Below, piece after piece: positions 1 to 51,130 of a stretch of DNA of 51,130 nt; position 1 is the stretch's first letter; the number at the start of each line of letters is the position of its first letter. This stretch comes from Pseudomonadota bacterium (GTDB lineage: Bacteria > Pseudomonadota > Gammaproteobacteria > Burkholderiales > Rhodocyclaceae), in the NCBI GenBank assembly GCA_021849505.1, contig JAJZSW010000010.1:1-51130 (forward strand), written 5' to 3'. The translations under genes and the position numbers were made by a program. Under the pieces are notes generated by a model that was given only the letters and a program-made list of their open reading frames with translations, did no database searches and had not been told where the DNA came from.

Positions 1-1
1 T

Positions 2-1159
2 GTCTTTGGCCACGCCGAGCGGCCAGCGGAACGCATTCACCCGAATCTCGCCAAGCTCGACCTCGCGCGGCGCGATCCGATTCCCCTCGGCGAGCTGCGG
101 GCGGACGACGCCGGACGCATCGCCGGGCCGAAGGCGGCCCGGCTGGGCGAACTGAAGCACCACTACCCGGCGGCGGTGGCCGACGGCCTGGTCATCCCCT
201 TCGGCGCCTTCCGCACCTTCCTCGAACAGCCCATGCCGGGAACGGGGACGAGCGCCCATGCGTGGCTGCGCAACGAGTATCGCCGCATCGACGGCCTGCC
301 TGTCGCGCAACGGGAGCCCGAAGCCCGGCGGCTCTTGGAACGGCTGCGGAGCTGGATCGGCACGGCCGATGTCGGGACACAATTCCGCGCGGCCCTCGCT
401 CGTGCCATGCAGGAGCGTTTCGGTCCGGACGGCAGCTATGCCGTCTTTGTACGCAGCGATACCAATGTGGAGGACCTGCCCGGCTTCAGCGGGGCAGGAC
501 TCAACCTCACCGTGCCGAATGTGGCGGGCCTGGACGAGGTGCTTGCGGCGATCCTGCGCGTGTGGGCCTCGCCCTTCGAAGAACGCGCCTTCGCCTGGCG
601 ACAGATGCGCATGGAGGCTCCCGAGCACGTCTATGTTTCGGTTCTGCTGCAGCGCGCAGTGCCGGTGGACAAGTCGGGGGTGATGGTAACCCTCGATCTG
701 GAGAGCGGCAGCCCCGCCGGCTACACGGTGGCGGCGAACGAGGGCGTGGGCGGGGCCGTTTCCGGGCAGGCCGCGGAGGAACTCCTCATCGCCGACGCAA
801 CCGGCGAGGTGCGGCTGCTCGCCGAGGCCAGCGCCGCCACCCGGCGCATCCTGGGTGCCGATGGCGGCCTCGAAAAGCATGCGGTTTCGGGCCGACCGGT
901 GCTGACGCCGGCCGAAATCGAACAGTTGCGGCGACTGGGCCGGGAACTGCCGGAGCGTTTTCCCCAGCGTGACGAGAGCGGGCAGGTCGTCCCGGCGGAC
1001 GTGGAATTCGGCTTCGTGGCGGGGCGCCTCGCGCTGTTCCAGATTCGCCCCTATCTGCAGAGCCGGCAGGCGCGCCGCGACCGGTTTCTGCTTGAACTGG
1101 ATGCGCCGCTGCGCGCCCAGACGGGGCGCAGCGTGATGCTGCGGGAGACACCGTGGTGA
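2..1159 (+). CDS. PEP/pyruvate-binding domain protein, 5' partial
   Basis: The frame is open from base 2 to a TGA at 1157-1159, so the start lies outside the window; about 385 residues are visible. Near the left edge it reads GPKAARLGEL, like the opening of the PPDK/PEP-synthase ATP-grasp domain. Further on are VFVRSDTNVEDLPGFSGAG, a typical nucleotide-binding stretch of that fold, and DVEFGFVAGRLALFQIRPY near the end, matching the usual close of the domain. The protein stops there, with no phosphohistidine or C-terminal PEP domain, so it may be a stand-alone or differently fused member rather than a full PEP synthase. The next gene starts in the TGATG overlap. The domain call is firm; the substrate is unknown. 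Confidence 0.7.
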   Translation, partial: VFGHAERPAERIHPNLAKLDLARRDPIPLGELRADDAGRIAGPKAARLGELKHHYPAAVADGLVIPFGAFRTFLEQPMPGTGTSAHAWLRNEYRRIDGLPVAQREPEARRLLERLRSWIGTADVGTQFRAALARAMQERFGPDGSYAVFVRSDTNVEDLPGFSGAGLNLTVPNVAGLDEVLAAILRVWASPFEERAFAWRQMRMEAPEHVYVSVLLQRAVPVDKSGVMVTLDLESGSPAGYTVAANEGVGGAVSGQAAEELLIADATGEVRLLAEASAATRRILGADGGLEKHAVSGRPVLTPAEIEQLRRLGRELPERFPQRDESGQVVPADVEFGFVAGRLALFQIRPYLQSRQARRDRFLLELDAPLRAQTGRSVMLRETPW

Positions 1160-3366
1160 TGCGCGCCCTGTTGCTGCTGTTCCTGCTGTTGCCCGGCCTG
1201 GCCCGCGCCTATCCGCTGGATGGCCTGAACTACACCGGCATTGCCCGCCTAGAGGGCTACCGGCTGGCGCAAGGGAACAAGGCTAGTGGCCGCGTGCAGC
1301 CGCCGGGCGGGCAGCTGGCACTGCATCAGGTCGAGCTGCGGCGCGCCGGCAGCAAGCTGGCCCTGCCGGCGCCCGATGCGGAATTCAGCCGCCAGCTGGC
1401 GGACCTGCTGGGCGCGGAAGCCGATCGCTATGCCGTGGCCGTGCTGGACCTCAGCGACCCGGCGCGGCCGGCCTATGCCGAGCACCGCGCCGAAGCCCGC
1501 TTCAATCCGGGCAGCGTCGGCAAGCTGGTGGTGGCCACGGCCCTGTTCCAGCAGCTCGCCGATCTTTATCCCGACGACATCGCTGCCCGCGAACGGATCC
1601 TGCGCGAAACGCAGGTGGTCGCCGACAGTTTCATCGTTTCCGACAGCCACGCCGTCCCCTTCTGGGACGGCAGCCGCCTTGCCCACCGCCCCCTGCGCCA
1701 GGGCGATGCGGCGAGCTTGTGGACTTACCTCGACTGGATGCTGTCGGCGAGCTCCAACGCCGCCGCCTCCATGGTCCTGCGCGAAACCCTGCTGCTGGCC
1801 GGTGCGGGCCGTGCTTACCCGCTCGACAAGGCGCAGATCGACGCCTTTTTCCGCACCCACTCCAGGGCAGAGCTCGCGGCACGGCTGGGGCAGGCACTGC
1901 AAGGCGGTATCGCGCGCAATGGCCTGGATCCGCAGGCCTTGCGGCAGGGCGGTTTTTTTACGCAAACCGGCAAGGCCCGCGTGCCGGGGAGCGGCAGTTG
2001 GGCCACGCCCAGGGAGCTGATGCGCTGGCTGCTGGCGCTGGAGGAAGGGCGGATTGTCGATGCCTGGTCCAGCCGGGAGATCAAGCGCCTGTTGTACATG
2101 ACCCAGCGCCGCATTCGCTACGCCTCCTCGCCCGCCCTCGACGCCGCCGCCGTGTATTTCAAATCCGGTTCCCTGTTCCGCTGTCAGCCGGAGCCGGACT
2201 TCGTCTGCCGCAAATACCAGGGCAACGTGGAAAACCTGCTGAATTCGGTGGCCATCGTCGAGCACCCGGCGGGCAAGCACCGGCTGCATTACCTGGTGGT
2301 GATCAACTCGAACGTGCTGCGGGTGAATTCGGCGGTCGCCCACCAGACCCTGGGCACCCGCCTGCAGCGGCTACTGGAGCAGCGCCACCTGGCTGTGCGG
2401 GGCAGTGTCGAACACCGCTTTGTCCATCCCGACGATCAGGCGGCGCAGCCACTCGCCGCCCTGGGGGTCCTCCGCCAGGGCCACGGCGATGTAGCGGCGG
2501 CCGTCGCGTTCGACGATGGCGCTGTCGGCATGCCAGTTCTGCCAGCTGCCGGATTTGCGGAAGATTTTCGAACCCGGGCGTTCGGCCTCCAGGCCCTTGA
2601 CGAACTTGTGGTGAATGCCGGGATTGCCGAGGATGGCCTTCATCTCGCCGGTCAGCTGGGGCGAAACGAGCCGACCGGTCTCAAGGAGGTAGTAGAAGCG
2701 GGCCACCTGCAGGGCCGTCGCCCCGTGCGAAAGGTTGTGCAGGGGGTCGCGCAGGGTGTCGCCGCCCTTGCCGTAGGGCCGGCCCACCCAGAGGCCGCCG
2801 TTACGCTCGGGGTCGTACAGGCGGTAGCGGGGCGACTGCAGCAGTCCGGCCAGATAGCGCATGCCGACCCGCTCCAGCATCTCGCTGGCGGCGGTGTTGG
2901 AGGAAACGCGGATCATCCGGGTCAGGGTGTCGCGGGTGGACGCGTCGAGCTGCATGTCGCCGGCCTCGATGCGGGCGAAGGCCCCGAGCAGGATGGCGAT
3001 CTTGGGCAGGCTCGCGGCATAGGCCATGTGATCGGGATTGAGGGCGGCGAAGCGGGGGCGGTCGGGCGCGGTGATGTCGACCAGGGCCACCGACAGGCGG
3101 CGCTCGCGCACCGCCGCGGCGAGGCCGAGCGATTCCAGCTTGACTTCAAGCCGGGATTGCAGACGATCATCGAAGGAACGTTCGAGCGCCGGGAAGGACT
3201 GGCCGGCGTGAGTGGATATCGAAGTCAGGATGAGGGCAAAGCTGAAGATCAGTCTACTGAAGAACAAACTTTCCGGCCTCCTGGCTGGTTGCTGGCGTCT
3301 GACGCGACCCCGGAAAAACCCCTGGGGGCGAGGCTCGAATATCCTCGTTCCCGGCAAAGCAAATAG
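1159..3366 (+). CDS. Beta-lactamase-like serine hydrolase with abnormal 3' run-on
   Basis: ATG at 1159 overlaps the previous stop; in-frame GTGs at 1153 and 1156 are alternatives. The protein opens with a signal peptide (MRALLLLFLLLPGLARA) and has the three class A beta-lactamase/PBP-fold motifs: SxxK in NPGSVGKLVV, SSN in SASSNAAAS and KSG in YFKSGSLF. It is probably exported and acts on a peptidoglycan-like or ester substrate, which cannot be named. Recognisable sequence ends near base 2400 (about 410 residues). The frame then stays open for a further 320 codons across the whole of the opposite-strand gene 2371-3267, where the translation looks like antisense of that gene. The natural stop appears to be lost or missed, so treat 2400-3366 as doubtful. 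Confidence 0.6.
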   Translation: MRALLLLFLLLPGLARAYPLDGLNYTGIARLEGYRLAQGNKASGRVQPPGGQLALHQVELRRAGSKLALPAPDAEFSRQLADLLGAEADRYAVAVLDLSDPARPAYAEHRAEARFNPGSVGKLVVATALFQQLADLYPDDIAARERILRETQVVADSFIVSDSHAVPFWDGSRLAHRPLRQGDAASLWTYLDWMLSASSNAAASMVLRETLLLAGAGRAYPLDKAQIDAFFRTHSRAELAARLGQALQGGIARNGLDPQALRQGGFFTQTGKARVPGSGSWATPRELMRWLLALEEGRIVDAWSSREIKRLLYMTQRRIRYASSPALDAAAVYFKSGSLFRCQPEPDFVCRKYQGNVENLLNSVAIVEHPAGKHRLHYLVVINSNVLRVNSAVAHQTLGTRLQRLLEQRHLAVRGSVEHRFVHPDDQAAQPLAALGVLRQGHGDVAAAVAFDDGAVGMPVLPAAGFAEDFRTRAFGLQALDELVVNAGIAEDGLHLAGQLGRNEPTGLKEVVEAGHLQGRRPVRKVVQGVAQGVAALAVGPAHPEAAVTLGVVQAVAGRLQQSGQIAHADPLQHLAGGGVGGNADHPGQGVAGGRVELHVAGLDAGEGPEQDGDLGQARGIGHVIGIEGGEAGAVGRGDVDQGHRQAALAHRRGEAERFQLDFKPGLQTIIEGTFERREGLAGVSGYRSQDEGKAEDQSTEEQTFRPPGWLLASDATPEKPLGARLEYPRSRQSK
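2371..3267 (-). CDS. Beta-lactamase-like serine hydrolase (second copy)
   Basis: 298 residues from a TTG start. TTG is preferred because a perfect AGGAGG (complement of 3277-3282) lies 9 nt upstream and the signal peptide LFFSRLIFSFALILTSISTHA starts exactly there; longer in-frame extensions read as noise. Motifs are SLPK (AASLPKIAI) for the nucleophile, SSN (RVSSNTAAS) and KSG (FRKSGSWQN). The fold is that of class A beta-lactamases and D,D-peptidases, and the product is likely periplasmic. It converges with the similar hydrolase at 1159 and shares its motif layout but is otherwise divergent. The true substrate is unknown, and nothing points to antibiotic resistance. Confidence 0.78.
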   Translation of the reverse strand: MFFSRLIFSFALILTSISTHAGQSFPALERSFDDRLQSRLEVKLESLGLAAAVRERRLSVALVDITAPDRPRFAALNPDHMAYAASLPKIAILLGAFARIEAGDMQLDASTRDTLTRMIRVSSNTAASEMLERVGMRYLAGLLQSPRYRLYDPERNGGLWVGRPYGKGGDTLRDPLHNLSHGATALQVARFYYLLETGRLVSPQLTGEMKAILGNPGIHHKFVKGLEAERPGSKIFRKSGSWQNWHADSAIVERDGRRYIAVALAEDPQGGEWLRRLIVGMDKAVFDTAPHSQVALLQ

Positions 3367-3372
3367 CTGCCT

Positions 3373-4665
3373 ATGACCGACTATCCGCAAAAAAGTTCCC
3401 CAAAATTTGGCCAGGTTCATGGGGCGTTTTTGAGGTCGCTGGTGTTCCTGCTGGATTTCTTCCTCATCATTACCGCCCTCTACCAACTGAAACCGGCCAG
3501 CCGCTCGTTGCTTATCGAGGCCCACGGTGCCGAGTCGCTGCCGTATGTCTGGATCGGCTCCGCCGTCGCCTTGCTGGTCGCCATCGCAGTGTACCGGAAG
3601 ATCCTCGAGCGGTTTGGCCGTGTGCGCGTCGTCCTGCTGAGCTGCCTGATTTTTGCCGGGGCCCTGGCCGCCTTCAGGATACTGTCCGCCACGCATGCAT
3701 CCTGGGTGGCGGTGGCCTTCTACATCTTCGTGGACATTTTCGGCGTCGTGCTGGTCGAGCAGTTCTGGAGCCTCGCCGACAGCAGCTATCGTACGCAAGA
3801 CGGCCGGCGCTGGTACGGCCTGGTCGGCACCGGCGGGCTGGTGGGCGGGGTCTTCGGCAGTCTCCTGGCGACCTTGCTGCTCAGCTATACATTCTTGCAG
3901 ACCCCCGACCTGATGCTGGTGGCCGCCGCCATCGTCGGCCTCATCTTCGTCCTCACCTGGGCCATGGACCGCTGGGGATGGCTGTGCCGGACGGGGGAGG
4001 ACGCATCACCTGCAGCCCCGACGCCGCAGGCGGGCGGTTGGCGCCTGATCGCCGGCAACCGCTATCTGGTGCTGATCGCTTTCGCCCTGCTGCTGGCACA
4101 GGCCATCGCCCCACTGGTGGAATACCAGTTCCTGCGCATCGTCGAGCTGGCCTATCCGGAACGGGAGGCGCGCACCGTCGCCCTCTCGCTGTTCTTCAGC
4201 GTCATGGGCGGCGTCTCGATCGCCGTGAATCTGGTGCTCACCCCCCTGATCCTCGGCTACCTGGGGGTGCTCGCCGGACTGCTGGTGCAACCCCTGGCGC
4301 TGGCCCTGGCGACCGGCGGCTTCATGCTCCAGCCGGCCTACATCACGGCCGCCATCATGAAGATCAGCGACCGCGGCCTGTCCTATTCCATCAACCGCGC
4401 CGCCAAGGAACTGCTCTACATCCCCGTCGAGCCCCAGCTCATGTACCAGGCCAAGGCCTGGATCGACATGTTCGGCTACCGCCTGTTCAAGGCGCTGGGC
4501 TCCCTGATCATCATTGCCCTCAGCCACTGGACACTGGTCGGAGCGGGCGTGGCCGACCTCGGTTGGGTGACCCTGCTGGGTTGCGTCATCTGGGCCTGGG
4601 TGCTGGTGACCCTGCACCGGCAATATCTGGTTCTTGTGAATCCAAAAGACCGCAGCGGACCGTAA
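3373..4665 (+). CDS. Npt/Tlc-like nucleotide translocase or MFS-type transporter
   Basis: 430 residues, strongly hydrophobic, with about 10-12 membrane helices. The C-terminal segment with INRAAKELLYIPVEPQ and QAKAWIDMFGYRLFKALG is the hallmark of the ATP/ADP translocase-like family. In free-living bacteria this family is often annotated as MFS, and its substrate there is generally unknown. The N-terminus (LDFFLIITALYQLKPASRS) also fits. It starts 105 bp from the divergent serine hydrolase. Nucleotide exchange is a family inference only, since a free-living betaproteobacterium would not need energy parasitism. Confidence 0.7.
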   Translation: MTDYPQKSSPKFGQVHGAFLRSLVFLLDFFLIITALYQLKPASRSLLIEAHGAESLPYVWIGSAVALLVAIAVYRKILERFGRVRVVLLSCLIFAGALAAFRILSATHASWVAVAFYIFVDIFGVVLVEQFWSLADSSYRTQDGRRWYGLVGTGGLVGGVFGSLLATLLLSYTFLQTPDLMLVAAAIVGLIFVLTWAMDRWGWLCRTGEDASPAAPTPQAGGWRLIAGNRYLVLIAFALLLAQAIAPLVEYQFLRIVELAYPEREARTVALSLFFSVMGGVSIAVNLVLTPLILGYLGVLAGLLVQPLALALATGGFMLQPAYITAAIMKISDRGLSYSINRAAKELLYIPVEPQLMYQAKAWIDMFGYRLFKALGSLIIIALSHWTLVGAGVADLGWVTLLGCVIWAWVLVTLHRQYLVLVNPKDRSGP

Positions 4666-4707
4666 TCCGCCGTACCAGCGGCGCTGATTTTTGAATTCTG
4701 CGCCACA

Positions 4708-4733
4708 TGCCGTCTCGCCAGGTCTGACTTTCA
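4708..4733 (-). repeat. Dispersed 26-bp repeat, copy 1
   Basis: Read on the minus strand it begins TGAAAGTCAGACCTGG and ends GACGGCA. The first three bases are the stop codon of nasA. In the shifted frame it reads KVRPGETA. Confidence 0.75.
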
Positions 4734-7466
4734 AGCCGCCTGCGGCACAGTCAGCATCCGCTTGATCTCGGGCATGCAGGAACCGCAGGAGGTGCCGCAC
4801 TGGAGTTTTTCCTGCAGCACCGTCAGGCCGGCGCCGGCGGCGATCTCACGCTTGATGTCCGCCTCGCTCACGTCGAGGCAGTTGCAGATGACCTTGCGCG
4901 GCGCGGCGGTAGGCACGGGCGGTTCGGCGCGCGGGGCGAAGATCCAGCGGCGCAGCGCTTCGATGGGGACGCCGTCGCGCAGGGCGGCGCGCAGCCAGTT
5001 GCCGGCGGCGTCTTCGCCGGCGAGCAGGATGCCGGTGAGTCTTTCATCCTCGATCAGCGCGCGTTTGATCACGTTCTTTGCCGGGTCGCGGTAGGCGAGG
5101 CAGGCTTCCTGCGGCATTTCGAGGATGCGGGCGATCTCTTCGATGCGCTCTGGAGCGAGGGGTTCGGCCAGCGCGAGGCGCAGGGCGACGAGGGGACGTT
5201 CGCGGCCGTCGAGGGTCAGCGCGGCGTAGTCGAATCCGGCCAGCAGCGGCGCGAGCCGTGCGCGCCAGCCGATGACTTGCTCGTGGGCATCCGGGGCCAG
5301 TCCCGGCGAACGCAGCACGACCAGGCGCCAGGGCAGGGCGGCGGGCTCGATGCGCAGCGCGGCGTGCTTGAGTTCGGGCTGCTTCGAGACCGGATCGCAG
5401 GCGGGGATCGTCAGCGCGTTGATGCCGTCGTGCGCGAGGCTGCGCGCGCCCCAGTGCATGGGGACGAAGGCTTGTCCGGGTTTGACTTCGTCGCTGACGC
5501 TGATGGGCAGCACGATCTCGCCGCGCCGGCTCTTCACGCGCATCAGCTGGCCTGCCTGCCAGCCGCGGCGGTGCAGGTCGGATGCGTGGATCTCGATGCG
5601 TGGCTCGGGCTCGTGGCTGTAGAGGCGCGGCACGCGGCCGGTCCGGCTCATGCCGTGCCACTGGTCGCGCAGGCGGCCGGTGATGAGGCGGAAGGGATGG
5701 CGCGCGTCGGGGGCTTCGGCGGTCAACCGTGTGTCGATGGCGATGAACTTCGCCTTGCCGTCGGGGAAGGCGAAGCGGTGGTCGGCGTAGAGTCTGTCGG
5801 TGCCGACGCCGTCGCGCAACGGCCACTGCTGCGGGCCGAGTTCGTCGAGCGCTTCATGCGAGAGGCTGCCGATGTCGAGGTCGCGGCCGGCGGTGGTTTT
5901 GACGTACTCAGCGTAGACCTCGGCGGGTGAGGCGAATGCAAATTGTGCCGTCCTGCCAGCGCCGAGTTTCTCATCGAGCTTCAGCGCGAAGTCGCGGGCA
6001 ATGCGCCAGTCGGCGCGCGCCTCGCCGGGCGCAGGCACGGCGGCGCGCACGCGGGAGATGCGGCGTTCGGAGTTGGTGACGGTGCCGTCTTTTTCTCCCC
6101 AGGTGGCGGCGGGCAGCAGCAGATCGGCGTAGATGGCGGTTTCGGTGTCTGCCCAGGCATCCTGCACCACGACGAATTCCGCGGTCGTGAGGGCCTTTTT
6201 CACTCTGGCGAGATCGGGCAGCGACTGGGCGGGGTTGGTGCAGGCGATCCAGATCGCCTTGATCTTGCCGTCGGCCAGGGCGTCGAACAGTTCGACGGCG
6301 GTCTTGCCGGGCGTTTCGGGCAGGGCGGGGATGCCCCAGAGCTGCGCGAGTTCGGCGCGGTCGGCAGGGTCGGCGAGGTTGCGATGACCGGGCAGCAGGT
6401 TGGCCATGGTGCCGGTCTCGCGGCCGCCCATGGCGTTGGGCTGGCCGGTGAGCGAGAAGGGGCCCATGCCGGGCTGGCCGATCTTGCCGGTGGCGAGGTG
6501 CAGGTGGATCAGCGCGGCACCGTTCGCGGTGCCGTGGATCGACTGGTTGAGGCCCTGGCACCAGAAGGAGAGCGGCGCCCTGGCCTGGCCGAACATCCGC
6601 GCGGCGGTGACGATTTCCTCGGCCTTCAGGCCGCAGGCGGCGGCGACGGCGCCGGGGGTGAATTCGGCCAGCTGGCTGCGCAAGTCGCTGAAGCCACTGG
6701 TGTGTTGGGTGATGAAATGGTTGTCGGTCAGGCCTTCCCACAGCAGCACGTGGAGCATGGCCGAATACAAGAGGACATCGGCACCGGGCGCGATGGCGAG
6801 GTGCAGGTCGGCGCTGGCGGCGGTGTCGGTGCGGCGCGGGTCGACGACGATGAGTTTGAGGTCGGGATTCTTCTCGCGGGCCGCCTCGATGCGGCGGAAG
6901 ACGACCGGGTGGGCGTAGGCGGTGTTCGAGCCGGCGATCAGCAGCAGGTCGGCCAGTTCGATGTCCTCGTAAGAACAGGGCACCGCGTCACTTCCCAAAG
7001 TGGCCTTGTAGGCGGCGACGGCCGAGGACATGCACAAGCGCGAGTTGGAATCGATGTTGTTGGTGCCGACCAGCGCGCGCGCCAGCTTGTTGAAGACGTA
7101 GTAGTCCTCGGTCAGCAATTGGCCGGAGACGTAGAAGGCCACGGCGTCCGGGCCGTGCTCGGCGATGATGCGGGCGAAGCGTTCCGCCGCCACCTCCAGT
7201 GCGTAGTCCCAGGAAGTCGGCGCTGGCAGGACGGCACGGCTTTCGCGCAGGACCGGCACGGTCGCCCTGCCGGTCTGCACGGATGCCAGATGCAGGGTGT
7301 TGCCCTTCGAGCAGAGCCGGCCGAAGTTGGCCGGATGGTCGGGATCGCCACGCACGCCGATCAGGCGTGCGCCACCACCTTCACCGATGATCCTGTCGCC
7401 GGCGGACTGGATGATTACCCCGCAGCCGACGCCGCAGTAGCAGCAGACGCTGCGGGTTTCGATCAC
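4731..7466 (-). CDS. nasA: Assimilatory nitrate reductase, catalytic subunit
   Basis: 911 residues from the GTG at 7464-7466, which overlaps the nirD stop as GTGA. Longer extensions only duplicate nirD sequence. The product reduces nitrate to nitrite in the cytoplasm. The N-terminus has the Cys cluster CCYCGVGCGV for a [4Fe-4S] centre, then the molybdopterin oxidoreductase domain and the dinucleotide-binding domain (HPFRLITGRLRDQWHGM). The C-terminus carries a BFD-like [2Fe-2S] module with CNCLDVSEADI and CGTSCGSCMPE, as in the NasA type. It is the last gene of the nrt-nir-nas unit, so nitrite it makes can be used by NirBD. Copies of the 26-bp dispersed repeat lie within it at 5946 and, antisense, at 7211. 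Confidence 0.93.
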   Translation of the reverse strand: MIETRSVCCYCGVGCGVIIQSAGDRIIGEGGGARLIGVRGDPDHPANFGRLCSKGNTLHLASVQTGRATVPVLRESRAVLPAPTSWDYALEVAAERFARIIAEHGPDAVAFYVSGQLLTEDYYVFNKLARALVGTNNIDSNSRLCMSSAVAAYKATLGSDAVPCSYEDIELADLLLIAGSNTAYAHPVVFRRIEAAREKNPDLKLIVVDPRRTDTAASADLHLAIAPGADVLLYSAMLHVLLWEGLTDNHFITQHTSGFSDLRSQLAEFTPGAVAAACGLKAEEIVTAARMFGQARAPLSFWCQGLNQSIHGTANGAALIHLHLATGKIGQPGMGPFSLTGQPNAMGGRETGTMANLLPGHRNLADPADRAELAQLWGIPALPETPGKTAVELFDALADGKIKAIWIACTNPAQSLPDLARVKKALTTAEFVVVQDAWADTETAIYADLLLPAATWGEKDGTVTNSERRISRVRAAVPAPGEARADWRIARDFALKLDEKLGAGRTAQFAFASPAEVYAEYVKTTAGRDLDIGSLSHEALDELGPQQWPLRDGVGTDRLYADHRFAFPDGKAKFIAIDTRLTAEAPDARHPFRLITGRLRDQWHGMSRTGRVPRLYSHEPEPRIEIHASDLHRRGWQAGQLMRVKSRRGEIVLPISVSDEVKPGQAFVPMHWGARSLAHDGINALTIPACDPVSKQPELKHAALRIEPAALPWRLVVLRSPGLAPDAHEQVIGWRARLAPLLAGFDYAALTLDGRERPLVALRLALAEPLAPERIEEIARILEMPQEACLAYRDPAKNVIKRALIEDERLTGILLAGEDAAGNWLRAALRDGVPIEALRRWIFAPRAEPPVPTAAPRKVICNCLDVSEADIKREIAAGAGLTVLQEKLQCGTSCGSCMPEIKRMLTVPQAA
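5946..5971 (-). repeat. Dispersed 26-bp repeat, copy 2
   Basis: Inside nasA and in frame, encoding KLGAGRTA. On the minus strand it starts AGAAACTCGGCGCTGG and ends GACGGCA. Confidence 0.7.
7211..7236 (+). repeat. Dispersed 26-bp repeat, copy 3
   Basis: Inside nasA but in the opposite orientation to the gene. On the plus strand it starts AGGAAGTCGGCGCTGG and ends GACGGCA. The gene reads VLPAPTS through it; the plus strand would read EVGAGRTA. Confidence 0.7.
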
Positions 7467-7768
7467 AGCGCGATCCACACCGTGCCCGCTTCGAGCTTGA
7501 CGGAGAAACTGCGGGCGCACCCCTTGTCGGGAGCAACCGCTTCGCCGCTTTCAAGCTGGATCTTCCAGCTGTGCATCGGGCAGGTGACGACCTTGCCCGC
7601 CACCATACCCTGCGACAGCGCGCCGCCCTTGTGCGGACACTTGTCGTGCAGTGCGAAGACTTCGTCCGCCGCGGTGCGGAACACCGCGATGTCGCCTTGC
7701 GGGGATTTGACGACGCGGCTGCCGAGGCGGGGAATCTCGTCGAGCGCGCAGAGTTTCTTCCAGTTCAT
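7463..7768 (-). CDS. nirD: Nitrite reductase [NAD(P)H] small subunit
   Basis: 101 residues. The ATG overlaps the nirB stop (ATGA) and the stop overlaps the nasA GTG, so the three genes are translationally coupled. It is a Rieske-type fold with intact cluster ligands: CPH (Cys44, His46) and CPMH (Cys63, His66). Some NirD proteins have lost these ligands, so the small subunit here could hold a [2Fe-2S] centre. It partners NirB in the six-electron reduction of nitrite to ammonium in the cytoplasm. Confidence 0.93.
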   Translation of the reverse strand: MNWKKLCALDEIPRLGSRVVKSPQGDIAVFRTAADEVFALHDKCPHKGGALSQGMVAGKVVTCPMHSWKIQLESGEAVAPDKGCARSFSVKLEAGTVWIAL

Positions 7769-10206
7769 GCGGTGACCTCCAGTGCCTGGTATTCCTTGGA
7801 TTGGGTGGCGACGGCGTTCGCCCAGGGATCGGCGTAGCCCTGCAGCGAGTAGAGCAGTCGCTCGTAAAGCTCTGCCCGGCGCTCGGCGTTCTCGACGATG
7901 ATGCCCTTCACGTAGTCGAGGCCGACGCGCGCGACGTAGTGGCAGGTGCGCTCGAGGTAGTACGCTTCCTCGCGATAGAGCTGCAGGAAGGCGCCGGAAT
8001 ATTCCTGCACTTCGTCGTCGGTCCTGACCTTGCAGAGGAACTCGGCCACCTCGGTCTTGATGCCGCCGTTGCCGGCGACGTAGATCTCGTAGCCCGAGTC
8101 GACCCCGATCACGCCGACGTCCTTGATGCCGGCCTCGGCGCAGTTGCGCGGGCAGCCGGACACGGCGAGTTTCACCTTGTGCGGCGCCCACATGCCGAAC
8201 AGCATCTTCTCGAGCTTGACGCCCATGTTCATCGACAGCTGGGTGCCGAAGCGGCAGTGCTCGGCGCCGACGCAGGTCTTCACGGTACGGATCGACTTGC
8301 CGTAGGCGTGGCCCGAGACGAGGCCGGCCTTGCCGAGATCTTCCCAGACCCTGGGCAGGTCGCCCTTGCGGATGCCGAGCAGGTCGATGCGCGCGCCGCC
8401 GGTCATCTTGACGGTGGGCACCTCGTATTTCTCGGCCACGTCGGCGATCACGCGCAGCTCGGCCGGCGTGGTCAGGCCGCCCCACATGCGCGGCACGACG
8501 CTGAAGGTGCCGTCCTTCTGGATGTTGGCATGGGCGCGCTCGTTGATGAAGCGGGACTGCGGGTCGTCCTGCGCCTCGTGCGGCCAGCTCGAGATCAGGT
8601 AGTAGTTGAGGGCGGGCCGGCAGCTCGCGCAGCCGTTGGGCGTCTTCCAGCCGAGTTCCTGCATCACGGCGGGGATCGAGAGCAGCTTCTTGTCGCGGAT
8701 GGCCGCGCGCACGACGCCGTGCCCATGGTCGGTGCAGCCGCAGACCGGCTTGTCCTTCGTGTCGGCCGGCTGGTAGGCGCCGCCGACCGTCGAGGCGAGG
8801 ATCTGCTCGACGAGGCCGGTGCAGCTGCCGCAGGAAGACGAAGCCTTGGTGTGCTTGCGCACCGCGTCGATGGTGAAAAGGCCATGCTCCTTGATCGCCT
8901 TGACGATGCTGCCCTTGCAGACGCCGTTGCAGCCGCAGACCTCGGCCTCGTCCGGCATCGCCGCCGCCTTGTTCTGGCCTGCATGGCCGACGTCGCCCAC
9001 ATGGTTCTGGCCGAACATCAGGTGGTCGCGGATCTCGCTGATGTTCTGGCCGTCCTTGAGCAGCTGGAAATACCAGGCGCCGTCGGCGGTGTCGCCGTAG
9101 AGCACCGCGCCGGCAAGCTGTTCGCCCCGGATCACGAGCTTCTTGTACACGCCGCCGACCGGGTCGGAGAGGATGATTTCATCGCAGTCCTTGCCACCCA
9201 TGAAGTTGCCGGCGGAAAACACGTCGATGCCGGTGACCTTGAGCTTGGTCGAGGTTACCGAGCCGCCGTAGCGGCCGATGCCCATCTGCGCCAGGTGGTT
9301 GGCGCAGACCTTGGCCTGCTCGAACAGCGGGGCGACCAGGCCGTAGGCGGTGCCGCGGTGCTCGGCGCATTCGCCGACCGCGTAGATCTTCGGGTCGTAG
9401 GTCTGCAGCGTGTCCGAGACGACGACGCCGCGATTGCAATGAAGCAGGGCGCTTTTCGCCAGCTCGGTGTTGGGACGGATGCCGGCCGCCATGACGACGA
9501 GGTCGGCGGGAATCTCGCCGCCATCCTTGAAGCGCACCGTACCGACGCGGGAGTTCGCGCCGGGCTTGAGCATCTCCGTCTGCTTGCCGAGCAGGAACTT
9601 CAGTCCCTTGGCTTCGAGCGACTTCTGCAGCAGGTCGGCGGCGGTCTTGTCGAGCTGGCGCTCCATGATCCAGTCGGCCAGATGGACGACGGTGACGTCC
9701 ATGCCGCGCAGCGCGAGGCCGTTGGCCGCTTCGAGGCCAAGCAGGCCGGCACCGATCACCACCGCATGTTTGTAGCTTGTCGCCGCGGCGATCATCGCCT
9801 CGGTGTCCGCGATGTCCCGGTAGGCAATGACGCCGGGCAGGTCGTTGCCGGGGATCGGCAGGATGCAGGGCAGGGAGCCGGTGGCCAGGAGCAGACGATC
9901 GTATGCGGCCTCGGTGCCGTCGTCGGCGATTACTTTCTGCCCCTTGCGGTCGATCTTCACGACCTGCTTGCCGGCGTGCAGGGTGATGCCGTTGTCGCGG
10001 TACCAGGCCAGGTCGTTGAGAACGATGTCGTCGAACTTCGTCTCGCCCGCCAGCACCGGGGAGAGCATGATGCGGTTGTAGTTGGGATGCGGCTCGGCGC
10101 CGAACACCGTGATCTCGTAGAGGTCGGGGGTGAGCTTGAGCAATTCTTCGAGGGTGCGGCAGCCGGCCATGCCGTTGCCGACCATCACCAATTTTTGTTT
10201 GTTCAT
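7765..10206 (-). CDS. nirB: Nitrite reductase [NAD(P)H] large subunit
   Basis: 813 residues, the usual NirB length. ATG at 10206 follows AAGGACC. Domain order: FAD/NAD(P)-binding region starting with VGNGMAGCRTLEELL, two BFD-like [2Fe-2S] segments (CGCNGVCKGS with SCGSC, then CGCTDHG with CASC), and a sulfite/nitrite reductase domain with the siroheme/[4Fe-4S] Cys motifs TCVGAEHCRFG and SGCPRNCAEA. It reduces nitrite to ammonium with NAD(P)H in the cytoplasm. It sits between the nitrate transporter and nirD-nasA, so the operon runs uptake, nitrite reduction, nitrate reduction. Confidence 0.95.
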   Translation of the reverse strand: MNKQKLVMVGNGMAGCRTLEELLKLTPDLYEITVFGAEPHPNYNRIMLSPVLAGETKFDDIVLNDLAWYRDNGITLHAGKQVVKIDRKGQKVIADDGTEAAYDRLLLATGSLPCILPIPGNDLPGVIAYRDIADTEAMIAAATSYKHAVVIGAGLLGLEAANGLALRGMDVTVVHLADWIMERQLDKTAADLLQKSLEAKGLKFLLGKQTEMLKPGANSRVGTVRFKDGGEIPADLVVMAAGIRPNTELAKSALLHCNRGVVVSDTLQTYDPKIYAVGECAEHRGTAYGLVAPLFEQAKVCANHLAQMGIGRYGGSVTSTKLKVTGIDVFSAGNFMGGKDCDEIILSDPVGGVYKKLVIRGEQLAGAVLYGDTADGAWYFQLLKDGQNISEIRDHLMFGQNHVGDVGHAGQNKAAAMPDEAEVCGCNGVCKGSIVKAIKEHGLFTIDAVRKHTKASSSCGSCTGLVEQILASTVGGAYQPADTKDKPVCGCTDHGHGVVRAAIRDKKLLSIPAVMQELGWKTPNGCASCRPALNYYLISSWPHEAQDDPQSRFINERAHANIQKDGTFSVVPRMWGGLTTPAELRVIADVAEKYEVPTVKMTGGARIDLLGIRKGDLPRVWEDLGKAGLVSGHAYGKSIRTVKTCVGAEHCRFGTQLSMNMGVKLEKMLFGMWAPHKVKLAVSGCPRNCAEAGIKDVGVIGVDSGYEIYVAGNGGIKTEVAEFLCKVRTDDEVQEYSGAFLQLYREEAYYLERTCHYVARVGLDYVKGIIVENAERRAELYERLLYSLQGYADPWANAVATQSKEYQALEVTA

Positions 10207-10216
10207 TGGATGGTCC

Positions 10217-11017
10217 TTAAGCGGCGATCGGGTGGGACTGCTTGGCGTAGAGGAACTCGATCACCGCCGAGCGGTAATCCATGTACTGCGGGTCATGGGC
10301 CAGGCTCAGGCGCTCGCGCGGGCGCGGCAGGTCGACGCTGAGGATCTCGCCGATGGTGGCGGCCGGGCCGTTGGTCATCATCACGATGCGGTCGGAAAGC
10401 AGCACCGCCTCGTCGACGTCGTGGGTGACCATCACCGTCGTGGCGTGCGTCGCCTCGCAGATTTTCATCAGCTCGTCCTGCAGGCGGGCGCGGGTGAGGG
10501 CGTCGAGCGCGCCGAAGGGCTCGTCCATCAAGAGCACCTTGGGCTCCATCGCCAGCGCGCGGGCGATGCCGACGCGCTGCTTCATGCCGCCCGAGATTTC
10601 GCCCGGATACTTGTGCATGGCGTGGGCGAGGCCGACCAGTTCGAGCACCTTCGTCGTGCGCTCCTTGAGCTGGGCCTTGTTCTCGTTGGCGGCGAAGACG
10701 CGCTCGACGGCCAGATAGACGTTCTCGAAGCAGGTCAGCCAGGGCAGCAGGCTGTGGTTCTGGAACACCACCGCACGCTCGGGGCCGGGGCCGGGAATCT
10801 CCCGCCCGGCGCAAAGCATCACGCCGGCGGTGGGCAGCGTCAGGCCGGCGATCAGGTTGAGCAGCGTTGACTTGCCGCATCCCGAGTGGCCGATCAGCGA
10901 GACGAACTCGCCCTGGCGGATGTTGAGGTCGATGTCGCGCAGGGCGACGAATTTGCCCTTCTTGGTGTCGAACGTCATGCCGACCTTCTCGACCTGGACG
11001 AATTTTTCCGTGCTCAT
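10217..11017 (-). CDS. nrtD: Nitrate ABC transporter, ATP-binding protein
   Basis: 266 residues. Walker A is GHSGCGKST, the ABC signature is ISGGMKQR, Walker B is VLLMDEPFGALD, and the switch His is in VTHDVDEAV. The family is the nitrate/sulfonate/taurine importer ATPases. It lies 1 nt after nrtB and 10 nt before nirB. No NrtA-like domain is fused to its C-terminus, so it matches the NrtD/NasD form rather than NrtC. It powers nitrate import through the NrtB dimer at the inner face of the membrane. Confidence 0.88.
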   Translation of the reverse strand: MSTEKFVQVEKVGMTFDTKKGKFVALRDIDLNIRQGEFVSLIGHSGCGKSTLLNLIAGLTLPTAGVMLCAGREIPGPGPERAVVFQNHSLLPWLTCFENVYLAVERVFAANENKAQLKERTTKVLELVGLAHAMHKYPGEISGGMKQRVGIARALAMEPKVLLMDEPFGALDALTRARLQDELMKICEATHATTVMVTHDVDEAVLLSDRIVMMTNGPAATIGEILSVDLPRPRERLSLAHDPQYMDYRSAVIEFLYAKQSHPIAA

Positions 11018-11018
11018 G

Positions 11019-11909
11019 TCAGGACTCCGTATGCAGCCGCCTGGCCAGCAACAGCAGCGATTGTTCGAGGATCAGGCCGACGATGCCGATGACGAAGATG
11101 GCGATGATGATGTGCTCGACCTTGAGGTTGTTCCACTCGTCCCAGACCCAGAAGCCGATGCCGACGCCGCCGGTGAGCATCTCGGCCGCGACGATCACCA
11201 GCCAGGCCGTGCCGATCGACAGGCGGATGCCGGTGAGCATGTAGGGCAGTACGCTGGGGAAGAGGATCTTGGTGACGATCTTCCATTCGGACAGGTTGAG
11301 CACGCGCGCCACGTTGAGGTAGTCCTGCGGTACGCGCATCACGCCCTGCGCGGTGTTCATGATCATCGGCCAGATGGAGCAGATGAAGATGGTCCAGATG
11401 GCCGCCGAATCCGCCTTCTGGAACACCAGCAGGCCGATCGGCAGCCAGGCCAGCGGCGAGACGGGACGCAGCAGGCTGATGATGGGATTCACCATGCCGG
11501 CCATCGTCGCGAAGCGGCCGAGGATGAAGCCGGCCGGGATGCCGACCAGCGCCGCGATGCCGAAGCCGATGGCGACCCGCTGCAGCGAGGAGAGGATGTT
11601 CCAGCCGATGCCCTGGTCGTTCGGCCCGTTGCTGTAGAACGGGTCGGCGAACAGCTTGGCGGCGGCATCCCAGGTCTTGCCCGGGGTCGGGATGCTGCCG
11701 CCGTTCATCGTCGCCAGGTGCCAGATGCCGATCAGCAGCACCAGGCCCATGAGCGGGGGGAGAACCGCGCCCAGAACGGCGCGCAGGGCAGCCGCATCGG
11801 TTTCCGAACTGCTGGGGCCGCTCAACTTCGATGGTACGGGAGGCGGCGGCACTTTCAGTGCCGTCTCGCCGGAGCTGACTTTCAGTGCATCGACCGTGAC
11901 TGCCGTCAT
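11019..11909 (-). CDS. nrtB: Nitrate ABC transporter permease
   Basis: 296 residues from ATG 11907-11909, with AAGGAG just upstream. A poorly conserved Pro/Ser-rich N-terminal stretch of about 45 residues is followed by about six membrane helices and the binding-protein-dependent transport loop, around VARVLNLSEWKIVTKILFP. It forms the inner-membrane channel of the NrtABD importer. The N-terminal stretch contains a copy of the dispersed repeat (KVSSGETA), which may explain part of its extra length. Confidence 0.9.
   Translation of the reverse strand: MTAVTVDALKVSSGETALKVPPPPVPSKLSGPSSSETDAAALRAVLGAVLPPLMGLVLLIGIWHLATMNGGSIPTPGKTWDAAAKLFADPFYSNGPNDQGIGWNILSSLQRVAIGFGIAALVGIPAGFILGRFATMAGMVNPIISLLRPVSPLAWLPIGLLVFQKADSAAIWTIFICSIWPMIMNTAQGVMRVPQDYLNVARVLNLSEWKIVTKILFPSVLPYMLTGIRLSIGTAWLVIVAAEMLTGGVGIGFWVWDEWNNLKVEHIIIAIFVIGIVGLILEQSLLLLARRLHTES
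11859..11884 (-). repeat. Dispersed 26-bp repeat, copy 4
   Basis: In frame near the start of nrtB, encoding KVSSGETA. On the minus strand it begins TGAAAGTCAGCTCCGG and ends GACGGCA. The flanking bases repeat CTTTCAGTGC on both sides. Confidence 0.7.
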
Positions 11910-11919
11910 GACGTTCTCC

Positions 11920-13194
11920 TTATGCCTTGATCTTGAAGCCGTCGGCATACTTCGCCGGGTCCTTGCCGTTCCAGACCACGCCATCGACCAGCTTCGATTC
12001 CCGCATCTCGCCCTTGGGCAGCGGCACCTTGGCGGCGGTCGCCGCCTGCTTGTAGATGTCGATGCGATTGACCTTCTTCGCCACGCCGAGGTAATCAGGA
12101 TGGTCCTTGAGCAGGCCCCAGCGCTTGTGCTGGGTCATGAACCACATGCCGTCGGAGAGGTAGGGGAAGTTCACCAGGCCATCGTTATGGAATTTCATGG
12201 CGTTCTTGTCGTCCCAGGTCTTGCCGAGGCCGTTGCTGTAGCGGCCGAGCATGCGGGCGACGATCACGTCGCTGTCGGTGTTCACGTAAGCCTTGGCGGC
12301 GATCGTGTCGGCGGTCTTCTGCTTGTTGGCCAGCGAAGCGTCGATCCACTGGCCGGCCTCGATGATCGCCGCCGTCACGGCGCGCGCGGTGTTCGGATGC
12401 TTGGCCACCCACTCCGCAGTGGTGCCGAGCACCTTTTCCGGATGATCGACCCAGATGTCCTGTGTCGTCGTCGCGGTGAAGCCGATATTGTCGATGATCG
12501 CGCGGTTGTTCCAGGGCTCGCCGACACAGAAGCCGTCCATGTTGCCGACGCGCATGTTGGCCACCATCTGCGGCGGCGGCACGACGATGGTCTTGACGTC
12601 TTTGAAGGGATTGATCCCGTGTGCCGCCAGCCAGTAGTAAAGCCACATCGCGTGGGTACCGGTCGGGAAGGTCTGGGCGAAGGTGTATTCCTTCTCCTTC
12701 TTCGCGACCAGCTTGGCGAGCGAGGCGCCGTCGATGGCGCCCTTGTCCTTGAGCTGGTTGGCGAGCGTGATCGCCTGGCCATTGTTGTTCAGGGACATCA
12801 GCACGTTCATGTCCTTCTTCGGGCCGCCGATGCCGAGCTGCACGCCATAGATCAGGCCGTAGAGCACGTGGGCGGCATCGAGTTCGCCGTTGACCAGCTT
12901 GTCGCGCACGCCGGCCCAGCTCGCCTCCTTGGTCGGCACGATCTTCACGCCGTATTTCTTGTCGAAGCCCATGACCGAGGCCATGACGACCGAGGCGCAG
13001 TCTGTCAGCGGGATGAAGCCGATCTTCACCTCTTCCTTTTCCGGCTTGTCGGAGCCGGCGGCCCAGGCGGACGAACTGATGGGCAGGGCGCTCATGATGG
13101 CCGCACCCGTGGCAAGGCGCAGGAAGTCGCGGCGGGAACTGACGGCAGCGGGGGCAGCGGGAGCAGGGGACAGGTCTTGGGCTTCATTTTTCAT
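11920..13194 (-). CDS. nrtA: Nitrate ABC transporter substrate-binding protein
   Basis: 424 residues from ATG 13192-13194, with GGAGAT upstream. The N-terminus carries a twin-arginine signal (SRRDFLRL at residues 20-27, then an Ala-rich stretch ending AWA), so the folded protein is exported to the periplasm. The mature part has the NrtA/NasS fold: VKIGFIPLTDCASVVMA at the start, GANEL-like NGELDAAHVLYG, and FCVGEPWNNRA, a typical NrtA segment. It captures nitrate for NrtB/NrtD. It is the first gene after the sigma-54 promoter and attenuator leader. The signal peptide separates it from cytoplasmic NasS sensors. Confidence 0.92.
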   Translation of the reverse strand: MKNEAQDLSPAPAAPAAVSSRRDFLRLATGAAIMSALPISSSAWAAGSDKPEKEEVKIGFIPLTDCASVVMASVMGFDKKYGVKIVPTKEASWAGVRDKLVNGELDAAHVLYGLIYGVQLGIGGPKKDMNVLMSLNNNGQAITLANQLKDKGAIDGASLAKLVAKKEKEYTFAQTFPTGTHAMWLYYWLAAHGINPFKDVKTIVVPPPQMVANMRVGNMDGFCVGEPWNNRAIIDNIGFTATTTQDIWVDHPEKVLGTTAEWVAKHPNTARAVTAAIIEAGQWIDASLANKQKTADTIAAKAYVNTDSDVIVARMLGRYSNGLGKTWDDKNAMKFHNDGLVNFPYLSDGMWFMTQHKRWGLLKDHPDYLGVAKKVNRIDIYKQAATAAKVPLPKGEMRESKLVDGVVWNGKDPAKYADGFKIKA

Positions 13195-13226
13195 CTCGAT
13201 CTCCAAAAGGCCCGAATGAGGGCAAT

Positions 13227-13302
13227 AAAAAACGGCGTCGATCGCAAACTTGTGGTTTGCGATCAGACGCCGTTGTCTGGTGACCGAGCCGCCATCGGCT
13301 CG
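13227..13302 (-). promoter_or_regulatory. ANTAR-type antitermination leader of the nrt-nir-nas operon
   Basis: On the minus strand, in transcript order, there are three structures. First, stem P1 (13285-13302) pairs CGAGCC with GGCTCG around a six-base loop GATGGC. Second, five bases on, stem P2 (13264-13279) pairs CAGAC with GTCTG around the loop AACGGC, with A at loop position 1 and G at 4, the known ANTAR-target rule. Third, an intrinsic terminator (13231-13274) has outer arms AACGGCGTC/GACGCCGTT and inner arms GATCGCAAAC/GTTTGCGATC, then six U (13227-13232). P2 and the terminator share AACGGCGTC, so they exclude each other. NasT, encoded just upstream, is the expected binder. P1 has G rather than A at loop position 1. 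Confidence 0.82.
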
Positions 13303-13319
13303 ATACTTGACGATCAATT

Positions 13320-13336
13320 AGCAACTGCTGTGCCAG
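13320..13336 (-). promoter_or_regulatory. Sigma-54 (RpoN) promoter of the nitrate operon
   Basis: The minus strand reads CTGGCACAGCAGTTGCT, matching the TGGCAC-N5-TTGC consensus with GG and GC exactly 12 bp apart. The predicted transcription start is near 13310, a few bases before stem-loop P1, so the leader would begin almost directly with the ANTAR target. This fits nitrogen control of nitrate use. Confidence 0.82.
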
Positions 13337-13359
13337 CATCCTGAAACGCCCTTTATCCA

Positions 13360-13385
13360 TGAAAGTCGGCGCTGGCGGGACGGCA
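13360..13385 (+). repeat. Dispersed 26-bp repeat, copy 5
   Basis: Intergenic, upstream of the sigma-54 promoter. On the plus strand it begins TGAAAGTCGGCGCTGG and ends GACGGCA. The frame would read KVGAGGTA although no gene is there. Confidence 0.75.
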
Positions 13386-13451
13386 ATTGCTGGCTGTGCT
13401 GCACCGCGTAAGTGCGAAAACGCTTATGAATGCACCGATGTAGGGCGTACG

Positions 13452-14027
13452 TCAGAGCAGCAGGTTTGCCATCTCGATGACGTTCGCTGCCACCTTGCCA
13501 AGCGGCTGGGACTTTTCCATCGCCAGTTTGCGCAGGGCGGCGTAGGCCGCATCCTCGTCCATGCCGCGTGATTTCATCAGGATGCCCTTGGCCCTTTCGA
13601 TGGTCTTGCGCTCGGACAGCTTGCGGCTCGCGTCGGCCAGTTCCCGGCGCAGGGCCTGATGTTCCTCGAAGCGGGCGACGGCGACATCCACCACCGGCCT
13701 GAGCCGCCCGATCTCGAAGCCATCGACGACATAGGCCGCCACGCCAGCCTTGACGGCCGAGCGGATCGTCTCGTTGTCGCCATCCTGCGAGAACATCACG
13801 ACTGGGCGCGGCATGGTCTGGCTCATCACGCCGAGGTGTTCGAGCGTATCGCGCGAGGGCGACTCGGTCTCGATCAGGATGATGTCAGGCTTGATCTCCT
13901 CGATGCGGTCGATCAGTTCGAGCGCCGAAGGCAATACGGCCGCCACCTGATGGCCGGCCTGGATCAGGCCGGTGCAGATTTCCACCGCGCGCTGCTGCGA
14001 TTCGTCAATCACGAGGATGCGTGCCAT
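13452..14027 (-). CDS. nasT: NasT-type ANTAR regulator
   Basis: 191 residues from ATG 14025-14027, with GGGGAG upstream. Residues 1-120 form a receiver-like domain and residues 125-190 the RNA-binding ANTAR domain (SERKTIERAKGILMKSRGM and the Ala-rich helix around DAAYAALRKLAMEK). NasT proteins bind paired stem-loops in nas leaders and let transcription pass a terminator; the matching leader lies directly downstream. The usual phospho-acceptor Asp is Glu53 (IIETESPSRD context), so phosphorylation is unlikely. No NasS, the usual nitrate sensor that holds NasT, is visible next to it. It probably has its own promoter in 14028-14160, which was not resolved. Confidence 0.9.
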   Translation of the reverse strand: MARILVIDESQQRAVEICTGLIQAGHQVAAVLPSALELIDRIEEIKPDIILIETESPSRDTLEHLGVMSQTMPRPVVMFSQDGDNETIRSAVKAGVAAYVVDGFEIGRLRPVVDVAVARFEEHQALRRELADASRKLSERKTIERAKGILMKSRGMDEDAAYAALRKLAMEKSQPLGKVAANVIEMANLLL

Positions 14028-14166
14028 GCAGGACTCCCCGCAAGTACCGTACCAAGAAATCAGGCTGTCTTTATCATGGCCATAACTTCGCATAATCCTT
14101 ATTATGTCAAATAATGGATTGGGAGTTCAAAGGGCGAAAGTCGGCATTCAGTCGCTGATTGATAGC

Positions 14167-14227
14167 GGACACATGGTTTGAAAGATTCTTGGACACAAGT
14201 TTGAAATATTGCAATCCAGTGTCCAAG
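14167..14227. repeat. GGACACA...TTTGAAA repeats with inverted CTTGGACAC
   Basis: GGACACATGGTTTGAAAG (14167) and GGACACAAGTTTGAAAT (14191) are near-direct repeats. CTTGGACAC at 14188-14196 is repeated inverted as GTGTCCAAG at 14219-14227. They may be regulator sites or the remnant of a transposon end. The surrounding 14028-14292 contains no gene that I can support. Confidence 0.5.
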
Positions 14228-14261
14228 TTGGCCTATGACAAATAACCTGCAAATAGTTGCG

Positions 14262-14274
14262 CCGCGTTACTGGC
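14262..14274. repeat. 13-bp direct repeat, left copy
   Basis: CCGCGTTACTGGC occurs here and again at 22932-22944, so the two copies bracket the tRNA-like pair and the prophage remnant. Confidence 0.6.
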
Positions 14275-14292
14275 TTCGGTATGGTTGCGCTC

Positions 14293-14364
14293 GGCAAGGT
14301 GTCCGCCGATAGGTAAAGGCTAGGCTTCGGCTGAAATATGCGGGTTCGAGTCCCGCCCCTTGCC
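14293..14364 (+). ncRNA. tRNA-like sequence A, anticodon arm replaced by a UUCG hairpin
   Basis: 72 nt. Acceptor stem GGCAAGG/CCTTGCC pairs fully over 7 bp. The D-arm is GCC, loop GATAGGTAAA, GGC. The T-arm is GCGGG, loop TTCGAGT, CCCGC, with the canonical TTCGA. Between the D- and T-arms are only 19 nt, where about 23 are normal. They can form a 3-bp stem GGC/GCT capped by the stable tetraloop TTCG, so there is no seven-base anticodon loop. No CCA is encoded. It is not a standard tRNA. It could be a decayed tRNA, but its match with the neighbouring copy argues for a conserved shape. Strand is inferred from the tRNA polarity. Confidence 0.6.
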
Positions 14365-14368
14365 GCTC

Positions 14369-14391
14369 ATACTCGCCAGGCTGGCGGGTAT
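14369..14391 (+). other. Hairpin between the two tRNA-like sequences
   Basis: ATACTCGCC and GGCGGGTAT pair over 9 bp (one T-G) around AGGCT. The bases after it (TCTGTT) are a poor U-run, so terminator function is uncertain; a processing or spacer stem is equally possible. Confidence 0.45.
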
Positions 14392-14401
14392 TCTGTTACA
14401 G

Positions 14402-14472
14402 GGCCAGCGTTCGCCGATTGGTAAAGGCCAGGCGCAAGCCGGAGGATGCAGGTTCGATTCCTGCCGCTGGCC
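14402..14472 (+). ncRNA. tRNA-like sequence B, anticodon arm replaced by a GCAA hairpin
   Basis: 71 nt, 37 nt after copy A. The acceptor stem is 8 bp (GGCCAGCG/CGCTGGCC). The D-arm is GCC, loop GATTGGTAAA, GGC. The T-arm is GCAGG, loop TTCGATT, CCTGC. The 19-nt middle forms GGC/GCC with a GCAA tetraloop and has no anticodon loop. Acceptor and T-stem bases differ from copy A yet keep pairing, and one stable tetraloop replaces another, as expected under structural selection. The last base, 14472, is also the last base of the truncated phage gp27 gene on the other strand, so the prophage junction lies at its 3' end. Confidence 0.6.
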
Positions 14473-14831
14473 TACTTCCCTTGCTTCAAGCGCCTGAGGA
14501 TCGATGCGGGCGGTTCATCGACATGCACCAGGCGCGCATGGCCGTTCCGGCGGTCGAGCACGATAACCAGCGTGGTTTCGCCCGCCAGCTCGGCGGCGAT
14601 CTTCGGATCAATCCCGGCGGCTTCGATCTGGGCGCGCACCCGCGCAATCGAGATATTCCGCTCCATCTGCTGCCCGTAGCGATGCAGGCCGCTTTTCGAG
14701 ACGCGGTAGCCACGCCGATGCAATTCCTTGGCGATCTGGTCATAGCCGCCGAAGCCGTTGCCGATCAGGCGCTTGTCGACTTCGTCCCTGACTTTCGGCG
14801 GCAAGCGATCAATGGTGCTTACGCGTGGCAT
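14472..14831 (-). CDS. Mu gp27-like protein (DUF3486), C-terminally truncated
   Basis: 119 residues from ATG 14829-14831, with GGAGAG upstream. The N-terminus MPRVSTIDRLPPKVRDEVDK, then GFGGYDQIAKELHRRGYRVS and KSGLHRYGQ, is the helix-turn-helix part of the Mu gp27 family, thought to be a small terminase-like packaging protein. Family members are usually about 180 residues. Here the frame ends at a TAG formed right at the junction with tRNA-like sequence B, so the C-terminal third is gone. It lies 34 nt after tail protein I, an order not found in Mu. Confidence 0.75.
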   Translation of the reverse strand: MPRVSTIDRLPPKVRDEVDKRLIGNGFGGYDQIAKELHRRGYRVSKSGLHRYGQQMERNISIARVRAQIEAAGIDPKIAAELAGETTLVIVLDRRNGHARLVHVDEPPASILRRLKQGK

Positions 14832-14865
14832 ATATTTCTACTCTCCAAGGGCGGGGCGCTCAGGC

Positions 14866-15477
14866 TCATATCTGTTCCACCGACATGCCGGCCGAAACAA
14901 CCTGCGAGCCAACGATCGCGCGCCCGTAGCAGATGGGCACCGGGTTGCCCTGCGCCGCCGTGTTCACCGGACCATCGAACGCGTAGGAAGGCTTGTTCTC
15001 GGGCCGCTCGACGCTGGTTCCGGAAGTGTTCGGCGTGCCGGCGAGCATCTGCGCGACGCCGCCCATCACCAGCGACATGCCGATGTTGGCGGCGAAATAA
15101 CCAGCGAGCCGCATGCCGCCAGCTTTCCATGCCGCATCAAACGCAAGGCTGGCGCCGTTCGTCATTAATCCGAAGCCGATCAACGCGGCACCCAGCAGGA
15201 TCTGTCCGACGCCCTTCTTCCCAGCGCCGCACATCACCGGCACGACACGGATCGACTCGCGCTCGCCGCAGGGGTCAAGCATCGTGTCCATGTCACGCGG
15301 CGCGCCGCCGGCGATGACGCGATAGCCGCCCGCGCCCTCGCTGGCCAGGACCGCGTCGCGGAAGCCGGGCAGCTGCATCAGCAGTGCGCGCATCGCCTCA
15401 GCTGGAGAGGCGACATCGAGACGGAAGACCCGCCCGAAGCGTGCGCCGAGGTGACCATAGAGGCGGATGGTTTTCAT
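14866..15477 (-). CDS. Phage tail assembly protein (lambda gpI-like)
   Basis: 203 residues from ATG 15475-15477. The start MKTIRLYGHLGARFGRVFRL, then SPAEAMRALLMQLPGF and the C-terminus IVGSQVVSAGMSVEQI, are typical of the lambda tail I family. Members have a ubiquitin-like N-terminus and a glycine-rich hydrophobic middle, here GQILLGAALIGFGLM. The ends look complete, so this gene is not truncated. In lambdoid tails the host-specificity gene J follows; here it is missing and gp27 follows instead, which shows rearrangement. Confidence 0.78.
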   Translation of the reverse strand: MKTIRLYGHLGARFGRVFRLDVASPAEAMRALLMQLPGFRDAVLASEGAGGYRVIAGGAPRDMDTMLDPCGERESIRVVPVMCGAGKKGVGQILLGAALIGFGLMTNGASLAFDAAWKAGGMRLAGYFAANIGMSLVMGGVAQMLAGTPNTSGTSVERPENKPSYAFDGPVNTAAQGNPVPICYGRAIVGSQVVSAGMSVEQI

Positions 15478-15521
15478 GTCAGCATGCCTTTCCTTTCCCG
15501 GAATCGGCGCTCGTGGCGCTC

Positions 15522-15701
15522 TTACTTCAGGCGCTCGCGGCGCTCTCGGGCATAGGCGTCCCCGGCCATGCTGCTGCCCTGCTCCGTGTAGCGCGGCAGC
15601 GCCGGGGGCTTCCGGCCATGGGTCGGCTGACATTGCAACGCTATGGCCGGCTCTCGCGTTGCGTCATATACCAGGACAGAGGAGCTGCTCCTATTCTTCA
15701 C
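15522..15701 (-). CDS. Small phage protein, unknown
   Basis: 59 residues from a GTG that overlaps the protease I stop (GTGA). The C-terminus YTEQGSSMAGDAYARERRERLK is charged and helical, and looks like real protein. It fills an otherwise empty gap of 220 bp and uses the same coupling seen at gemA. No family was recognised. The main doubts are its length and the lack of an independent ribosome-binding site. Confidence 0.45.
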   Translation of the reverse strand: MKNRSSSSVLVYDATREPAIALQCQPTHGRKPPALPRYTEQGSSMAGDAYARERRERLK

Positions 15702-16429
15702 TCGAAGACCCCCGGAAAAATGTGCTTCAGCTTGGCGGCATCCTCGGCAGTAACGCCGTCAAGACTGGCCTTGGGCTTGGCCGGCTTGCCGGCGCGGCAG
15801 GCGGCAGGTTCCTTGTCGATGCCGTATTCCGCCTTGAGGCGGGCCACCTCGGCGGGTGGCGTATGCGGATGGAAGACCCCGACCATGCCGAATGCCCGGT
15901 TGAAGCTCTCGATGGCGCGGTCGGTATCGCGGTTGCCGGTGGTGAACCGTGCGGATGCAGCGGCCAGATCGGCGAGGCCATCCAGGGCGGGCTGATTGGT
16001 CAGACCGACACTGACCAGGCTTTGCACTTCGCCGGATCGCGTGTCGAACGTGAAGACCGGCGAAATGAATCGGTATTCCTTGGCGGAAATCATCGCGGCG
16101 GCTTTCTCTGTCCAGTGTGCATCGATGGCATAGAGGCCGTCTCCTTCGCGCCATTCGGCCCGCTTGAACCAGCCGGCAGCGGGGGCAATGCCGCCGTTTT
16201 TCGTGGTCTGCAAGCTCTGGTGCTCGTAATCGATCAGAACATCATCCTTGCGCGCGGCCAGGCTGGCAATGATGCCATGCGCGATCCGCGTGTTCATCAG
16301 CCAGGCGGTGACATTGACGGGCCGGCCGCTGCCATCCGCCGAGCGGAACATGCCTGCCGGCAGGATGCGGAATTCCCTGAATCCAGACGGCCCCAGCGGT
16401 TGCGACAGCGCGGCGACAACGGTATTCAT
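15698..16429 (-). CDS. Mu I-like prohead protease/scaffold protein
   Basis: 243 residues from ATG 16427-16429, with AAAGG upstream. It has the Mu I family signature: FREFRILPAGMFRSADG near residue 18, VLIDYEHQSLQTTKNGG, PAAGWFKRAEW, EYRFISPVFTFD and LTNQPALDGL. It would process the phage head and help scaffold it. The Mu protein is about 360 residues, so the scaffold-like C-terminal part is shorter here. The major capsid gene, normally just downstream, is missing, so there is no head to process. Confidence 0.82.
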   Translation of the reverse strand: MNTVVAALSQPLGPSGFREFRILPAGMFRSADGSGRPVNVTAWLMNTRIAHGIIASLAARKDDVLIDYEHQSLQTTKNGGIAPAAGWFKRAEWREGDGLYAIDAHWTEKAAAMISAKEYRFISPVFTFDTRSGEVQSLVSVGLTNQPALDGLADLAAASARFTTGNRDTDRAIESFNRAFGMVGVFHPHTPPAEVARLKAEYGIDKEPAACRAGKPAKPKASLDGVTAEDAAKLKHIFPGVFE

Positions 16430-16440
16430 GATCGAACCTT

Positions 16441-17103
16441 TCAGCCCTGCCGCTGCGGCTTGTAGGGCACCTGATAACCCAGGGCGGCGAGCTTGGCGGC
16501 CAGATCGGCGCGGCGGGCGTGCAGCTCGTTGAGGCGGGTTTGCAGCTTGACGATCAGGGCGCGGCGCTCTGCTAGGCCGCAGCCGATATCACCCTCGCCG
16601 ATCTTGCCGTAACCCATGTCCGCCGGGCCGATGCCGTCCATGACCCGCTCAATCCGCGCGGCGATGGCCTCCCCGAAGTACAGGAACAGCGGCGCGTCGA
16701 AGACATGCGGCGTCTTGTTCGCTTTCAGCAGGTTGGTGTACTCATAGTTGCCATATTCGCCGGCGATGATCGATTCGATATCGGCGTAGGTCATGGGCTT
16801 GCCGATGACTGCTGCCGGGATGGTCTGCCCGCCCTGCTTGTGCAGAATGAAATCGCAGATTGCGGCGCGCAGGGTGTTTTCAAAACGCTGGGCATTGGCC
16901 TTGAGAATTTCGACCACGGCGCGCTTCATTTCGTCGGGTGGCAGCCGGAGGCCCAGTTGCCGATCCAGTTCGGCGGCGGTGCTGTCGATTTCCGCCTCGG
17001 TGGCGTCGTATTCGGCGCGCAGGGTGTCTATCGTCGCGCGCACCTTGGCATGGGCGGCGGCGGCTTCGGTAAAGCTGTCCGTGGGGGCGGGCTTGGTGGC
17101 CAT
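16441..17103 (-). CDS. Unknown phage protein
   Basis: 220 residues from ATG 17101-17103, with AAAGGAC upstream. I do not recognise the family. Residues 8-55 form a probable coiled coil rich in Ala and Glu (HAKVRATIDTLRAEYDATEA and on). Another helical stretch, RALIVKLQTRLNELHARRAD, is near the C-terminus. The middle has aromatic-rich YGNYEYTNLL and APLFLYFGEAI. It lies 11 nt before protease I and is probably co-transcribed with it. Confidence 0.65.
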   Translation of the reverse strand: MATKPAPTDSFTEAAAAHAKVRATIDTLRAEYDATEAEIDSTAAELDRQLGLRLPPDEMKRAVVEILKANAQRFENTLRAAICDFILHKQGGQTIPAAVIGKPMTYADIESIIAGEYGNYEYTNLLKANKTPHVFDAPLFLYFGEAIAARIERVMDGIGPADMGYGKIGEGDIGCGLAERRALIVKLQTRLNELHARRADLAAKLAALGYQVPYKPQRQG

Positions 17104-17131
17104 GGGGTGTCCTTTCGTTCTACTGGATTGG

Positions 17132-17455
17132 CTAGGCGCGGCCGGCCGGAATGTAGATATTCACATTGCCATGCGCGCGGATCAGCTTCTGGGCGGCCTC
17201 ATGGCCGATCAGATCGATAATCACCTTTTCGACCTCGCGCTTTTGGCCAGGGGAAGGCACGGGCAAACGAAAGCCCCCGCAAGCCTTTACCAGGGCGTCG
17301 GTTGCTTGCCGTCCGATCAAGGTATCAAGCTCACCCAATGAAACGGTCTTGACGTGGGTATGGAAAAGACCGACGCCTGCGTTGCAGGCAATTGCTTCTC
17401 TCTCGGCGTCCTCGATAAAGGCCGGTTTCGGCCGGGCCGGTTGCGGTGCGTTCAT
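17132..17455 (-). CDS. Mor-like protein without DNA-binding domain
   Basis: 107 residues from ATG 17453-17455, with AAAAGGAC upstream. It contains two copies of the Mor N-terminal pattern: IGRQATDALVKACGGFRLPV and IGHEAAQKLIRAHGNVNIYI, each helix-(G)G-strand-Pro. In Mor/C activators this segment makes the dimer. The protein ends right after the second copy, so the helix-turn-helix of true Mor is absent. It starts 13 nt after the Mor gene. I infer a partner or antagonist of Mor; no such role is established. Confidence 0.6.
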   Translation of the reverse strand: MNAPQPARPKPAFIEDAEREAIACNAGVGLFHTHVKTVSLGELDTLIGRQATDALVKACGGFRLPVPSPGQKREVEKVIIDLIGHEAAQKLIRAHGNVNIYIPAGRA

Positions 17456-17468
17456 GGTTGTCCTTTTG

Positions 17469-17870
17469 TCAGATGGCACGGTTGAGGATGATTTCGATGG
17501 CGCGGTAGGTCATTTCGAAGTGGCGTGCCAGGGTGTTGATGTCTTCGCCATCATCGAAGGCGCGGCGGATGGCACGGGCGCGAATTTCGGTGCGCAGGGT
17601 GTGGCAGCGCGGAATACTGAGCATTTCGCCGCCGAATTCATTGCAGATCGCCAGGGCCGCATCCCGTCCGGCCGCTGCGGCGATGCGCTCGAAAGCAGCC
17701 TTGCCGCTGGTGTTGTTGTTCTCCCCCTTGGGGATGGAAATCTCCATGCCGCGAAAGGCATTGACGACGGCGATAGCAGCCGGCAGGCCGGCAACGCGCT
17801 CGATATCGCGCACCAGGGCGGGCAGTCTGGCAACGTCTTCCGGGGTGAGTTCTTCGGCATGAATATCCAT
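17469..17870 (-). CDS. Mor-type transcription activator
   Basis: 133 residues. The N-terminal half repeats the motif twice: AGLPAAIAVVNAFRGMEISI and AGRDAALAICNEFGGEMLSI. The C-terminal half has the Mor helix-turn-helix (RARAIRRAFDDGEDINTLAR, then HFEMTYRAIEIIL). In Mu, Mor turns on middle transcription after the early operon. It has a 59-bp gap from the upstream terminator, so it may have its own promoter there. Confidence 0.82.
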   Translation of the reverse strand: MDIHAEELTPEDVARLPALVRDIERVAGLPAAIAVVNAFRGMEISIPKGENNNTSGKAAFERIAAAAGRDAALAICNEFGGEMLSIPRCHTLRTEIRARAIRRAFDDGEDINTLARHFEMTYRAIEIILNRAI

Positions 17871-17930
17871 GCCTGCATCATCCCGACAGGGGAAGAATTT
17901 CGGCAGGGGGAAAGGCTTCAGATGGGCAAC

Positions 17931-17963
17931 AAAAACCCCGCCGGGATCGCTCCGGGCGGGGTT
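17931..17963 (-). terminator. Intrinsic terminator before the mor gene
   Basis: On the minus strand AACCCCGCC pairs with GGCGGGGTT around a 12-base loop, then TTTTTG. It would end the transcript coming from MuA-MuB-GemA and the 80-residue ORF, which fits the end of a Mu early operon. Confidence 0.8.
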
Positions 17964-17982
17964 GTAGCGGGATGGCAGGCGG

Positions 17983-18225
17983 CTATTCCGATGGCTTGTC
18001 GATCAGTTCGCGGCACTGGTGCGCGGAATCCAGGAGCTGACCGCCGATCACGTTCAAAAGCTGTCCAAGGCCAAACAGACACACATCGTCAATCTTGGTT
18101 TTATCGGCGCACTCCATCAAGCCACCCAGGGCACAGATGCCCAAGCCGGTATCGCTGACGGTATCCAATACCCGCTTGCTCTGTTCCAGCGGGTGATAGG
18201 CGTGGCGGGTGTTGTTTTCAGCCAT
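17983..18225 (-). CDS. Small phage protein, unknown
   Basis: 80 residues from ATG 18223-18225, chosen because AGGAGG lies 6 nt upstream; an in-frame ATG at 18300 would add 25 residues without a good site. The C-terminal half is helical, FGLGQLLNVIGGQLLDSAHQ, and the middle is rich in Gly and Cys (GLGICALGGLMECADKT). The family is unknown. It lies directly before the terminator and is the last gene of the early block. Confidence 0.6.
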   Translation of the reverse strand: MAENNTRHAYHPLEQSKRVLDTVSDTGLGICALGGLMECADKTKIDDVCLFGLGQLLNVIGGQLLDSAHQCRELIDKPSE

Positions 18226-18449
18226 GATGGCCTCCTGTATGACGTTTTGAAGTTCGCCCCTTTTGAGGGCGGCTGGGTGATAATTGAATTGAGCGGGCAT
18301 CGACTCCCGGATTTGATTCCGGTTGCGTTTAGGACGTTAAGGTCGGGGACGCTCGCCACGAATAGCGATTCCCGGCCCGGAACCCGCGTTACCATAGCGT
18401 TACTTTTTTCCAGTGATATGCAGGTAGCCCTGAGCATCTTGTAACGCGC
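18226..18449. other. 224-bp gap in the prophage, no supported gene
   Basis: It holds short near-repeats CCGCGTTAC and AGCGTTAC around 18383-18402. An open frame on the minus strand overlaps the 80-residue gene but has no ribosome-binding site and no protein-like features. A promoter here is possible but I could not resolve one. Confidence 0.4.
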
Positions 18450-18890
18450 CTAAGGGGCTGTATTGCGGTTTTCATTGAGTTGGGCGGCATGGGGTTTGAA
18501 GTTGCCCAGGGCCGCGATAGCCTTGGCGGCAAGTTCGCGGGAGAGGAAGCGAGGATTCGCGACGTGGAATTTGTTTTCCAGCCAGCGGTTCAAGCCCTCC
18601 TCGTCTGCCCTGCCCTTCCAGGCGCTCCACATGGCCGCGATCTTCTTGCGCTGCTGATAGGTGGCATGCGTGCCAAAGCGCCCAGCCTCAAGGCGGCGTT
18701 CCTTGTTGGCTGTCGATTCGAACCCCAGGCGCGCGAATTCGGCCATGACGGCGGTGAACCGGGCTTCGTCCAATTCCGTTGAGCTGCGCACGCCGGCAAC
18801 GCGCAGCAGTAGGGCGCGATAGTCGGTATCGGCCATGCCGAGCTGCTTTTGGGCAACCTTGATAAGAGCGATCTTGGCCTTGTCGATCAC
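18450..18890 (-). CDS. GemA/gp16-family phage regulator
   Basis: 146 residues from the GTG at 18888-18890 that overlaps the MuB stop (GTGA). It matches the DUF1018/GemA pattern: KIALIKVAQKQLGMADTDYR at the start, GVRSSTELDEARFTAVMAEF, ATYQQRKKIAAMWSAW, and PRFLSRELAAKAIAAL at the end. GemA proteins follow MuB in Mu-like phages and modulate host gene expression and DNA topology. Position and sequence agree. A longer extension upstream only shadows MuB. Confidence 0.82.
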   Translation of the reverse strand: MIDKAKIALIKVAQKQLGMADTDYRALLLRVAGVRSSTELDEARFTAVMAEFARLGFESTANKERRLEAGRFGTHATYQQRKKIAAMWSAWKGRADEEGLNRWLENKFHVANPRFLSRELAAKAIAALGNFKPHAAQLNENRNTAP

Positions 18891-19954
18891 AGCTTCGCTC
18901 CCGATGCCATCATGGTGTCGTAATCGATCACGCCAAAGTCCCTGCGGGCTTTCGTGTATATCCTGACCAGGCGGCGCAAGGCTCCCGGCTTTTTGGCAAT
19001 TTCTCGGCTTAGAACCATTGCCTTGACGCCTTGCACTTCCCATGCCCTAGCAATAGCGTCTACATCTTCATCTTTGAACATGTTTTCATCAGTTGCGATA
19101 GCCGGTTCCAGGCGACTAAATAGCTGGGTACGGTCGACCCTGCCGTAGTATTTGCGGTAGACCTCTCCATTGCCGATTAAGACAACCCCGAAACACACCG
19201 CATCAACAAAACTCCGCAATCCATTGAGAATTGATTCACCTTGTTTCAGATTGGCATCGGCTAAATGCTGACCTTCGTCGACGATCAGCAAGCCCCCCGC
19301 TCCGTCCGTGGCCTCGCGGATGCTTTTGCTCATTGTCCAGGGGTCGCGGTTGTCCCAATCGCGCCTAACCACTTGCCCTCCAATCATGCTCAGAATGCTT
19401 TTATGGCTCAGGCAGTATTCATCAAGCGTGATAAGCCATACCGGGGCACGCACGCCTTCAGAAAGTCGCACCTTGCGCAAGTAATCCTCAGCGGCGCGCG
19501 TTTTTCCGATTCCTGACGGTCTATCGAACAATCCAAATTGACACGCATCGCGACACTGGCGAGCGAAATCGTAAAAATCGCGAGTAATGCCCGTTTCCAC
19601 CGTGCGCACGGCTCCACGGGCGCGGCGTTTCAGTTCAAATTCAACCAAGCATGCTTCCAGTGAATCTGCGCGCTTTTCCAGATTGGTTTTATCCATTTCG
19701 GTTGCTCCCCATAGGGATCGCCGAATGCCGCTCAGTGTTTCCGGGGAGGCGCAAAATATATCCAGCCAATCCCGTTCGATATTCGTTTCCCGCTGGATGG
19801 CGGCATAAGACAACGCCCCCTCCCCGCTCATGGCATCAATCAGGCGCGCGGTCAAGGCCTGCCAGCGTTCGCGGGAAATGGCGGCATCTTCGGACCACGC
19901 AGTAACGCCCCGTGGTTCGATTATCTTGCTCAAGGGTTCAATCATGGTGTCCAT
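18887..19954 (-). CDS. MuB-like transposition ATPase
   Basis: 355 residues. An AAA+ ATPase core runs from about residue 140. Walker A is RPSGIGKTRAAE, where the first Gly of the usual GxxxxGKT is Arg. Walker B is GLLIVDEGQHLAD. Later LIGNGEVYRKYYGRVDRTQL matches the sensor region of transposition helpers. MuB binds target DNA and activates MuA. It begins 12 nt after MuA. The Arg in the P-loop is unusual but GKT is intact, so ATP binding is plausible. Confidence 0.85.
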   Translation of the reverse strand: MDTMIEPLSKIIEPRGVTAWSEDAAISRERWQALTARLIDAMSGEGALSYAAIQRETNIERDWLDIFCASPETLSGIRRSLWGATEMDKTNLEKRADSLEACLVEFELKRRARGAVRTVETGITRDFYDFARQCRDACQFGLFDRPSGIGKTRAAEDYLRKVRLSEGVRAPVWLITLDEYCLSHKSILSMIGGQVVRRDWDNRDPWTMSKSIREATDGAGGLLIVDEGQHLADANLKQGESILNGLRSFVDAVCFGVVLIGNGEVYRKYYGRVDRTQLFSRLEPAIATDENMFKDEDVDAIARAWEVQGVKAMVLSREIAKKPGALRRLVRIYTKARRDFGVIDYDTMMASGAKL

Positions 19955-19966
19955 TACCTCACTGAA

Positions 19967-22000
19967 TCAACCTACCGCACGTTTTGCGGCCTGTAGGCGC
20001 TTTAGCTCAGCCAGTTTGTCCCAATCGATTGAATCGTCTTCTGCTTCTTCGGGTTTTTCGAGTCGACGAATGACACGCTTGGTTTCTGTATTCAGCAGCT
20101 CGCCGGGTGTCCCGGTCTGCTGGAATAACGGCTGCTTTTGCGCTTCGGGTTTGGCCGGTTGCGGCGGTTCGATGATGCCCACGTCAGCAGACGGCAGCAG
20201 GGCTGGGGCTTGCGTCCTGACTGCCTTGAGTTCTGTTTTGACGCTGGCGATAGTTTTGCTTTTGTCTTTTTTCCACGCGGCAGCGGCATCGCCCGCTCCG
20301 ATGGCGGGTATATCGTCAATCGGCGCGCAATCGCAGATGTACCGCTCCCCATCATGCACAGCTATGTGGGCGGTCGGGTCTTCGGCGTGATACCAGACGG
20401 CATAAGGGCGTTGCCGCGCATTCAGGGGCAGCCTGGCAAATGCTTCGTTGTAATAGCGCCGCTCGCTGTATCCGTTTACAGTCAGATGGAATACGCCTTC
20501 GCTGTCGGGTTTCAGTGTCTTGACGGCCATCAGCAACAGGCGAAGGTGCGCCGGGTCGGGGCGGTGCTCTTCGATATCAACGGCCGGCAAAAGCTCCCCA
20601 TAGACGGCATCCGGGGTGCGTCCATGCATGCCGTTCCCTCGGTGTGTATGTTCGCTGTTGTACCAGCGGATAAATTCCGCCAGCCTGCGGCCTATCAATT
20701 CGATGGGGATCGCTTTTCGCTTGTCGAATTCTTCGGGTTTGGATACAGGGTCTTTTCCGCAGTATCCGCCGGCAAACTCCGGGGATTTGCAAACCCGTTG
20801 ATGCAGCAGACGATGCCATGATTCGATATTCTTGTCGCGGGCCTTTCCTGGTTCTGACCATTTCATTTCGACACCCATCATTGTCGCCACGCCCATTGGT
20901 TCGCCAGGGTTTATAGTGAAGCGGTAGCGTGTTTTTTGTCTGCCAGTAAAGGGTTTATTTGCATATTCCCTGCCGCTGTCTATCTTGCCCTTTTTGGGTT
21001 TAAGCCCGCATGCGACGACGGCATCCCGGAATGAGATCATGACCAGCGCGCCATTCGGATTCTTATAGCCCTTGCACGATAGAACCTTGCGTGACCGGCA
21101 TTCCCGCCACGTCACGATAAAAGGTCTGCCAGTCGTACCATCGGGCCAGATCGCCACGACATCCATCCGACAGCCATCGGATTCCCACATCGTATGTAGC
21201 GGCTCGGTAGACCAATCGCGCCGAGAAGTCGGCAAGCTCGCTTCAAGTGCTTTCGGGCCTTCCCTGCCCAGTATGGTCAATGATGCCGGCTCATTATCCA
21301 GCTTGCGCTTTACGGTTTTTGTCGACGGAATTTTCCATCCCAGGCTTTTACCGTGCCGGCGTGCTTCGTCAGTAATGAATTTGACGTTCGGCTCCGACTG
21401 ACACATGAACTTATCCAGAATCCAGTTATAGGCTTCCTCGGTAAATTCGGCCTCCTGCCTATTGCCGAAATAACGCGGTGCAAGCAGGGGAAGCCAGTGT
21501 CCACGTGGATGTCCGTCGACGTCATTGCGGTAGCGCCATAGAGTTGCCTTGGAAATCGCGTGCTTTTGAGTGACGGCCGCCTCTGCCATGCCGATAGAAA
21601 CCCCGGCTTCGCGTGCATCGTTGAAATCTGTCATCGCTTCCAAGGCAGCTTTCGCCTTGTCTTTGCTAGGCGTATCGAGCTTTTCGTACCAGGCCCACCA
21701 TTCGCTGTAACGCGGATCGGGTTCGGCATTCGCTGCCGGGGCCGGCTGCACGAAGGGGACAAGCTGTGTGGATTCAGATCGGCATGGCACAAGCGCCCCG
21801 CCCTGCTCTGCCCGGTATTTCTTCTGGGCTTCCTCGGGCAGGCTGGACAGCAGTACCAGGAACGGGGCGCGGCGGTCGGTTTCGTCGCGTATGGCGTCAT
21901 ACATGCCGGCCTCTAAGCGCCGCTGCAAGGTTCGCGCACTAATGCCCAATAGCGGTGCGGCGGCAGCAACAGGAATTCGGATGGCGTCAGCTTCGGTCAT
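19967..22000 (-). CDS. MuA-type DDE transposase
   Basis: 677 residues from ATG 21998-22000, which overlaps the previous gene by 14 nt and has GAGGTGG upstream. An N-terminal HTH (AAPLLGISARTLQRRLEAG) is followed by a second DNA-binding region. The catalytic core has Asp in WESDGCRMDVVAIWPDG, Asp in GKIDSGREYANKPF and Glu in KNIESWHRLLHQ. The C-terminal part, rich in Pro and Lys, fits the MuB-interacting tail. It would join prophage ends to target DNA. The open frame is intact, so the protein may still be active on any surviving ends. Confidence 0.88.
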   Translation of the reverse strand: MTEADAIRIPVAAAAPLLGISARTLQRRLEAGMYDAIRDETDRRAPFLVLLSSLPEEAQKKYRAEQGGALVPCRSESTQLVPFVQPAPAANAEPDPRYSEWWAWYEKLDTPSKDKAKAALEAMTDFNDAREAGVSIGMAEAAVTQKHAISKATLWRYRNDVDGHPRGHWLPLLAPRYFGNRQEAEFTEEAYNWILDKFMCQSEPNVKFITDEARRHGKSLGWKIPSTKTVKRKLDNEPASLTILGREGPKALEASLPTSRRDWSTEPLHTMWESDGCRMDVVAIWPDGTTGRPFIVTWRECRSRKVLSCKGYKNPNGALVMISFRDAVVACGLKPKKGKIDSGREYANKPFTGRQKTRYRFTINPGEPMGVATMMGVEMKWSEPGKARDKNIESWHRLLHQRVCKSPEFAGGYCGKDPVSKPEEFDKRKAIPIELIGRRLAEFIRWYNSEHTHRGNGMHGRTPDAVYGELLPAVDIEEHRPDPAHLRLLLMAVKTLKPDSEGVFHLTVNGYSERRYYNEAFARLPLNARQRPYAVWYHAEDPTAHIAVHDGERYICDCAPIDDIPAIGAGDAAAAWKKDKSKTIASVKTELKAVRTQAPALLPSADVGIIEPPQPAKPEAQKQPLFQQTGTPGELLNTETKRVIRRLEKPEEAEDDSIDWDKLAELKRLQAAKRAVG

Positions 22001-22202
22001 TGACCACCTCGCCGGCCTTGATGCCCAGTGCAACGGCAACCCTATGGCCCACGCCAATCCGGCCCGAATTCTTGCCGTTCAATACTTGGCTGACCGTGCC
22101 AATCGAAAACCCATGCTGACGTGCCCAGGAGTTTTGCGAGATACCTTTGCGCACCCAATCGTCCCGGATGGCTTGCGGTGTCTTGGTGGATTGTGGTTTC
22201 AT
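21987..22202 (-). CDS. Small HTH protein, BcepMu gp16 / Ner-like
   Basis: 71 residues from ATG 22200-22202, with GGAGAA upstream. One helix-turn-helix: DWVRKGISQNSWARQHGFSI then GTVSQVLNGKNSGRIG. This matches the short phage-associated BcepMu gp16 family and plays the role of Ner or Cro in Mu-like phages. It is the first gene of the early operon and faces the repressor across a 75-bp operator region. It probably represses early or repressor transcription. Confidence 0.8.
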   Translation of the reverse strand: MKPQSTKTPQAIRDDWVRKGISQNSWARQHGFSIGTVSQVLNGKNSGRIGVGHRVAVALGIKAGEVVNDRS

Positions 22203-22224
22203 GTTTTCTCCTTAACTTCAAATA

Positions 22225-22264
22225 CACCCAAACGTGTGCAAACGTTATCACACACAAATGTGTG
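22225..22264. promoter_or_regulatory. Repressor operators between ner-like gene and cI-like gene
   Basis: Two related dyads: CACCCAAACGTGTG (22225-22238) and CACACAAATGTGTG (22251-22264). The second is perfect with a 2-base centre and the first has one altered base per arm. The centres are 26 bp apart. They fill the gap between divergent genes, where a lambda-like switch is expected. Confidence 0.72.
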
Positions 22265-22277
22265 CAGTCAACGATAA

Positions 22278-22778
22278 ATGTCTTCAGAAGTAGGAAACCG
22301 AATCAGAGAAGAGCGCAAGAAACTTGGGCTATCTCAGGCTTTATTTGCCGAAAAGGCAGGTATCCACAGGAATACACAGGCCAATTACGAGGCGGGTTCC
22401 AGGAACCCTGATATCGAGTACATCGTCACCATAATGAAGATTGGTGTCGACATTGGCTATGTTCTTGAGGGATACGACTGGTTTGAGAGTGACAAGGCAG
22501 AAACTCCCCTTGTTGGCCTAGGAATCAGCCTTGGCAGGATGCTAGACAAGTTTGATGTTCGCCCCGGAAAAGCGGGCTTGATGAAGCTAGGGGATATTGA
22601 TTTCAACCTCTTGGCTGAGATATTGGAAGGCGTCGACCTCGCTCTTCAACAGGACGGGCTGGCCATGTCAGCCTTGAAGAAAGCCAAGGCCACGGCCCTT
22701 CTCTACCGCAGCTTCAGTGCTACTGGAAAGGTCGACGCCAATGTTCTTGCCGAGACAATCAGGCTCGCTGCTGCTTGA
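22278..22778 (+). CDS. Phage repressor, XRE/HTH_3 family
   Basis: 166 residues. The HTH at the start (VGNRIREERKKLGLSQALFA, then EKAGIHRNTQANYEAG) is XRE-type, followed by an alpha-helical C-terminal region ending VLAETIRLAAA. No LexA-like Ser-Lys protease motif is visible, so induction by RecA cleavage is unlikely. It is the only prophage gene on the plus strand. It lies beside two dyad operators and probably keeps the early operon silent. The base composition is clearly lower in GC than the host genes. The start has no strong ribosome-binding site. Confidence 0.82.
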   Translation: MSSEVGNRIREERKKLGLSQALFAEKAGIHRNTQANYEAGSRNPDIEYIVTIMKIGVDIGYVLEGYDWFESDKAETPLVGLGISLGRMLDKFDVRPGKAGLMKLGDIDFNLLAEILEGVDLALQQDGLAMSALKKAKATALLYRSFSATGKVDANVLAETIRLAAA

Positions 22779-22782
22779 TGCC

Positions 22783-22926
22783 TGTCGCGACATGCCGCAG
22801 CGCGATAACTAGGCTTGCGAGCGAACTTTGCTTGTAACACATTGACTCAATGTAATTTATTTCGTGTCGCGTCATCAGGAACCATGTCGCGACTTAACTT
22901 TTGCAATGTCGCGACATTTCGCGACA
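22783..22926. repeat. Tandem TGTCGCGA end repeats, probable transposase-binding phage end
   Basis: Five related decamers: TGTCGCGACA (22783), TGTCGCGTCA (22865), TGTCGCGACT (22885), TGTCGCGACA (22907) and TTTCGCGACA (22917). Read inward from 22926 the minus strand starts TGTCGCGAAATGTCGCGACA, the TGTCG-type end with repeated sites used by Mu/Tn7-like transposases. The rest of 22779-23074 holds no gene that I can support. Confidence 0.68.
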
Positions 22927-22931
22927 CGCTA

Positions 22932-22944
22932 CCGCGTTACTGGC
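22932..22944. repeat. 13-bp direct repeat, right copy
   Basis: CCGCGTTACTGGC, identical to 14262-14274, begins 5 bp beyond the presumed phage end. Confidence 0.6.
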
Positions 22945-23074
22945 AATAATGCCCAATCCTGTTTCTCGCTTAACCATGAGGGTCTGCACGGTCGCTCAGG
23001 GGCGAGTGCGGCCGTTGCCGCGTATTTCAGGTCATGTGTCCTGACCGGGGTTTTGAGTCCGAATCTTTCAAACC

Positions 23075-23806
23075 TCAGAAACGAGGCCGGCTGCCCCGAA
23101 TCCCACTATCCGTCCGCGATTCGGCTTCATTCTGCTCTTCCCGCATTTCTTTCAGTCCTTGTGTCTCCCCCCAGCGGGCACCCGCCTTGCGCAGGAAATC
23201 AGCCACTTCGGTATGTTTGGCCTGCGTCGCCATGTCGAGAGCCGTACCTTCCACATTGTCGATCTGGTTCAACTCTGCCTTGGCGCCGACGAGCAGGCGC
23301 ACCATTTCCAGATGCCCGCGTTTAGCGGCCAGCATCAAGGCAGTCGAACCGTTGGGGGCCAGCGCATTGACATTCGCACCTGCCGCCAGAAGCAGCGCGG
23401 CGATTCTGGCGCGGTTCTCGAAGGCGGCGTAATGCAGGGCGTTCCAGCCCGGCTGGTTGGGGGCAACCTTGCGTTCGAGCAGCAGCTTGACGACTTCCTC
23501 ATGCCCCTGCAGGGTGGCGAGCATCAATGCCGTGTCGCCGTAGCGGTTGCGCTTGTGGACGTTCGCCCGGTTGTCGAGCAGGAAGCGCACGAGTTCGAGG
23601 TTCTTTTCGCGCGCGGCGATCGTCAGCAGGGTGTTGCCCTGCGGGTCGGTGGTATTCACGTCCATGCCCCGCCGCAGCAGGTCGATCACCTTGTTCGTAT
23701 CGCTCTGGTTAGCCGCGACGAGGATGTCGTCGTAGACGCCGGCGGCGGCAAATGGGCTGGCGCCCAGCAGCAAGGTGGCGGCAAGGGCGAGTAGCGTGTT
23801 TTTCAT
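23075..23806 (-). CDS. Exported ankyrin-repeat protein
   Basis: 243 residues. ATG 23804-23806 overlaps the tatD stop (ATGA). The signal peptide is MKNTLLALAATLLLGASPFA. About five ankyrin repeats follow from residue 27 to 210, with typical pieces DPQGNTLLTIAAREKNLELV, YGDTALMLATLQGHEEVV and NGSTALMLAAKRGHLEMV. The C-terminal tail is charged and disordered (KEMREEQNEAESRTD). It probably binds proteins in the periplasm; the partner is unknown. It is the last gene of the mltG operon. Confidence 0.85.
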   Translation of the reverse strand: MKNTLLALAATLLLGASPFAAAGVYDDILVAANQSDTNKVIDLLRRGMDVNTTDPQGNTLLTIAAREKNLELVRFLLDNRANVHKRNRYGDTALMLATLQGHEEVVKLLLERKVAPNQPGWNALHYAAFENRARIAALLLAAGANVNALAPNGSTALMLAAKRGHLEMVRLLVGAKAELNQIDNVEGTALDMATQAKHTEVADFLRKAGARWGETQGLKEMREEQNEAESRTDSGIRGSRPRF

Positions 23807-24594
23807 GGCTGGGCGTGGCTGAACAGGCGGAAGAAGTTGGCGGTGCTGGCTTCGGCAACGGCCTCCAGCGGCAGTTCCCGCAGGCGCGCGATTTCTTCCG
23901 CCACATGAAGCACATAGGCCGGCTGGTTGGTCTTGCCGCGATAGGGCACCGGGGCGAGATAGGGCGAATCGGTCTCGACCAGCAGGCGCTCGAGCGGCAC
24001 CCACTGGGCGATTGCCTTGAGTTCGACGGCGTTCTTGAAGGTGACGATGCCCGAGAAGGAGATATGGAAGCCAAGATCAAGCGCCTGCCGGGCGACCTCC
24101 TCACTCTCGGTGAAGCAGTGGAATACCCCGCCCACCTGCTCCGCCCCCTCCTCTTTCAGCACGCGTACCGTGTCGGCTGCCGCTGCTCGCGTGTGGATGA
24201 TCAGGGGCTTGCCGCATTGCTTCGCGGCACGGATGTGGGTGCGGAAGCGCTCGCGCTGCCATTCGAGGTCGCCAGTCAGGCGGTAATAATCGAGACCGGT
24301 TTCGCCAATTGCGATCACTTTGGAATCCTGCGCCAAATCGACCAGGGTTGCTACATCGGCTTCGCGGACGGGTTTGTCGTGGTCGGTTTCCGTATCCGGA
24401 TGCACGCCGACCGCGGCGAAAAGGTTGGGCGCGCTGCGGACGATGTCCAGCATGGCGGGAAAGCGCTCCAACGTCACGCCGGCGCATAGTGCCCAACCGA
24501 CACGGTTATCCCTCATGGAATTCAACAGCCTGGGAATATCCGCAGCCAGTTCCGGAAAATCGATGTGGCAGTGCGAGTCGACGAGCGGTGTCAT
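23803..24594 (-). CDS. tatD: TatD-family metal-dependent hydrolase
   Basis: 263 residues. Metal ligands are visible in DSHCHIDFPEL, IGETGLDYYR, PLIIHTRAA, GGVFHCFTES and LLVETDSPYLAP, the complete TatD/YcfH set. Family members are 3'-5' DNases acting in the cytoplasm. The order holB-tatD is common in betaproteobacteria. Start and stop overlap both neighbours by 4 nt, so it is translated within the operon. Confidence 0.9.
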   Translation of the reverse strand: MTPLVDSHCHIDFPELAADIPRLLNSMRDNRVGWALCAGVTLERFPAMLDIVRSAPNLFAAVGVHPDTETDHDKPVREADVATLVDLAQDSKVIAIGETGLDYYRLTGDLEWQRERFRTHIRAAKQCGKPLIIHTRAAAADTVRVLKEEGAEQVGGVFHCFTESEEVARQALDLGFHISFSGIVTFKNAVELKAIAQWVPLERLLVETDSPYLAPVPYRGKTNQPAYVLHVAEEIARLRELPLEAVAEASTANFFRLFSHAQP

Positions 24595-25610
24595 GTTTTC
24601 AATGGCTTGAATGCACGGACGCAGAGATCTTCAAGGAAGAGCTTCGTGTTGAGCGGGTGGCTGGACCAGGCGCGTAATTGTCCGACCTGTTGCTGGGCTT
24701 GCACGAGGGCTGGCAGGGAGATGCGCTTCGCCTGTTGCGTCATGGCCGCTTGCGGAAAATAGCGCGCGGGCGCGCCGATGGCCAGCCTGCCGAGATCGAA
24801 GAGCCACTTCTGGAGGGTCGTGACCAGTTCTTCCATCGGCAGCGCGCTGTCGGCCTTGACCAGCGCTTCCCAGCGCGCGGCCTGGGCGAGCGGATCCGCG
24901 GGCTTCAGCAGGTCGGCCACGAGCGCATCGAGTGCCTTGAGGCGCCCGCTTTTCGCCGCATCGGCGACTTCGAGCGGGGCGTGACCGAAAAAGGGCAGCC
25001 ATTTCGCGTGCTCGGCCAGTTTGCGCTCGGCCAGCCAACGCTTCGCCTGCCCCTCGGCCGGGCGCCCGAACATCACCCGCCGCGAGCGGCTCAGCAGGGT
25101 CGGAAGCAGACGGCGCCACCGATGGGAAATCATTATGAAATAGAATGATGCTGACGGTTCTTCAAGTATTTTGAGAAGTGCGTTGGCGGTGATCGCGTTC
25201 ATCGCCTCGGCCGGATCGATGATGCAGACGCGTGCCCCGCCCCGGTGTCCGCCGACATGGAAGAAATCCTCGACCTCGCGGATCTGCTGGATGCGGATCT
25301 GTTTGCTGGCCTTCTTCTTTCCTTCCTCGGCGACCGGGGTCTCCTCCTCGCTTTCCGCTGCCGCATCCGGTTGCAGCAATCGGAAGTCGGGGTGGTTGCC
25401 GTTGGCGAACATGAGGCAGGAGGGGCAGTTGCCGCAGGCGGGCTGGTGCGCTTTGAGCGGCGCTTCGCACAGCAGGCGCGCAGCCAGCGCATCGGCCAGT
25501 TCGCGCTTGCCGACCCCCGGCTGCCCCGCGAACAGCAGGGCGTGCGGAAGCTGGACATCCATGCCTGTCAGGCTGTTCCAGACTTCAGTATTTAGAAGAT
25601 TATCAGACAC
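24591..25610 (-). CDS. holB: DNA polymerase III delta' subunit
   Basis: 339 residues from GTG 25608-25610, which overlaps the tmk stop by 8 nt; a TTG at 25628 is the alternative. It is an AAA+ clamp-loader subunit: [19 protein letters not shown] (P-loop with Arg after GK), zinc-binding CGNCPSC preceded by an upstream Cys, [14 protein letters not shown] and [11 protein letters not shown]. The usual SRC motif reads SRSRR, so the sensor Cys is Ser. As part of the clamp loader it opens beta clamps onto DNA. A 25-residue Glu/Lys-rich insert follows the zinc site. Confidence 0.88.
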
Positions 25611-26217
25611 TTGAAAACAACTCTTCAAGTTGTTTCTGGATATGTTCGACGTCCTGCCGCGAGTCGATGATCTTCACCCGGGCGGGCATGGCCGCTGCCC
25701 GGGCGAGGTAGGCGGCGCGCACGCGCTCGTGGAAATCGGCCTTTTCCTGCTCGAAACGATCGAGTTGGCGAGCGGCGCCCGCCATGCGTTGGGCGGCGAT
25801 GCCGATCGGCAGGTCGAACAGCAGGGTCAGATCGGGCTGGAAGCCTTCCTGCACCCAGTCTTCCAATCGGCTCAGCTTTTCGCTGCTCAGGCCGCGCCCG
25901 CCCCCCTGGTAGGCAAAGCTGGCATCGGTGAAGCGGTCGCAGACCACCCAGACGCCACGGTCGATCGCCGGCCTGATGACCTGCTCGAGGTGCTCGCGGC
26001 GGGCGGCGAACATCAGCAGGGCCTCGGTTTCGAGGTGCATCGGCTCGTGCAGCAGCAGCTCGCGCAGCTTTTCGCCGAGCGGGGTACCGCCGGGTTCCCG
26101 GGTCTGGACGACCGTCCGCCCCTGCGCTCGCAAGTGATTGACGAGCCACGACAAATGCGTGCTCTTGCCGGCGCCGTCGACGCCTTCGAGGGTGATGAAC
26201 CTGCCCCGCTCCATCAT
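25603..26217 (-). CDS. tmk: Thymidylate kinase
   Basis: 204 residues, the normal length. P-loop [20 protein letters not shown], the [17 protein letters not shown] substrate region and an RQLDRFEQE lid are all present. It phosphorylates dTMP to dTDP. ATG 26215-26217 overlaps the mltG stop (ATGA). Confidence 0.95.
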
Positions 26218-27218
26218 TTCCTGCCTAACTGGTATTTCGCCACGGCGCGATTATGCTCCTCCAGCGACCGCGAAAAGGCGCTCGAGCCGTCGCCCCGGGC
26301 GACGAAGTAGTACAGGTCGGACTGCGGCGGATGCAGGACGGCCTCGATCGACGCCATCCCCGGCAGGGCGATCGGCGTCGGCGGCAGGCCCGGACGGGTG
26401 TAGCTGTTATAGGGTGTGTCGGTCAGCAGGTCGATTTTCCGCAGATTCCCGTCGAATTTTTCGCCGAGCCCGTAGATCACCGTCGGATCGGTCTGCAGCC
26501 GCATGCCGATGCGCAGGCGATTGACGAAGACCGAGGCCACCTTGCCGCGATCCGCCGCCGCGCCGGTCTCCTTTTCGACGATCGAGGCCATGATCAGCGC
26601 CTCATCGATATTCCGATAAGGCACTGAAGGATCTCGGTTTTCCCAGGCGGCGGCAAGCCGGCGCTGCATCGCCTCGTAGGACCGCCGGTAGACGCCCAAG
26701 TCGCTCGACTGCTTGGCGAACAGGTAGGTGTCGGGGAAGAAGCGGCCTTCGGGATGCGTCGCAGCGGCGCCGATGCGCTGCAGGATTTCGGCATCCGTCA
26801 GGCCGGCGGTGTCGTGGCGCAGGTCCGGATGGGCGTCGATGCGCGCCCGCATCTCGCGGAAGGTCTTGCCCTCGACGATGACGATCTCGGATTGCGTGAC
26901 ATCGCCGGCGGTGAGCTTGGCCAGCAGCTGCCATGCCGTCACGCCGGGGCCGACTTCGTAAGCGCCGGCCTTGATGGAGCGGTCGCGGCCGGTCAAGCGG
27001 CCGAGCAAGGCGAACTGCCAGGGCGGGATGCCGACGCCCGCCGCCGCCATCGCCTGCGCGGCGCCTTTCAGCCCGAGGCCGGGGCGGATGTCGAAATCGA
27101 CGACATTCTGGTCATTGACTTTGAGCGGGACGGCCGCAGATGCGAACCACAGCATCCAGCCCGCAAAACCGGCGACGAGAACAAGGGCAAGGAGCAGTAA
27201 TCGTTTGAGCAGACGCAT
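26214..27218 (-). CDS. mltG: Endolytic murein transglycosylase MltG
   Basis: 334 residues. An N-terminal membrane anchor ([19 protein letters not shown]) is followed by a LysM-like region and the YceG domain. The catalytic Glu is in [20 protein letters not shown], with [12 protein letters not shown] and [17 protein letters not shown] downstream. It cuts nascent glycan strands at the inner membrane. It heads the mltG-tmk-holB-tatD-ankyrin operon, an order typical of proteobacteria up to tatD. The start is 43 bp from the divergent ygfZ, so two promoters must share or overlap that gap. Confidence 0.93.
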
Positions 27219-27261
27219 ATCAGGCGGCTATGATAGCCGCTCCACCGAAACGGAAACCCGC

Positions 27262-28155
27262 ATGAGCCAGACCACTTTTTTCGTACCGCTCGCCGACCAC
27301 GGCCTGATTCGCGCCAGCGGCGAGGACGCCGCCCCCTTCCTGCACAACCTGCTGACCAACGACGTCACCCACCTGCCTGCCGACGGCGCGCGCCATGCCG
27401 GCCTGTGCACCCCCAAGGGCCGCATGCTCGCCAGCTTCCTGATCTGGCGCGAAGGACCGGACTACCTGCTGCTGCTCTCGGCGGACATCCTGCCGGGCAT
27501 CCTCAAGAAGCTCTCGATGTACGTGCTGCGCAGCAAGGTCAAGCTGGCCGACATTACCGCCGAGCGCGCCCTGCTGGGGACGGTCGGCTTGCCGGTCGGC
27601 CCGCATGAAGCGATGACGACGGCCCCCTACGAAGGGGGCACGGCCATTCGGCTCGACGCCAAGCGTTGCGTGCTGGCCGTGCCGATGGAGAAGGCGGCGA
27701 CCATTCAGGCAGGCCTGGGCGCAGCCGGACAGCTGGATGGATGGCATCTCGCCGAGATCGAGGCCGGCATGCCGCGCATCGTCGCCGCGACGCAGGAAGC
27801 CTTCACCCCGCAGATGGTCAATTACGAGCTGGCCGCCGTCGGCGGCGTGAGTTTCCACAAGGGCTGCTACCCTGGCCAGGAAATCGTCGCCCGCACCCAG
27901 TACCTCGGCAAGGTCAAGCGCCGCATGTACCGGGTGAAGATCGAGAGCGCCTTCCCCCCGGGCACCGACGTCTTCACGCCGGAAGCGGGCGACCAGCACT
28001 GCGGCGCGGTGGTGTTGACGGCTGCCTCGCCCGAGGGGGGCTTCGAGTCGCTGCTGGTGGTGCAATCCTCAGGCATGGAGGCGAACGCGGTCCATGTCGG
28101 CAAGCCCGACGGTCCTCTTGCGCAACCCCTGCCCTTGCCCTACGCCGTCGAATAG
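27262..28155 (+). CDS. ygfZ: Folate-binding protein YgfZ
   Basis: 297 residues from ATG 27262-27264. The family motif KGCYPGQEIVART is intact, after LTNDV and GRMLASFLIW in the N-terminal GcvT-like fold. YgfZ acts with tetrahydrofolate in assembly or repair of certain iron-sulfur enzymes. Its divergent position next to mltG is common in betaproteobacteria. Confidence 0.93.
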   Translation: MSQTTFFVPLADHGLIRASGEDAAPFLHNLLTNDVTHLPADGARHAGLCTPKGRMLASFLIWREGPDYLLLLSADILPGILKKLSMYVLRSKVKLADITAERALLGTVGLPVGPHEAMTTAPYEGGTAIRLDAKRCVLAVPMEKAATIQAGLGAAGQLDGWHLAEIEAGMPRIVAATQEAFTPQMVNYELAAVGGVSFHKGCYPGQEIVARTQYLGKVKRRMYRVKIESAFPPGTDVFTPEAGDQHCGAVVLTAASPEGGFESLLVVQSSGMEANAVHVGKPDGPLAQPLPLPYAVE

Positions 28156-28158
28156 ACC

Positions 28159-28917
28159 GTGTGTCTCGTTCTCGTCGCTTGGTGCAGTCACCCCGGGTAT
28201 CCGCTGGTGGTTGCGGCCAACCGCGACGAGTTCTACAAACGCCCCACGGCTCCCGCCGCGTTCTGGCCGGACCATCCGCAGGTGCTGGCCGGCCGCGATC
28301 TGGCAGCCGGCGGCACCTGGATGGGCATCACGCGGCAGGGCCGGTTCGCCGCGCTGACCAATTTCCGCGATCCGTCGCGCCAAGAGCCGCAGGCGCCTTC
28401 GCGCGGCCGGCTGGTCGCCGACTTCCTGACCCGCGATGAGTCCATCGACACTTACCTCGACGGCCTGGACGCCTCCGCCTGCAACGGCTTCAACCTGCTG
28501 CTGGGCGACGGGGAAAGGCTCGTCGCCTTCAGCAATGTCTCGAACGAACGTCACGAACTCAAGCCCGGCATCTACGGCTTGTCGAACGCCCTGCTCGACA
28601 CGCCCTGGCCGAAAGTCGGCGCTGGCAAGACGGCACTCGAAGCCGCGCTCAACGTCCTACCAGACGAACATCGGCTGTGGGCGCTGCTGCGCGACGACCG
28701 CACCCATCCCGATGACGCCCTGCCTGCCACCGGCGTGCCGCTGGAATGGGAACGACTGCTCTCGGCGGCTTTCGTCCTGGGCCCGGACTATGGCACGCGC
28801 AGTTCCACGATCCTGACGCTCAGTGCCGGCGCTGCCGTCACTTTCGACGAGCAGGGCTGGCTGGCGGGCGGGCAGCCAGGCGTGCGTCAACGCTTCCGCT
28901 TCATACTCAATAAGTAG
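28159..28917 (+). CDS. NRDE (TANGO2-like) family protein
   Basis: 252 residues from the GTG at 28159, 3 nt after ygfZ. The start MCLVLVAWCSHPGYPLVVAA is followed by NRDEFYKRP (residues 21-29), the family signature. Cys2 would be an N-terminal nucleophile. GGTWMGITRQGRFAALTNFR and the later GFNLLLGDG also fit. The biochemical role is unsettled in bacteria; eukaryotic TANGO2 is linked to haem and lipid handling. One copy of the dispersed 26-bp repeat is in frame (KVGAGKTA). Confidence 0.88.
   Translation: MCLVLVAWCSHPGYPLVVAANRDEFYKRPTAPAAFWPDHPQVLAGRDLAAGGTWMGITRQGRFAALTNFRDPSRQEPQAPSRGRLVADFLTRDESIDTYLDGLDASACNGFNLLLGDGERLVAFSNVSNERHELKPGIYGLSNALLDTPWPKVGAGKTALEAALNVLPDEHRLWALLRDDRTHPDDALPATGVPLEWERLLSAAFVLGPDYGTRSSTILTLSAGAAVTFDEQGWLAGGQPGVRQRFRFILNK
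28610..28635 (+). repeat. Dispersed 26-bp repeat, copy 6
   Basis: In frame in the NRDE gene, encoding KVGAGKTA. It begins CGAAAGTCGGCGCTGG and ends GACGGCA. Confidence 0.75.
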
Positions 28918-28954
28918 TAGCCAGCCACGGCAATTAGCTGGAGAATGCAGGTCC

Positions 28955-30919
28955 ATGAAACCCAGACTGTGCTGCATCGAGCCCTCCGGAGCGCTCCGTC
29001 TCGTGCTCATCGAGATCGCCCGCAAGGCGGGATGGGACATCGAGGCCTGCAAGAATCTCGTAGAAGCGGAAGAAGTCTTTGCGCTGCAGGACAAACAGCT
29101 CGATCTGGTCGTCACCACGGCCACCCTGGAGACCGGCGGCTACACGGATGTCATCAAGTCCCTGCGCAGCCGGCGTGATACCGCAACGATTCCCATCGTC
29201 TTGTTCACCGGCAGCAACGATGAAGAACAGATCGAAATGGCGATGGAGAATGGCATCACCGAGGTCTTTCCCAAAGGCAGCCTCGACAGCTTCGAAATCT
29301 ACCTGGACAGTTTTTTCGACGACGCCACGCTCGAGTTGAGCGGCAAGCGGGTACTGATGCTCGAAGACGAAAAGTCCGTCGGGGAGTACCTGCGCGCCGT
29401 GCTTGCCGAACAACAGCTTCAGGTCGATTTGTTCGATCGCGCCGCTGCTGCGCTCGACGCTGCATTCCTGACAGCCTACGACCTGGTGCTCACCGACCTG
29501 ATCCTCGACCAGAATCAGTCCGGCATCAACTTCATCCGCCTGTTGCGTCAATCCAAGGGAAAGTCGTCCGCCGCACCGGTGATCGCCATGTCCGGCCACG
29601 TGGATGACGCGCGCCGGATCGAAGCCCTGCGGGCCGGCGCTGATGCCTTCCTGGCGAAGCCGATCCTGGTCTCCGAACTGCGCTTTCACGCGCGGCGGCT
29701 CATCCAGCGCATCCCGGCAGCGGATTCCATCAATCCCTCCGCGGTCACGCTGGATGCATCGCTGGCCAAGACCCTGACCGAGCGGGAGCAGCTGATTTGC
29801 GGGCTTGCCGTGGCGGGCCATCACGACAAGCAGATTGCGCGGCAGCTGGGCATCAGTTACTGGAGCGTGCGGACCCATCTGGGGCGGATCTTCCAGAAGT
29901 GCGGCGTTGGCAACCGCATGGAACTGCAGGCGAAGCTGCGGGAATCCAGCAACATGTCCGGTACCCCCACGCCGCTCTCCCCTGCCATCGCCGCTGCCCA
30001 GGCAGCCGTGCAGGACTGGCTCGTGCTCGCTTCCCATGTGTTGCACGAAATCCGCCAGGGTCTCATGGTTACGGACAAGAAGGGCGTGATCCTGCTGGTC
30101 AATCCTGGCTTCACCGAGATTACCGGCTACAGCAGCGAAGATGTGATCGGAAAGACACCGCGTCTGTTGCGGTCGGGGGAGCAATCCGCTGCGTTCTACC
30201 GGGACATGCTCGCGACCCTCGAAGCCAAGGGCAGCTGGAGCGGCAAGCTCTGGAATCGCGGCAAGGCGGGCAACCTGTTCGTCGAGTGGCTGGACATCCG
30301 GCGGCTGCCGCCGGGGATGCCGATGGGGGCCCATTACGTCGCCGTGATCGGCGATGTCACGAAGCAGCACAACGAGATCGAGCATCTGCGGCACTCGGCG
30401 CTGCACGATCCGCTGACGGGCCTCGCCAACCGGGCTTTGCTCAAGGATCGCGCCGCGCAGGAAATCTACCGTGCGCATCGCAATGGCAAGCGCCTGGGCG
30501 TCGCCTTCATCGACCTCGATGGGTTCAAGCCCATCAACGACAGGCTGGGCCACGAAGTCGGCGACAAGGTGCTGAAACAGACTGCCCAGCGCCTCTCGGA
30601 AACCCTGAGGGCGCACGATACCCTGGCGCGCCAGGGGGGCGATGAGTTCATCGCGCTGCTGTCGGATATCGACGACCGGCAGGCGGTTGAATTCCTTGGC
30701 CGAAAACTGCTCGATGTGTTCGAGTTACCGATCCCGATCGGCACGGATGCCGTTTACCCCTTGAAGGCCAGCATCGGCATCAGCCTGTTCCCGGATGACG
30801 GTGATCACTTCGAGGAACTGGTGGTGCGCGCCGACATGGCAATGTACCGCGCCAAGCAGGCGGGAGGCGCGCGGGCCTGCTGCTACGATGCGGCGCTCGA
30901 CAGCCGCGAGGGACGCTGA
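28955..30919 (+). CDS. REC-REC-LuxR HTH-PAS-GGDEF regulator
   Basis: 654 residues from ATG 28955. Domain order: REC1 (1-115) lacks the phospho-acceptor, with Thr55 in place of Asp, but keeps Lys107. REC2 (132-250) is complete, with Glu137/Asp138, Asp181 and Lys235. A LuxR-type HTH (273-328) contains LTEREQLICGLAVAG and SYWSVRTHLGRIF. PAS (about 358-470) contains GVILLVNPGFTEITGYSSED. A diguanylate cyclase domain follows, with GGDEF intact (561-565) and the inhibitory RxxD site five residues before it (RAHD). It may bind DNA and make cyclic di-GMP under phosphorylation control. No histidine kinase lies beside it. Confidence 0.9.
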   Translation: MKPRLCCIEPSGALRLVLIEIARKAGWDIEACKNLVEAEEVFALQDKQLDLVVTTATLETGGYTDVIKSLRSRRDTATIPIVLFTGSNDEEQIEMAMENGITEVFPKGSLDSFEIYLDSFFDDATLELSGKRVLMLEDEKSVGEYLRAVLAEQQLQVDLFDRAAAALDAAFLTAYDLVLTDLILDQNQSGINFIRLLRQSKGKSSAAPVIAMSGHVDDARRIEALRAGADAFLAKPILVSELRFHARRLIQRIPAADSINPSAVTLDASLAKTLTEREQLICGLAVAGHHDKQIARQLGISYWSVRTHLGRIFQKCGVGNRMELQAKLRESSNMSGTPTPLSPAIAAAQAAVQDWLVLASHVLHEIRQGLMVTDKKGVILLVNPGFTEITGYSSEDVIGKTPRLLRSGEQSAAFYRDMLATLEAKGSWSGKLWNRGKAGNLFVEWLDIRRLPPGMPMGAHYVAVIGDVTKQHNEIEHLRHSALHDPLTGLANRALLKDRAAQEIYRAHRNGKRLGVAFIDLDGFKPINDRLGHEVGDKVLKQTAQRLSETLRAHDTLARQGGDEFIALLSDIDDRQAVEFLGRKLLDVFELPIPIGTDAVYPLKASIGISLFPDDGDHFEELVVRADMAMYRAKQAGGARACCYDAALDSREGR

Positions 30920-30923
30920 TCCG

Positions 30924-31904
30924 TCAGGGAGCGATTTCCCGCACGAGGCGGATGCCGACGAGGACGTAGCGCGTCTGCGGGCTGTTCCAGTTGCGGAAGG
31001 CGCAGCGCGCGTAGAACGGCCAGGTGTGCCATGAACCGCCGCGGCGCACCCTGACCGCGCCCGTCGCCGGCCCCTGGGGGTCGTCGGACGGCGAGCGGGC
31101 GTACCAGTCGTCGGCGTGCCAGTCGGCCATCCATTCCCAGACGTTGCCGTGCATGTCGTGCAGGCCGAAGGCGTTCGGCGCGAAGCTGCCGACCGGCGCG
31201 GTGAAGGCATATCCGTCATGGACCGGCAGGGCGAAATCCTGCCACTTCGGCCAATTCGTCGCCGCGTCCGCATCGAACACATTGGCGACCCGGGCCAGGC
31301 CGGCGGGATCGTCGCCGCTGGAGTAGCGGGTATTCGTTCCGGCGCGGCAGGCGTATTCCCATTCCGCCTCGGTCGGCAGGCGGTAGCGCACGCCCTCCCG
31401 CCGCGTCAGCCAGGAGGCCAGCGCGACCGCGTCGTTCCAGGTGACATTGACGACCGGATGGTCGTCGTCCTGCGGAAAGCCGGGATTGCGCCAGGAATAC
31501 CGCGGGTCGCGCCCCTCGAAGGCATCGCCGCGCTGCGTCTGTGCCGGATCGTAGGCCGGGTTGTAACCATAGCCGCCGGTGCCGTCGGCGACGGACTCGG
31601 GAACATGGCCGGAGGCTGCGAGAAAACTGCGGAACTGGCCGACGGTCACCTCGTGCTGGCCGAGCAGGAAGTCTTGCGTGATGCGGACGCGATGCACGGG
31701 GGCCTCGTCGTCGAGCTTGCGGAAGCGTTCGGGGTCGTATTGAGGAAAATCGCGCGCCAGGCTTGCCGGCGATTCAGCGCTGCCCATCAGGAATGTCCCG
31801 GCGGGAATCCGGACGAACCGCATCCCGAGCGAGTTCTCGACGCTCCACGGCGGCGTGGCGCAGCCGGTCAGCAGCACAACCAGAAGTGCTGGGAAGGTCT
31901 TCAA
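30924..31904 (-). CDS. SUMF1/FGE-like domain lipoprotein
   Basis: 326 residues from a TTG that overlaps the previous stop (TTGA). A lipoprotein signal ends at LLTGC (Cys15). The rest is a formylglycine-generating-enzyme-like fold: FVRIPAGTFLMGS, ITQDFLLGQHEVTVGQF, YRLPTEAEWEYACRAGT, LHDMHGNVWEWMADW and VRRGGSWHTWP. The active-site cysteine pair of true FGE is missing (the RRGGSW region has His and Trp), so it is probably not a sulfatase-maturing oxidase but a binding or structural member. It converges with the GGDEF gene with 4 bp between stops. Confidence 0.85.
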   Translation of the reverse strand: MKTFPALLVVLLTGCATPPWSVENSLGMRFVRIPAGTFLMGSAESPASLARDFPQYDPERFRKLDDEAPVHRVRITQDFLLGQHEVTVGQFRSFLAASGHVPESVADGTGGYGYNPAYDPAQTQRGDAFEGRDPRYSWRNPGFPQDDDHPVVNVTWNDAVALASWLTRREGVRYRLPTEAEWEYACRAGTNTRYSSGDDPAGLARVANVFDADAATNWPKWQDFALPVHDGYAFTAPVGSFAPNAFGLHDMHGNVWEWMADWHADDWYARSPSDDPQGPATGAVRVRRGGSWHTWPFYARCAFRNWNSPQTRYVLVGIRLVREIAP

Positions 31905-32793
31905 ACCTGGCGCGCCATGGCGATGTGCGGCAGTCCGGCCTCTTCGAATTCCGTCCCCTGGGTGGTGAAGCCGTAGCGGGCGTAGAAGCCGGCGGCCGGG
32001 GTCTGGGCGTTGAGTTCCACCCGCTGCATGCCCGCGTCGGCGGCCAGGTTCAGCAGGCGCTCGAACAGCGCCGCGCCGACGCCCCTGCCGCGCCAGTCCT
32101 TCAGCACCGCGAGCCGGCCGATGTGCCCGTCGGGCAGCAGTCGGCCGGTGCCGATCGCCTCGCCGTCGGGGCCGAAGGCGACGACGTGGCGGCTGGTCGC
32201 ATCGTGGGCGTCGCGTTCGATTGCGGCCGGCACGCCCTGCTCCAGGATGAACACGCGTGCGCGCACCGCCATCGCCGCGGCGCTCAAGCGAGCCCAGTCG
32301 CCACTCTCGATGCGGTAGTCGACGATGTCGACCGGGGTGTAGGGCGGCACGCGGTCGAACAGGTCGATGATGTCCGCGTTGCGCATGCGGATGCAGCCGT
32401 GCGATTCCGGCACGCCCATCGGGGCGGAATCCGGGCTGCCGTGGATGTAGATGAAGCGGCGCATCGTGTCGACCCCGCCCAGGCGGTTCTTGCCCGGCTC
32501 GCGGCCCGAGAGCCAGAGGATGCGCGTCAGGATCCAGTCGCGGTCAGGCTCGGCGGCGGCGAGTTCAGGGGTCCAGAGCTCGCCGGTCGGGCGGCGCCCC
32601 TTGAATACCGTCCGTGCCGTTGCGCCAGCGCCGACTTTCGCGCGGATGAGGTGCTTGCCTCTCGGCGTGCGGTAGCTGCCGCTCTGCTCCCCTGCCCCGT
32701 GCTTCGCGGTCGAGACCGGGTAGGCGGCGATCAGCCTGCCCTGCGCGTCGAACAGTTCGAGCGTCTGGGCGGGCAGGCTGATGCGGATGTGCA

Positions 32794-32794
<1 letters not shown>
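31901..32794 (-). CDS. L,D-transpeptidase fused to GNAT acetyltransferase
   Basis: 297 residues from ATG 32792-32794, sharing one base with the tadA stop. Residues 1-160 form a YkuD-type domain with IHGSPD (His118) and SHGCIRMRN (catalytic Cys134). Residues 165-297 form a GNAT domain with the acetyl-CoA loop WRGRGVGAALFERLL and ending PAAGFYARYGFTTQG. The N-terminus MHIRISLPAQTLELFDAQG has no signal peptide or anchor, although L,D-transpeptidases normally act outside the membrane. A copy of the 26-bp repeat is in frame at residues 53-60 (KVGAGATA). Both active sites look intact. Confidence 0.85.
32615..32640 (-). repeat. Dispersed 26-bp repeat, copy 7
   Basis: In frame in the L,D-transpeptidase/GNAT gene, encoding KVGAGATA. 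On the minus strand it begins CGAAAGTCGGCGCTGG and ends AACGGCA. Confidence 0.72.
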
Positions 32795-33919
<1,125 letters not shown>

Positions 33920-33923
<4 letters not shown>

Positions 33924-36718
33924 GCGTTCTTCGTCACCTGGCCGCCATTGTCGAGCAGCTGCGCCTGCGCGGCGGCGAGGCGCGCGATTGGCACGCGCGG
34001 GCCCGAGCAGGACACGTAGCTCAGGCCGATCTTGTGGCAGAAGGCGATCGAGGCCGGGTGGCCGCCATGCTCGCCGCAGATGCCGACCTTGAGGTCGGGA
34101 CGCGTCTTGCGGCCTTCCGTCACGGCCAGCTTCATCAGCTCGCCGACACCCTTTTGGTCAAGCACCTCGAAGGGATTGTCCTGCAGGATGCCGGCCTCGT
34201 TGTAGTGCGGCAGGAACTTGTTCTCGGCATCCTCGCGGCTGAACGAGAAGGTCGCCTGCGTCAGGTCATTGGTGCCGAAACTGAAGAACTCGGCATCCTG
34301 CGCCATGCGGCCGGCGCGCAGGCAGGCGCGTACGACTTCGAGCATGCTGCCGAACTTGACGCCGACGTTGATGCCGTGGGTCAGTTCGACCACCTTATGG
34401 ATGCGCTTGACGTAGCTGTGGATGCGCAGCATCTCTTCCACCGTCGCCACCTGGGGCACCATGATCTCGGGATAGACCTCGATGCCTTCCTTGGCGCACA
34501 GCGCCGCGGCCTCGAGGATCGCCTGGATCTGCATCGAATACAGCTCGGGATAGGTGATGCCGAGGCGTACGCCACGATGGCCGAGCATCGGGTTCACTTC
34601 CGACAGGGCGCGCACCTTCTTGAGGGTCTTCTCCTTCTTCTGAATGATGTCTTCCTCGAGGTGGCTGTCCTTGAACTCGGTCATGCTGCGCGACAGCTTG
34701 GTCAGGCCGTCGGCGTACTGCATGTAGAGCTTCGGGTTAAGCAGCTTGAGGGTTTCCGGCAGCTCCTCGAGCGCCTTCAGCGAATCGCGCAGATGGTGCA
34801 GGTGGGCGATTTCCAGTTCGAGCTGGGCGGCGGTCGGCAGGAACTCGTGCAGCGGCGGGTCCATCAGGCGCACGGTAACAGGCAGGCCCTTCATGGCCTT
34901 GAAGATGCCCTTGAAGTCGGAACGCTGGATCGGCAGCAGGCGGTCGATCGCGGCCTGGCGCTCTTCGAGCGATTCGGCGAGGATCATCTCCTGCACGATC
35001 GGCAGGCGGTCGGTGGCGTTGAACATGCGCTCGGTGCGGCACAGGCCGATGCCCATCGCGCCGAATTCGCGCGCGCGCGCGGCGTCCTCCGGCGTGTCGG
35101 CGTTGGCCATCACCTTGAGGCGCGCGACCTGGTCGGCCCACTTGAGCAGGGTCACCATGTCCTGGTTGAACTCGGCCTGCACGGTCGGCACTTCGCCGGC
35201 ATAGACGTTGCCGTTGCCGCCGTCGATGGTGACGACGTCACCTTCGTGCAGGATGGTGTCGCCGATGCTGGCGCGGCGGTTCATGTCGTCGATGTGGATC
35301 GCGTCGCAGCCGGACACGCAGGGCTTGCCCATGCCGCGCGCGACCACCGCCGCGTGGGAGGTCTTGCCGCCGCGCGAGGTCAGGATGCCCTGCGCCTTGA
35401 AAAAGCCGTGGATGTCCTCGGGCTTGGTCTCCTCGCGCACGAGGATTACCTTCTCGCCCGCATTGCCGCGCTGTTCGGCGGAGTCGGCGTCGAAAACGAT
35501 CTTGCCGGATGCGGCACCCGGCGAGGCCGGCAGGCCGGTGGCCAGCGGCTTGCCCTTGAAGTTGGGCGACAGCTGCGGCACCAGCAGCTGTTCGAGCATG
35601 GCCGGATCGATGCGCAGCAGCGCCTTCTCCTTGGTGATCAGGCCTTCCTTGAACATCTCGACCGAAGTGCGCACCATCGCCTGTGCGTTCATCTTGCCGT
35701 TGCGCGTCTGCAGGCAATAGAGCGTGCCGCGCTCGATGGTGAATTCGAAGTCCTGGACTTCCTTGTAATGCGTCTCGAGCCGGTTGTGCAGTTCGAGCAG
35801 CTGCTTGTAGATGCCCGGCATGTCCTGTTCCATCTCGGCGATGGCCTTCGGCGTGCGGATGCCGGCCACGACGTCCTCGCCCTGCGCATTGACGAGGTAT
35901 TCGCCGTAGATCTGGTTCTCGCCGGTGCCGGGGTTGCGCGTGAAGCCGACGCCGGTGCCGGAGTCGTTGCCCATGTTGCCGAACACCATCGTGCAGATGT
36001 TGCAGGCGGTGCCGCTGGCCATTTCCCTGGTGATCTTGAACTGCTTGCGGTAGTCGATGGCGCGCTTGCCGTTCCACGAACGGAACACCGCGCCGATGGC
36101 GATCTCCAGCTGCTGGTAGGGATCCTCGGGGAAGGGCTTGCCGGTGTGTTCCTCGACGATCCTGAGGAACTGATTGGCGAGTTCCGCGAGATCTTCCGCC
36201 TTCAGGTCGACGTCCTGCGAGACGCCGACCTTGCGCTTCATCGCCGCCATGGCGTCGTCGAAGGGCTTGTCCTCGAGACCCAGCGCGATCTTCGCGAACA
36301 GCTGGATGAAGCGGCGGTAGGCATCGTAGCCGAAGCGCGCGTTGCCGGTCAGCTTGATCAGCGCCGCGAGCGATGTCTTGTTGAGGCCGAGGTTGAGGAT
36401 GGTATCCATCATGCCCGGCATCGACATCGAGGAACCCGAGCGCACCGAGACGAGCAAGGGGTTGTCGGTGCCGCCGAGCTGCTTGCCGGTCTTCTTCTCG
36501 AGATCCTTCATGTACTTGAGGATCTCGTCCCAGGCGCCCTTGGGCAGCTCGTCATGCTCGAGATAGGCCAGGCAGGCTTCCGTCGTGATCGTGAAGCCCG
36601 GCGGGACATTCAGGCCGATCTGCGTCATTTCGCAGAGGTTCGCGCCTTTGCCGCCCAGCAGCATCTTGTTCTTGCCATCACCTTCTTCAAAGGCATAGAC
36701 GAACTTCTGGCTAGCCAT
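33920..36718 (-). CDS. ppdK: Pyruvate, phosphate dikinase
   Basis: 932 residues from ATG 36716-36718. This start is preferred over the ATG at 36724 because AAGGGA is well spaced from it and directly abuts the other. N-terminal ATP-grasp: MLLGGKGANLCEMTQIGL and SVRSGSSMSMPGMMDTILNL. The phosphohistidine is in LTSRGGKTSHAAVVARGMGK. The C-terminal PEP/pyruvate barrel has LGHRGVRLGITYPELY and FSFGTNDLTQ. It interconverts pyruvate, ATP and phosphate with PEP, AMP and pyrophosphate. It leads a five-gene overlapping chain down to 30924. Confidence 0.95.
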
Positions 36719-36848
36719 TTCCATTCCCTTTCTGTAATTGGTATGCGATGCCGTATGCTGCAGAGCAGCACAGCACATTAAGATAACAAAATAGGCTAAA
36801 AACGGCTAGGTTTTTCCTGCAAAAAGCTTTTATACAAGGGTAAATTCC

Positions 36849-37760
36849 ATGTGGTTTCGCAATCTACGCATCTACCGTCTGCCCAAGGGTTTCAAGGCCG
36901 ATCTGGCCGACCCAGTTAACTTTGGCGCCCTGCTCGCCAAGCGCCCCCTCGCCCGCTGCGGCAGCTTCGAAATGGCCAGCCGCGGCTGGGTTTTCCCGCG
37001 CCAGGAAGGCGCCTTCGTCCATGCCGTCGAACGCCAGTGGCTACTGGCGCTCGGGGTCGAACAGAAACTGCTGCCGATGACCGTGATCCGCCAGACCGCG
37101 CAGGAACGCGCCGCCGCCATCGAGGCCGAACAGGGCCGCAAGGTCGGCCGCAAGGAAATGCGCGACCTCGTCGAGCGCGTCACCGAGGAACTGCTGCCCA
37201 AGGCCTTCTCGCAGCGCCGCACGACCTGGGGCTGGCTCGACCCGGTACAGGGCTGGCTGGCCGTGGATGCCGGCTCGGACGCGCGCGCCGACGAATTCAT
37301 GGAAGTGCTGCTTTCGACGCTGGGCGACGTGGCCCTGCGCCCCCTGCAGACGCAGGTGTCACCAATGTCCGCGATGACCGGCTGGCTGGCCGCCAATGAA
37401 GCGCCCACCGGCTTCAGCCTCGACAGCGACCTCGAACTGCGGGCCGCGAGCGAATCGCAGTCGGCGATCCGCTACGTCCATCACGATATCGGCGGCCCCG
37501 AGATCGCCGCCCACATCGCCGCCGGCAAGCTCGTCACCAAGCTGGGCATGACCTGGAACGACCGGATTTCCTTCGTGCTGACCGACAAGCTGCACCTCAA
37601 GCGGCTCGCCTTCCTCGACGTGCTGAAGGAGCAGGCGGAAAAATCAGCGGAGGGCGCCGACGAGTTGTTCGATGCCGATTTCGCCCTGATGGCGGGCGAA
37701 CTGGCGCAACTCTTCGAGGACCTGCTGGTGGCGCTGGGGGGCGAGCAGAAGCCTTCATAG
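36849..37760 (+). CDS. rdgC: Recombination-associated protein RdgC
   Basis: 303 residues. The start MWFRNLRIYRLPKGFKADLA and later RPLARCGSFEMASRGWVFP, LLPMTVIRQTAQERAAAIEA and GWLDPVQGWLAVDAGS are typical. RdgC is a ring-shaped DNA-binding protein that restrains RecA. It lies divergent from ppdK across 130 bp with A/T-rich promoter-like sequence, and ends 1 bp from the convergent HlyD-like gene. Confidence 0.95.
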   Translation: MWFRNLRIYRLPKGFKADLADPVNFGALLAKRPLARCGSFEMASRGWVFPRQEGAFVHAVERQWLLALGVEQKLLPMTVIRQTAQERAAAIEAEQGRKVGRKEMRDLVERVTEELLPKAFSQRRTTWGWLDPVQGWLAVDAGSDARADEFMEVLLSTLGDVALRPLQTQVSPMSAMTGWLAANEAPTGFSLDSDLELRAASESQSAIRYVHHDIGGPEIAAHIAAGKLVTKLGMTWNDRISFVLTDKLHLKRLAFLDVLKEQAEKSAEGADELFDADFALMAGELAQLFEDLLVALGGEQKPS

Positions 37761-37761
37761 G

Positions 37762-39194
37762 CTAGCGCTCCCGCAGGCTCTCGTCCTTGTACTGCAGCAG
37801 TGGCGCGAGGAAGTATTCGATCACGCGGCGCTGGGTGGTCTTGACCTCGACGGTCACCGCCATGCCGGGCGTGAGATTCACCGTCTTGTTTTCCACCTGG
37901 AGAGTCGTGCGCGCCGGCAGTACCCGCGCCGGGAAGATCAGGCCGCGCTTCTCGTCATTCACGGCATCGCTGGACACGGTCGTCACCTTCGCCTCGATCG
38001 TGCCGTACTTGGTGAAGGGGAAGGTCTCGATCTTCACCACCGCCTCCTGGCCTGGATTGACGAAGCCGATGTCCTTGTTCTCGACGAAGGCCTCGATCTC
38101 GATCGGGTTGTCCTTCGGCACCACCATCATCAGTGGCTGGGCTTCGGTCACCACCCCGCCCACCGTATGCACCGCCAACTGCTGCACCGTGCCGTCGACC
38201 GGCGCGGTCAGGGTCATCAGCCTGTCGCGCGATTGCGCCTTGACCAGTTCCTGGCGATAGCTTGTCGTTTTCTGCTCGGCCTCGTTGAGACTATCGAGGG
38301 CGAGGCGCTTCGTTTCCGCCACCAGGGCGATGCGCTGGCTACGTCCTTCCTGGAGTGAGGCTGCCACTTCCTTGAGGCGGCTTCTCTGGGTCGCGAGGTC
38401 CGCTTCCTGCTCGATGCGCAGCTGCTCCTTCTCCAGATAGCCGTGTTCGGAGATGAAGTTCCGGCCGACCAGATCCTTGAAGTCCTGCGCCCGCCGCCGG
38501 GCGATCGGCGCGGTTTGTTCCAGTTTCGCGACGATCTCGCGCGTCGAGGCAAGCTCAGCCTCCCGCTTGGCGATGTCGGCATCGATGCGCGCCAGCCGGG
38601 CCTGGTATTCGCCATGCTGGCCATCGAGGATGCGTCGCTCCTGGGCAAGGCGCTCGGCAGCCACTTCGGGGATGCGCTCAAGAGCCGGCAAACGGCCGGA
38701 GGCCAGCGCATCCAGCATCGCCCGGGCGCGAGCCGCCTGCAGGCGGGCGGTCAAGAGATCGTTGGCGATCCGTGTCGTGTCCGCGCCGGTGCTGGTTGCG
38801 TCCAACTCGACCAGCACCTCGCCCGCCTTGACGGCCTGGCCGTCGCTGACGTGGATCGCCTTGACCGTCGCGGTGTCGATGGGCTGGATCACCTTGGTGC
38901 GGTCGCTCGGCACGATGCGGCCATGGGCCGTGGCGACCACATCCATGTAACCGAAGATTGCCCACAGCAGCGCGATGACGGCGAAGGCAATCAGCAGCCA
39001 CATGGCGATGCGGGGCGCTGGCGAGACCGGCGTTTCCTGCAGTTCGAGGGCGGCCGGCAGGAACTGGGCTTCATGGGCCAGGCGCGGCGGGGTGTCGAAC
39101 TGCTTGCGCTCGCGCCAGGCATGGCGGAAGACCGCCCCATAGCGTGCGAGCAGATCGGCAAAGGCTTGCAGGCGCAGTGAACTCATCTTGTCAT

Positions 39195-39198
<4 letters not shown>
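37762..39198 (-). CDS. Type I secretion membrane-fusion protein (HlyD family)
   Basis: 478 residues. ATG 39196-39198 overlaps the transporter stop. One membrane helix is at about residues 65-85 ([20 protein letters not shown]), followed by a lipoyl-like strand ([20 protein letters not shown]), a long coiled coil to about residue 310, and a beta-rich C-terminus ([20 protein letters not shown]). It links the ABC transporter to an outer-membrane TolC, which is not in the window. It is the last gene of the secretion operon. Confidence 0.92.
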
Positions 39199-41351
<2,153 letters not shown>

Positions 41352-41356
41352 AACGT

Positions 41357-44300
41357 CTACTGCCAGTTCGCGGCGATAACCGGTGCCAATGCGGTCTGGT
41401 AGGCCGGCGGCAAAGTGGTCTCCCCCGCAGCAGGCGGCGAAAAGGCCGCCATCGCCTGCACCAGATTCTCCACCTGAGTGTCGAGCAGGGTGTGACCGTC
41501 CGCCGTCTTGAACTGCTCGACATGGTACTGATTGCCCAAGTACCAGTTGTTGATGGTGAGCTTGTCCGAGGTGCCGATGATGCTCGACTCCAGATTGTTG
41601 CCGACACGACGGAACCAGATCTGGTCGCTGCCGATTCCCGACAGGAAGCTGGCGACATCGGTGTTGCCGGATGTCGCGTCGTTCTCCGTCACCGTGTCGG
41701 ATCCATAGCCGCGTCCGAACATGTAGGTGTCGTTGCCCAGCCCGCCGGTGAGCGTGTCGTTGCCGCTGCCGCCGTCCAGCGTATCGTTGCCCGCATTGCC
41801 GGCGAGTGTGTTGTTTGCACTGTTACCGATAAGCACGTTGTCGAGCGCGTTGCCGGTACCATTGATGATCGAGGAGCCAGTCAAGGTCAGGTTCTCGACG
41901 TTGTTACCCAGCGTATAGGTGATGCTCGACCGAACCAGATCGATGCCTTCGTTGGAATTTTCCGTCACAACGTCGCCTGTGGCATTGACCACATAGATAT
42001 CGTTCCCTGTGCCACCTCGCATCGTATCGTTGCCACTGCCGCCATCCAGCGTATCGTTGCCCGCATTGCCGGTGAGCGTGTTGTTCGCGCTGTTGCCGAT
42101 AAGCACGTTGTCGAACGCGTTGCCGGTACCACTGGTGGCCGAGGTACCGGTCAGGGTTAGATTTTCGACGTTGTTACCCAGCGTGTAGGTAACGCTCGAC
42201 TGAACCAGATCAGTACCCTCGTCCGCCAATTCCGTCACGACATCGCCAACGTTGTCCACAATGTAAGTGTCGTTGCCGGCACCGCCGACCAATGTATCTG
42301 CACCGCTGCCGCCGCTCAGGACGTTAGCCGCAATATTGCCGATAATCGTGTTGGCGAGACTGTTGCCGGTGCCATTCACCGCCGCCGAGCCTGTGAGCGT
42401 CAAGTGCTCGATATTGCTGCCAAGCGTCCATGTCACCGAAGACAAGACAGTATCGATGCCCTGATTGGCACTTTCTGTAACGATATCTCCCGTATTGTCC
42501 ACGACATAAGTATCGTTGCCAGCCCCGCCGCGGAGGGTATCCGTTCCGCTGCCACCGTCGAGGAAGTCGTTTCCATCCAGCCCATTGAGAGTATCGTTTC
42601 CGCCAAGGCCGTATAGACGGTTATCCCCGGAGTCACCCGTGAGAGTCTCCGCGGCATCGGTCCCATATTTGCTCCGGGACCGCAATACCAGTTCATCACG
42701 CAGCCAAACCGTGCCGTTATCGAACCGTACCTGATCGACTTCACAGCGATCTTGATCCGTAAAGAAGAAACCGGCCAGCGTTATGACATCTGTCGTACCT
42801 CGAATCCTCAGTTCGAGATCATCCGCACCTTCATAAGGCCGTACCACATCGATCATCTCGGGTGTGGTGCCGGCGCGAATTTGCAGCGTATCGATCCACT
42901 GGACGCCTGCCGTATTTTCGGCGGCAAAGATGTGGCCGGCACCATCTCCCGCTCCCCAAACGAAGGTGTCCATCCCTTGTCCGCCGGTCATATATGTTGC
43001 TCCAGAACCGGCATGCAGCACATCGTCCCCGTTATCGCCGAACAAGAAGGAGGTACCGCTGCCGCCGATGAGTTGGTCCGCGCCATCTCCACCATATATC
43101 CAATCCACACCGACTCCGGCAGTGATCGTATCGTCGCCCTCCGCTCCCCAAGCCGCGTCATTGCCGCCGAGCAACGAAATGATATCGGCACCGGCACTGC
43201 CCAGGACCACATCATCTCCTTCGGTTACCGCATTACCCTGCGCCACACGAATGCCGATCTGGACATTGTCCCAATACACGCCGTCGGCAAAAGAAATACT
43301 TTCCAGGCCGGTAAGGAAGTGATACTTCACTGTCACGGTGCCGCTTCCCGCCGGACCGCGAATCACGAGATCATTGCCGGAACGCTCCAGTTGAACATCC
43401 TTCGCGGCCAGGTCGGCAAAGACGGCCTTTGTGTAGCCGCTGTTGCAGAAGACCGTGTCATCGCCGAACATCCCCGAGAAGCGGCAGGTTGCGCTATGCG
43501 AAACGAGCGTATCGTTTCCCGCCCCTCCATCGAGAACATCTTTGCCGGCAAACGATTCGAGCCGGTCGTTGCCTTCTCCGCCTTCAAGGAAATCAGTGGC
43601 GCCGTACAACTGTGTTCCGCCACGAACACCGTCGTAGAGCACATCGTCACCGCCGCCGCCCAGGATGGTATTCGACGCACTATTGCCGGTCAGCGTATCG
43701 TCCGCCCCAGTTCCTTCGATATTGCTCGCTCCCAGTGCATCGCCGAGTGTCATGGCCTCGACGTTGTCATACCAAGACAGGCTGAAAGTGGTACCCGAGA
43801 ATCCACTGCCGATCACCACCGTGTCGACACCCTCGCCGGCCAGTTCGGCAATACTATCGCCATCGCCGACGATGTAAGTATCGTTGCCGGCACCTCCGGC
43901 CAACCGGTTTGCAGCCGCGTTTTGGGAACCGTCCAATGTATTGTTGAGCGAATTACCCGTCCCGCCGACCGTCGCCGAACCCGTCAGGACCAACGCCTCG
44001 ATGTCGCGGCCGAGCACGTAATCGAAGCTCGCCTTTACCGTGTCGAAGCCGCCATTCAGCCCGCCTGTCTCGATCACAGTATCGTCTGGACTATCCACGA
44101 TATAGGTATCCGACCCTTTACCGCCGATCAGCGTATCGGCACCCGTTCCCCCATCAAGAATGAACTGATAGCTGGCACCGTTATCTTTGATGGCGATGGT
44201 ATTGTCCAGCGCATTGCCGATGATGCTCGATTCGCCGGTATATATGCTTCTTTCCTCATAGACGACATTTTCCACGTTGGCGGGCAGGGCATATGCATTA

Positions 44301-47300
44301 TGGTTGTAACTGGTCGCCAATACCGTATCGTTGCCTTCCCCCTGCAATTCGACGACTTGCGCCCAATTGGAGGATTGCGTGGTAACCACGTAGATATCGT
44401 CTCCACGGCCGCCGATCAATTGATCGTTATAGCCCCCGCCGCCGTCCAGCCGGTTGTTTCCGCTGTTGCCCCGGATCACATTGTCACTACTGTTGCCGGT
44501 TCCATCGATATTCACCATCCCCGTCAAAGTAAGATTCTCGACATTGCCGGGGAGGGTATAGCTGACGCTGCTCGACACCGTATCGTTCCCCTGGCCCGGT
44601 TGTTCGACGATCTGGTCCTGCGGGTGGTCAACCGTAAATGCATCGTTTCCTGCCGTGCCGGTCTGCGTGTTGGCGATGCCGGCCTGGTTGACGATTCGCG
44701 CGGCAATATCGGCTTCGTTCCATACCAGGCCGTCTTCGAAAACCACGCGTTCGATGCGCCTGTCCTGCGTAGCGTCGAAATGATCCTCGATGCGCAATTG
44801 CTCGCCGCTCCCATCGAGCACGAGAACCAAATCGTCGGCCCCAGTGCCGTCGGAGGTGCGCACCAGCGTAACCGCCTCCGCACCGATGCCCGCATCGAGG
44901 CGGATTTCGTCCGTACCGCCGGCGACCGAGCCATTTCCTTCGAGCAGCCGGTCGGCCCCCTGCCCGCGCCCGAACCGATAGACGTCGTCTCCACCGCCAC
45001 CCTCCAGCCGGTCGTTTCCGGCACCGCCGATCAGCGTATCGTTGCCTGCGGCAGGCGTCGCCCCATTCCATAGCGCGTCGCCGCTGAGGAAATCGTCCCC
45101 TGCCCCGCCTTCCAGCCAGTCGTTGCCCGATTCCCCGTACAACTGATCGTTATCGCCGCCGCCATAGAGAGTATCGTCACCCTTGTCGCCGAAAATGTAA
45201 TCGTTGCCGCCCCCGCCATCGATCGTATCGCCGCTGTCATAGCCGGTCAGCGTCTGGGCTTTGTCGTTGCCGGCAATCATCATCCGCTTAACATCGGCAA
45301 TGCTCCACACCGTGCCGTCCGCGAATTCGATGCGATCCACCTTGCTGACATCGCCATAACTGGCGAAATAACCGGAAAGGCGCACCCTGTCGCCGCCGCC
45401 GCCCAGGGTCAACCACAGTTCGTCGGTGCCGTTGTAGGCAATCCTGTTCCGATACAGCGTCACGCTCTCCGGCGCTATGCCGTTGCCGAAAACCAGGCGA
45501 TCGACCTTGCCGGGCGTGGAATCCCAGTTGGAAACGACATCCTGGCCGTCTCCGATGTCAAAAAAGTAGGTGTCGCTGCCATTACCGCCGATCAGCGTAT
45601 CGTCGCCCTTGCCGCCGACAAGCATATCGTCGCCTGCGCCGCCATCAAGACGATCGACGCCTCCTCCCCCTTCCAGCCTATCGTTGCCTCCTTCGCCGTA
45701 CAGGTAATCGTGGTCATCTCCCCCCATGAGCCAGTCGTTTCCACCACGGCCGTAAAGATAGTCGTTGCCCGCGAGCGCATCGACAATGTCATCTTCGGCA
45801 GAAAGCGTCAGATTGTCGTCGAACGGCGTGGCTGCCACCGGCGTGACTCGCGCCTCGAGCATTGCGCGGTCCCAGTACGTGCCGTTGGCGAAACGCAGTC
45901 CATCAATGCTGCTGTTCTCAACGAAATGATCGAGTACCGTCAAGGTATCGCCGGTATCCTTCACGCGCACCATCAAATCGTCGCCGACATGCCATACGCT
46001 GAGATCCTGTTCGGCGATCCCCTCGGTCAGTTCGATGACATCCGTTCCCGCTCCGGAGTCATAGGCATTTACCGTATCGCGTCCGTAACCGCGCCCGAAG
46101 ACAAAAGTGTCGTCACCCGTCCAGCCTTCCAGATAATCGTCTCCGCTGCCGCCATCAAGACGGTCGGAGCCGGCAAGGCCTTTCAGATAATCGTCGCCAT
46201 CGCCGCCGAAGATCGTATCGTTCCCATCGTTGCCGTAAATGGCGTCCGCCCCCGCGCCGCCATCGATGACATCGTCGGCGGCCGTCCCTTGAATGTTCGG
46301 ATCGTTGTCCGAAGTGCCGGCAATGTGAATGCCCCGCTCCAGCAGCGCCGAGAAACTCAGCGCCGGATTGCCATCGAACTCATAGCGGTCGATCGAGGGA
46401 TTCGCCATCGGATCGGCCTTGTCGAAAACCTCCAGTACGATCTCTCCCGGCTGTGCACCGCCGATCGACAGCACCAGCGCCCCGCCCCGCAGCGACAGGG
46501 CAATGTCCCCGGGCCGGATACCAATACCGAACTTCAGCACGTTCGGTGCCGGATTGCCGAGCGGGTCGGTCTTGGCGCTGGTGTCGCGGATACTGTCGTT
46601 GCCATCTCCCTCCGCGTAATGGTAGGTGTTGTTGCCGCCCGAAGCCGCGAGCGTATCGTTGCCCGCGCCGCCGTAGAACATCGCCCCACCGCCCGTCGCG
46701 CTCAGGTCGTCGGCAACCGCCCCGCCCACCAGCACCGCGCCGGGATTGCTTGCGGCCTGAATGACGGAGTCCGCAAGATAGCGGTTTGCCAGTTGCTGAT
46801 AGGTGAGTGCCTCTCCCCCAATGTCATAGTTTTTCACGGTACCCGACAAGCCATTCACCACGATCAAGCCTTCCGCCCCCCCGGCCCACGTCAGCAGCAA
46901 ATCATTCCCCGCCCCGTGCAGCGTCAGGTCGCTCGTACTGGCACCACCCAGTATTGCCGTGTTGTTGCCTTCCGCATCCTCGATGGTTTCTCCGTTGGCG
47001 CCGAGCGGCGCTTCGCCCGCGCCGATGACATAGGTATCGTCGCCGCTGCCTCCGTTCAAGTAATCCGCGTCCAGCCCGCCGACCAGTAGGTCGTTGCCGC
47101 CTCCCCCGTAAAGCCTATCCTGTCCCTCGCCGCCATCGAGATAATCATCGCCATGGAACTCGACCGCCAGCGCATCGTCGTCGCCGTACAGAAAGTCGTC
47201 GCCCTTGCCGCCGTATAAAGTGTCGCACTCACCCTGCCCGAACAGCGAGTCATTTCCTTTGCCACCCTCGAGATAATCCTTGCCGTGATGCACACCGGCC

Positions 47301-50300
47301 AGCTTGTTGCCGTCGTAGTCCCCTTCGAGATGGTCATCGCCCTCCCCGCCCTTGAGCCGGTCGTCTTTGCCCATCCCCCACAGCCTGTCGTTGCCCTCGC
47401 CACCGTCGATGACGTCATTGCCGTGGTATTCGGCGGAAGTGACGGTATCGTCCCCATTCATTTCGTCGTCGCCCACCCCCCCGTGGAGTACGTCGTTGCC
47501 GCCGTTGCCTTCCATCTTGTCCTTACCCGCATCCCCGAACAGGACATCGTCGCCATGCAGGCTGCCATCGAGCCCATCAGGCGTGCCGTCGGCCAGATTG
47601 TCGCCGCTGATTACGTCGTCGCCCTCTCCGCCGCTCAGCACATCGTTGCCGGCCTCGCCGAACAAAACATCCTTGTCCGTCTCGCCAAAAGCGATGTCAT
47701 CGCCGGCCCCGGCGGAAATCCAGTATTCGCCCGTCCCGCCGTAGATGAGGTCGGCACCGCCAGCCACATACCGGAACTGGGCGTCGTGCCAGATGGTCTT
47801 GTAACGGGTCACCTCGTCCCCCTGTTCGGCCCTGCGCTCAAGGCGCCAACTCGCCATCGCGTAATTAGTGGTGAGATCGCCATAGATATCGTCGTCCCCG
47901 CCCCCGCCGACGATCAGGTCCGCCCCATCCCCGCCCAACAGCGCATCATTACCGTTATCGCCCGCCACCATGTCGTCCCCGTCCTGTCCGTCGAGCCAGT
48001 CGCCGCGGCTGCCCGTTCCGCTCTGGCTGCGCCCGCCTTCGACGAGCAGGCTCACTTCGCGCTCGCTTGTGGCATACAGGCGATCGTTGTCGCCTTCGCC
48101 GAACAACCTGTCCTGTCCGTCTCCGCCGATCAACCGGTCCGCACCCGCTCCGCCCTCCGCATAATCGTTCCCGTCGCCGCCATCGATCAGGTCGGCGCCA
48201 CCGCGTTGCGCCAGCAGGGTATCGTCCCCGGCCTTGCCTTCCACGATGTCGTCCCCGGCGCTATCGTAGAGCCGGTCTTCCCAGCCCGATGCCGGCGTGT
48301 CGCTGTACACCAGCATATTGCCCAGATCGTCGTAGCCAAACTGGATGCCGGGACGCCCCAGATCGATGTCGATCGGCATCAGATCGCCGACCACCGTGCG
48401 CACCGGTGTCGGCACCACCGGCGCGACAGCGCTCTCCAGTTCGATGCCCAGGTTTCCGCTTGTGAAGGTCTTGACAAAAATGCGGTCCCCGTCCGCTCCC
48501 GCCGTGGCGATGATCAGCGTTTTGCTGCCGTCAGCCTCCGTGCGCTGCGTGTACCGGTAGCGCTTGTCCGCGCTCTCCCATTGCCCCGAGCCCGCATAGG
48601 TCTCCTTGCCGCCGCTCAGCGTGTCCGGCCCGATCTTGATCGCCCCCGCTCCGTCGCTGTCTTCTATCGTGTCGATGCCGTCACCGGCGGCAAACTCGTA
48701 GATGTCCTGCCCCGCCCCGCCTCTCAGGATGTCATTGTCCTTGCCACCCACCAGCGTGTCGTTGCCGACCCCGCCCTCCAGGTGGTCGCTCCCCCGCTCA
48801 CCCTTCAACGTATCGTCGCCGCCGCCACCATAGAGTCGGTCGGTGAGAATGTCTCCGCTCAGGGTCTCTCCCGCGTCGTCCTTGCCGAACACCACCTGGT
48901 TGAAGCGCGTGTAGGCCGCTCCGCCCGGGGTGAGTTCGTATTGCGCGCCGGTGGCCTTGTCCTCGAAACGCCATGGCGCTTTCACCTGCTTCGCTTCTTC
49001 CGGCCGGCCGTCGGCCAGCCCGTATTTGAGCTTCCACGCCAGCAGCGCCGCACGGTCGGCCAGGTAGTCGTCGCTGTAGTTCGCCTCGCCGTTCTTGCGC
49101 TGCTCCGGCGTCAGCGCCCGGTCGGCTTGCCATTCCCCGTACAGGTCGCCATGCACCCCCGCCAGCACCCCCGCCGTCCCTTCCAGCGCCACCGGCAACA
49201 GATGTTTCACCGCCAGAAAGTAACCAAAGTCGGTCCTGGCGTTGCTCATCAGCGTGTCGCGGCTTTGCAGCACGGTGAGGCGCATTGCCGCGCTTCCCTC
49301 CAGCCCCTGATAGGCGCCACTGTCCTGCAGCGCATACAGGTTCGCGTAGAACGCTTCGCGATCTTCTTCCGCCGTGACCGCAGCGTCGGCGCCGAGGAGG
49401 ATTTTGCGCAACGCATCGAGTGCGCCCTCCAGCGTGCCCTTGTTCGTAGCCGAGGCGCTTTTGAACAATTGGGTGATCTGGGCTTCGCTGAGCGAAGGGG
49501 CCAATTCGCTGTACAGGGCATATATCGCCAGCGCGTCGGTGAGAGTGACGATGGAGTGGTTACCGACGAGGTTGGGCAGCTGGTTCTCGATCTCGATGCG
49601 CACCGGGACGCCGGGCAGCGTGCCGACGGCGGCAATTATGTCGGCGCCGGCATGGGCAACCAGGTTGGTGATGCTTGCCGGAAAGGCTGTGGCCGAGCCA
49701 GGGAACTGGTCGAGCAGCGCCTTGGCGTAATCGAGACTGAAACCGGGGGCGTTGTAGGTGAAGGTGGCACCGATCAGGGTCGGAAACAGATAGTTGGCGG
49801 CGGCGGCCAGATGGCCGCCGAGGGAGTGGCCGGTCACCGTTACGCCCGAAACACCGGAAAGATGGCCGAGGCCAACCACCGAGGTCGTTGCACGGATGCC
49901 GCCCGGGTCGTTGACGAAACCGGTGACAGGGTCAATGTCGGGGCCGGCGTCCTCGACCTGAATCGCCGGCTGTCCGGCGGGCGTAACGAGGCGTTGCACG
50001 TAGTTGTAGAGACTGACGATCTGGTTGCGCGCCGCACCGCCGAACAGGAGCTGGGCGTCGGCGAGCGTGTCGATGCTGAAGAAACCTTCGGTGCCGCGGA
50101 TGGCAAGATAGCGCTTGCCGCTGGAGATTTCTGCGAATACCGTCGCGGAAAAACCAGAGGCAGAGGCGGGAGATTGGTCAATGACGCGCCAGCGCTCGGC
50201 GAAACGCTCGGCTTGGAATTGGGACATGCCCGCATCCTCAAGTGCCTTGCGATAAAAAGCGCCAGAAATCCCTGATGAAAGTCCAGCGTACGCCGCAAGT

Positions 50301-50341
50301 GCAAGTTCAGACTGTTTTGAATAATCAGTGATCACGCTCAT
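41357..50341 (-). CDS. Giant RTX protein with N-terminal lipase domain
   Basis: 2994 residues from ATG 50339-50341, with GGGGAC upstream. Residues 1-about 400 are an alpha/beta hydrolase (lipase class 3-like). Ser173 is in [14 protein letters not shown], Asp234 in [12 protein letters not shown] and His262 in VGNHSIVTL, a full triad. From about 500 there are many GGxGxDxLx nonapeptides forming calcium-binding beta rolls, interrupted by five FxxGxxW modules (for example [27 protein letters not shown]) of the haemolysin-related type. Near the C-terminus are 80-90-residue near-identical repeats. No signal peptide: it would leave by the adjacent type I system and fold outside with calcium. It is very acidic. 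Confidence 0.92.
41750..42560 (-). repeat. Near-identical 240-270-bp tandem repeats in the RTX gene
   Basis: Units encode [15 protein letters not shown]-like starts, [13 protein letters not shown] middles and [12 protein letters not shown] ends. The last two units are 90 residues apart and nearly identical in DNA. Boundaries are approximate. Confidence 0.75.
49574..49680 (-). repeat. 107-bp exact duplicate, copy inside the RTX lipase domain
   Basis: Identical to 51024-51130. It covers the catalytic Asp region, [18 protein letters not shown], through IENQLP. Confidence 0.9.
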
Positions 50342-50901
50342 TTTGAGTCCCCTTTCACAAAGATCGAGTTTTCAAAGTTTGGCAAAGTGCTGAGATCAGG
50401 ACATCCGAAAGACGATCCATGCCATGGACCGGGCATATCCCCACCACGGCGCGCATGGTAAATAAATTCACCCAACACTTTTCCATCACTACGGCGAATG
50501 ATTTTGTCATGACTTCTCCGCATATCTGGGTTCCCTGTCTTGTAATAGGACGTTTCTGACTCGTAGTAATACTCGTCCGACGGCTTTGCATCTTGCTTGG
50601 ATGGAATTCTCACCGCACCGAATTGATCGAATTTTTCCGCCGGCAACTTCACCGTCTCATACACCTTGACGCCGCCATCCTTGGCGCAGAGTTCCCTCAC
50701 CTGCATGTCGTAGTAAATCGTTCGCCCGCCGCCGTACCAGAACGAGACACCAAGCCACAGGGCCGCGAATACGATGCCTGTCGCATCCATCGCCCCCCTG
50801 TTCGCATCGGGCTGCGCGCGCACGCGCCGCCAGACTTTCCAGAACCACGTAGTCAGGCCAAGCCATATTCCGATCAGGGTAAGTCCGTAAAGAGCGCTCA
50901 T
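50338..50901 (-). CDS. Small membrane protein paired with the RTX lipase
   Basis: 187 residues from ATG 50899-50901, chosen for the strong GGAGGAAGG just upstream. Two membrane helices: [18 protein letters not shown] and [18 protein letters not shown]. They are followed by a soluble domain of about 120 residues ([47 protein letters not shown]). No family was recognised. Its stop overlaps the RTX start (ATGA) and its start overlaps the stop of the truncated lipase copy, so all three are translated together. It could be a cognate accessory or protective protein for the lipase; this is inference from position. Confidence 0.75.
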
Positions 50902-51130
50902 GCCTTCCTCCGCCATATGCAATCGTTCGCCACCGCGTATTCGCCGTATCGTGAAGACTGACTTTTTTCCGCCTGATCGGTGCCGAAGACGAAGCGGCGC
51001 TTGTCGGCCGGGGCGGCGCCCGAGGGCAGCTGGTTCTCGATCTCGATGCGCACCGGGACGCCGGGCAGCGTGCCGACGGCGGCAATTATGTCGGCGCCGG
51101 CATGGGCAACCAGGTTGGTGATGCTTGCCG
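50898..51130 (-). CDS. 3' end of a second, truncated lipase gene
   Basis: The frame enters from the window edge with 36 codons identical in DNA to the RTX lipase (51024-51130). It then diverges into GAAPADKRRFVFGTDQAEKS and ends after about 40 residues at a TGA that overlaps the next start. RRFVFGTDQ resembles the entry into an RTX repeat region, but no repeats follow, so the copy probably lost its RTX part by deletion or frameshift. The catalytic His262 equivalent is absent because identity stops just before it. It is likely a non-functional duplicate, though a short product may still be made. Confidence 0.7.
   Translation of the reverse strand, partial: ASITNLVAHAGADIIAAVGTLPGVPVRIEIENQLPSGAAPADKRRFVFGTDQAEKSQSSRYGEYAVANDCIWRRKA
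51024..51130 (-). repeat. 107-bp exact duplicate, copy at the window edge
   Basis: Identical to 49574-49680 and cut by the window end, so the duplication is longer than seen. The offset between copies is 1450 bp. Confidence 0.9.

What the first reader, a model, noticed from the sequence alone, without database searches (positions are those of the whole stretch)
14293..14472. Tandem tRNA-like RNAs with the anticodon arm replaced by tetraloop hairpins
Two 71-72-nt sequences, 37 nt apart, keep acceptor stem, D-arm (GATxGGTAAA loop) and T-arm (TTCGAxT) but have only 19 nt where the anticodon arm belongs. Those fold as GGC-TTCG-GCT and GGC-GCAA-GCC. Stems differ between copies with pairing preserved, and both caps are stable tetraloops, which suggests selection for a tRNA shape without decoding. 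Seen directly: the pairings. Inference: a functional RNA family, for example a decoy or processing substrate, or a specialised phage or host RNA.
Basis: partly seen in the sequence, partly recalled or inferred. Interest (0 to 1): 0.72.

Follow-up and report, generated by a model that had tools for sequence, protein, structure and literature searches.

The report
tRNA-shaped phage RNAs without anticodons
Mu-like phages and small Mu-like elements carry tRNA-shaped RNA sequences whose decoding arm is replaced by a short hairpin; in complete phages they lie on the opposite strand right behind a head-protein gene that ends in a predicted RNA-cutting domain, so they may be RNA antidotes to that domain.

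Summary
Confirmed: window 14293-14364 and 14402-14472 (+) are two anticodon-less tRNA-like sequences at the right end of a compact Mu-like element. They belong to a real RNA family: on 41 members 94.3% of cells are paired, 16 of 17 pairs show double changes, covariation 0.60 against 0.18 in shuffles. In 160 MuF loci fetched by protein alone the RNA model hits 31, every hit on the strand opposite to MuF and just downstream of it. Thirty belong to one 47-member cluster of C-terminal domains homologous to that of phage Mu gp30; the 31st, L225, has that domain in a shifted frame; none lies behind short MuF or other domain clusters. Mu, D108 and MuM16-1, whose domain lacks the His/Lys motif, have no gap and no RNA; Pasteurella phage Pmp9 has both. 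Best reading: an immunity RNA that mimics the tRNA substrate of a virion-borne RNase; the window pair would be orphan immunity (no MuF found in its genome). Family and linkage are shown; expression, RNase activity, binding and inhibition are inferred. Ten paper searches listed no description.

The parts
14293..14364 (+). anticodon-less tRNA-like RNA, copy 1 (TTCG cap)
   Evidence: R1 92.1 bits, R2 77.3 bits; R1 and R2 include this copy, so it matches by construction; independent support is the relatives
14402..14472 (+). anticodon-less tRNA-like RNA, copy 2 (GCAA cap); its last base overlaps the stop codon of the ORF at 14472-14831
   Evidence: R1 91.4 bits, R2 77.5 bits, same caveat; 96% identical relative in G003
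14280..14285 (+). weak -10-like box TATGGT before copy 1 (4 of 6 to TATAAT)
   Evidence: read from the sequence; weak
14389..14394 (+). weak -10-like box TATTCT before copy 2 (4 of 6 to TATAAT)
   Evidence: read from the sequence; weak
14263..14272 (+). CGCGTTACTG, repeated exactly at 22933-22942 (+), near both ends of the Mu-like element; role unknown
   Evidence: only two exact copies in the window
14472..14831 (-). TerS-like ORF of the Mu-like element
   Evidence: phrog_426, E 3e-17
14866..15633 (-). tail assembly protein-like ORF
   Evidence: phrog_32, E 8e-60
15698..16429 (-). head maturation protease-like ORF
   Evidence: phrog_328, E 5e-56
16441..17103 (-). ORF of 220 aa, no family
   Evidence: no PHROG; only a sub-cut-off Pfam match
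17132..17870 (-). two Mor-like late-activator ORFs (17132-17479, 17469-17870)
   Evidence: phrog_836, E 1.7e-11 and 3.9e-25
18887..19954 (-). DNA transposition protein (MuB-like)
   Evidence: phrog_296, E 8.9e-36
19967..22057 (-). transposase (MuA-like)
   Evidence: phrog_310, E 1.5e-83

Best explanation
The RNAs are immunity (antitoxin) RNAs. In complete Mu-like phages an antisense promoter between MuF and gpG makes a tRNA-shaped RNA that keeps elbow and acceptor but has no anticodon loop. It binds the RNase-like C-terminal domain (MuF_C) of the MuF head protein and blocks it as an uncleavable substrate mimic, protecting the lysogen from its own and from incoming related virions. The compact Mu-like element of this window has no MuF and carries two such RNAs in tandem as orphan immunity. 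Shown: RNA family, strand, fixed position, linkage to the MuF_C domain, absence where the domain is missing or its motif degenerate, -10-like boxes in most MuF-linked copies. Inferred: transcription, RNase activity on tRNA, binding, inhibition, the role in this window.
For: Covariation on 41 members. R2: 34 hits in 31 of 160 MuF loci, all opposite in strand to MuF, 29 of 34 starting -6 to +17 nt from the MuF stop, the rest being tandem copies (3), the frame-shifted L225 and L201. 30 of 47 MuF_C-cluster loci against 1 of 103 others (L225, whose MuF_C is in another frame); Fisher 2.3e-18, 2.8e-14 without eight discovery contigs. Independent contrasts: 11 pairs, 7.7 same way, 0 opposite, median p 0.008. 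Motif intact: 29 of 37 tRNA-like, against 1 of 10 without it, p 1.4e-4. Mu, D108 and MuM16-1 lack motif, gap and RNA; Pmp9 has all three. The L078 domain is homologous to Mu gp30's C-terminus (E 3e-13), which PMC5512222 calls an inactive PBECR (MuF-C) domain with probably active orthologues (passages). -10-like boxes: 23 of 32 against a shuffle mean of 3.5, maximum 9.
Against: No transcript, no activity data. Foldseek found no significant PDB match for the domain model; Pfam MuF_C scores were below the curated cut-off in all four proteins that matched. 17 of 47 MuF_C-cluster loci have no tRNA-like; some have another antisense fold instead. The motif expression was written after seeing the loci, misses L297 and L298, L195 has the RNA without it, and only 3 independent contrasts exist for it. 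Weak R2 hits are not separable from tRNAs by score. In the genome sample only 2 of 7 loci scored MuF_C-positive had R2 hits. -10-like boxes of the window copies are weak.
Confidence: 0.6

Rival explanations
1. Cis-antisense regulator: the antisense transcript controls MuF or gpG expression, and the tRNA shape only serves processing or stability.
For: Antisense position with -10-like boxes between the two genes.
Against: Does not explain why the RNA follows one C-terminal domain type and is missing behind short or motif-less MuF, nor copies without MuF in compact elements.
Confidence: 0.17
2. The RNA is a positive partner of MuF_C: a bound cofactor, chaperone or packaged RNA of the virion rather than an inhibitor.
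For: Same linkage to the domain; MuF proteins are virion components (PMC5512222 passages).
Against: Copies persist in elements without a detected MuF; such a partner would not obviously come with an antisense promoter.
Confidence: 0.12
3. Decoy against host or rival tRNA-cutting defence nucleases, unrelated to MuF_C.
For: tRNA shape without anticodon; occurrence in mobile elements.
Against: Strict position behind one MuF domain type.
Confidence: 0.06
4. Decayed or unusual ordinary tRNA genes.
For: T- and D-arm sequence resembles tRNAs; two members pass Rfam's tRNA cut-off.
Against: Double changes in all four helices including the hairpin, constant antisense position, no anticodon.
Confidence: 0.02

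Closest known systems
MuF polymorphic toxins with immunity proteins (PMC5576092 and PMC11699363, passages)
   Same: Variable C-terminal domain on the MuF head protein of temperate phages; candidate immunity factor encoded next to it; orphan (poly)immunity is a known theme.
   Different: Here the candidate immunity factor is a structured RNA on the opposite strand; the published factors are proteins. Toxicity of this domain is untested.
MuF-C / PBECR domain of phage Mu gp30 and orthologues (PMC5512222, passages)
   Same: Homologous domain; Mu's copy was called inactive, as the missing motif here also suggests.
   Different: No RNA partner in the passages read.
Type III toxin-antitoxin systems such as ToxIN (recalled, from no call)
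   Same: Would also be an RNA neutralising an RNase.
   Different: Those RNAs are, as recalled, repeats upstream of and co-oriented with the toxin gene, with pseudoknot folds; here a tRNA fold, antisense and downstream.
tRNA and tRNA-like structures (tmRNA domain, viral TLS; recalled)
   Same: Acceptor, D-arm, T-arm and elbow motifs.
   Different: No anticodon arm, extra base between T-stem and acceptor, longer 8-9 linker.

Membership tests
tRNA | anticodon stem-loop with 7-nt loop | tested here: not met
   3-bp hairpin with 4-nt cap in both window copies; ARAGORN none
tRNA | acceptor, D-arm, T-arm with conserved loop motifs | tested here: met
tRNA | aminoacylation / CCA end | not testable with these tools
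   CCA is not encoded; addition unknown
MuF toxin with cognate immunity factor | MuF N-terminal domain with a C-terminal effector-like domain | tested here: met
   in relatives, not in the window: PF04233 above cut-off in 13 of 15 adjacent proteins scanned, the others being partial; none in the window or its genome
MuF toxin with cognate immunity factor | effector active and neutralised by the neighbour | not testable with these tools
   inference only
BECR/PBECR nuclease | significant profile or fold match | tested here: inconclusive
   MuF_C/PBECR3 below cut-off for the tRNA-linked domain; Foldseek none; tblastn to Mu gp30 E 3e-13; other clusters match PBECR2 above cut-off
type III toxin-antitoxin | RNA repeats upstream of and co-oriented with the toxin gene (recalled) | tested here: not met
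   RNA is antisense and downstream
phage satellite (for the window element) | lacks own capsid/portal/large terminase and depends on a helper | tested here: inconclusive
   ten ORFs scanned show none of these; helper not sought, defective prophage not excluded

The most novel reading that the evidence does not exclude
RNA polyimmunity in Mu-like phages: each RNase-type domain that can sit at the end of MuF comes with its own structured antidote RNA on the opposite strand (a tRNA mimic for MuF_C, other folds for PBECR3-, PBECR2- and variant MuF_C domains), swapped and lost together with its domain; mobile elements such as the one in this window collect orphan copies that protect against other phages' virion nucleases.
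Probability: 0.5. Interest if true: 0.93.

Novelty: new variant of a known kind. Interest (0 to 1): 0.85.

Why it matters
It gives a candidate partner to a widespread phage head-protein domain whose function and immunity were open, and suggests that immunity to a virion-delivered toxin can be an RNA. The shape of the RNA predicts the target (tRNA), and the pattern of joint loss fits the earlier remark that Mu's own domain is inactive. One protein domain and one RNA of about 75 nt in a laboratory strain would test it directly.

Tried and rejected
Rejected: ordinary or decayed tRNA; a known RNA family for the window copies. Led nowhere: relatives of the TerS-like protein in viral contigs (none confirmed); plasmid hit H21, an ordinary tRNA array; Foldseek against PDB. 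Xanthomonas phage PBR31 has a similar T-arm and outer stem with a different inside; left open.

Dropped rows and limits. The wide pattern matched 62 contigs. By eye I kept 26 as anticodon-less, set aside six more without an ARAGORN call (L056, L061, L065, L072, L107, L110) and took the other 30 as ordinary tRNAs. Of the 26, 20 have a MuF_C frame antisense within 0-19 nt (near-identical groups: L071/L073/L086/L104 and L062/L084/L100), L068 has only the MuF N-domain, L103 is at a contig end, L064, L066, L080 and L093 have no antisense MuF. Ten truncated loci were left out of counts, leaving 150: 120 long, 30 short. Eight loci are contigs of the discovery set. The MuF_C profile was built from MuF proteins found beside the RNA. 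gpG was misplaced or not found in some loci; for five short MuF loci I used the next-ORF gaps. Fisher values ignore relatedness. The sequences behind R2 and the pair counts were aligned by R1, which leans towards its structure. Genome sample: 38 loci, R2 hits 2 (L297, L325), both antisense at the 3' end of MuF_C-positive MuF; 7 loci scored MuF_C-positive, though L302's own C-terminus is of another type; L301 and L304 have another fold with a T-loop; L298 has a motif-like stretch and no R2 hit.

Full report
OBSERVATION. Two tRNA-like sequences lie at 14293-14364 and 14402-14472 (+), 37 nt apart. Each keeps acceptor, D-arm and T-arm and replaces the anticodon arm by a 3-bp hairpin capped by TTCG or GCAA. 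ARAGORN and Rfam (gathering) find nothing in the window. Folding of single copies is unremarkable, so the case rests on relatives.

SURROUNDINGS. To the left are nitrate-assimilation-like genes (recognised by eye). To the right, on the minus strand, lies a compact Mu-like element: transposase, transposition protein, two Mor-like activators, a protease-like, a tail-assembly-like and a TerS-like ORF among ten scanned; portal, capsid and large terminase were not among them. The RNAs sit at its right end, on the strand opposite to its genes. Neither the window nor its genome gave a MuF hit.

RELATIVES. A same-genus genome, G003, has a similar element with a 96% relative of copy 2 and an 81% relative of copy 1, 3.6 kb apart. 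A covariance model of these four (R1) found further strong relatives in 297 family genomes, among them a tandem pair in G183 and, in L030, a 131-nt member with about 60 extra nt in the hairpin; ordinary tRNAs named by ARAGORN reached about 32 bits with R1. A scan of named genomes gave eight records: Rugosibacter, Rhodocyclaceae bacterium ppb04, Rhodocyclus purpureus DSM 168, Zoogloea ramigera, Azonexus, Extensimonas, Accumulibacter and Sideroxydans; four of the eight loci carry a MuF_C frame beside the RNA, four do not. Hairpin caps include TTCG, GCAA, GAAA, CTTG and AATT on stems from 3 bp to about 10 bp (by eye).

STRUCTURE. On 41 members, 94.3% of 635 cells are standard pairs, 16 of 17 pairs change on both sides, covariation score 0.599 against 0.179 in shuffles (0 of 500 as high); slid structures reach at most 0.115. 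The alignment was fitted to the structure. G-U cells outnumber A-C cells 33 to 16, which favours this strand.

POSITION. A wide pattern in IMG/VR pointed to the gap between MuF and gpG of Mu-like phages. To test this without looking at RNA I fetched 160 loci by the MuF N-domain. R2 gives 34 hits in 31 of them in 1.16 Mb, all on the strand opposite to MuF. 29 start between -6 and +17 nt from the MuF stop; the others are second and third copies in L197 and L178, L201 (-41) and L225 (+172, MuF frame-shifted). gpG was found downstream of the RNA in 30 of 31 loci.

LINKAGE TO A DOMAIN. Of 150 complete loci, 30 have short MuF and 120 a C-terminal extension. Clustering the extensions, tRNA-likes occur in 30 of 47 of one cluster, 0 of 35, 0 of 14, 0 of 9, 0 of 3 and 0 of 2 of the next five, 1 of 10 singletons (L225) and 0 of 30 short MuF. 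L225 has this same domain in a shifted frame. The first cluster is the MuF_C kind: my profile scores Mu gp30 at 94 bits, tblastn of the L078 domain finds Mu gp30 at E 3e-13, and Pfam MuF_C matches four of the adjacent proteins, each below its cut-off. Fisher p is 2.3e-18, or 2.8e-14 without the eight discovery contigs. On a tree of the N-domain, membership in this cluster changes at least 25 times; in 11 independent contrasts the RNA goes the same way in 7.7 and opposite in 0 (median p 0.008); extension against slot: 8 contrasts, 5.6 same, 0.0 opposite on average, median p 0.031.

INTACT MOTIF. In that cluster 29 of 37 loci with a His/Lys motif have a tRNA-like and 35 of 37 a tRNA-like or a gap of at least 60 nt; of 10 without it, 1 and 3 (p 1.4e-4 and 6e-5). 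The two exceptions with the motif (L203, L264) are loci where gpG was not found. Dereplicated and without discovery contigs, 32 loci: 18 of 26 with the motif have a tRNA-like, 0 of 6 without. Named phages agree: in Mu and D108 the genes overlap by 4 nt, in MuM16-1 the gap is 9 nt, all three without the motif and without an R2 hit; Pasteurella phage Pmp9 has the motif and an antisense tRNA-like (44.4 bits, GCAA cap) in a 123-nt gap. PMC5512222 had called Mu's domain an inactive PBECR and its orthologues likely active (passages). Cautions: the motif expression was written after reading the loci; L195 has the RNA without the motif; L297 and L298 carry variants it misses; only 3 independent contrasts bear on it. 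By eye, PBECR2- and PBECR3-like members with almost no gap (L136, L176, L186, L191; L193, L256, L269) lack a lysine that the gapped ones keep.

EXPRESSION SIGNALS. 23 of 32 MuF-linked RNAs have a -10-like hexamer (at least 5 of 6) within 28 nt upstream; 500 shuffles of the upstream letters give a mean of 3.5 and a maximum of 9. The boxes of the window copies are weak.

OTHER RNAs IN THE SLOT. Behind the PBECR3-like cluster (L127: 28.6 bits, cut-off 30) lies another conserved antisense sequence, ACACGGTG...CTCCCNGCCGTA, with a hairpin that varies; MuF_C variants with GxKxxRH and PBECR2 domains (above cut-off in L123, L144 and L260) have others. Their structures were not tested by covariation.

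MECHANISM. MuF toxins with cognate immunity proteins are established (PMC11699363 passages); PMC5576092 defines a C-terminal MuF domain of proteobacterial temperate phages without known function (passages). I propose that the RNA is the immunity factor of MuF_C, a tRNA mimic lacking the part to be cut, and that the window pair is orphan immunity in a satellite-like or defective element. RNase activity, the tRNA target and binding are inferences; the fold search gave no support. Odds: 0.6 for the mechanism, above 0.95 for the RNA family and its linkage.

KNOWN OR NEW. Ten full-text searches of open-licence PMC listed no description (listings only, two of them capped lists of about ten thousand matches; PMC12226406 seen as a listing). 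In mechanism it would resemble type III toxin-antitoxin systems (recalled), in place the MuF immunity proteins, and it is neither; I file it as a new variant of a known kind.

Noticed in passing
window ~14260-22950; L015; L288: A group of compact Mu-like elements of about 9 kb (transposition genes, Mor-like, protease-like, one or two different tail or TerS genes, tRNA-likes at or near the right end) without capsid or portal genes noticed; perhaps satellites. L288 was read by eye only.
   Followed up: partly
A11 (16 loci, e.g. L127:5241-5344): A second conserved antisense sequence family (ACACGGTG...CTCCCNGCCGTA with a varying hairpin) behind PBECR3-like MuF domains.
   Followed up: partly
L178:5347-5653 (-): Three tandem tRNA-likes behind one MuF gene.
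   Followed up: no
L030:1501-1631 (-): A 131-nt member with about 60 extra nt in the hairpin that replaces the anticodon arm, no MuF in the locus.
   Followed up: no
L014:7754-7822 (-): A degenerate-looking third tRNA-like that seems to lack the 5' half of the T-arm (by eye).
   Followed up: no
L026 / L283 (Zoogloea ramigera contig): MuF and gpG frames are interrupted by repeats that look like type I-E CRISPR repeats (by eye); misassembly not excluded.
   Followed up: no
L113:3916-4045 (Xanthomonas phage PBR31): An intergenic T-arm and 13-bp outer stem resembling the family, with a different inside, co-oriented with the genes.
   Followed up: partly
window 13264-13334 (-): Sub-threshold Rfam match to narK RNA (36.7 bits, cut-off 43.2) upstream of a nitrate-transport-like gene (as L023:472-542).
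   Followed up: no
window 41357-50341 (-): An open frame of 2994 aa, not examined.
   Followed up: no
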